DNA from: a virus
Length of the DNA: 33,403 nt
Strand: one strand, 5' to 3'
IMG/VR virus record: IMGVR_UViG_3300012920_000133
Span: 1-33,403 of that record
Each line of letters starts with the position of its first letter. Position 1 is the first letter of the stretch. The notes beneath the pieces are model-generated. The model was not told the DNA's origin. It saw only the letters and a program-made list of their open reading frames with translations, and did not search any database. A program made the translations under genes and the position numbers. This document shows positions 1 through 33,403 of the stretch, in pieces.

Positions 1-173
1 CTAAATGATCTAATCGATGCAGAATCTGCTTTTTGTACTTCAAATTGAGCTTCGGCAAGTGCTTGTTGAGCAGCAAATCTATTTGCTTGTAATTGCAATT
101 GAGCCATATTGGAAGCTCTATCTTGAGCTGAACCCATTTCTCTTAAAAATACTTCACCGAAACTAATAGCCAT
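1..173 (-). CDS. Ala/Gln-rich probable internal virion protein (3' end outside window)
   Basis: The reading frame starts with ATG at 173 and stays open to base 1, so about 57 N-terminal residues are visible. The peptide begins MAISFGEVFLREMGSAQ and continues as an Ala-, Gln- and Glu-rich segment that should be a long amphipathic helix. The start is firm: the upstream gene's TAA shares its last A with this ATG (TAATG), a translational-coupling arrangement. Position at the downstream end of the late operon and the composition suggest an internal or ejection-type virion protein, but this is inferred from context. No domain can be named from this fragment. Confidence 0.7.
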   Translation of the reverse strand, partial: MAISFGEVFLREMGSAQDRASNMAQLQLQANRFAAQQALAEAQFEVQKADSASIRSF

Positions 174-865
174 TATGAGTTACCTAATCTTTGATTATAC
201 ATATCTTGATACTCTTTAAACATGTTAAACAAATTTTGATTTTGTCTTCCTTGTATTTCAGCTCCATAACGCTGACCAAGCAAACCTGCTCCAAGATTAG
301 CTATATTGCTAAATATATCTACGTCTGTTTGTCTTCTAAATGTTCTGTCTTGTTGCATTGCTCCAAATTGTTGACCATAAATATTAGCAAGTAATCCTTG
401 ATTAGCTCGTTGACTTTGACCGTATGCTCTTAAAGCTGCATCCATAGCTCTAGTTTGACCACTCATTGCTTGTGCACTAGCGGCAGATTGACTACCTCCT
501 GTAGCCCGTGCTAATCTAGATAAATCAGTAAAAGAAGGAGCTGCTTCTCTAGCTATTTCTCTGAACTCTTCTATATCAGGTTCTTGTAACTGAGAAACTA
601 ATTGTTGCATACCAGATGGCATAGCAGATGTTTCTGCTCTTGACGCCCTTCTAGTTCCTATAAGACCACCTAATAAACCTATTCCTGCGCCAACCAAGGG
701 GTTGGCTAAAAAAGCACCTACTTTTCCTAAACCACCTAAAGCACCTATTGCTCCACCAACTTTAGCTAAAGATCCTCCGACCTTGCCTATGTTTCCTGTG
801 TTAGGATTACTTGCTGCTTGATATCCTTGACCATATTGATTAGAATGGGGGTAACCGTTATGCAT
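173..865 (-). CDS. Glycine-rich putative internal virion / DNA-ejection protein
   Basis: 230 residues. The N-terminal 25 residues are polar (Gly, Asn, Gln, Tyr). Residues about 27-75 are a Gly/Ala/Leu/Val-rich hydrophobic tract with repeated KVGG and LGG steps that could insert in or cross a membrane. The rest is Ala/Gln-rich and probably helical. Short hydrophobic Gly-rich tracts beside long helical regions are common in podovirus internal or pilot proteins, so an ejection role is plausible, but no family is recognised. It is coupled to the next gene by TAATG. The 50 bases upstream contain TATATTTG on the minus strand, resembling a Bacteroidota -7 element, so the gene may have its own promoter. 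Confidence 0.7.
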   Translation of the reverse strand: MHNGYPHSNQYGQGYQAASNPNTGNIGKVGGSLAKVGGAIGALGGLGKVGAFLANPLVGAGIGLLGGLIGTRRASRAETSAMPSGMQQLVSQLQEPDIEEFREIAREAAPSFTDLSRLARATGGSQSAASAQAMSGQTRAMDAALRAYGQSQRANQGLLANIYGQQFGAMQQDRTFRRQTDVDIFSNIANLGAGLLGQRYGAEIQGRQNQNLFNMFKEYQDMYNQRLGNS

Positions 866-915
866 AATGTTTTTCTTTAGTTATAATCAAATATAATATA
901 AGTAGCAAATAAATA

Positions 916-1179
916 CTACTTTCTTCTTGCTTTGACTTTTTTCCACAAATCAGCATCAGCTTTTCTAGCACCACCAGAACCACTAGCAAAGGATTTTGCC
1001 CTTGCTAAACCCCAAGATGTAGGTGTTTGCCCTGGTCTAGAACCAGATGAAAAGTAAGCTCCTTTTCCTCTTTTAACAACCTGTCTTAATATGCTAACAG
1101 GGACATTGTATTGTTTAGAGTAGTTTTTTAAAGTAGTTTCTGCACTACTTTTTCTTTTTGGTGTACTTTTTTTTGCCAC
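916..1179 (-). CDS. Small basic protein with SSGSRPGQTPxSWGxAR motif (DUF5824-like)
   Basis: 87 residues, very basic at both ends. The central part (residues about 36-80) has GKGAYFSSGSRPGQTPTSWG followed by an ARAKSF segment and ends in DADLWKK. This motif recurs in many phage proteins of unknown function; from memory it corresponds to the DUF5824 type, which I cannot verify here. It is one of a run of tiny basic genes between the ConA-like gene and the internal virion genes. Its first 35 bases overlap the end of the upstream 70-codon gene in another frame. Function unknown; a virion-associated or DNA-binding role is only suggested by charge and location. Confidence 0.75.
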   Translation of the reverse strand: MAKKSTPKRKSSAETTLKNYSKQYNVPVSILRQVVKRGKGAYFSSGSRPGQTPTSWGLARAKSFASGSGGARKADADLWKKVKARRK

Positions 1180-1357
1180 TTTTACTCCTTTGTTTTGAAA
1201 TCTTATCCATCATAGCTTTAGTTAATTTGCCTTTTCTATAAAGACTAGCTGTCTTTTTTATTTCTTCTTCTCTAGACTTTTTATTCTTAGCACCAGCGAC
1301 ATACTTTTTAGGTACACCGCCTTTAGTTTTAGGAACTTTAGCAAATTTTCTAGCCAT
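1145..1357 (-). CDS. Small Lys-rich protein with VPKKYVAG motif
   Basis: 70 residues, about one third Lys or Arg. The middle reads VPKKYVAGAKNKKSREEEI followed by KKTASLYRKGK, a pattern I associate with small proteins of aquatic phages and large DNA viruses; the family number is not certain. The tail is a nearly pure Lys/Ser/Gly stretch. It starts at base 1357, the last base of the upstream 40-codon gene's stop codon, and its 3' end overlaps the next gene by 35 bases, so it sits inside a tightly packed leftward operon. Function unknown. Confidence 0.65.
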   Translation of the reverse strand: MARKFAKVPKTKGGVPKKYVAGAKNKKSREEEIKKTASLYRKGKLTKAMMDKISKQRSKSGKKKYTKKKK

Positions 1358-1479
1358 TAGGACTTCTTTCTTTTTTTACGCTTTTTTAATTTTTTAAAAT
1401 CAGCACCAGTAATTTTATTTCTAGGGGGAGCTACGCTTGCTAATTTTTTTTGCTTTGGACTATACTTTTTATAAGGCAT
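1357..1479 (-). CDS. 40-residue basic protein (MPYKKYSPKQKK type)
   Basis: The frame is open further upstream to 1560, but the added N-terminus is hydrophobic and overlaps the upstream gene. The internal ATG at 1479 gives MPYKKYSPKQKKLASVAPPR, a recognisable start for a class of tiny phage proteins, and avoids any overlap with the upstream gene, which stops at 1484. The product then has NKITGADFKKL and a Lys/Arg-only tail. Its stop codon abuts the start of the next small gene. Function unknown; strong positive charge suggests nucleic acid or virion binding. Confidence 0.7.
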   Translation of the reverse strand: MPYKKYSPKQKKLASVAPPRNKITGADFKKLKKRKKRKKS

Positions 1480-1483
1480 AATA

Positions 1484-1771
1484 TTACCATTTAGTTTTAT
1501 GTGACCAATAACGAGCTGATAACTTACTAGGACTAGAATCTTGTGCATTATGTCTTGCATAATAACTCTTACGTCTAGCTTTATCCTTTTTAGATTTAGG
1601 GTTTTTACCTGCCCCAGTTACCCCTTGTTGACCAAAACGTATAGTCTTTATTTTATCACCTACTTTTGCTACAACTACGTGTGATTTAGTTGGGTGACTT
1701 GGTGTTCTTTTAGGTTTGTTATAACCAGAAACACCTGCCCTTGCTAAACGTGGGTCTTTTTTACTAGCCAT
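1484..1771 (-). CDS. Small basic protein, GYNKPKRTP...ARYWSHKTKW family (DUF6321-like)
   Basis: 95 residues. Recognisable blocks in order: GVSGYNKPKRTPSHPTKSHV (about 13-32), KIKTIRFGQQGV (about 40-51), KARRKSYYARHNAQ (about 64-77) and SARYWSHKTKW at the C-terminus. From memory this block order is that of the DUF6321-type proteins of aquatic phages and large viruses; this needs a profile search. The ATG at 1771 is two bases from the stop of the 40-codon gene upstream. Function is unknown for the whole family as far as I know. Confidence 0.8.
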   Translation of the reverse strand: MASKKDPRLARAGVSGYNKPKRTPSHPTKSHVVVAKVGDKIKTIRFGQQGVTGAGKNPKSKKDKARRKSYYARHNAQDSSPSKLSARYWSHKTKW

Positions 1772-1772
1772 C

Positions 1773-1895
1773 TTAGTACTTTCGCATCATTCCTTTGCTC
1801 TTTTTAGAGCCCATTCCTGTTTTCTTTTTCATTGTTTTCATTGGAGACTTTTTCTTTTTCATTCCTGACTTCATTGATTTTTTACTATACTTCAT
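1773..1895 (-). CDS. 40-residue Lys/Met/Ser-rich protein
   Basis: Found by direct reading. ATG at 1895, TAA at 1773-1775. The product starts MKYSKKSMKSGMKKKKSPMK and continues as Lys, Met, Gly and Ser only, ending MMRKY. A Shine-Dalgarno-like AGAGGT lies a few bases before the ATG (GAAGAGGTAGAAAATG), inside the end of the upstream gene, and the start overlaps that gene's stop by 11 bases. The good ribosome site and exact packing between neighbours favour a real gene. Composition is like a DNA-condensing peptide; function is unknown. Confidence 0.6.
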   Translation of the reverse strand: MKYSKKSMKSGMKKKKSPMKTMKKKTGMGSKKSKGMMRKY

Positions 1896-2046
1896 TTTCT
1901 ACCTCTTCTTTTTTTTCTGTTTCAGTATTAATAAGTGCATTTTTATATCCTTGAATACAATAAGTTACTTCATCAAGTTTTATTTTAAGAGCTCTTTGCT
2001 CTATACTTAATTCTTCTATTCTTATTTTTATATGTTCTTTATCCAT
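1885..2046 (-). CDS. 53-residue charged helical protein
   Basis: Found by direct reading. ATG at 2046, TAG at 1885-1887. Starts MDKEHIKIRIEELSIEQRAL and continues with alternating Lys/Glu and Ile/Leu in heptad-like spacing, so probably a short coiled coil, with an acidic C-terminus. It fits exactly between the ConA-like gene (ending 2056) and the 40-codon gene whose start overlaps its stop. The ribosome site is weak. Function unknown. Confidence 0.55.
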   Translation of the reverse strand: MDKEHIKIRIEELSIEQRALKIKLDEVTYCIQGYKNALINTETEKKEEVENEV

Positions 2047-2055
2047 TGTCTTTTA

Positions 2056-2973
2056 TTATAGTTTGTCAAAATCACGAGAGTAATAACTCATTATGTTTTT
2101 TTCTACAATCTTTTGAGTTTTATCTAGGTTGTTTCCACGATAAATAAGTATTTCAGATATTTTTCCTTTATATGGTTCGCTTCCTGTTGCAGAGCCTGCA
2201 CCAATAACGGTATCTCCAGTTCTTGCTTGATAGCTAAGAAGTCTACCATTATCTGACCCAGCTAAAACACCATTTAAATATATTTCATATTGATTATTTG
2301 CTATTGTAGTTGCGTCAGCTTTTATTCTTGCACTTATTACTGTAAGTTTAGTGTTTGGAACAGCCACTCTTAATCTATCTGGAGTAGTACTTGTAGTGTC
2401 ATTTATAAACGTGTAAGTACCTGAACTAAAATTATCTTGCAATAAACCCCTACCTGCTGATGTAAAGTTTTCAAATATAAATCCATCAGAGCTAGGATCT
2501 ACAGCCTGAGGCTTTACTACTGTTATAATTAATAAATCTTGACTTGGAGTATAATCTCCTCCAACTAAAAATCCATTAGTAACAAACCCAAAACCTCCGA
2601 AGTCTATACTTGGAATAGAGTCTGGTTGATTATCAGTAGTCACCTTGTCAGCAAATACTCCACCACCAGCTTCTATAGCTATTTGTGGTTGAGAAGAATG
2701 ATTTGTTTGTTGATAGAACTCTGTTTCATCAAACTGATTATACCATCTTGTAACAAATCCATCATAATCTCCACCAACAAAAGAATATAAACTACCATCT
2801 GTAATATCAGAAGGCCTGAAATCAGCAGTTTTATTTAAGTCTGTACTTCTTACCTGTACACACAAAGCGTTATTGCCTGTTAAATCTCTTAAAGAAAAAC
2901 CAAAGTCAGGTCTTTCTTTATTTAAAATGTTTTTAACAGTATGATGCCGAAGTCCTAGTAAGGGCTTTTTCAT
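2056..2973 (-). CDS. ConA/LamG-like jelly-roll virion protein, possible receptor binder
   Basis: 305 residues. Residues 26-33 (FSLRDLTG), 72-80 (GFVTRWYNQ), 95-98 (QPQI) and 121-127 (PSIDFGG) reproduce the N-terminal pattern seen before concanavalin-like beta-sandwich domains in arabinofuranosidase-B-like and many phage surface proteins. The remainder is beta-rich and ends with GKISEILIYRG (about 270-280) followed by a helix, the usual LamG-type closing strand. These domains bind glycans. Its place just downstream of the long fibre gene suggests a fibre tip, capsid decoration or host-recognition role. That role is inferred; the fold assignment is fairly secure. Confidence 0.75.
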   Translation of the reverse strand: MKKPLLGLRHHTVKNILNKERPDFGFSLRDLTGNNALCVQVRSTDLNKTADFRPSDITDGSLYSFVGGDYDGFVTRWYNQFDETEFYQQTNHSSQPQIAIEAGGGVFADKVTTDNQPDSIPSIDFGGFGFVTNGFLVGGDYTPSQDLLIITVVKPQAVDPSSDGFIFENFTSAGRGLLQDNFSSGTYTFINDTTSTTPDRLRVAVPNTKLTVISARIKADATTIANNQYEIYLNGVLAGSDNGRLLSYQARTGDTVIGAGSATGSEPYKGKISEILIYRGNNLDKTQKIVEKNIMSYYSRDFDKL

Positions 2974-2975
2974 AT

Positions 2976-3308
2976 TTAACCTAATATATCAGTCACTATA
3001 AATTTTGCTGTTCTTTGAGCTGCTTCATTGCCAGCTCCTTTTAAGCGAATTTCAGTTACATCTTTGAATACATCAACTGGAAGAGAATGCTTTCCATCTA
3101 CTACTAGTACATTAAACTTAGCTCCAAATGTATCGTATATATCAAACCATGTTCCATCTACTTTGGCTTGTAAATCAAATGATGTGTTAGTGTAAGTTCC
3201 CTCTAGAACTAAAGAACATATTTCAAAATTTCTTTGCCTGTCTGCTGTTAGTACAGAATCAGAAAATGATGAACCACTTTCAATAGTTACTGTTTTAATT
3301 TTTGACAT
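2976..3308 (-). CDS. Small beta-rich putative virion protein
   Basis: 110 residues with short alternating hydrophobic and polar stretches typical of a beta-sandwich, for example FEICSLVLEGTY, FDLQAKVDG and TEIRLKGAGN. No signal peptide or membrane segment. It lies two bases upstream of the ConA-like gene and downstream of the fibre cluster, so it is probably a small structural or fibre-associated protein. I do not recognise a family. Confidence 0.65.
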   Translation of the reverse strand: MSKIKTVTIESGSSFSDSVLTADRQRNFEICSLVLEGTYTNTSFDLQAKVDGTWFDIYDTFGAKFNVLVVDGKHSLPVDVFKDVTEIRLKGAGNEAAQRTAKFIVTDILG

Positions 3309-3366
3309 AATGTTTTGTTTTTAATTTTAAATTAATTTATAAAAAAAAGCTTAATAATGAAATAAA

Positions 3367-3621
3367 CTAGTCGGACTGCTGGCTTATTTGTTCTTCTAAT
3401 TTATTCCATGCATCTATAATATCTTGAGTCCAATATGCGTTAATGGTGTCCTGCACGTGCTGTGGCAGGTCTGTAATATCTTGGTTAGGAACCCTGACCT
3501 CTCTGTGATGGCTTTCAGATATAACCGTTCCATTGTCAGTTACTCGTGTCGTTTTTCGTAAGGACACCTGTCCAAGTTCTTTTATATCTATAGACGTATA
3601 TGATTCTGTTTTTTCTAACAT
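3367..3621 (-). CDS. Small tail-fibre-adjacent protein of unknown function
   Basis: 84 residues. Starts MLEKTESYTSIDIKELGQVS and contains VRVPNQDITDLPQHVQDTI near residues 43-61, ending in a helix rich in Trp, Glu and Gln. Small proteins with this layout (a two-stranded TR-rich part, then a PxxDxxxxPxxV segment, then a helix) are often found next to phage fibre or tail genes. It lies two bases after the 1344-codon fibre gene, suggesting co-translation. Function unknown. Confidence 0.65.
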   Translation of the reverse strand: MLEKTESYTSIDIKELGQVSLRKTTRVTDNGTVISESHHREVRVPNQDITDLPQHVQDTINAYWTQDIIDAWNKLEEQISQQSD

Positions 3622-3623
3622 AA

Positions 3624-6600
3624 TTATGCTACATGATAAGTTATTTGAAATACAATAGTGTTTGCACCACTGCTAAAGTCATTTCCTTTTAAGTTACTAA
3701 AACCTAGGCTTGAGTTTTGGTAATATAAAAAAGCATTTGTTTCATTGTCTCTAATTTGCATAGTAGTTGGTTTTTCTCCAGAGAATCCACTTGCAAGTCC
3801 TATACTTCCTGCAATAGCGCCTGTTCCCGAACTAAGCGGTGTGCTTGCCGTAAATGGCAAACCGCCTAATTCAACGTTAGTGCTTGATGATCCTGGTGTT
3901 AATGATGTGGTTTGAAATCTGCCTGAACAGTGTACTATATTACCAATCTTAGTGTATTTACCATAGTTATTAGAGTGAGCCACAATGTTGCTTGCACCTG
4001 CGTGAATGGTTGGTGTAAATGTTCCTTCTTCGTAATCATCAAGAGTGTTGGCGGCTGCTGTATCAGTTCCAAATAGAATACCACTACTTGCTCTTATTTC
4101 ACCGCTTACATCTAGTTTTTTAGAAGGACTATTTGTGCCAACACCCACATTGCCCATAAAATTAACATTTAAAGGTGTAGCACCACCACCATATCCACCT
4201 AACCCTAAATATCCTACACCATCTGCTATTATATGGAAATAATCTCCACCTGTAAAATCACCATTAGAACCATCTAAAAATATTGCAGCTCCATTACTAT
4301 ACTCTTGTAGGCTAACAGCACTGTTACCATCAGTAACTTCTAAACTACCTGTAAGCGTACCACCTGTTAATGGTAAGTAACTTGTATTATCAAAGGCATT
4401 AGAACCAAGTGTTCTGCGTTTTAAAACACCGTTACCATCTTGAAACAAAGCGTTAAGATTCTCAGCACTTGTAGTGCCCTGAGCCAATAAGGTTACAACA
4501 CCTTCGTGACTTATTTTTAATATATCCTCGCCTGAAGGAACTGTGCCATTATCATCAAGATTACGAACAAAGAAATCACCACCACTGACTAGTATTTCTT
4601 TATTTTCGTTTGTTGTATCTGTTTCTATTAATTGATACTTAGGTTGAGTATTAGACTGTGCTACTACTGCTTGTACTGTTAATGTACCAGTAAGAGTGCC
4701 GCCTCCTAAAGGCAAATATCTACCATCTAGATCGACAGTAACTGTATTACTATCATTTCTAGTAAGAGTAAGAACACCATTATTACTAGTGTTAAATGAA
4801 GCTGATGTTACAAAAGTATTACTACCTGTAGTTGTAACAAATCCAGCATCATTATTAAACTGTGATAGTTTAATTTCACTTATAGCTTTTCTACGAGTTT
4901 GGTTGCCTGTTTCGCTAGCATCTCTAATAATAAGCTCATCATCTCCGCCCACAACATCAGCAGTCATGTCCGTTAAATTTAAAATACTTATCTGAAGATT
5001 AGCTGCACCTGTAGAAGCTCCACCAGACAAGCCTGAACCAGTAGCAGTATTTACTGCGGTAATGTCACCACCTGCTAGTGTTGATTCAATAGTAAGAGTC
5101 TGCGTACTTGAAGAATATGTTGTTGTTATGCCTGTTCCTGCAGCTACAGTAAGAGTAGCTCCAGAGTCTATGTCTCCAGAGTTTGATCCGTCACTTATAG
5201 TCCAATGATCATAATTATCTTTATTACTAAGAAGAGAATTTACTTCTGTTTCTGTATAATATAAATCGTTATGGTTATGACTAGGTAATGATGTTAAAAA
5301 ACTACTTAAATCAGGTGGAGTATATGTAAATGCGCCATTAGTGTTGTTATAGGCTAACCCACCACTACCAGAGGCAGGTGCATTACCACCGACACTTAAA
5401 TCACTTAATGTTATAAAAGATGATACTGCAGCAGGTCTAAAAGTAAATGTAGTACCGCTTAATTGTAGGGAGCCCCCACCATTGGCACTTTGTTGCACGA
5501 GACTTAAATCACTTGCCTCTATAAAACTAGAACTAAAAGTAATTTGACTTTCTGCAATAGCGAGTGCTGACTGATGTTGAGTTACATCTGACTCAGTTAC
5601 CGTGTAATCATCTATAAATCCTGAAGTATTATTATCTAATAGACTTAAATCTATATCGCCTACACTTATTTTTTTTGTTGCTGATGCTTGACCTATAATA
5701 AATACATCTGATCCTGAAAGTGTATTTTCTAAGGTTAATGACGTAGCACTAAGTGATAAGTTAACACTACCACTTGTCGCACCCCCAGATAATCCAGATG
5801 TACTAGATGTATTTACTTCTGTTATAAAGCCCGTAGGTATAGCGGCTGGAGTAAATATAAACTCACCATTAGTAAAAGCTAATGCGCCGCCACCACTTGC
5901 CTGAGCTGGGTTTCCTATAACAATGTGTTGTGTAACATCTGATGAAGAAACTGACGTAAGATAAGTACTAGTATCTACTGAATAAACACCGTTCCCAGTT
6001 CTTTTTAAAAATCCATTAGTACTAAAGTCTGCATCTTTTAAGAAAGTAGAATCATCATTAAGAGCGCTAATAGGAACACTACCTAGTGTAATTTTTTTAG
6101 TAGTGCTACCCTCAAGTATTGCAATAGAATCTAATGAATCAGTTGTTGTTGCAGCAGTAAGATTACCTAGGGCTAAATTAAGTGTTACATTACCACTAGA
6201 TTCATTACTGCTTAGACCTGAAGTACTATTAGTAGTTATAGTGTCTATAGCTCCAGACGGAAGAGAACTATTTATTGTTACACTGGTTCCAGTTTTATTT
6301 AGCGTTACATTAGTTCCAGCAACAAGAGTTACTGCATCATTAGATGATATATCGGAACTATCAGTTCCAACAGTTAAAGTCCAATGATCGTAATTATCAA
6401 AGTTTAATGATGGTAAATTATTTAAGTTATTATAGTTTAAATAATGAGACCCATCTTGCCCGTCTAATTTATCAGCATCTATATCTGTTAAATCTATCAC
6501 TGGGTCTGTTTGACCCGAAATAGTTAGTGTTAAATCTTTTGTAGAAGCGTCATAACTACCAGCGCTAACAAAACTATTAGTATCTGTATTAGTATCTGTA

Positions 6601-7658
6601 GAACTAATAGTCATTGTATTGTTAGAAGCACTATAAGTAACATTGGTAGCTCCAGAACCAGCAAATTTAAGTGTAGATCCTGACGTTATTGCTTCTGTAT
6701 TAGGAGTAGGGGCTACGCTGTCAGATATGGTCCAGGACTGATAGTTATCTTTACCTGACAAAAACCCATCTACTTCTGATTCCGTGTAGTATAAATTATC
6801 ATGATTATGAGTAGGAAGAGAAGTAAGATAACGACCATCTAAATTAACAGTAACGTTGCTAGAGCCTTGTACATTTAAAGTTAGTACACCTGTTCCTGTA
6901 GCCCAGTTAGCTCCATTTAAAAAATAATTAGTATCTGTAAAAGACGCTGTTGCAGAAGCTACAGCTGTAACGTGACCATTAGTATCAAAGGTAAGGTCTT
7001 GTATAAAAGAATTACCACTATTGTTCTGGTTAGCAGCATTGCCACCTATAGTAGGATGAGCAGTAAGATACGTTTGCAGATCAGATATTTGACTTTCTGT
7101 TATACTTAAAGCCGCTTGGTGAGCTGTTACATCTGATTCTGTTACTGTGTAGTCGTCTATAAAAGGCAAATTATCTAACAAAATCTTTTTTGTAGTACTA
7201 CCATCTAAAATAGCAATAGAATCCTGTAAATCAGATGTAGTGGCTGTAGCAAGATTATTTATATCTAAAGATAAATCTACATCTCCTGATGTATCACCAC
7301 CACTAAGACCAGAGTTTGTTTGTGTATTTACAGAAGTAATATCACCAGAGCCAGAACCAGAAGCTGATATTTCAAGAGAAGAGCCAGTAAGAGAAAGATT
7401 TATTCCTGTGCCTGCAGTAACTGTTAAAACATCATTACTGCTAATATCTTGACTATTTACACCAACTGTTAGAGTCCAGTAATCATAGTCATTTGATTGA
7501 GAAGAATTATTTATTACCCTGACACTTTGAGGTACTGAAGCTAAAGGATTGACAGATAATTTATTTAATTCATCATATATATCTGTAATTACTCTAGATA
7601 ATTCAGAGTCGGAAACCTTAGGGGCCCGTAACTTTTTTTTGTTTTTACTAGTCGCCAT
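3624..7658 (-). CDS. Long modular tail fibre protein
   Basis: 1344 residues, rich in Ser, Thr, Gly, Asn and Asp and low in Cys and Met, as usual for phage fibres. After a basic N-terminus (KNKKKLRAPK), likely to anchor to the virion, it holds diverged repeats: four W-T-[LI]-[TS] modules (coding around 7475, 6740, 6385 and 5210), four SGLSGG/SGLSS modules (around 7305, 6210, 5785 and 5020) and two copies of IDDYTVTESDVT (around 7125 and 5600). The C-terminal part has VGTNSPSKKLDVSGEI (about 4090-4165), LDDYEEGTFTPTI and GKYTKIGNIV, then GLPFTAS. This is a common fibre-tip pattern, placing host recognition at the C-terminus. The trimeric fibre role is inferred from composition and repeats. Confidence 0.85.
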   Translation of the reverse strand: MATSKNKKKLRAPKVSDSELSRVITDIYDELNKLSVNPLASVPQSVRVINNSSQSNDYDYWTLTVGVNSQDISSNDVLTVTAGTGINLSLTGSSLEISASGSGSGDITSVNTQTNSGLSGGDTSGDVDLSLDINNLATATTSDLQDSIAILDGSTTKKILLDNLPFIDDYTVTESDVTAHQAALSITESQISDLQTYLTAHPTIGGNAANQNNSGNSFIQDLTFDTNGHVTAVASATASFTDTNYFLNGANWATGTGVLTLNVQGSSNVTVNLDGRYLTSLPTHNHDNLYYTESEVDGFLSGKDNYQSWTISDSVAPTPNTEAITSGSTLKFAGSGATNVTYSASNNTMTISSTDTNTDTNSFVSAGSYDASTKDLTLTISGQTDPVIDLTDIDADKLDGQDGSHYLNYNNLNNLPSLNFDNYDHWTLTVGTDSSDISSNDAVTLVAGTNVTLNKTGTSVTINSSLPSGAIDTITTNSTSGLSSNESSGNVTLNLALGNLTAATTTDSLDSIAILEGSTTKKITLGSVPISALNDDSTFLKDADFSTNGFLKRTGNGVYSVDTSTYLTSVSSSDVTQHIVIGNPAQASGGGALAFTNGEFIFTPAAIPTGFITEVNTSSTSGLSGGATSGSVNLSLSATSLTLENTLSGSDVFIIGQASATKKISVGDIDLSLLDNNTSGFIDDYTVTESDVTQHQSALAIAESQITFSSSFIEASDLSLVQQSANGGGSLQLSGTTFTFRPAAVSSFITLSDLSVGGNAPASGSGGLAYNNTNGAFTYTPPDLSSFLTSLPSHNHNDLYYTETEVNSLLSNKDNYDHWTISDGSNSGDIDSGATLTVAAGTGITTTYSSSTQTLTIESTLAGGDITAVNTATGSGLSGGASTGAANLQISILNLTDMTADVVGGDDELIIRDASETGNQTRRKAISEIKLSQFNNDAGFVTTTGSNTFVTSASFNTSNNGVLTLTRNDSNTVTVDLDGRYLPLGGGTLTGTLTVQAVVAQSNTQPKYQLIETDTTNENKEILVSGGDFFVRNLDDNGTVPSGEDILKISHEGVVTLLAQGTTSAENLNALFQDGNGVLKRRTLGSNAFDNTSYLPLTGGTLTGSLEVTDGNSAVSLQEYSNGAAIFLDGSNGDFTGGDYFHIIADGVGYLGLGGYGGGATPLNVNFMGNVGVGTNSPSKKLDVSGEIRASSGILFGTDTAAANTLDDYEEGTFTPTIHAGASNIVAHSNNYGKYTKIGNIVHCSGRFQTTSLTPGSSSTNVELGGLPFTASTPLSSGTGAIAGSIGLASGFSGEKPTTMQIRDNETNAFLYYQNSSLGFSNLKGNDFSSGANTIVFQITYHVA

Positions 7659-7666
7659 TACAGTTG

Positions 7667-10024
7667 TTATTTAGGAAACACTCTATCTCTATACAATATA
7701 CTTATATCATCTATTTCAACATCTAAATGACTAGAAGTTGATTTAGCATTTATTTGTATGTTTTTACCATTAGAAGCAGTAACAGAAGAATCTAATAAAC
7801 TTATATCTGCAAATGAAGCGCCGTCAATAGAATATTCTACGTCTGCATTAGCAAAGTTATTTCCTGATACAGATACTTTTCTAAACTTTTTTTGTTGACT
7901 AATTTGACCCATACTTAATTTTTTAGAAATCCAATTAAATATTTTTAAAGATGAACTTCTATTTAATTCATAAATACCGTTAGAGTATGCAGCTAACACG
8001 CTATTGTTTGCTGATGTAGTTATTGATTTTATATCAGGTATAGAATGAAAACCATTAGTAACTCCTTGTATAAACCATGCTTTATTTGGTAAACAATATG
8101 ACCATATTCTTCTATTTGTTGCATCATAGTTACCAAATATTAATACACTCATTTTATCTGAGTCAAAACTTACTAATGGTTTAAAACTACTGCCATAATT
8201 TTTAACACACTCTTTATATCCAAAAGTAGTAAAGCCATCTGCAGAATCTATAAAATCGACAGGTGTAGATATATGCTGTACAGATCTACCATCATACATA
8301 TGCACACCTGTATTGTTAGCAATAAACAAAGCATATTCTGTACTCTGAAGCGCTTGATTAGAGTTACATCCCAATCCATTAAACTCATCTTCTATGTATA
8401 ATTGGTCTGGGTTTATACGATACATATTATACTCGTCAAAAGCATACACCCTGCCAGAATGCGATACAATAGCAGTTATAGGGTTGGGCATTACAAGATA
8501 ATCCCTAGTCCAATCAAACGTATCATAAGAAAACTCTACACTACGAACTATGTAATTAGTCCAGTTTTCGTCTGCTGCATTAGGATTGTATACATTAGCT
8601 ACAAATAATTGCGAGTTCTGCTGACAAGAAACTTGATAATGAACAGTAGATGATGTTTGAAACTCGCTAAGCCCAGATTCATCTATATACAAATCACCCT
8701 CATATCCACCAGCTGTTATATTGTATTGATAACCAATTGTATCTCCAACACTATCAAGTGTATTTTCAGCGGTTATGCTTGAGGTAATGTTAAGTTCTTC
8801 CATTAATCGAAAAGAATTAATTTGATTAGTTCCAGAAGCATAATATTCTGAACCAGTAATATTCATGTAAAACTTAATAGAAGTAACACGAGATGATGCT
8901 GTTTGAAGTGTATTTGATACTGTATCGTCTGTAAATCCTTGTATAAAAAACTTAAATGTTATTTCTTCCCAACTTTCAAGATTGTTTCCAAATCCAAAAT
9001 AATAATGACCACCAGGTATTCTTGTTATAGGAGATTCTTTGTATCCATCATATATATAACTAACACCTATACCGTAAAATGTTTCTTCTTCAAAGTTGTC
9101 AGCGTTAGAATTATTAGGAACAGAAGCATTTGTGTCATACTTGGCTCCATGCTGTGATGATGTTTTTGTAGGATTGTAAACACCACTCATTGATGTTCCA
9201 GCAGAAGCTACAACTCCAGGTCCTACCTCTAGGTAGTATGCAATAGCGTCTGTGCCACCGATTGTTGGGCTACCGCTGGATGGGTATTTATCTGCAGTAT
9301 CTATATCATCAGGCCATAATATATCAAGTGTATTTGTTATCGTGTTGTTACTAGTAAAAGTAAGCCCTATATAATTATACTCGCTTAGCGTACCAACAGG
9401 AACAAGTAAAACACCCTTATCAGGAAGTTCAGAAGTATCTGCCAAAGTTAATGTTCCAACAGTGACTCCTAAATTATATATGTTTACAGCCGCAGTAAAA
9501 GAAACTGTAATTACTTTGGGAGGTGTAAGTGATGCGTCTTCTATTTGATAGCCAGTAGGAGCTGTATCTCCAAATTGTCCTTTATTGATTTTAGTAACTA
9601 ACTTAGGTACACTAGTACTTGTATTGCCAAGACCAATAAATGCTTGGTTATTAACTGTTTCAATGCTAGCAACATTATTATGACTAATACTAGTTTGCTC
9701 GACATATTCCCTAGAGGTTGTATCATAATCAGACACGATCCCTACAGTGTTATCAGAAAAATCTACTCCAATAAGCTCGTTAGTACCGGATCTATCTTTG
9801 AGAACCTTCATGACATCAAAGTCATCATAATTAGAAATGTTAGTTCCAGTACTGCCCGTGTCAAAGACAAGTGAATCTTGAGCTATACCACGTATAGTTC
9901 CATAAGGAGCTTCGGGCTCGGTATTAATGCAAATAGCAGCAGCATCATCGGGAATATCAGTGCCATCAGCTTGACCATACATCCCTTTTTCAAATTGACG
10001 TAATTCTTTAAGCCTTCTAGCCAC
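7667..10024 (-). CDS. Probable tail nozzle / beta-propeller tail protein
   Basis: 785 residues, beta-rich. It starts MARRLKELRQFEKGMYGQAD, like phage proteins that open with a short conserved segment on how gene products are placed (EKGMYGQADGTDIPDD then AICINTEPEAPYG). The middle and C-terminal parts have repeated short strands such as SGRVYAFDEYNMYRI, YALFIANNTGVHMYDG and SVLAAYSNGIYEL that look like propeller blades. In podoviruses a protein of this size between the adaptor and the fibre is the tail nozzle (functional counterpart of T7 gp12). That assignment rests on size, order and propeller-like repeats and is not proven by a specific motif. Confidence 0.65.
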   Translation of the reverse strand: MARRLKELRQFEKGMYGQADGTDIPDDAAAICINTEPEAPYGTIRGIAQDSLVFDTGSTGTNISNYDDFDVMKVLKDRSGTNELIGVDFSDNTVGIVSDYDTTSREYVEQTSISHNNVASIETVNNQAFIGLGNTSTSVPKLVTKINKGQFGDTAPTGYQIEDASLTPPKVITVSFTAAVNIYNLGVTVGTLTLADTSELPDKGVLLVPVGTLSEYNYIGLTFTSNNTITNTLDILWPDDIDTADKYPSSGSPTIGGTDAIAYYLEVGPGVVASAGTSMSGVYNPTKTSSQHGAKYDTNASVPNNSNADNFEEETFYGIGVSYIYDGYKESPITRIPGGHYYFGFGNNLESWEEITFKFFIQGFTDDTVSNTLQTASSRVTSIKFYMNITGSEYYASGTNQINSFRLMEELNITSSITAENTLDSVGDTIGYQYNITAGGYEGDLYIDESGLSEFQTSSTVHYQVSCQQNSQLFVANVYNPNAADENWTNYIVRSVEFSYDTFDWTRDYLVMPNPITAIVSHSGRVYAFDEYNMYRINPDQLYIEDEFNGLGCNSNQALQSTEYALFIANNTGVHMYDGRSVQHISTPVDFIDSADGFTTFGYKECVKNYGSSFKPLVSFDSDKMSVLIFGNYDATNRRIWSYCLPNKAWFIQGVTNGFHSIPDIKSITTSANNSVLAAYSNGIYELNRSSSLKIFNWISKKLSMGQISQQKKFRKVSVSGNNFANADVEYSIDGASFADISLLDSSVTASNGKNIQINAKSTSSHLDVEIDDISILYRDRVFPK

Positions 10025-10035
10025 ATTGCCCCCTT

Positions 10036-10659
10036 TTACAGATCGTATATTTTTACGTTATACTTAGCATCTGTATGATTAATATTAGCAAACTTTCTGC
10101 CTTCCCTAACTTGATCTCTCCATAAAGAGTGATGGTAAGTTCTTATTTCTGGACTTAATTTAAACGCCCTTTCACATGCCCTATGAACAAGGCACTCATG
10201 AAATCTACTTGGTATTTCAGGTTCCTGCTGATAATCTTCAGCACCTACAGAGTCTGTAGCAAGCTTTCTTGCAAATTTTTCATATATCATATTAAATGAT
10301 TCGCCAGAATCAAAAGCAACATCATTAGATCCGTTCCAAAAACCCATATACAATTGTATTGGATTATTTGTTTCTACATAATAAAAGCCATTGTCTTGTT
10401 TTAAGTAGCTTGTTTCTATTGTATTAACAAGCTCTACACCTGCTTTATCTATACTTCTTATTCTTACAATATCAGTTGGAAAAGAAGAGAGGGTAGGTCT
10501 TAAATCTTGATTAGATGTTGTAAATGTTGCTCTTGATCTAAGTATACCTGTTCTATCACAAAACTCTCTTAGAGCATTGTCTAAATATATCTCAGCTATA
10601 CTTGCGTTTTCAAGTGGTGATTCATCAAGAACCAGCTCTATTAAGTTCTGCGCCGTCAT
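10036..10659 (-). CDS. Head-to-tail adaptor protein
   Basis: 207 residues, mixed helix and strand. The N-terminal DNALREFCDRTGILRSRAT (about 27-45), the middle FPTDIVRIRSID and the C-terminal IPSRFHECLVHRACERAFKL are the three landmarks of phage adaptor or tail-tubular-A-like proteins that dock under the portal. It lies between a neck protein and the nozzle-like protein, where an adaptor is expected. Its start overlaps the end of the upstream 304-codon gene by 35 bases. Adaptor function is established for related families; here it is inferred from pattern and order. Confidence 0.7.
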   Translation of the reverse strand: MTAQNLIELVLDESPLENASIAEIYLDNALREFCDRTGILRSRATFTTSNQDLRPTLSSFPTDIVRIRSIDKAGVELVNTIETSYLKQDNGFYYVETNNPIQLYMGFWNGSNDVAFDSGESFNMIYEKFARKLATDSVGAEDYQQEPEIPSRFHECLVHRACERAFKLSPEIRTYHHSLWRDQVREGRKFANINHTDAKYNVKIYDL

Positions 10660-11539
10660 TTGATGCTGTTAAGAGTTGTAGTTTTTGTGCATATAAGTTA
10701 CCAAAGTATTGTATTTGTGACAACAAATCGCTTTGGTTTGCTTGAAATTCTTGTAGCTTTGCCTGAAACTCAGATACAACAGATTGTAACTCAGAAGAAT
10801 CTGTTTGTGATTCTGATTGAATTTTGGTTTTTAAACCTTCTAAGTATTGATTTGCTTGACCTATTTTAACTTGAGCTAACTCTACATCTTCTTCGTTTTC
10901 TATTAATTGAGCTATAACAGAAAATTGTTTTTGTAAGTCAAGTTGATCTGTAGTATTTGAAACAGACCCTTGAACTAATGTAATATAGTCAGATAAAGAT
11001 GTTTCTAATGCTGTTGAATAATCAAAGTTAGGAAAATTACCTACACCAGTAACTGTAAGTTCATTTAATCTTTTAGATAATATTTGTTGACAAGCATAAA
11101 ATATAGATAGCTCATCCGCTCCTTGAGGTAACCCAGCTATACTGTTGTCTGTAGAAGCCACTGTCGGCGCCTCTAAAACATATGCAAATAAATTACTTGA
11201 AGATGGATGCCCATATACCTTTCCACCATATACCCAATGAACAGGAAATGTTGCACTAGATTTATAAATAGTTGTGTTACCAGCATTACTTATTCTTTCG
11301 CCCATAGATGTACTAACCTGCCTTGATGGCTGGTTATCATTTGTCACATCAAAAACTTTACCCGATATAGTTATACCTGAACTTGCTTGTGCTGTTTTTT
11401 CAGTAGTATACTGCATGGCTTTATCTACAGGAAGGACTTGAACAAGATTATTTATAGCTTCTTGTAATGCAGATTCCATAGCAACTGTTTCTGTTACCGT
11501 TCCGATATACCCTTCTATTCTTTGTTGTAATGTAGCCAT
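10625..11539 (-). CDS. Putative neck/head-completion protein with C-terminal coiled coil
   Basis: 304 residues. The N-terminal two thirds alternate strands and helices, with FPVHWVYGGKVYGHPS near residues 97-112 and the helix ELSIFYACQQILSKRLNEL near 143-161. The last 100 residues are Gln/Glu/Leu-rich with heptad spacing, so probably a coiled coil. It is the first gene after the capsid terminator and precedes the adaptor, so a role at the head-tail joint is likely. I do not recognise the family. The ATG at 11539 lies just downstream of the hairpin at 11553-11572. Confidence 0.55.
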   Translation of the reverse strand: MATLQQRIEGYIGTVTETVAMESALQEAINNLVQVLPVDKAMQYTTEKTAQASSGITISGKVFDVTNDNQPSRQVSTSMGERISNAGNTTIYKSSATFPVHWVYGGKVYGHPSSSNLFAYVLEAPTVASTDNSIAGLPQGADELSIFYACQQILSKRLNELTVTGVGNFPNFDYSTALETSLSDYITLVQGSVSNTTDQLDLQKQFSVIAQLIENEEDVELAQVKIGQANQYLEGLKTKIQSESQTDSSELQSVVSEFQAKLQEFQANQSDLLSQIQYFGNLYAQKLQLLTASNDGAELNRAGS

Positions 11540-11540
11540 A

Positions 11541-11573
11541 GTATTTAAAATAGGGGGGCTTTGAGGCCCCCCA
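11541..11573 (-). terminator. Rho-independent terminator after the capsid gene
   Basis: On the minus strand a 7-bp G/C stem (GGGGGGC at 11572-11566 pairing with GCCCCCC at 11559-11553) with a six-base loop is followed by TATTTTAAATAC. It lies directly after the capsid stop, so it should cut down transcription of tail genes relative to capsid, or give a capsid-heavy transcript by partial termination. Confidence 0.75.
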
Positions 11574-11578
11574 TATTA

Positions 11579-12892
11579 TTAGGTTAGTTTCAACACGTGA
11601 TGTGTTTCTTGTAACTGCATACATAGTCCTTCATCAGAGAAGAACTCATCTTTAACACCATCATAACCATTATTAGTTTTGATGTTTGTGCTATAACGCA
11701 TCTCACGATACTTCTTGAGGCTAATCGCATCTGGATTAATTACAAGAGCATAGTTTTGATAGTTATCACGCAATACTGGAGTTGGATAAATTTCCAATTC
11801 ACAATGAGGAGTAACAAGAAGGCTCATGTTGTAGCCAAACTGGTTTTTCTCACTGTTGAATATTTGGAATCCAGCAGTGTTATTGTTTGTAAGGAACTTA
11901 GCAGATAAGAAAGAAACCCACTTACGAGAAGCAAATAACTGAAATCTACCACGAGATGGTAGGTATTGGCTAATCTTTTCACTGGCAGTCATAATATCTG
12001 TAAAGTCAGCTGTTGCTTCAGCAAAGCTATGGATATTCTGCGCAGGATCGGTAGTAGTGCTGCTACCATACTTAAGTATAGTAGAAAGCGCACCCATCGT
12101 TTGACGGATTTTATTACCGTTGGAGTTATTCTGAATGCTAGAGAAGTTATCTCCAGCAGCCATGCCAGTACCACCAACACGTACACCAAGAAGCATAGTT
12201 CGCTCTTTTTGAATCTTGTGCTCATAAGATTTTTGAGTACGAAGACGAGCTAACTCGTCAGTGTAGCCACGTAAAGCAGCTTCTCGAAGAGTACCAGTAA
12301 CTTCTACTGGAGTACGCATGATTTGAGTAGAGTTAAACACTACTTCTAATTCGTCAGCAAAAGCATCAGGAGATACTTCGCCTTCACCTATTGCAGTACC
12401 AATAACTTCTAAGGTGGTAGCGTCAGCAAAGTCCACACAGTTATTGTTAGCAGCTTGAGGGTTACCTTGAGCAATAAGTACCAAGTCGTTTGTAGAAACG
12501 GACTGTACACGAGCAACACCAAGGAAGTTACCATTAGAAGCATATCCTTCTAAAACCATGCCCACTAGGAAAGAACCAGCGGCATCAGTTGGTAAACCTA
12601 AGCTAGATGCAGGTGCAATAGTTACAGTTGTTGTAGCTCCAGGAGCTCCAGAGGCACTCCATGTACCACCACCTCCAGTATCAACAGTCATTTGTTGTCG
12701 GATAAAACCAGCACGGTGCTCGAACATTTTGAAGTCTGGATCAGTTACTTTTACATAACCTAGGTTAGAAACCATGGTAATAAATGGAGTAACTTCTGTC
12801 CACAATTCTTTAGTATAAGAATCAGGCAGATAGAAATCACGACGTTCATCAAATAGTACACCAGCTGATTGCGATAGGTCTTTTACGGCCAT
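11579..12892 (-). CDS. Major capsid protein (HK97 fold, DUF5309/SU10-like)
   Basis: 437 residues. The segment ELEVVFNSTQIMRTPVEVTG, then ELARLRTQKSYEHKIQKERT with a MLLG end, matches the central conserved region of the DUF5309-type capsid proteins (phage SU10-like), as does the start SYTKELWTEVTPFITMVSN. Late strands include LEIYPTPVLRDNYQNYALVI. It follows the scaffold gene and has the best ribosome site in the late operon: AAAGGTGATT seven or so bases before ATG. That fits a very highly expressed protein. It is followed by a strong terminator. Family assignment is from memory of the conserved motifs. Confidence 0.85.
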   Translation of the reverse strand: MAVKDLSQSAGVLFDERRDFYLPDSYTKELWTEVTPFITMVSNLGYVKVTDPDFKMFEHRAGFIRQQMTVDTGGGGTWSASGAPGATTTVTIAPASSLGLPTDAAGSFLVGMVLEGYASNGNFLGVARVQSVSTNDLVLIAQGNPQAANNNCVDFADATTLEVIGTAIGEGEVSPDAFADELEVVFNSTQIMRTPVEVTGTLREAALRGYTDELARLRTQKSYEHKIQKERTMLLGVRVGGTGMAAGDNFSSIQNNSNGNKIRQTMGALSTILKYGSSTTTDPAQNIHSFAEATADFTDIMTASEKISQYLPSRGRFQLFASRKWVSFLSAKFLTNNNTAGFQIFNSEKNQFGYNMSLLVTPHCELEIYPTPVLRDNYQNYALVINPDAISLKKYREMRYSTNIKTNNGYDGVKDEFFSDEGLCMQLQETHHVLKLT

Positions 12893-12905
12893 TTTGAATC
12901 ACCTT
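12885..12905 (-). promoter_or_regulatory. Strong Shine-Dalgarno of the capsid gene
   Basis: Reading the minus strand, AAAGGTGATT lies just before the ATG at 12892 and is complementary to the usual anti-Shine-Dalgarno end of 16S rRNA over 8 or more bases. Most other starts in the late operon have no such match, so capsid synthesis is probably boosted at translation. Confidence 0.6.
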
Positions 12906-12928
12906 TGTTTTGTGTATTTGAAGTTTAA

Positions 12929-13852
12929 TTAACGTCTGCCTTTGGCATAATTAAACATTCCTTCAAAAAAAGCCTCTCCATCGGTTTTTTCAGGTTCAGC
13001 TTGTTGTTGAATGTTTACATTAGAGCCATTAACAGAAGGAGGCACAACAGCTTGAACTCGTGAGTTTATATTCTGTGCTTGACGCTGAGCAGCAACATTA
13101 GCTCCTTTCTGCGCTTTAAACACTTGAATAAGATCAGACATACCATAATTAGGGTTTTGTGCCCAAGAAACAAACTCTTGCGCCGTCTTATTATCCATGC
13201 CATGAACATACATGGCTTCTTGGATAGCAGACTGTAACGCTTGTTGTTGTTGTTGGGCCTGAACCATTTGGTGTCTTTCAGCACTTTGTTTCTTTTCGTT
13301 ATATAAAGAAACTTCATCCTGATACTCAATGAGTTTCATCTGAAAGTCCTCCATTGCTTGCTTATATTTATAAGAGTCACTAGTTGGATCTCCAATAGCG
13401 TCTTCTACATTATAAGAAGCAGGTTTTTGTGGTCGCTCAGGTCTAACGGGCTGTGCTTCAGTTACATTATTTGAGGAACCCTTGTCTAAAAGAACATCAT
13501 ATACTTGAGATGCTTTTTCAGGATTTTCAGATAAATACTTTAGTACAGGCTCTTGAGATTTTAAAGAATCTAACTCAGATTTATACTTATCGGCTCTTGA
13601 TTGCCAAAATTGCATTCTCTGAGGATCATCTTTAGCCTCAAGTGTTTCAACTTGACCACTGTCGATATTTCCACCTTGATCCAATTCTTTTGCAGGAACC
13701 TCTTCAGATTTTGCTACAGACTCAGCTTCAGGCAGACTGTCTTGAACACCGTTTCCAATTGTCGATACGCCAGACTCTTCTGCAGATGCATTAAACATCC
13801 CCATAAATCCCTGCGTACTTGCAGCATCAGATGGTGATTGAACATTTTCCAT
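12929..13852 (-). CDS. Scaffolding protein
   Basis: 307 residues, highly charged and Gln/Ser-rich, with no apparent globular catalytic motif. The N-terminal 90 residues are acidic and likely disordered, the middle (about 165-215) is a Gln-rich helix suited to a coiled coil, and the C-terminus is short and basic (FEGMFNYAKGRR), the usual capsid-binding end of phage scaffolds. It sits between portal and capsid genes, the standard scaffold position. Assignment is by composition and order, not by a specific sequence family. Confidence 0.75.
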   Translation of the reverse strand: MENVQSPSDAASTQGFMGMFNASAEESGVSTIGNGVQDSLPEAESVAKSEEVPAKELDQGGNIDSGQVETLEAKDDPQRMQFWQSRADKYKSELDSLKSQEPVLKYLSENPEKASQVYDVLLDKGSSNNVTEAQPVRPERPQKPASYNVEDAIGDPTSDSYKYKQAMEDFQMKLIEYQDEVSLYNEKKQSAERHQMVQAQQQQQALQSAIQEAMYVHGMDNKTAQEFVSWAQNPNYGMSDLIQVFKAQKGANVAAQRQAQNINSRVQAVVPPSVNGSNVNIQQQAEPEKTDGEAFFEGMFNYAKGRR

Positions 13853-13876
13853 AAGAAAAAATTAAATTAATATTTA

Positions 13877-16057
13877 CTATTCCTCAGCTATAATACCGGA
13901 ACCCTGCATAGGATTTGGTATAGCTGTAAGTTGAGAAATCTCTTGTTTCATTTGCATCTCTTGTATTGCACGAGACGCATCAGCTCTATTCTTGATAGAA
14001 TCAAGATTAGAAGAAAACTTTTGTACCTCAAGACGTTTTTTAGCATGGATTTCTTCTCTTTCTGCAGTCTGAAGATCTCCACGTAATTTTTTAACTTCTT
14101 GTTGTAACATTTGAATTTGTTGTTGTAATTGAGAAATAAATCCAGATCGCTCAAGAACACCCTCGGCATCAACAACCTCACTTCTTTTTAATACCTCTAC
14201 TTGATCAATAAGACCGTTTCTGTATAGCTCCATGTAATACTCCATTTGAGCATATCTGTTAGAGGGAAGCATAGAGCCAGAAAGAATGATAACATCATAC
14301 TTACCTTGACTTATGTCGTTGAACTTGCTTATTTCTCTGCCTAAATCATCATATTGAATTTGATTCATGGCAACTTCAGTCATAGCATTATTTGGCTCAA
14401 CTATGCGTATAATTTTTTCTTCTCTATATACGCTTCTCGCATAGTCAATTAAAACTTTTGCAAGTTGATTAAGACTAGATTCTACATCGTCTTTTTTACT
14501 TTTTACTCTTCGTTGACCAAATTCATCTAAAGCTATTGTACCTTTAAATGTTTGGGGTGCCACCGATGCGTCACCCTGCATAATAGCGTAAATACCAAAT
14601 TGTCGCTCAATCATCTGAACATACATTTGTACTTGACTAAATAATGCATTTGGAAATGACTGAGCACCAAATATAACAGGAGCTCCTATATCAGCATCAT
14701 ATTCAATAACAGTGGAGCCAGACTTATTAAGCTCGGCTTCTATTCTAGATTTATCCTGAGCACCTCTAGGTAATAATATTTTTTGATTAGTAGAAGAAGC
14801 TGCGTTTGCGACAATTAAACTATTTAGCTTATTTATCATTTCTTGCAAGCTTCTTACCATAGAAACATCAGAAGTAGGATAAGGGGTCCTATTCCACATA
14901 TTATTTATCGGTATTATAGGATAGTGCTCTGTTGGCAAATATCCGCTCCATAAATGCTTATCACCAATTGTTATACACTGATATATTCTGTTTACCATTA
15001 TTTTTCTATGAGCAATGGCCTTGTTTTCTATCAGGTCTTCTATATTCATTACAGTAAACATAACAGGATCAATCTCAACCATTTCTCCTGTTTGTGGATT
15101 CATCTGAGGGTCTGGAGTATGCAAGTAATTATTTTCACTTAACATTTCAAGTTGCCCAGTAGAATTTACTGTTGTTAAAAAGTTTTTAACTTCAGAATCT
15201 TCAGTCATTATAGTTCCAGCAACATTGATTGCTGGCTTAGCTATATATTCTTTGTACTCCTCATTATTGTATTCATACTCTTCATTAGCATATGGGTCCA
15301 TAATATGATGAACCTCTACTTGCTCTTTGCTATACCGATCTATTATTCTATAAATACTTACATTAGCATCTTGTATATCTCCAGAAAAAACTTGATTTTG
15401 CTGAGGTATTCTTTCTGAATCATTAGTTCTTTCTTCGTCATGAGGTAAGGCTCCTGTAAGATCAAAATCTGGATACATATTTAATATCTGATCCTCTGTC
15501 TTATAAGAAAGCAATAAGCAGTGTGCAGCATCTCTCCATAGATAATCCTTAGCGTTAGGATCTGGATAAACATCTCTTGGATCAATGCTTTTAAATTTTA
15601 CTTCTCCCCTACCACTATTTTCATAGGGATTAACATAAGCATACAAAACACCCCTTCCCATTATAGCATAATCTTGTATAGCTTGTTTTAACTCGGCATT
15701 ACCATCAGACATATCCCACATATAGGACATAAGACTAGTAAATACAGCAGCCATTTTTCTATCGGAATCTTCTCTTGCTGTCGCAGAAAATCTAGGTTTA
15801 TTGGCAGTAAGCATTGCTTTTAACTGCTCAGTAGCCCACGTAATAGCGTTTACAACCACAGCGCCTTGACCCCGTTTTTTCAGTAAATCTATTTGGTTCT
15901 GAGTCCACTGAACTCCAGCTGCAAACATTTCGTTTTCATCCGCGCCCTCTTTCCACTCTGATTGCGCTGAACTATACTCTCTCCAAAGCTCCTCGTTAAA
16001 AAGTTCTGGATGATCTTTGCTGTATCCGTAGGTGCCCGACATTTTTTCTGTATGCAT
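13877..16057 (-). CDS. Portal protein (P22-like)
   Basis: 726 residues, in the size range of P22-type portals. Landmarks: ENEMFAAGVQWTQNQIDLLK near residue 45, AVVVNAITWATEQLKAMLTA near 66-85, FKSIDPRDVYPDPNAKDYLW near 154-173 and MSYMWD between them, all typical of portal clip and wing regions. The C-terminal 90 residues form a coiled coil (ISQLQQQIQMLQQEVKKLR), matching the barrel or its extension. It is next to TerL upstream and scaffold downstream. The start could be either ATG at 16057 or the ATG five codons later; neither has a good ribosome site. Confidence 0.88.
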   Translation of the reverse strand: MHTEKMSGTYGYSKDHPELFNEELWREYSSAQSEWKEGADENEMFAAGVQWTQNQIDLLKKRGQGAVVVNAITWATEQLKAMLTANKPRFSATAREDSDRKMAAVFTSLMSYMWDMSDGNAELKQAIQDYAIMGRGVLYAYVNPYENSGRGEVKFKSIDPRDVYPDPNAKDYLWRDAAHCLLLSYKTEDQILNMYPDFDLTGALPHDEERTNDSERIPQQNQVFSGDIQDANVSIYRIIDRYSKEQVEVHHIMDPYANEEYEYNNEEYKEYIAKPAINVAGTIMTEDSEVKNFLTTVNSTGQLEMLSENNYLHTPDPQMNPQTGEMVEIDPVMFTVMNIEDLIENKAIAHRKIMVNRIYQCITIGDKHLWSGYLPTEHYPIIPINNMWNRTPYPTSDVSMVRSLQEMINKLNSLIVANAASSTNQKILLPRGAQDKSRIEAELNKSGSTVIEYDADIGAPVIFGAQSFPNALFSQVQMYVQMIERQFGIYAIMQGDASVAPQTFKGTIALDEFGQRRVKSKKDDVESSLNQLAKVLIDYARSVYREEKIIRIVEPNNAMTEVAMNQIQYDDLGREISKFNDISQGKYDVIILSGSMLPSNRYAQMEYYMELYRNGLIDQVEVLKRSEVVDAEGVLERSGFISQLQQQIQMLQQEVKKLRGDLQTAEREEIHAKKRLEVQKFSSNLDSIKNRADASRAIQEMQMKQEISQLTAIPNPMQGSGIIAEE

Positions 16058-16084
16058 GCTTGAAATTACAAAATTTTTTTATTA

Positions 16085-17656
16085 TTACGCAAGAAGCCAA
16101 TCGTCACTATTTAACTCTTCTTCCTCTTGATAAAATTCATAGTGCCTTAACTCGTCTGCTATATTCTGTCTTTCTACATAAGAAGGCTCAATTGTAGGGC
16201 CATAAGATTTTAGTTGAGCATAATAAAACCCATCAAGAGTGTCATCGTGCGCCGCTCTAGGATATAATACTAATTCATCCCAAAATTCATGCATATTGTT
16301 TTTTAGAAATACTTTGTTTCTAGCAAACTTAGGTTGAAGGCCCTCAAGTCGATGCGATTTAGATGTTCTAGGATTATGTTTTATTTCTAAACCAGGAATA
16401 TATTCTTTGTATTCGGAGCGAAGATAATCTCTAATCATGTCCTGATAACCAACACTTTCTATTCGTGTTCTTTCTGGCCTCCATTTTTCAAACATATCTA
16501 TAATAGAATGTGTAAGCTGCATTGGTTTTACTCTTTTTCTAAAATACTCTAAACAATAAATATTTTTATCAGAGTCAACACCAATAACAAATATAACACT
16601 AAAGTCACTTCTAGTGGATAAAGTAGAAGCAGGGTCTACTCCCATAAACACAAATACAGGAACAGATAATGGATTTGGCAGTTTTTCTTCTCCAGTAGCC
16701 CCTCTATGAGTTACGTTTAACAACCACCTTCCCCCTGGGGTTTTATCTACTGTTCCATCCCAAAATCTAAGTTGATCAGAAGTAACAAGGCTATCATTGT
16801 CCCCCACTACCTGACACATGTACTCTCTGTAAAAAGAAGATGATTTACCAATCTTTTCCATCTCTTCTTTTAATGTCATAAGATCTTTTACGTTCATCAT
16901 TTGTGGCCATATAGAAACAGGTTTTTGACCTTCTTTTTCTATTAAAGCACTATAATGAAGGGTCTTCCACATTTTAGGCATACCCTTTAACGTAAATACT
17001 AAACAAGACTGATGTTGTGGTGTACCTATATTTACTATTCTGCCTCTAGGATGCGTTCTTTTTATCATGGGCACTAGCGCTTGTAAAAACCATCTACGGT
17101 TTCTATCTATAGCCAAGTCCGTTTTAGTATTTTCTTCATCTTCTGCATCATCAAGAACTACTAATGTAGGTCTCATAGAGTTTACATTAATACCACGTAT
17201 CTGCGTACCCATACCTCTACAGACAATAGTAGTGCCATTTTTTAATACTACCATATCTTCTCGCCATATTTTGGCAGAATGCTCACCCCAATAACCAAAT
17301 ATTCGTTTAAAGTTTACGCTATGCTCTAAAGCATTCTTTATAGTAGATAAAAGGTTTATAGAGTGGGGTCTAGACTTAGATACCAATACAACTACTTTAG
17401 GTTGTTGCTTTCTTTTGTTAGCATAGTCTTCTACAAACATATGCCATAATACATACATAAAGGCTACAACAGTACTTTTTGCAAAACCTCTCGGCGCTAT
17501 AATATTTAAAAATTGATACTTTTCTCTTCTAAGATAGGCAGCTATTTCTTTGTGAAAACCAGGAGATTCTACTTCAAATATTTTTGGCCGTATAACTTTT
17601 CCAAAAAATAAAATATCTTTTGAAAATTGGTCCATTAGCTTTTCTCTGGCACTCAT
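16085..17656 (-). CDS. terL: Terminase large subunit (ATPase and nuclease)
   Basis: 523 residues. ATPase: Walker A APRGFAKST at 54-62 and Walker B LVVLDDAEDEEN at 165-176. Nuclease (RNase H-like): acidic residues in GVDPA (Asp341), RTRIESVGY (Glu400) and AAHDDTLDGF (Asp471/472). It packages DNA into the procapsid by ATP hydrolysis and cuts the concatemer. The TAATG junction with the upstream Cys-rich gene shows translational coupling. All catalytic motifs appear intact. Packaging mode (cos or headful) cannot be told from this sequence alone. Confidence 0.95.
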   Translation of the reverse strand: MSAREKLMDQFSKDILFFGKVIRPKIFEVESPGFHKEIAAYLRREKYQFLNIIAPRGFAKSTVVAFMYVLWHMFVEDYANKRKQQPKVVVLVSKSRPHSINLLSTIKNALEHSVNFKRIFGYWGEHSAKIWREDMVVLKNGTTIVCRGMGTQIRGINVNSMRPTLVVLDDAEDEENTKTDLAIDRNRRWFLQALVPMIKRTHPRGRIVNIGTPQHQSCLVFTLKGMPKMWKTLHYSALIEKEGQKPVSIWPQMMNVKDLMTLKEEMEKIGKSSSFYREYMCQVVGDNDSLVTSDQLRFWDGTVDKTPGGRWLLNVTHRGATGEEKLPNPLSVPVFVFMGVDPASTLSTRSDFSVIFVIGVDSDKNIYCLEYFRKRVKPMQLTHSIIDMFEKWRPERTRIESVGYQDMIRDYLRSEYKEYIPGLEIKHNPRTSKSHRLEGLQPKFARNKVFLKNNMHEFWDELVLYPRAAHDDTLDGFYYAQLKSYGPTIEPSYVERQNIADELRHYEFYQEEEELNSDDWLLA

Positions 17657-17916
17657 TAAAAAAAGTTTATTTGCTTAGTATCTATGTCTTTTTTTTCTTC
17701 TTTTTCTGGCTTGCTATCTTTATGTAAATAAAAACTACATCCATGAATAAGGACTACTCTAGGTATAGAGTCATACCCTCTTTTCTTTAATTCTTTTCTT
17801 GCATTCGATTCCATGCATTGATAATCATTGTCAAAACGAGTATTTGACTTATAGAAGTAATGGCAACTATAACAAGACTTATTATTATCAATAGTCTGCT
17901 TTAACCTCTGATTCAT
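17656..17916 (-). CDS. Small four-cysteine (probable zinc-binding) protein
   Basis: 86 residues from the ATG at 17916. An in-frame ATG five codons earlier exists, but AGGAG lies four bases before this one, so it is preferred. Cys15, Cys18, Cys34 and Cys60 (CYSC...C...GC) could bind one metal ion. The tail is Lys/Glu-rich. It overlaps the end of the TerS candidate by 29 bases and is coupled by TAATG to terL, so it is made together with the terminase. A packaging cofactor role (HNH proteins often sit here) is possible, but no HNH motif is present. Function unknown. Confidence 0.6.
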   Translation of the reverse strand: MNQRLKQTIDNNKSCYSCHYFYKSNTRFDNDYQCMESNARKELKKRGYDSIPRVVLIHGCSFYLHKDSKPEKEEKKDIDTKQINFF

Positions 17917-18721
17917 ACGACTCCTGTTCATCTATTATATATTCAGAATCTTCTATATCATCAGGATTAATATCTTTAGGCAATAACGCCATTAGATCAT
18001 CATCCTCAGCAGCCCCATTTAAAGATGGTTTATTAGGAACAGTGCCACCATCCATGTGAAGCATTTTAGCAAACGTATCATTTACGTTTTTTGCCACCCC
18101 ATATTGTCTAGAAGCAAAGGCTTGCTCTAATATACTCTTGTAATTAGATATAACCTCGCCTTCCGTGACTCCATAATCACTAAGTAGTTTCTTTAGTTCT
18201 TCTGCTACCATCATTTTAATTTTATGGTTCTTAAGTAATCGTTTAAATGTAAGCTTTGGGTTTTGTTGATCGGGTCTATATATCCTTCCAATTGCCTCAA
18301 GGTCGCTTTCTGTAGCCCTTCCCTTTTCAAGCATTACAGAAGCATACAATCCAATGGCCTCTTTAGTTCTTTTCTTGCGTTTTTCTTTGTCTGCCCAGTC
18401 TTCTTTTTTGTTTCCATAATAATCTTTAGATCCTTTGTAGTTATTATAGTCAATAATCTTTTTTGTAGGACTAAATTCTCTTGTATATGGAAAATATACT
18501 AAATATCTAGTACTTGGCTTCCCTTTCGGGCCGTAGGGGCCCTTAACATCAAGCGTTTTACACCCAAATCCAGCATCATCTATGATCCATTGGTCAGGTT
18601 TTCTAGAATCTTGCCAGTAAGTAAAAGAAATGCCTTGTTTGCGCATCTCCTTTACTTCATCTGGGGTATATATATTACAAGAAATATTTTTTTTTCTAAA
18701 TTTCCTGTTGATTGTATCCAA
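17888..18721 (-). CDS. Putative terminase small subunit
   Basis: 277 residues. The N-terminal 110 residues are basic and Tyr-rich with no recognised fold. Residues about 138-230 form a helical block with ATESDLEAIGRIYRPDQQNP, then LTFKRLLKNH, VAEELKKLLSDYGVTEGEVI and a DTFAKMLHMDG end, a layout typical of small terminase subunits (DNA-binding helix-turn-helix, then oligomerisation helices). The acidic C-terminus could contact TerL. Location upstream of terL supports it. It is longer than many TerS proteins, and I base the call on pattern and position only. Confidence 0.55.
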   Translation of the reverse strand: MDTINRKFRKKNISCNIYTPDEVKEMRKQGISFTYWQDSRKPDQWIIDDAGFGCKTLDVKGPYGPKGKPSTRYLVYFPYTREFSPTKKIIDYNNYKGSKDYYGNKKEDWADKEKRKKRTKEAIGLYASVMLEKGRATESDLEAIGRIYRPDQQNPKLTFKRLLKNHKIKMMVAEELKKLLSDYGVTEGEVISNYKSILEQAFASRQYGVAKNVNDTFAKMLHMDGGTVPNKPSLNGAAEDDDLMALLPKDINPDDIEDSEYIIDEQESYESEVKADY

Positions 18722-18723
18722 AA

Positions 18724-18930
18724 CTAAGTCTTTTTAGTAGTTTTCTTAGATTTAGTTGACTTTTTCTTTTTGGATTCTATTTCTTGGTAAGCTTTATACA
18801 GTATTTTTGCTGCTTTTAATACTTCTATCTTAATTTTTTCTCCATGATGATTGTTATTGTTAACAAACAAACTTATTTCTTCTTGAGTTTTCTCAATAAA
18901 ATTAAGAAAAATCTTATTCATTTCATCCAT
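18724..18930 (-). CDS. First gene of the leftward operon, small helical Lys-rich protein
   Basis: 68 residues. Residues 1-50 are predicted helix (MDEMNKIFLNFIEKTQEEIS, then ILYKAYQEIE) and the tail is Lys/Ser/Thr only (KKKKSTKSKKTTKKT). The stop is two bases before the TerS start. It begins 25 bases after a GC-rich hairpin in its predicted 5' leader. Function unknown; a DNA-binding helper of packaging is a guess from charge and location. Confidence 0.6.
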   Translation of the reverse strand: MDEMNKIFLNFIEKTQEEISLFVNNNNHHGEKIKIEVLKAAKILYKAYQEIESKKKKSTKSKKTTKKT

Positions 18931-18954
18931 GATATACTATTTAATTAATAATTA

Positions 18955-18980
18955 GGTGCGGCGCCCCTTGGCAGAGCACC
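18955..18980 (-). repeat. GC-rich nested hairpin in late-operon leader (possible cos or leader element)
   Basis: GGTGC at 18955-18959 pairs with GCACC at 18976-18980, and inside it GCC (63-65) pairs with GGC (70-72) around a CCTT tetraloop, with a three-by-three internal loop. It is a GC island in very AT-rich surroundings, 25 bases before the first late gene and just before the terminase genes, where cos sites or mRNA-stabilising leaders are found. No T-run follows, so it is not an intrinsic terminator. Confidence 0.45.
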
Positions 18981-18992
18981 AACGCTATTGAA

Positions 18993-19024
18993 CAAATCTA
19001 AATACAATAAGTATTAATAACAAA
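18993..19024 (-). promoter_or_regulatory. Late promoter candidate, Bacteroidota type
   Basis: On the minus strand TTTG (19024-19021), a 20-base spacer, then TAGATTTG (19000-18993). This is the Bacteroidota form (-33 TTTG, -7 TAnnTTTG) with the expected spacing. A start near 18986 would give a 55-base leader containing the GC-rich hairpin. A sigma70 reading of the same bases (TTGTTA-17-TAGATT) is weaker. Confidence 0.45.
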
Positions 19025-19030
19025 TAGATA

Positions 19031-19063
19031 TAAAAAAGCCATTAGAGGTGTTTAATAACCTCT
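19031..19063 (-). terminator. Possible leftward terminator
   Basis: Minus strand: AGAGGT (19063-19058), eight-base loop, ACCTCT (19049-19044), then six bases and TTTTTTA. The gap between stem and T-run makes it weaker than the one at 19248. Confidence 0.35.
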
Positions 19064-19195
19064 CAGTCGACAATTATTAGTAATGTTGGTCTAACCTACA
19101 ACCAATAAGGTGATCATAATTGTTTGGTTTGGGTAGGATTCCCCAATTATGTCATGTTGCGAGGCCTTGATACTATGGATTCTCATCTGCTTAAT
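19031..19195 (-). ncRNA. Candidate leftward structured RNA
   Basis: A consensus TTGACA (minus strand, 19231-19226) with an 18-base spacer to GGTAAT (19207-19202) could start a transcript near 19195 that runs to the hairpin and T6 at 19031. In between are TTGGG/CCCAA and TTGGT/ACCAA hairpins and two mutually exclusive stems sharing one arm at 19115-19122. No open frame on this strand explains it. The extent is inferred; there is no match to a known RNA class that I recognise. Confidence 0.25.
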
Positions 19196-19247
19196 TCAAC
19201 TATTACCTGGCAACGTTTTCACTCGTGTCAACTCTACAATTATATAC

Positions 19248-19282
19248 AAAAAAAAAGATACCGTCAAGTCACTAACGGTATC
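19248..19282 (-). terminator. Strong leftward intrinsic terminator
   Basis: Minus strand: GATACCGT (19282-19275), a ten-base loop, ACGGTATC (19264-19257), immediately followed by nine T. Perfect 8-bp stem. No gene ends here on this strand, so it must end a non-coding transcript or block leftward read-through. Confidence 0.75.
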
Positions 19283-19338
19283 AATGATGAAAATATACAA
19301 ATAAGTATGAGAGGAATAAACTTAACTAAAAATCTATG
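19248..19338 (-). ncRNA. Candidate leftward small RNA of about 90 nt
   Basis: Minus strand TTGGAT (19372-19367), a 17-base spacer, then TATATT (19349-19344) would start near 19337, and the perfect terminator at 19257-19282 ends the RNA. The -35 is poor (3 of 6 consensus), so the 5' end is a guess; the 3' end is well defined. The RNA contains the CU-rich block UUCCUCUC, which could pair with ribosome-binding sites. Confidence 0.3.
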
Positions 19339-19461
19339 GTCTGAATATATACAAAAATACGTGTATATCCAAAAACTGTTATCCAATGTGCTTGCACGAT
19401 AAACTACAATACCACCAGGCTCGTTATGGTACTATGGGGTCGACTTTTAGTTGAAAAATAG

Positions 19462-19470
19462 TGCTATAAC
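19462..19470 (+). promoter_or_regulatory. Rightward extended -10 promoter candidate
   Basis: TGCTATAAC matches an extended -10 (TGnTATAAT) with one mismatch. TCGACT 19 bases upstream is a possible weak -35. It lies 43 bases before the first rightward ATG. The hairpin ACCCGA/TCGGGT at 19469-19484 would sit at the very start of the transcript. Confidence 0.35.
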
Positions 19471-19512
19471 CCGAGTTTTCGGGTGTTTAATCTTAATCTA
19501 AGTAATAATACT

Positions 19513-19923
19513 ATGTCATATTTAAATTCATTTTCAATAAACGTAACCACTAACAGTAACACCCGAAAGTCTTCGATTAACAGTAAGAAGCCAGGGAGTA
19601 ACTATGACCAACAGATAGATATCGTTAGGAGTAGGTTCTTCGAAGAGAAAGGCTTCGCTCCAATACCAAAGGATACTACATTGGCTAAACTTTTGGAAGA
19701 CGAGCATGATGTAAAGTCAGGCATGATACAGTGTCTAGCTGATTCAGAGGAAGGGGGACACAAAGCCTTAGATATGCTCAAGAGCCTTAGTCCTTTACAC
19801 GGATTTACAGGCAAAGCTGAGGTAAAGTTGTCGAGCAATGGTAGACAATATGTAGCTCAGATTCTGATGAAACCACTCGAGGTAGAGTCAGACGAGGACA
19901 TCATGGCTAGACTATTAGGTTAA
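19513..19923 (+). CDS. First rightward gene, unknown early protein
   Basis: 136 residues from the ATG at 19513 (a GTG ten codons earlier is possible but has no ribosome site). The N-terminal 30 residues are Ser/Asn-rich and basic; the rest has IDIVRSRFFEEKGFAPIPKD, a helical KALDMLKSLSPLHGFTGKAE and an acidic end (VESDEDIMARLLG). Base composition is less AT-rich than the genes after it. It has its own terminator downstream, so it is a single-gene early transcript unit. I do not recognise a family. Confidence 0.65.
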   Translation: MSYLNSFSINVTTNSNTRKSSINSKKPGSNYDQQIDIVRSRFFEEKGFAPIPKDTTLAKLLEDEHDVKSGMIQCLADSEEGGHKALDMLKSLSPLHGFTGKAEVKLSSNGRQYVAQILMKPLEVESDEDIMARLLG

Positions 19924-19942
19924 TCCATGTATAAGAGGGAGT

Positions 19943-19965
19943 ACGTGCTAGATAATAGCATGTAT
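19943..19965 (+). repeat. Stem-loop downstream of first early gene
   Basis: TACGTGCTA (19943-19951) pairs with TAGCATGTA (19957-19965), nine pairs including one G.U, around GATAA. It precedes the terminator at 19988 and may protect the transcript's 3' end. Confidence 0.5.
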
Positions 19966-19987
19966 TCCTATCTTAGTTTTAAGAAAT

Positions 19988-20020
19988 GTCAAGTACTAAT
20001 CGTACTTGTCTTATTTTTTT
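19988..20020 (+). terminator. Rho-independent terminator
   Basis: CAAGTAC (19990-19996), loop TAATC, GTACTTG (20002-20008), then TCTTATTTTTTT. It separates the first early gene from the operon that starts at 20075. Confidence 0.8.
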
Positions 20021-20074
20021 GACTAAGAGATTTAAAATCAATCCTTTGAACAACAAACATAAAGAGTAAATACA

Positions 20075-20356
20075 ATGACTAAGGAACGTCTAAGACTACA
20101 CGTAATAAAAAGAAGAATAAGAATACTAGAAAGAGTATACAGAGTTCTATTAAGTGCTTTGATTATTTCAATTCTTTCTATGATGATTTTCTTTGTGAAG
20201 CTAGCAATAACAGACCAAGGTGCACATGGTCTAGTTGTAAGTATAATTGCTGGATTATTGACTATGGTTTTTATCAAGTTCATAGTAGATAAACAGCATG
20301 AATATGAAATACTAAGTTATTACAAAACACCAATAAATAAATACCACAACATATGA
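20075..20356 (+). CDS. Small two-helix membrane protein
   Basis: 93 residues. A basic N-terminus (MTKERLRLHVIKRRIRILER) is followed by two hydrophobic segments, about 24-45 and 53-71, with a short polar loop, so both ends probably face the cytoplasm. AAAGAG lies about ten bases before the ATG. It overlaps the next gene by ATGA. Small early membrane proteins are often superinfection-exclusion or host-takeover factors, but nothing here identifies a role. Confidence 0.65.
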   Translation: MTKERLRLHVIKRRIRILERVYRVLLSALIISILSMMIFFVKLAITDQGAHGLVVSIIAGLLTMVFIKFIVDKQHEYEILSYYKTPINKYHNI

Positions 20357-20526
20357 ATAGACCAGATGTAAATACTAATAAATACTATGATGAGGAAGCT
20401 CCTAGATTGGTAGCTGAAGATATAAACGAACTGTTTATAAGTAACAAGAGAAGCAATGAGGTGGAGAGTATACAATATGTACTAAGAAATTACTATCCCC
20501 AATTGTATAACAGTATAATTAAATGA
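20353..20526 (+). CDS. 57-residue unknown early protein
   Basis: Found by direct reading. ATG at 20353 overlaps the previous TGA (ATGA); TGA at 20524-20526. The product starts MNRPDVNTNKYYDEEAPRLV and continues with mixed polar and aromatic residues, ending YYPQLYNSIIK. Coupled translation with the membrane protein supports reality. Function unknown. Confidence 0.6.
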   Translation: MNRPDVNTNKYYDEEAPRLVAEDINELFISNKRSNEVESIQYVLRNYYPQLYNSIIK

Positions 20527-20550
20527 TAACAGCAATTGATTCCATAATAC

Positions 20551-20580
20551 AAGTATATAGGTGTGAAAGCCTATATGCTT
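20551..20580. repeat. 11-bp inverted repeat
   Basis: AAGTATATAGG (20551-20561) pairs with CCTATATGCTT (20570-20580) with one G.U, around an eight-base loop. No T-run follows. It lies between two small genes and just before TATAAT at 20590-20595, so it could be an operator, an mRNA processing site or a structured leader. Confidence 0.5.
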
Positions 20581-20608
20581 ATTTATAACTATAATATAAA
20601 TCAATGAG

Positions 20609-20788
20609 ATGGAAAAGCCAACTCTAACAAAACAACAAATAACAGATTACATACTGTATGTTTTTCATGAATCCAATAGCCCTTACGATGAAATTGAGTG
20701 GCTTATATATTTTGGAATAAATGGAGAAACACAAAATCTATGTAATCATATTACATCATTAATTAAAACAAAAGGAAAAAATGTCTAG
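20609..20788 (+). CDS. 59-residue unknown early protein
   Basis: Found by direct reading. ATG at 20609, TAG at 20786-20788. The product starts MEKPTLTKQQITDYILYVFH, includes YDEIEWLIYFGINGE and ends LIKTKGKNV. Its end overlaps the start of the next gene by eight bases, and that gene's GGAAAAAATG ribosome site lies inside it. Function unknown. Confidence 0.55.
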   Translation: MEKPTLTKQQITDYILYVFHESNSPYDEIEWLIYFGINGETQNLCNHITSLIKTKGKNV

Positions 20789-21077
20789 TACTGAAAAATC
20801 AAAATATTATCAAGCACTACAAGCACATCATTCAGATGATGGTAAGCTAACAGGTTTAAAAGATAAAGCTGAATCTTTTAGAAGCAGTATAAGAATAAAG
20901 TATGAAGAGAATAGACGTTCATATATGGTTGCAAGTAATTCTTTTGAAACAGCTTATATGGAAGGGAACCTTGAGTTACTTCTTGAATTAACTAAAAGAA
21001 TGGAACAAATAGAACATCAACAAAGAAACCTTAGAACATTAATGGAAGATTCTTTCAATGAAGAACTTCCTAAATAA
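20781..21077 (+). CDS. Small helical protein of unknown function
   Basis: 98 residues, almost entirely helical by composition, with heptad-like spacing in the second half (LELLLELTKRMEQIEHQQRN). It starts after GGAAAAA and overlaps the next gene by 20 bases. Its order just before the conjugation cassette makes it a possible accessory of that cassette, though nothing in the sequence proves this. Confidence 0.6.
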   Translation: MSSTEKSKYYQALQAHHSDDGKLTGLKDKAESFRSSIRIKYEENRRSYMVASNSFETAYMEGNLELLLELTKRMEQIEHQQRNLRTLMEDSFNEELPK

Positions 21078-21441
21078 TATATTTTATCGAATATTGATAA
21101 AGTATTTTAGATGGATTGTAAATCATTCTTGTATTGAATTGTCTGAACATAAGAACTTTAAATTTGTAAAAGGCATAAGCAATACAGGTGATTTTAATTT
21201 GTATGTGCATATTGATAAAAATGGTAAGCCTATCATTGACTCAATACTTCTTCATTGCACTAAGTATGACCAGCATAAAGAGATTCCTATGACTTATATA
21301 CATAGGTCTTGGAGTCATGTTATGGATGGATCAGTATTATATACTATTAAAAATTTATCGTTTGATGATGCGATGAATAATATGAGAAAACTAAGTATAG
21401 AAACAGAAATAATAGAAATAAAAAACGAACAAACATTATGA
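21058..21441 (+). CDS. Unknown alpha/beta protein upstream of the Ubl cassette
   Basis: 127 residues. Contains strands such as DFNLYVHIDKNGKPIID and ending helices (SFDDAMNNMRKLSIETEI). The N-terminus is aromatic and basic, but it is not a convincing signal peptide. GGAAG lies nine bases before the ATG, inside the previous gene. Its stop overlaps the Ubl start by four bases (ATGA), so it is translated with the cassette. I do not recognise a family. Confidence 0.6.
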   Translation: MKNFLNNIFYRILIKYFRWIVNHSCIELSEHKNFKFVKGISNTGDFNLYVHIDKNGKPIIDSILLHCTKYDQHKEIPMTYIHRSWSHVMDGSVLYTIKNLSFDDAMNNMRKLSIETEIIEIKNEQTL

Positions 21442-21701
21442 TAGTACACGTAAAAAACAACAATAAAAATCAATCACAAACTGTAGAGGGTGCATTTGAA
21501 ACTCTTTCTGATGTTATAGAAGAGCTAAGTAAATATCAAAACTATGACGATTTATGTCCTCCTGATTCTAGCTTTGTATTTAGAAGAGGAGACCTAATTG
21601 GTAAAACAATCAATTATGATACTCAATTGAAATCATCTATGGTAAACAATGAAGTATTCATCTCAGTAACTTCGAGTAAGATCAGTGCTGGAAATTATTA
21701 A
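21438..21701 (+). CDS. Probable ubiquitin-like (beta-grasp) protein
   Basis: 87 residues, the size of a single beta-grasp domain. Strand IVHVKN, then a hairpin strand leading into the helix FETLSDVIEELSKYQ (about 20-34), then short strands FVFRRGDLIG and EVFISVTSSKISAGNY at the end, which is the order of a ubiquitin-like fold. The tail ends SAGNY rather than GG, so activation would need removal of NY to expose Ala-Gly, or a non-canonical tail. The fold call depends strongly on context: E2-, JAB- and E1-like genes follow at once. It overlaps the previous gene by ATGA and the next by 17 bases. Confidence 0.5.
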   Translation: MIVHVKNNNKNQSQTVEGAFETLSDVIEELSKYQNYDDLCPPDSSFVFRRGDLIGKTINYDTQLKSSMVNNEVFISVTSSKISAGNY

Positions 21702-21888
21702 TGAATACGAGCTCATAGTATTTAATAAGCTATTAAAACAAATTAAAGGGGAGCAAGACAATTTATTTTCTAATAATGAATATAAAACAGAATTGCTCCC
21801 TGATAATTTATACGACTTGTGCCTTGAAATTATTCAAAAAGAAAATGACAAGGATAAACCAAAGTTTAATTATACAAGACTATGGTAA
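21685..21888 (+). CDS. 67-residue protein between Ubl and E2-like genes
   Basis: Starts with GTG at 21685 inside the end of the Ubl gene; no ATG exists in the frame. The product is helical (EIINEYELIVFNKLLKQIKG) with an acidic middle and ends KPKFNYTRLW. It overlaps the E2-like gene by seven bases. Function unknown. Position inside the cassette suggests an adaptor or regulator. Confidence 0.5.
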   Translation: MLEIINEYELIVFNKLLKQIKGEQDNLFSNNEYKTELLPDNLYDLCLEIIQKENDKDKPKFNYTRLW

Positions 21889-23273
21889 TACAAAAAGTAA
21901 AAGATTTAGCAATAAATATTTTTGAGCAAGAAGGTTGCGAAATAGATCTGTCAATAAATTATAACGAAAACAGAACGGCAGTTCTTACTGTTCTTTATCC
22001 TGATTTATATGTAGAAAACACCGAATACAGTGACACTTGTATAGATATTGAAAACTTTGTTTTTAAAATAAATATGTCAATACAACATATAAACGGTGAA
22101 ATACATTTACAAAGATTCATAGATAAAAGAGCATACAATCTTAGCCCTACTTCAGAGATGGTTGCCGCTCGTTATTTGCATTCTCATGTAAATAATTATT
22201 CTTCTAATGAAATATGTTTAGGTGACAAAGAAGTAAATGCATTATGGTTAAAACTATCATGCTATAACTTTATGGGTACATCAGATGATGAAAAAATATC
22301 AGACACATTGTTTGATTTCTTTTTCTTATTCAATAAGGTGTTTCACATAGAAGATGAAGATGGTGGGCCTTGGGTAAGAATAAATGACATATATGATGGG
22401 AGCGATAATGCTAAAATAATCGAAGACATACCTGAAAATGATTTTCAAGAAGTTGCTGAAGATCATTCTTTAACTCATGAATGGCTTGATGATTATATAG
22501 AAGAACATTCTTATGCTCATTACAATTTTTGCCCAGAGACAGTTACATATTTATTAGAATCTTTTGAAGTATCAAGAGATATATTGACAGATAAAAGAAA
22601 TAACATTATAGATTATATCTACTCAGAATTTATTAATCCTTTAATATCAGTTTATCCTTTTCATAGAAGTCTATCTGAATATGATTCAGATATTAATATT
22701 TATAATACTTCTTTACGAAGTGGTTTAATCTCAGAAAAAGAAAAATATTACTCTAAATTTTTATTTTTTTGTTATTACATGTATGATCTTTGGGAAAGCA
22801 ATAAGGATGGGAGTACATATACTTATGTAAATCTTATTGATGATCTAGAAATAATACATGATGAATACGATAAGGTAGAAATAGATCCTGTGTTAAGTAC
22901 TGATTTTTGTTATTTCCGTACTAGAAGAACTGATAATGAAATATTTAAACGTGAAGAGCTCGGTGAGCTTTTTAATCATTTAATAACCGATGAAAAATCA
23001 GATAATAGTATAGACGATATAGTGTCTTCACTAGAACGTACTTCATTTTATATAAATGGAAGGTTTTATAGTGGAGAAGTACCAGACTTAGATGATCTGG
23101 AAACAAATAATTTTTATATAAACGACTACACTGAGAACATATACTTATATGAACAAGAAAACAAAATCAAAGAAACAATCATTAACTGTATTTACTTACA
23201 ATCAAGAAACAACTCGACCATTAACGAAATACAAAGGTACACCTCAAGTTTTGATTGGGGAGCAAGTACATGA
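21882..23273 (+). CDS. E2-like protein (candidate conjugating enzyme) with long C-terminal region
   Basis: 463 residues. Residues 20-130 have beta strands (AVLTVLYPDLYVEN; FVFKINMSIQHINGEIHL) followed by RYLHSHVNNYSSNEICLGDK, where His100-x-His102 and Cys112 occupy the places of the E2 HPN...C signature (prokaryotic E2-like proteins often read HPH...CLG). Cys112 is therefore the candidate thioester site. The C-terminal 330 residues are acidic and helical without a recognised domain. The gene overlaps the JAB gene by up to 125 bases. E2 identity is a motif- and context-based inference. Confidence 0.5.
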   Translation: MVIQKVKDLAINIFEQEGCEIDLSINYNENRTAVLTVLYPDLYVENTEYSDTCIDIENFVFKINMSIQHINGEIHLQRFIDKRAYNLSPTSEMVAARYLHSHVNNYSSNEICLGDKEVNALWLKLSCYNFMGTSDDEKISDTLFDFFFLFNKVFHIEDEDGGPWVRINDIYDGSDNAKIIEDIPENDFQEVAEDHSLTHEWLDDYIEEHSYAHYNFCPETVTYLLESFEVSRDILTDKRNNIIDYIYSEFINPLISVYPFHRSLSEYDSDINIYNTSLRSGLISEKEKYYSKFLFFCYYMYDLWESNKDGSTYTYVNLIDDLEIIHDEYDKVEIDPVLSTDFCYFRTRRTDNEIFKREELGELFNHLITDEKSDNSIDDIVSSLERTSFYINGRFYSGEVPDLDDLETNNFYINDYTENIYLYEQENKIKETIINCIYLQSRNNSTINEIQRYTSSFDWGAST

Positions 23274-24501
23274 AGTAGACCGATACTTGTGTAATAAATA
23301 TAGTGAAGTAGAATGGTGTGGCATTTTATTTTATACTGAAGAAGGATATATCGATAATCCTGATGAGTACAAAATACATGTACATGCTATGTATCCAATG
23401 CATATCGGAGATCAATCTTCTACTGAAATAGAAAACTATGGAGAAGTAGAACATTACATCCAAGCAAGACCAGAGCTAGACGATATGCGTCAAGGATTTA
23501 TTCATTCACATAATGATATGGATACATTCTTTTCTGGCACAGATGAAAAACAACTTGTAGAAAGCGCTACTGCATATGATTTATTTTTATCTATCATAAC
23601 TAATAATAATGGAAATTATGTAGCTAGAGTTAGTTTTCCTGTTGATGCCATTACAACAAAAAAGGGAACTCTTAATGTAGTTGAAGATTCTGTAGGATAT
23701 CTAGATTGTAAAGTTCAATACATGAGATATTACAATATAGAAGACAAGATACTAGAAAGAGTTAAAGAACTAGATGAAGCATACAAGAAAGAACAATCTA
23801 ACGCTATGAAACGAATGGGATATACAAAAAACAAAAACAATTATTATACATCATATGATTATAGCAACTCTTGGGTTAGCGATATCGAATCATTTGAACC
23901 ATCTACATTCTTTGAAGATATAGAACTAAAACAATATCATGAAAGCTTGTTAGGTAGTGATTATGATGTAGATGTAGTTCATGCTATGTACAATGATTAC
24001 TTAAAAACAAATAATCATTTTGAAATAAGTATAGTAGAAGAAGAAGCTATATCTAGATGTACAAAAGAAATACTTGTTTGCACATTTAATTCTTTTGGAG
24101 CCAAGCACGGACATGGTATAAAAGAAGGCGCCGTAAAAAACTATATATCTAGTTTTAAAACTATGTATAGAACAAATAAATTTAATGACAAAATAAAACC
24201 AGAAGAACTATTTGATAATGCTAAAAATTTAGTAAATCTATATCAAGAGTATTCTGAAAGGGTTGTTATTGAATCTTTTGTAAATGCATGGAATGTAATA
24301 CATGATTCATTAGAGCAAGACGAAGCTCTAAGGTCTCAGTTTTATAATTTTATTTACTGTTCGTTATTGATGTATATATCTATAAAATCAGAAATACATT
24401 ATGATCCATATTGCGGACTACCATATGATGTTATTAAATACTATAAAGGTTTTAATACTGTAGATACTACTTATGAACAAGGAGGTTTCTTATGGTACTA
24501 A
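23149..24501 (+). CDS. JAB/MPN+ metalloprotease (deubiquitinase-like)
   Basis: 450 residues. Residues 40-165 are a JAB domain: SEVEWCGILFY supplies the conserved Glu (53 or 55), and GFIHSHNDMDTFFSGTDEKQ holds an exact JAMM motif, His119-x-His121-x7-Ser129-x2-Asp132, which binds Zn2+ and cleaves isopeptide or peptide bonds next to ubiquitin-like tails. The remaining 285 residues are helical and unassigned. Not fused to NlpC/P60 as in lambda-type tail proteins. The ATG at 23149 lies 125 bases inside the E2-like gene with no clear ribosome site; an in-frame TTG at 23251 would cut the overlap to 23 bases. Confidence 0.85.
   Translation: MNKKTKSKKQSLTVFTYNQETTRPLTKYKGTPQVLIGEQVHEVDRYLCNKYSEVEWCGILFYTEEGYIDNPDEYKIHVHAMYPMHIGDQSSTEIENYGEVEHYIQARPELDDMRQGFIHSHNDMDTFFSGTDEKQLVESATAYDLFLSIITNNNGNYVARVSFPVDAITTKKGTLNVVEDSVGYLDCKVQYMRYYNIEDKILERVKELDEAYKKEQSNAMKRMGYTKNKNNYYTSYDYSNSWVSDIESFEPSTFFEDIELKQYHESLLGSDYDVDVVHAMYNDYLKTNNHFEISIVEEEAISRCTKEILVCTFNSFGAKHGHGIKEGAVKNYISSFKTMYRTNKFNDKIKPEELFDNAKNLVNLYQEYSERVVIESFVNAWNVIHDSLEQDEALRSQFYNFIYCSLLMYISIKSEIHYDPYCGLPYDVIKYYKGFNTVDTTYEQGGFLWY
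24485..24494 (+). promoter_or_regulatory. Strong Shine-Dalgarno of the E1-like gene
   Basis: GGAGGTTTCTTATG: GGAGG five to six bases before ATG, placed inside the last codons of the JAB gene. One of the few near-consensus ribosome sites here; it fixes the start at 24492. Confidence 0.7.
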
Positions 24502-25157
24502 AAGGCACCAAGGGTAGAGCTAGATTTAGCAAAGCTGAATGGTTTGTTCAAATGCAAAATCTTCATGTGTTAATTATTGGTGCTGGTGGCATTGGCTCAT
24601 GGTTAGGTCATTTCCTGGCCAGAGCTGGTGCATCACCATATATACAAGATATGGATAATTATGACATAAATAATATTGGTGGACAATTATGCACAATGAA
24701 TAGTTTACATAAAAACAAAGCAGAGTCTTTGAAAAATGTAGTAGACATTATGCTTGGCCCTGATAATAATACAATGTCATGTATAACATATGAATTTACA
24801 GGTGATCAACCTGCATTACCAATAACATTTTCTTGTGTTGATAGCATGAAAGCTAGAAAAGAGATATACAAAAGCTGGCTAGCTCTTGGAGATAAACGTG
24901 AAATATTTATTGACGGGAGAATGGGAGCTGAAGCATCTCAAGTTTTTACTGCAACCAAAGAAAAAGATAACTATATGAATAACTGGTTTCCTGACACTGA
25001 AGCAAGTATAGCGCCGTGCGCATACAAAGCGACATCTCATATTGGTAGCATGACTGCTAGTTACATGATGAATGTGCTTACTAATTACTTGTCTGATAAC
25101 AGGGTACCAGATAGCATATGTTACTATGGACAAGATTTAAACATAGAAATAATATAA
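24492..25157 (+). CDS. E1/ThiF/MoeB-like adenylating enzyme
   Basis: 221 residues, close to a minimal MoeB/ThiF domain. Rossmann nucleotide loop VLIIGAGGIGSWLGHFLARA with Gly30, Gly32, Gly33 and Gly35; acidic strand end DMDNYDINNIGGQL (Asp53, Asp55, Asn61, Gln65) as in E1 enzymes, where the usual Arg-Gln is Gly-Gln; Lys75; and CVDSMKAR with Asp117. Cys176 in IAPCAYKATSHIGS is a possible active-site thiol. No CxxC zinc pair as in MoeB. It should adenylate the C-terminus of the ubiquitin-like protein. Overlaps JAB by ten bases and is coupled to the next gene by TAATG. Confidence 0.85.
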   Translation: MVLKGTKGRARFSKAEWFVQMQNLHVLIIGAGGIGSWLGHFLARAGASPYIQDMDNYDINNIGGQLCTMNSLHKNKAESLKNVVDIMLGPDNNTMSCITYEFTGDQPALPITFSCVDSMKARKEIYKSWLALGDKREIFIDGRMGAEASQVFTATKEKDNYMNNWFPDTEASIAPCAYKATSHIGSMTASYMMNVLTNYLSDNRVPDSICYYGQDLNIEII

Positions 25158-25987
25158 TGAACCTAGAAAACAGAAGTAATTATTCTCTTATTCCATTTAA
25201 TTTATTAGAGAAAAGTGGCTCAATATGTGATTTAAAATCATTAAATGTATTTCCATACAGATTAAAAGAGTACGTGCCCATTGGGGCACTGTACTTTAAC
25301 TGGGCAAAAGATACATTTAAAACTCATGATGTAATAAATGGTTCTCTTTATAATGTACATATAAATAAAGAAGGTAAACCTGACCTTATATTTAAATCAA
25401 GAACTATAGAAAATAATCAAGAGAACATATTAGCTTCTCATTATTTATCAATAATGTTCTTTCATAAATATAATTATTTCCCATACACATTACATCCTAA
25501 TCTTAAACCTAATGTAATAAATAGAATGTGGCTTTCAAACAGGAAAGGTACACAGTTATATTGTGTGAAAGATGAAGTAAAAAATACTAATTATAATATA
25601 ATACTTACTCCAGATTCATACATATATGATAACGATGGAAACTGTATAGGATTTTTGGAGATTCCTTATAAATTATATATATTAATGCTTCATCAGACAT
25701 ATTCTAAGCCATTTTTAGGGGTAACAAAGTATGGAGAGGATGACCCTAATTATGCTGATTTAATATATGATGTATATCATAATCAGACATTAGTAATAAA
25801 TGAAAGATATGATCCGCATTCAACATATACGGATACATCTAATGTTAATAATATAATAGAACATTTATATTCTGAAAATGAAATACCTAATAAAAATGTA
25901 CCTATTAAAAAAGTAGATAATTTATTTAAATATATTACTGGTGAAGATATAAATATTAAACCTAAAAAAAACAAAATTAACTTATGA
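25157..25987 (+). CDS. Unknown protein, possible PRTRC-B/second E2-like component
   Basis: 276 residues from the ATG at 25157, chosen because it shares a base with the E1 stop (TAATG); a longer frame starts at 25118 but would overlap by 40 bases. Landmarks: GSLYNVHINKEGKPDLI (about 62-78), YTLHPNLKPNVINRMWLSNR (about 110-129) and TPDSYIYDNDGNCIGFLEIP (about 151-170), with Cys163. The order of a mid-protein HPN-type block, a W-[LI]-S block and a late DxxGxCxG block recalls PRTRC system protein B of plasmid cassettes as I remember it. Not certain. Its end overlaps the ATPase start by ATGA. Confidence 0.4.
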   Translation: MNLENRSNYSLIPFNLLEKSGSICDLKSLNVFPYRLKEYVPIGALYFNWAKDTFKTHDVINGSLYNVHINKEGKPDLIFKSRTIENNQENILASHYLSIMFFHKYNYFPYTLHPNLKPNVINRMWLSNRKGTQLYCVKDEVKNTNYNIILTPDSYIYDNDGNCIGFLEIPYKLYILMLHQTYSKPFLGVTKYGEDDPNYADLIYDVYHNQTLVINERYDPHSTYTDTSNVNNIIEHLYSENEIPNKNVPIKKVDNLFKYITGEDINIKPKKNKINL

Positions 25988-26769
25988 GTGATACAAAATA
26001 CAAAGCTATTGTATTTGATATAGATCATTCACTAACAACATTAGGAGGACCTGAAAGACAAGAAAAAGTCTTCGGGCTTCCTCCTATATCTCATGTTGGT
26101 GGACTTGCGTCTATAAACAAAGTACTATCTAAACTTTTAGTAAAAAGAACAATAACAAAAAAACATGAACTACTTGGCGAGTATGCTGTAGATGAGGTTA
26201 TTGATTTTTCTGATAAACTAAGAGAGGCTGGTGTGAACATGATGATTATCGACACAATTACTATGCTAGGCACACAAGAGCGTACCGAGATTGTAAGAGA
26301 AAGAACTGGAGATAATAAAAGTAAATTAGAATCATTAGACCAACAAGGATGGGGTATATATGGTGCTAGAATGGAAAAGTTTATAAATTTTTTATCAAAA
26401 TGTAACTTTCCTATTATTATTACTGGTCATGTAAATAGAGAGCCAGATGAGTTTGGTAGACCTATTGAATATCCTGATATAAAGGGTAGCACTAAAACTT
26501 CAATTGGTAGATACTTTGATGTAATACTTTATTCAAAAGTAAATAAGTCTGGAGATAATACGGCAACATATAGCTGGATTACAAAAGCAGATTCTAGATA
26601 TTTATTTGCAAAGAATAGAGGTGATTATTTAGAACCAATGATGGATCAAAATCTTTCTATTATTTTATCTAAATATAAAGAAAACGGAATAAACGCCCCG
26701 AAGATACTAATACTTGGTGATACAGGTAATGGTAAATCGTGGTCACTACAAACAATAAATAATAAATAA
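25984..26769 (+). CDS. RecA/Sak4-like ATPase with Walker A at the C-terminus (apparent circular permutation)
   Basis: 261 residues. Residues 84-95 (VNMMIIDTITML) are a Walker B strand; FPIIITGHVNREPDEFGRPI (142-161) and SIGRYFDVILYSKV (173-186) follow the usual order of Sak4/AAA_24-type phage recombination ATPases. But the P-loop, LILGDTGNGKSWSLQTI with Lys251 and Ser252, is at 242-258, ten residues from the end, instead of near residue 10. The N-terminus KAIVFDIDHSLTTLGG would be the strand that normally follows P-loop helix 1. Next to an SSB-like gene, a role in single-strand annealing or strand exchange is likely. Confidence 0.7.
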   Translation: MSDTKYKAIVFDIDHSLTTLGGPERQEKVFGLPPISHVGGLASINKVLSKLLVKRTITKKHELLGEYAVDEVIDFSDKLREAGVNMMIIDTITMLGTQERTEIVRERTGDNKSKLESLDQQGWGIYGARMEKFINFLSKCNFPIIITGHVNREPDEFGRPIEYPDIKGSTKTSIGRYFDVILYSKVNKSGDNTATYSWITKADSRYLFAKNRGDYLEPMMDQNLSIILSKYKENGINAPKILILGDTGNGKSWSLQTINNK

Positions 26770-26788
26770 TAAATATCTGAGGTATAAT

Positions 26789-27448
26789 ATGTTAATTGCA
26801 GGAAAATCAAATCCTACAAAATCAAACAATAATAGTATTGCAGAAGGAGTATTTGCAAAGAAAGGTGTAATTACTGGATGCGTACAAAAAACAGGAGAGG
26901 TACTTGGGCAAAAGAATTATGTACCTGACGCTTTTGTTGAATTTACAATAAATTCAGACGGATACGATAATAAAGTATTAGTATTTGGTAGTGTAATAAG
27001 AGACAAGCAAACTGGAGCTTTTTCAGCTATGGGATCTGCAGGTAAAGTAGATCAAACATTTGCTAGAATAGGTGCATTAAATGGCCTTTCTGATGAACAG
27101 CTTGCAATATCACAAAGCCCAGAAGGCAGATTACATTTTACAAATGATGTTATAACAGCGTCAATAGGTAAGCCTGTTTATTTTATTTCTTATGTATACG
27201 GCAAAAGAAATAATAGTGACAAACCAGCTTACACTAATTTTAATTATTTAGTCGGCGCTAGTGATGATGTAAATGCAGAAGATGCATACAATGAAATATA
27301 TACAGCACTATCAGCATCTGATTATGACTTTAGAAAACTACAAGAAGGAAGAGAGTATCTTTCTAAATTTAAAGATAACAATCCTTTACCTAGTCAAGCA
27401 ACTCCGAATATTTCTTCTAGCAATAATTCTGATGATTTATTATTCTAA
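26789..27448 (+). CDS. Single-stranded DNA-binding protein (SSB-like)
   Basis: 219 residues. The body is beta-rich (VPDAFVEFTINSDG; NKVLVFGSVIRDKQTG; KPVYFISYVYGKRN) consistent with an OB fold, and the end is a Ser/Asn-rich linker capped by DDLLF, the acidic tip by which bacterial and phage SSBs recruit partners. TGAGGT precedes the ATG by about six bases. It lies between the Sak4-like ATPase and primase-helicase, the usual SSB setting. A terminator follows. OB-fold residues cannot be assigned individually by eye. Confidence 0.7.
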   Translation: MLIAGKSNPTKSNNNSIAEGVFAKKGVITGCVQKTGEVLGQKNYVPDAFVEFTINSDGYDNKVLVFGSVIRDKQTGAFSAMGSAGKVDQTFARIGALNGLSDEQLAISQSPEGRLHFTNDVITASIGKPVYFISYVYGKRNNSDKPAYTNFNYLVGASDDVNAEDAYNEIYTALSASDYDFRKLQEGREYLSKFKDNNPLPSQATPNISSSNNSDDLLF

Positions 27449-27496
27449 GAGTACTCTAAGTTAAGTTAAAGTTAATTGTTTTTGGTTAAACAAATG

Positions 27497-27534
27497 CTCC
27501 CCTTTAGTTGATTCTAGAGGGGAGTTTTAATTTT
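27497..27534 (+). terminator. Rho-independent terminator after SSB-like gene
   Basis: CTCCCCT (27497-27503) pairs with AGGGGAG (27518-27524), with inner TAG/CTA pairing, followed by TTTTAATTTT. It divides the early operon before the primase-helicase. Confidence 0.8.
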
Positions 27535-27548
27535 CAATACAAATAAAT

Positions 27549-29330
27549 ATGAGCCAACGTTATATAGAATTCGTAGTGGATTCTACATTTAACAGAGGTC
27601 ACTTTATACCAGAAGAAAGATTATCCGGATACGTTACTGCAAATATAAATAAGGTAATGTATATGTCGTACTATTCTTATGATAAGAAAATGCTAGACCA
27701 TGTAAAACAGATGAGTTCTGTTGCTGGTTTTAGAGGCACAAGATATCATCATAAAACAATAGTAGATATAGATGGAGAGTCATCTGATTTAAAAACTGTA
27801 ACTAATGTAGCGTATGAGATTGTTGAATACCTAACTTTATATCATGAGATAGAAGAAAATAATATACAAGTATGGTTTTCTGGAGGTAAAGGTTATCACA
27901 TACACATGCCTAATGTGTTTTCATTTGAAGCATCTGATCATTTACAAGAAGATGTTTCAGCTACATTTAAATCATTTTTTATTAGATGGAATAAATTTGT
28001 TGATACAGCGCCTACTTCTTCTACTGGATTAATTAGAGCGCCGTATAGCCTCCATAAATCTGGTTTACATAAAGTGCCTATATCTCACGAAAAACTATCT
28101 GAGTTAAATAAAATGTCTGATCCTGAGGATGCAATAGCGCAGTTGGCAGGTGATGATTTTATATCTCAAAGAATATTATATCCATTTAATGATAAAGATA
28201 ATGGTGTATTAGCTGATGAAGTAATTACTGGAGAAATAAAAACTAACTGGCATCAAATGAATGACTATGATAATCCATCATCAGTTGTTACTTGTATGCA
28301 AAAATTAGCATTACGAGGCCCTTTGGGGGGCCGTCGTCATAAAGACGCTTTACGATTAATAAGTTCTTGGAGAAGACATGGTATACTTGCTTCACTATCA
28401 AGAGTAATGTTATTAAAATGGTTAGATATACCAGATAATACAAAAGAAGCTGCTGAGTTTACTAAATTAGTAGAAAATGTTTACGACAAGCAATACAGTT
28501 ACGGATGTAAAGATGAAGTTATGTCTGAGTATTGTGACTCTAAATGTATATTCTATAAGAACAAAGACTTTGTATTAGAAGTAAATAACGCTGATACAAT
28601 GTCACAAAACTTATTGAACTACATAGAAAAAGTAGACTATCAAGGCATAAATATACTAAACCTTTATGGCATTGATGGTACATACAAGTTTGTACCTGGA
28701 GAAATAATGGTTGTAACAGGAGATACAGGTGCTGGTAAAAGTGCTTTTGTACAAGATTTATTATGTAGGATAAAACAGAAAACACTGTATTTAAATTTAG
28801 AGATGCATGAATCTCTTTTATACAGAAGATTTCTTCAAAACACTATGAATAAATCAAAAGAAGAAATAATAGAAATGGTAAGAGAAGGTCAAATATTAAA
28901 TGAACATTTAGACTTTATTGATATACTTTCTCAGTCACCAGATATATCTACATTATCTAGATTAGTTTCTCAAAAAGATTATCGTTTTGTGGTTGTTGAT
29001 ACTTCAGATGGAGTACGAGCAGAAAAAGCAGGTAATAATGAGTTTGTTAAACTAGGATTAATAGTAGAAGCATTTAGAGAATTAGCTCAAAACAAAGACA
29101 TACAAATAATATTAATACATCATTTAAAGAAAAGAGATGTTCCTACTAATCCAATTGATTTAAATGATTTGTCTGGTAACAGAGCTAATGTAACTAAAAT
29201 GGATCATGTATTTGCACTAGAAGGAGCAGATACGGATAAACGTCTACGTTCACTAAAGAATAGAGATGAAGGACAATTAATTATAAACTTAAAATTTGAC
29301 TACAATGTTTTTAGATTCCAACGAAGTTGA
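27549..29330 (+). CDS. Primase-helicase: AEP (PrimPol) primase fused to DnaB-like helicase
   Basis: 593 residues. Primase: IVDIDGESSD with Asp73 and Asp75 (metal binding), WFSGGKGYHIHM (109-120) and LIRAPYSLHK (161-170), the three archaeo-eukaryotic primase motifs. Middle: Cys250, then GGRRHKDAL, then Cys320, Cys329 and Cys333, a spacing like the PriL Fe-S or zinc domain. Helicase: Walker A TGDTGAGKSAF with Lys397, Glu418 in YLNLEMHES, Walker B RFVVVDTSDG (Asp484) and IQIILIHHLKK, as in SF4 RecA-type replicative helicases. It would unwind and prime the phage fork. No DNA polymerase is in this window. Confidence 0.9.
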   Translation: MSQRYIEFVVDSTFNRGHFIPEERLSGYVTANINKVMYMSYYSYDKKMLDHVKQMSSVAGFRGTRYHHKTIVDIDGESSDLKTVTNVAYEIVEYLTLYHEIEENNIQVWFSGGKGYHIHMPNVFSFEASDHLQEDVSATFKSFFIRWNKFVDTAPTSSTGLIRAPYSLHKSGLHKVPISHEKLSELNKMSDPEDAIAQLAGDDFISQRILYPFNDKDNGVLADEVITGEIKTNWHQMNDYDNPSSVVTCMQKLALRGPLGGRRHKDALRLISSWRRHGILASLSRVMLLKWLDIPDNTKEAAEFTKLVENVYDKQYSYGCKDEVMSEYCDSKCIFYKNKDFVLEVNNADTMSQNLLNYIEKVDYQGINILNLYGIDGTYKFVPGEIMVVTGDTGAGKSAFVQDLLCRIKQKTLYLNLEMHESLLYRRFLQNTMNKSKEEIIEMVREGQILNEHLDFIDILSQSPDISTLSRLVSQKDYRFVVVDTSDGVRAEKAGNNEFVKLGLIVEAFRELAQNKDIQIILIHHLKKRDVPTNPIDLNDLSGNRANVTKMDHVFALEGADTDKRLRSLKNRDEGQLIINLKFDYNVFRFQRS

Positions 29331-29838
29331 ACAAGGATTGCATGAGACCAAGGTAACTCCTTTATCCAGCCTTAGTGCAGAAGAATTAAACAATTTGTTT
29401 AGTAGTGATATACAAAACAATACAATTATTTCGAGCACAGGGCAGGTTGAGGGATATTTGTTTGCTATAAATAAATTAGTAAATGACATTGGTAACTTAA
29501 AAGACCTAAAAAAAAATTCTATTGAGTTTTATAACAATAAAATAGAATCAACAGAACGTACTATAGATATATTGAAAGATAGAATAAGTGAATTTATGCT
29601 ATCATCAGATAATTCTAAGATACCTACGCAAGCTGGTACAGCTTACTTTACTAAAAGAACTAAAGAAGTTTACCCAGATGATGAAACACTTATTGAATTT
29701 TCTAAACAGAATAAATTAGAAATGACAGTAAAAATATCTCCTAATAAAAAAGTGATTAAAGATCACATAAAAAATGGAGGATCAGTTCCAGAGGGTTATT
29801 CTACCCATGAGGTAACAAGCTTGAGTATAAGAAAATGA
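29305..29838 (+). CDS. Gp157-like protein (siphovirus Gp157 / Gam-like)
   Basis: 177 residues from the ATG at 29305 (a TTG three codons earlier is less likely). Helical middle IEFYNNKIESTERTIDILKD (73-92) and RISEFM, then beta segment TAYFTKRTKEVY, and the closing block SPNKKVIKDHIKNGGSVPEG followed by SLSIRK. This helix-strand-P-x-K-K-x-I-K order is characteristic of the Gp157 family, found near phage recombination genes. It overlaps the primase-helicase by 26 bases and the resolvase by ATGA. Exact biochemical role is not established. Confidence 0.75.
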   Translation: MFLDSNEVEQGLHETKVTPLSSLSAEELNNLFSSDIQNNTIISSTGQVEGYLFAINKLVNDIGNLKDLKKNSIEFYNNKIESTERTIDILKDRISEFMLSSDNSKIPTQAGTAYFTKRTKEVYPDDETLIEFSKQNKLEMTVKISPNKKVIKDHIKNGGSVPEGYSTHEVTSLSIRK

Positions 29839-30242
29839 GTTTGTTTCTCAAGATAAAAATACCAGGGAATCCTCAATCTCAACCACGCCATAGACATACT
29901 GTTCGTGGTAAAGTAGTAAGGACATATGATCCAAAGTCTAATGACAAAAAAGAATTAGCTAAATATATAACAGAAAATTATTCGTTTGAAAAAACAGATA
30001 GGCCCTTGTTGGTAGTTATACAAGCTAGTTTTAAAATACCAAGCTCTTATTCTAAGCTTCAAAGAAAACTAATAAATAATAAATATAGACCTAAGAAGCC
30101 TGATATAGATAATATAGCTAAGTATTATTTAGACGCAATGAACAATGTTGTTTACTTTGATGATGCTCAAATAATAGGATTAAATATAGTAAAGACATAT
30201 TCAGAAAAACCAAGTGTAGTAATAAGATTACACTCTATATAA
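29835..30242 (+). CDS. RusA-like Holliday junction resolvase
   Basis: 135 residues, the family's usual length. N-terminal strand LFLKIKIPGNPQSQPRHR and the signature KKPDIDNIAKYYLDAMNNVV with Asp90, Asp92 and Asp100, then YFDDAQIIGL (Asp109, Asp110), give the metal-binding acidic cluster of RusA dimers. It resolves four-way DNA junctions from replication and recombination before packaging. Coupled by ATGA to the Gp157-like gene and followed by a strong terminator that closes the replication block. Confidence 0.92.
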   Translation: MSLFLKIKIPGNPQSQPRHRHTVRGKVVRTYDPKSNDKKELAKYITENYSFEKTDRPLLVVIQASFKIPSSYSKLQRKLINNKYRPKKPDIDNIAKYYLDAMNNVVYFDDAQIIGLNIVKTYSEKPSVVIRLHSI

Positions 30243-30248
30243 ATAATA

Positions 30249-30281
30249 AGCACTGACCATAATGGTTGGTGCTTTTTTTTT
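30249..30281 (+). terminator. Strong rho-independent terminator
   Basis: AGCACTGACC (30249-30258) pairs with GGTTGGTGCT (30264-30273), ten pairs with two G.U, loop ATAAT, then a run of eight or more T. It ends the replication operon before the lysis genes. Confidence 0.88.
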
Positions 30282-30324
30282 ATTATTTTTTTAATTTATA
30301 TTTATAAAATCAAGTCGGATAATT

Positions 30325-30684
30325 ATGCCATTAAAATACTTTAATCAAACAGATTTTGATTCCTGTAGTCCATCATGTGATATTACTGATGTAAATGGGG
30401 ATTTATTATCTATGCTAGATTCAGCTAGAGAGATTGCTGGTGTTCCTTTTAAAATTAATTCTGCTTATAGATCTTATACGCATGAGTTAAATCAAGGAAG
30501 AGATGGTAAATCTTCTCATGTAAAAGGTCTTGCTGTTGATATATCTGCAACAGACTCTGTTAATAGATTTAAAATATTATTAGCATTAGTTGAGTCTGGA
30601 TTTAACAGAATAGGTATACATGATGCATTTATACATGTTGACATTGATAAAGATAAATCGCAAAATGTCCTTTGGTTATATTAA
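30325..30684 (+). CDS. Endolysin, M15 family D-Ala-D-Ala carboxypeptidase-like
   Basis: 119 residues, a single compact domain. Zn ligands: SSHVKGLAVDIS with His65 and Asp72, and FIHVDID with His104; SAYRSYTHELNQ (46-57) is the usual upstream loop. M15_3-type peptidases cut peptide cross-links in peptidoglycan. No signal peptide or binding domain, so export should depend on the holin-like genes that follow. Preceded by an 80-base gap with the terminator; the ribosome site is weak. Confidence 0.9.
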   Translation: MPLKYFNQTDFDSCSPSCDITDVNGDLLSMLDSAREIAGVPFKINSAYRSYTHELNQGRDGKSSHVKGLAVDISATDSVNRFKILLALVESGFNRIGIHDAFIHVDIDKDKSQNVLWLY

Positions 30685-30699
30685 ATAAAATAAAAGATT

Positions 30700-30963
30700 A
30701 TGGACCAAGAATTAAAACAAGTAAAATTTGATATCAATAAATTAGAAGCTATGATTGAGGTACTGGCAAAAGACGTTCAAGAAATAAAGGAGGCTTTAAT
30801 TGGTAATGAGTTTGGACAAGAGGGACTTGTAAAAAAAGTCACTCAAAATGAACAACAAATAGCTGAACTTGTTAAATTTAAACAAAAAATAATAGCTTGG
30901 GCTACTGGTGCAGGACTTGGTTCTAGTGCTTTAGTCAATGCTATTGCGGAGTTCATAAAATGA
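30700..30963 (+). CDS. XhlA-like coiled-coil membrane protein (lysis accessory)
   Basis: 87 residues. Residues 1-58 are a charged coiled coil (LEAMIEVLAKDVQEIKEAL; QNEQQIAELVKFKQK), and 62-86 a moderately hydrophobic tail (IAWATGAGLGSSALVNAIAE) that may cross the membrane. This layout matches XhlA/hemolysin-type phage lysis helpers, but the sequence is generic. Located between endolysin and holin-like genes and coupled to the latter by ATGA. Confidence 0.55.
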   Translation: MDQELKQVKFDINKLEAMIEVLAKDVQEIKEALIGNEFGQEGLVKKVTQNEQQIAELVKFKQKIIAWATGAGLGSSALVNAIAEFIK

Positions 30964-31448
30964 AAAAAAAATTAGCTAATCTAGGTTTTGTAGATTTACT
31001 AACTAAAAAAGCGCCGAAGTTAGGTGCAAAAGCAGCTACCGTGGTAGCTAGTATAGCAACTGGTGGTAGAAGTGACCAAATATTAGAATTATTTAAGAAA
31101 GAAGTAGGTCTTTCTACTGAGTTGTCTGATGATGATAAAGAAATTATTTTAAGTCAAATGCAACATGATTTAAATGAGTTTCAGATGGAAATACAAGATG
31201 CTCAAAATGCTCGTAATGCTGAGTTTAAAAGACAAAATTCTAAAAATGCTTTTACTCGAAATATGAATACTATATTAGCGGCTTCAATTATTGCAGGAGC
31301 TTTTGGTTTAGTTGGTATTCTTATATTTACTGATGATATAGGAGGCAACTCACAAACATTAGTAAACGTAGCATTTGGTGCAATCTTTACAGCTTTTACT
31401 ACTGTAACAGGTTATTACTTTGGTAAGTCTACTTTAGACAATGATTAA
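30960..31448 (+). CDS. Holin-like membrane protein (3TM GTA-holin type)
   Basis: 162 residues. A basic N-terminus and charged helical middle (about 55-100) are followed by two clear membrane segments, about 104-123 and 133-153, ending YYFGKSTLDND. The final V-x-x-YYFG-[KS]-S pattern is typical of the GTA_holin_3TM type of holins. It would permeabilise the inner membrane for the M15 endolysin. Its stop overlaps the stop of the opposite-strand phosphoesterase by a few bases, marking the convergence of early and late transcription. Confidence 0.6.
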   Translation: MKKKLANLGFVDLLTKKAPKLGAKAATVVASIATGGRSDQILELFKKEVGLSTELSDDDKEIILSQMQHDLNEFQMEIQDAQNARNAEFKRQNSKNAFTRNMNTILAASIIAGAFGLVGILIFTDDIGGNSQTLVNVAFGAIFTAFTTVTGYYFGKSTLDND

Positions 31449-32332
31449 AAAAATTCAACAGGAGTTTCTATTATTTGAGTTATAATAGTTTGCTCTGAAT
31501 TAGATTTTTTTAATTTAAAATCAACGAACCATCCACCAATGTCAGTAGGATTAAAGTTTTTCTCAACTGCCCATCCTGCTTTGCCTTCTGCAATACCATC
31601 TACATAACTACCAGATTGAATGTATTTTACTTTGTCTTTGTAGATTCTTCCATTTGGTGTAACTCGCATTCTAGCTGTTGAAGGATCGTACCATTTTTGA
31701 TGTGTGTGTCCACGAACTAAAATATTAGCATCTGGGTATTTCATAGCTTCAATCTGAACATCTAACATACCTTTAGAACGTTTGGCATTACCACCAAATC
31801 CATGATGATAATGTATTTTACATATTTGAGATGTTCTTTTGTTTCTCATTCTAAAAAATATCCATCCAGAATATCCACCTAATTGAATGTTTACTCCTTG
31901 CTCTAAATTTAATGCCCATACTATAGAGCGTAAAATATCATGATTATGAAACTTGTTTATAGTCTTTTCATGATTACCATATGATATAAGGGCTATATTC
32001 TTTGCGTAAGGCTTTAAAAAGTTTATAGTATACTCTGCTACCAAATCAAGATAGGTACGGCCATGCTGGATAAACTGAGGGTCTATATCTTCACGTTGTA
32101 ATCTGCGGTCATTATAAGACCCCATTACATCTAGTAAATCTCCAAATATAAAGATTAATCCATTTGCATCTTTAATCTCATCAAAATGTTTTTTTAATAT
32201 GTTTCTTTTACAACCTATAGAATCAAGGTGTATATCAGAACAAAATAAAGTTGATACTAACTCAGTAGATCTAGCATTTTGATATTCAAAGAGATGCACA
32301 TTTTCGCTTAGCTCTTCGATATGAAGTTTCAT
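31445..32332 (-). CDS. Calcineurin-like metallophosphoesterase
   Basis: 295 residues. Metal motifs in order: FCSDIHLDSIG (Asp33, His35), IFGDLLDV (Asp65), SYGNHEKT (Asn120, His121), KIHYHHGFG (His176 or His177) and VRGHTHQ (His209, His211). All five blocks of the phosphoesterase fold are present, so it should hydrolyse phosphodiesters or phosphomonoesters with two metal ions. Substrate unknown. It is on the late strand and coupled by ATGA to the upstream large gene, so it is likely made late, unlike SbcD-type repair nucleases of early regions. Confidence 0.9.
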   Translation of the reverse strand: MKLHIEELSENVHLFEYQNARSTELVSTLFCSDIHLDSIGCKRNILKKHFDEIKDANGLIFIFGDLLDVMGSYNDRRLQREDIDPQFIQHGRTYLDLVAEYTINFLKPYAKNIALISYGNHEKTINKFHNHDILRSIVWALNLEQGVNIQLGGYSGWIFFRMRNKRTSQICKIHYHHGFGGNAKRSKGMLDVQIEAMKYPDANILVRGHTHQKWYDPSTARMRVTPNGRIYKDKVKYIQSGSYVDGIAEGKAGWAVEKNFNPTDIGGWFVDFKLKKSNSEQTIITQIIETPVEFF

Positions 32333-33403
32333 TTTTTATCGTAGTAATTAATTAACTCATTTATTTCTTCATCAATAAACCTGCTTCTTGCTTCGTATAA
32401 ACCTAAAGATTTAAGAGTAGAACTATCTTCCATATTATTAACAAGCCTTGTCATAGAATGAAGATGAATACCTGTTAAATACTGAGGTGCCATTGCTGGG
32501 GTATCTATAGATCGTATAATATTGCGAGCAAGCATTCCATAGGGTAATAAACTCATAACTCTATAATCAAGAGCGTCTAACATATCTTTATCACTAATCA
32601 TCGCTATTGCCATTTCAATAGGCACAGTAAGTGGAGTAGTAAGAACTCTTGTAGAAGGTGGGAGAATTGCTTGTAATGGATTAAAAGGATAAGGAAGTGT
32701 ACCAAAAAAAGCTCTATCTCTTTCTTTTTCATCTCCAAAAAAGTAATCACTAAAATCTAATAAGTAATTCCAAGGAGCAGGAACTATACTTTCAAACATA
32801 CTTAAAGGCATTAATGTAGCTAAAGCAAACATTAAAGCATCAGCCTGGGCCATTCTTATAAATCGTGCATACTCTTGAGTTCCTTCTTGAAATCCAGAAC
32901 GCCTTGCTTCTGCTACAATATCCCTTCTAAATCGCACAGAATTCCAACTCCATAATTGAAAACGAGACCATACTCTACCTAGGTTTGTTCGTGCAATAGC
33001 GGGTCTATTAGCTGCATTATATAGGAACTGAGTACCCCAAACACCTTTTAATGCTTGTTGTATTAGTATTGGATCATCCCATCTAAAAGCACCTGAGTTT
33101 ACCATCATACTTTCTCTTGCTTGTATATAATGAGCCCAGAATGATTTTGTTCTTAATCTCATTTCTACCGAACTAAGAAGCCATGCTCCAGACCCAGATA
33201 CAACATCCATCATATTGTATTTTCTAGCAATATCTAAAACTTCTTTACGATAGTTTGGTTTATCAGACTTAAGAACACCTATGACTTCTTTCATAAATGA
33301 CTTTCCTTGCGCCGTAAGTTGCTTTGTAGGCCCTACTTCTGATGCAACCATAGATTCTATTGCCCCAAACTCTATCGCTAGTTTACGGGCTTTTTCCGCA
33401 CTA
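32329..33403 (-). CDS. C-terminal part of a large virion-associated protein (5' end outside window)
   Basis: At least 357 residues are visible; the frame is open to the window edge, and a Met at 33351 is probably internal. Predominantly helical with Trp/Arg-rich segments (SRFQLWSWNSVRFRRDIV), a hydrophobic stretch (ALMFALATLMPLSMFESIV) and a Pro/Phe-rich loop (FFGTLPYPFNPLQAILPP). Large helical proteins ending this way occur as internal virion or polyvalent proteins of podoviruses. The assignment is inferred; no enzyme motif is seen in this part. Confidence 0.6.
   Translation of the reverse strand, partial: SAEKARKLAIEFGAIESMVASEVGPTKQLTAQGKSFMKEVIGVLKSDKPNYRKEVLDIARKYNMMDVVSGSGAWLLSSVEMRLRTKSFWAHYIQARESMMVNSGAFRWDDPILIQQALKGVWGTQFLYNAANRPAIARTNLGRVWSRFQLWSWNSVRFRRDIVAEARRSGFQEGTQEYARFIRMAQADALMFALATLMPLSMFESIVPAPWNYLLDFSDYFFGDEKERDRAFFGTLPYPFNPLQAILPPSTRVLTTPLTVPIEMAIAMISDKDMLDALDYRVMSLLPYGMLARNIIRSIDTPAMAPQYLTGIHLHSMTRLVNNMEDSSTLKSLGLYEARSRFIDEEINELINYYDKK

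Follow-up and report, generated by a model that had tools for sequence, protein, structure and literature searches.

The IMG/VR virus record that we analysed (33,403 bases, 33% GC; in the following, the window) carries a set of overlapping genes for a ubiquitin-like modifier (Ubl), an E2-like protein, a JAB protease, an E1/ThiF-like enzyme and a fast-evolving protein termed Y. Taken alone, this cassette very probably constitutes a Ubl-conjugation pathway, and it is a conserved core module of many phages, located within the replication gene block. The fuller reading, which we favour slightly, is that the pathway is made during infection and that the E2-like protein and Y choose its targets, probably host proteins.

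Table 1. Cassette genes and flanking genes in the window.
Feature	Position	Strand	Basis or remark
127-aa gene	21058..21441	+	directly upstream, overlaps Ubl by 4 nt; equivalents in L018, L019
Ubl, beta-grasp modifier, 87 aa	21438..21701	+	AlphaFold2/Foldseek, family HMM, conserved Gly end and tail
Small helical-looking protein, 67 aa, GTG start	21685..21888	+	overlaps Ubl stop by 17 nt
E2-like conjugating protein, 463 aa	21882..23273	+	H102 and Cys112-x-Gly114 invariant; model; homology chain
JAB/JAMM metalloprotease, 450 aa	23149..24501	+	Prok-JAB match, exact JAMM motif
E1/ThiF-like activating enzyme, 221 aa	24492..25157	+	ThiF match, nucleotide loop, D117, R122, Cys176
Y, fast-evolving protein, 289 aa	25118..25987	+	positional conservation, high dN/dS
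Context, outside the cassette: Sak4-like ATPase, 219-aa protein, DnaB-like primase/helicase, Gam-like protein, RusA resolvase	25984..30242	+	

The structural genes of the window (terminase, portal, major head protein) occupy the minus strand from 173 to 18721, and the replication genes begin at about 19 kb on the plus strand. All six ORFs that a first-pass annotation of the sequence had placed at 21438-25987 are present on one strand and overlap head to tail by 17, 7, 125, 10 and 40 nt in succession (Table 1). Y in turn overlaps the Sak4-like gene by 4 nt, and because of these overlaps the block through the Sak4-like gene is probably co-translated. The cassette had been described as lying beside replication genes, and indeed Sak4-like, DnaB-like and RusA genes follow it; the order of the Sak4-like, 219-aa, DnaB-like, Gam-like and RusA genes is repeated in the related loci L001, L016, L017 and L018. 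It is uncertain whether the 127-aa upstream gene, which gave no match with Pfam or PADLOC, belongs to the cassette. The 67-aa protein found no family match in the Pfam, NCBIfam, phage-family and PADLOC libraries; its counterparts in L018 and L019, which occupy the corresponding position, measure 58 and 63 aa.

The assignment of the 221-residue protein as an E1/ThiF enzyme was confirmed by matches to Pfam ThiF (E 2.3e-14) and to the phage family phrog_15670 (E 2.6e-33). The nucleotide loop (G-x-G), D53, D55, N61, K76, D117, R122, D141-G-R and Cys176 are common to 14 aligned homologues, and an equivalent of Cys176 was present in all phage homologues examined. When the E1 profile was compared with the PDB, UBA5 led, followed by MccB, UBA6 and UBA1, with Cap2 also among the matches. 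The phage cysteine aligns with the catalytic cysteine of UBA5, in a part where the alignment is weak. We take this best match as a likeness to the UFM1 pathway (UBA5, UFC1) and not as membership in it. Pro-UFM1 also carries a short tail after its glycine; UFM1 is trimmed by cysteine proteases and not by a JAB protein.

Pfam Prok-JAB matched the 450-residue protein with E 5e-4 and 20.3 bits, under the cut-off of 25 bits. The exact JAMM motif reported for this protein was found (E55, H119-S-H121-x7-S129-x2-D132); its residues are invariant or nearly so among 13 homologues, and the pattern recurs in 84 of 88 viral homologues. The best PDB matches of the JAB profile were CSN5, Rpn11 and JAMM1, all weak. 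The predicted role of the protein is maturation of the Ubl as well as deconjugation.

The 87-residue protein was not recognised by sequence libraries or by a PDB profile search with its family; Pfam hits to F_actin_bind and Nebulin fell below the cut-off and were dismissed as chance. An AlphaFold2 model built from 57 sequences (pLDDT 83) has the order beta-beta-alpha-beta-beta, and the top PDB matches in Foldseek were ubiquitin and NEDD8 (E 2-4e-4, TMt 0.70-0.74). As modelled, the protein is of the ubiquitin fold, which bears out the earlier Ubl call. A family HMM made from the genes that relatives carry in this position detects the window's Ubl with E 2e-12. The domain of the family ends in a conserved K-x-x-[SA]-G and is followed by a tail, which in the window consists of the two residues Asn-Tyr after Gly85. 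Glycine stands at the domain end in 72 of 73 distinct homologues, a frequency not fully independent of the HMM, whose seed was selected with a C-terminal motif filter, and all 73 have residues beyond this position (1-5 in 16 of them, more than 50 in 57). The near-universal glycine and the universal tail suggest maturation of a pro-Ubl by JAB. In type II CBASS a single glycine suffices, as cGAS is conjugated there via one C-terminal Gly or Ala (PMC10097602). The tail alone is no proof of maturation, because Ubls of bacterial operons may stop exactly on the glycine despite an adjoining JAB gene (L100, L115). These operons break any general rule that a tail after the glycine goes with JAB, and we do not claim one. 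The jumbo phage PhiXhv-12, which has no Prok-JAB across 227 kb, is suggestive in this respect, as its candidate Ubl ends Gly-Gly, but the candidate is not recognised by the Ubl HMM.

No match to the 463-residue protein was found in sequence libraries. We nevertheless consider it likely, though not proved, to be an E2, on the grounds of its invariant residues, a model with the element order of the UBC fold and a chain of homology leading via bacterial to eukaryotic E2s. Across 58 non-redundant homologues H102, C112, G114, E157 and G161 are invariant, and N46, Y98, S101, S158 and P163 nearly so. The His-x-His...Cys112 signature proposed in the first-pass annotation thus stood for the cysteine and the second histidine; the first, H100, is kept in 52 of 58, and two homologues have H-P-H instead of H-S-H. 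In the AlphaFold2 model, residues 1 to about 170 (pLDDT mostly about 90 or more) begin with a helix and four strands, continue with a loop that holds H102 and C112 and end in two helices, which is the order of the UBC fold; past about residue 170-180 the model is unreliable. The structure predictions that had been proposed as a check accordingly yielded a beta-grasp for the Ubl and the UBC order of elements for the E2-like protein, but Foldseek with the whole E2-like model gave nothing significant (Cap2 twice in the top ten, E 0.23-0.26). The named significant matches of this model in BFVD were uncharacterised phage proteins, several of them crAss-like, and probably represent the E2-like family itself. 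A PDB profile search with the family gave no relevant match, and phmmer with the E2-like part of PhiXhv-12 gave none.

The homology chain runs through cellular relatives of the E1 (L097, L101, L108), whose operons include an HPH...C-x-G-N protein; the gene order of L101 is Ubl (ThiS family, E 1.5e-6), HPH/Cys protein, JAB, E1. In hhalign the phage E2-like core aligned with the bacterial operon E2s at a probability of 77% (E 2e-5). With a larger bacterial set the real phage alignment scored only 11%, and 30 column-shuffled control alignments from that set reached at most 0.7%. A profile of eight bacterial operon E2s matched UBCH7 and UBE2A/B first among PDB entries (best E 0.012); in these alignments HPH falls on HPN and Cys on Cys. 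The HSH of the phage protein also made it a candidate for a second JAB protein, which was rejected: there is no Asp at JAMM spacing and the modelled order of elements differs.

These assignments bear on another use of the same enzymes, in which the E1 would make a Ubl thiocarboxylate that donates sulfur to a nucleotide, tRNA or cofactor and JAB would trim the carrier. Sulfur-carrier systems also combine an E1, a Ubl and a JAB protein, and some of their Ubls have short tails after the glycine. The short tail and JAB of the cassette fit this scheme, as does the finding that in NCBIfam the E1 is closest to ThiF/MoeB types. We regard it as improbable, however, given the accompanying E2-like gene with its invariant cysteine, the invariant cysteine of the E1 and its UBA5-led profile matches; furthermore, no rhodanese, other sulfur-metabolism gene or sulfur-transfer partner, as would be expected for a ThiS/MoaD system, is among the named neighbours.

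With the E1 as query, tblastn (E 1e-5) returned 78 records of phages. Most are Flavobacterium Fpv phages, crAss-like phages of Bacteroides and jumbo phages of Xanthomonas or Erwinia; the crAss-like records for which a family is shown are Steigviridae. An IMG/VR scan found 207 relatives, of which 80 were kept. Of 95 loci, 78 have all five genes in the order Ubl-E2-JAB-E1-Y, crAss001 and the Flavobacterium Fpv phages among them. Six further loci are without a detected Y only, and most others are cut by a contig end. This order is far from chance. The cassette had at first been treated as peculiar to the phage of the window, which does not hold, as even the cultured crAss001 carries it; the gene-neighbourhood comparison proposed at the same time found JAB and ThiF with the same neighbours in nearly every related phage. 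With this result and the beta-grasp model of the Ubl, the cassette withstood both refuting conditions set in the first-pass annotation. In most loci the cassette lies between DNA primase and UDG/exonuclease/RusA/RNR genes, and in the clade of the window it has Sak4, DnaB, Gam and RusA genes next to it. A branch of 100/100 separates 68 phage E1 sequences from all 26 bacterial ones, and the clade of the window is nested inside the phages. The E1 of PhiXhv-12 groups, on a long branch, with the bacterial sequences; this phage may have acquired it independently. ThiF matches in an Acinetobacter 'phage' (L015) were set aside as an ordinary TcdA-like host gene adjoining a prophage.

Rates of evolution were compared by pairwise NG86, a crude method, in nine phage pairs, with the E2 codons overlapping JAB removed; two pairs are near-copies of each other, which leaves eight independent ones. 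Median dN/dS was 0.12 for E1, 0.23 for JAB, 0.27 for Ubl, 0.54 for E2 and 0.52 for Y, compared with 0.12 for neighbour genes, so that the rate for E2 and Y is roughly fourfold that of the genes next to them. Both exceeded the neighbour median in all nine pairs (Wilcoxon p 0.004). JAB (9/9) and Ubl (9 of 10 pairs) did so by less, and E1 was no different from the neighbours. Between the window and L001, the values were 0.17 for E1, 0.34 for JAB and 0.51 for Y. Purifying selection acts on E1, JAB and Ubl. In some close pairs dN/dS comes near 1 for Y and for parts of E2, which could be taken to mean that the cassette is a remnant or a moron without function in infection. The purifying selection on the other three genes, the conserved gene order and the retention of the catalytic residues over very deep divergence strongly disfavour this view, and we hold it to be very improbable.

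Rapid change in E2 and Y, together with an E1 constrained like the replication genes, speaks for changing partners, probably of the host, rather than for a fixed one in the replisome. We infer from it a leaning toward host takeover or counter-defence; the contrast in rates can also reflect relaxed constraint. The opposing idea is that the pathway modifies the replication and repair proteins of the phage itself, or the host replisome that the phage uses, and belongs to the replication module as a regulator. SUMO and ubiquitin on PCNA and UFM1 at stalled forks offer parallels, the cassette sits constantly between primase and UDG/exonuclease/RusA/RNR genes in diverse phages, and in the window its overlapping, probably co-translated genes reach up to the Sak4-like gene. 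This adjacency may, however, only mean shared early expression, and evolution of E2 and Y several times faster than that of the adjoining replication genes is unlike that of a fixed internal partner. We therefore judge modification of the replisome unlikely.

In the conjugation pathway directed at host proteins that we favour, JAB would trim the pro-Ubl after its conserved glycine. The E1 would then adenylate this glycine and form a thioester on Cys176, and the E2-like protein would take over the Ubl on Cys112 with the help of His102 and transfer it to amines of target proteins. JAB would also be able to remove the conjugated Ubl. The fast-evolving E2-like protein and Y would probably select the targets, most likely host proteins in the course of takeover or counter-defence. 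The genes, the Ubl fold, the catalytic motifs, the gene order, the glycine tail and the rate contrast on which this proposal draws were all computed; each catalytic step, and above all the targets, we infer from them.

Operons with E1, E2, JAB and Ubl genes were predicted in bacteria in 2006 by Iyer et al. (PMC1779556), and conjugation in CBASS was demonstrated later (PMC10097602). These operons and the cellular ones found here in L097, L101 and L108 resemble the phage cassette in the C-terminal glycine of the Ubl, the His/Cys E2-like protein and the adjoining JAB and E1 genes, and in L101 the order Ubl-E2-JAB-E1 is the same. The phage systems differ in that their E1s form a separate clade, Y is added and the genes lie in a phage replication block. 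Their E2s have Y-x-H-S-H, rarely H-P-H, where those of the bacterial operons have H-P-H, and their Ubls always carry a tail after the glycine.

The antiphage system Bil (bacterial ISG15-like) consists of BilA (Ubl), BilB (E2), BilC (JAB) and BilD (E1), in that order. It has the same four kinds of protein as the phage cassette and the same order Ubl-E2-JAB-E1; the comparison covers gene content and order, and the cassette differs in being a core module of phages with the extra gene Y. An effect of Bil on phage tails is cited in PMC12948488. The agreement with the BilA-B-C-D order, and the fact that bacterial E1/E2 systems of known role are antiviral, would fit a phage-carried defence in which the Ubl is placed on structural proteins of competing phages. 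We find this improbable as well: the cassette occupies the core replication block in almost every relative and not the position of accessory or defence cargo, its E1 phylogeny is phage-specific and PADLOC found only generic E1 similarity.

Type II CBASS, with Cap2 and Cap3 (PMC10097602), likewise has E2 and JAB partners and an E1, Cap2, related to that of the phages. The phage cassette has separate E1 and E2 genes and a dedicated Ubl, and PADLOC, whose only result in the cassette was the generic E1 similarity, found no CBASS cyclase or effector; ten further window ORFs gave no PADLOC match. The original judgement that this is not CBASS was therefore upheld, and so was the exclusion of lambda-type tail assembly. 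TAPI and TAPK of lambda and T1 are also a phage-encoded Ubl-like protein and a JAB protein (PMC1779556), but they are tail genes associated with NlpC/P60 and lack E1 and E2, whereas the cassette belongs to a replication block and the structural genes lie on the other strand. No NlpC/P60 match was found in the cassette with Pfam.

PRTRC, a system of plasmids (Iyer type 6d), also combines ThiF, Ubl, E2 and JAB types, and its ThiF is homologous to the phage E1 (hhalign 99.7%). Its gene order is E-C-F-B-ThiF, its E2 is PRTRC_B (Prok-E2_D) and PRTRC_C ends exactly on the glycine. The sole PRTRC match in the cassette with NCBIfam was that of the PRTRC ThiF model, at 34 bits against a cut-off of 145; NCBIfam gave none for Ubl, E2 or Y, and no ParB or PRTRC E, F or B homologue was found. 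The suggestion that the last gene is PRTRC-B-like had to be abandoned. PRTRC_B is itself an E2, that of Tunicatimonas scoring as Prok-E2_D (3.5e-26) with the active site N-G-x-x-C-L-G, and Y has neither Prok-E2_D similarity nor the C-L-G motif. As hhalign with three PRTRC_B sequences was likewise empty, PRTRC membership was rejected for Y and for the E2-like protein. Y found no match in Pfam, NCBIfam or other family libraries. Its counterparts directly follow the E1 in most loci and often show, close to the N terminus, a motif resembling [D/E]-x-V-P-[L/I].

In the literature searched, the main texts of openly available journal papers, the phage cassette appears to be an undescribed variant of the known bacterial E1/E2/JAB/Ubl systems, although priority is not certain. 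Full-text searches combining crAss-like phages with ThiF or ubiquitin gave no description of a phage cassette, and the main-text passages checked in the papers on crAss001 and crAss-like genomes contain no ThiF, JAB or ubiquitin. Bacterial Ubl conjugation has so far been known mainly as antiphage defence, and if our reading is true, a core Ubl/E2/JAB/E1 set means that phages tag proteins too. More tentatively, and with somewhat less confidence than in the reading itself, we propose that many crAss-like and related phages possess their own complete Ubl machinery, with pro-Ubls matured by JAB and with a fast-evolving E2 and Y selecting host targets, as an offensive weapon that mirrors Bil and CBASS. 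The laboratory gut phage crAss001 provides a testable handle on this biology. Its cassette corresponds to gp79-gp75, for which the annotation offers nothing beyond hypothetical proteins, a 'metalloprotease' and a 'thiamine biosynthesis protein'; the last label, found in many phage records, is misleading and is corrected by the E1 reading.

Operons combining an E2-like protein carrying an HPH...C-x-G-N motif with JAB and an E1 were found on three cellular contigs (L097, L101 and L108; genome_contigs), the first two of which also hold a gene for the ubiquitin-like modifier (Ubl). None of the three HPH...C-x-G-N proteins was clearly recognized as an E2 by Pfam, NCBIfam or PADLOC. That of L101 ends in a Cys-rich tail. 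In Saccharibacteria, a compact JAB-E1-Ubl operon was observed at nine loci (L100, L103, L104, L107, L112, L115, L119, L123 and L124), and the Ubl encoded there has, in most cases, Asn-Gly at or close to its end. The operon is preceded by a protein with G-x-C-F-G or a similar motif at the C terminus, membrane-like in the cases seen whole, which is perhaps a membrane-anchored E2-like candidate.

Xanthomonas jumbo phage PhiXhv-12 carries a separate cassette, and Prok-JAB had no match anywhere in its 227-kb record. The phage-type cassette was present on a 12-kb contig from a MAG labelled and binned as Clostridium sp. (L095), which is probably a phage contig. The E1 of crAss001 has an N-terminal extension that is absent from the window's E1 and is of a kind common to several Steigviridae. 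Many relatives likewise show overlaps between the E2-like and JAB genes, with lengths from tens of nt up to about 250 nt.

Coordinates of features in the window and related loci
Feature	Locus	Position	Remarks
E2-like/JAB gene overlap	window	23149-23273	125 nt; different frames
Lysis-type M15 peptidase gene	window	30325-30684	
Calcineurin-like phosphoesterase gene	window	31445-32332	minus strand; beyond M15 peptidase gene
crAss001 E1	L002	8554-9000	coordinates of the N-terminal extension, about 150 aa
PhiXhv-12 E1	L008	within 5213-10491	
PhiXhv-12 892-aa protein	L008	within 5213-10491	HPH...C-L-G; Cys-rich tail
PhiXhv-12 candidate Ubl	L008	within 5213-10491	140 aa; Gly-Gly at end
Cellular operon	L097	5930-8585	
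Cellular operon	L101	1143-3882	
Cellular operon	L108	2289-4994
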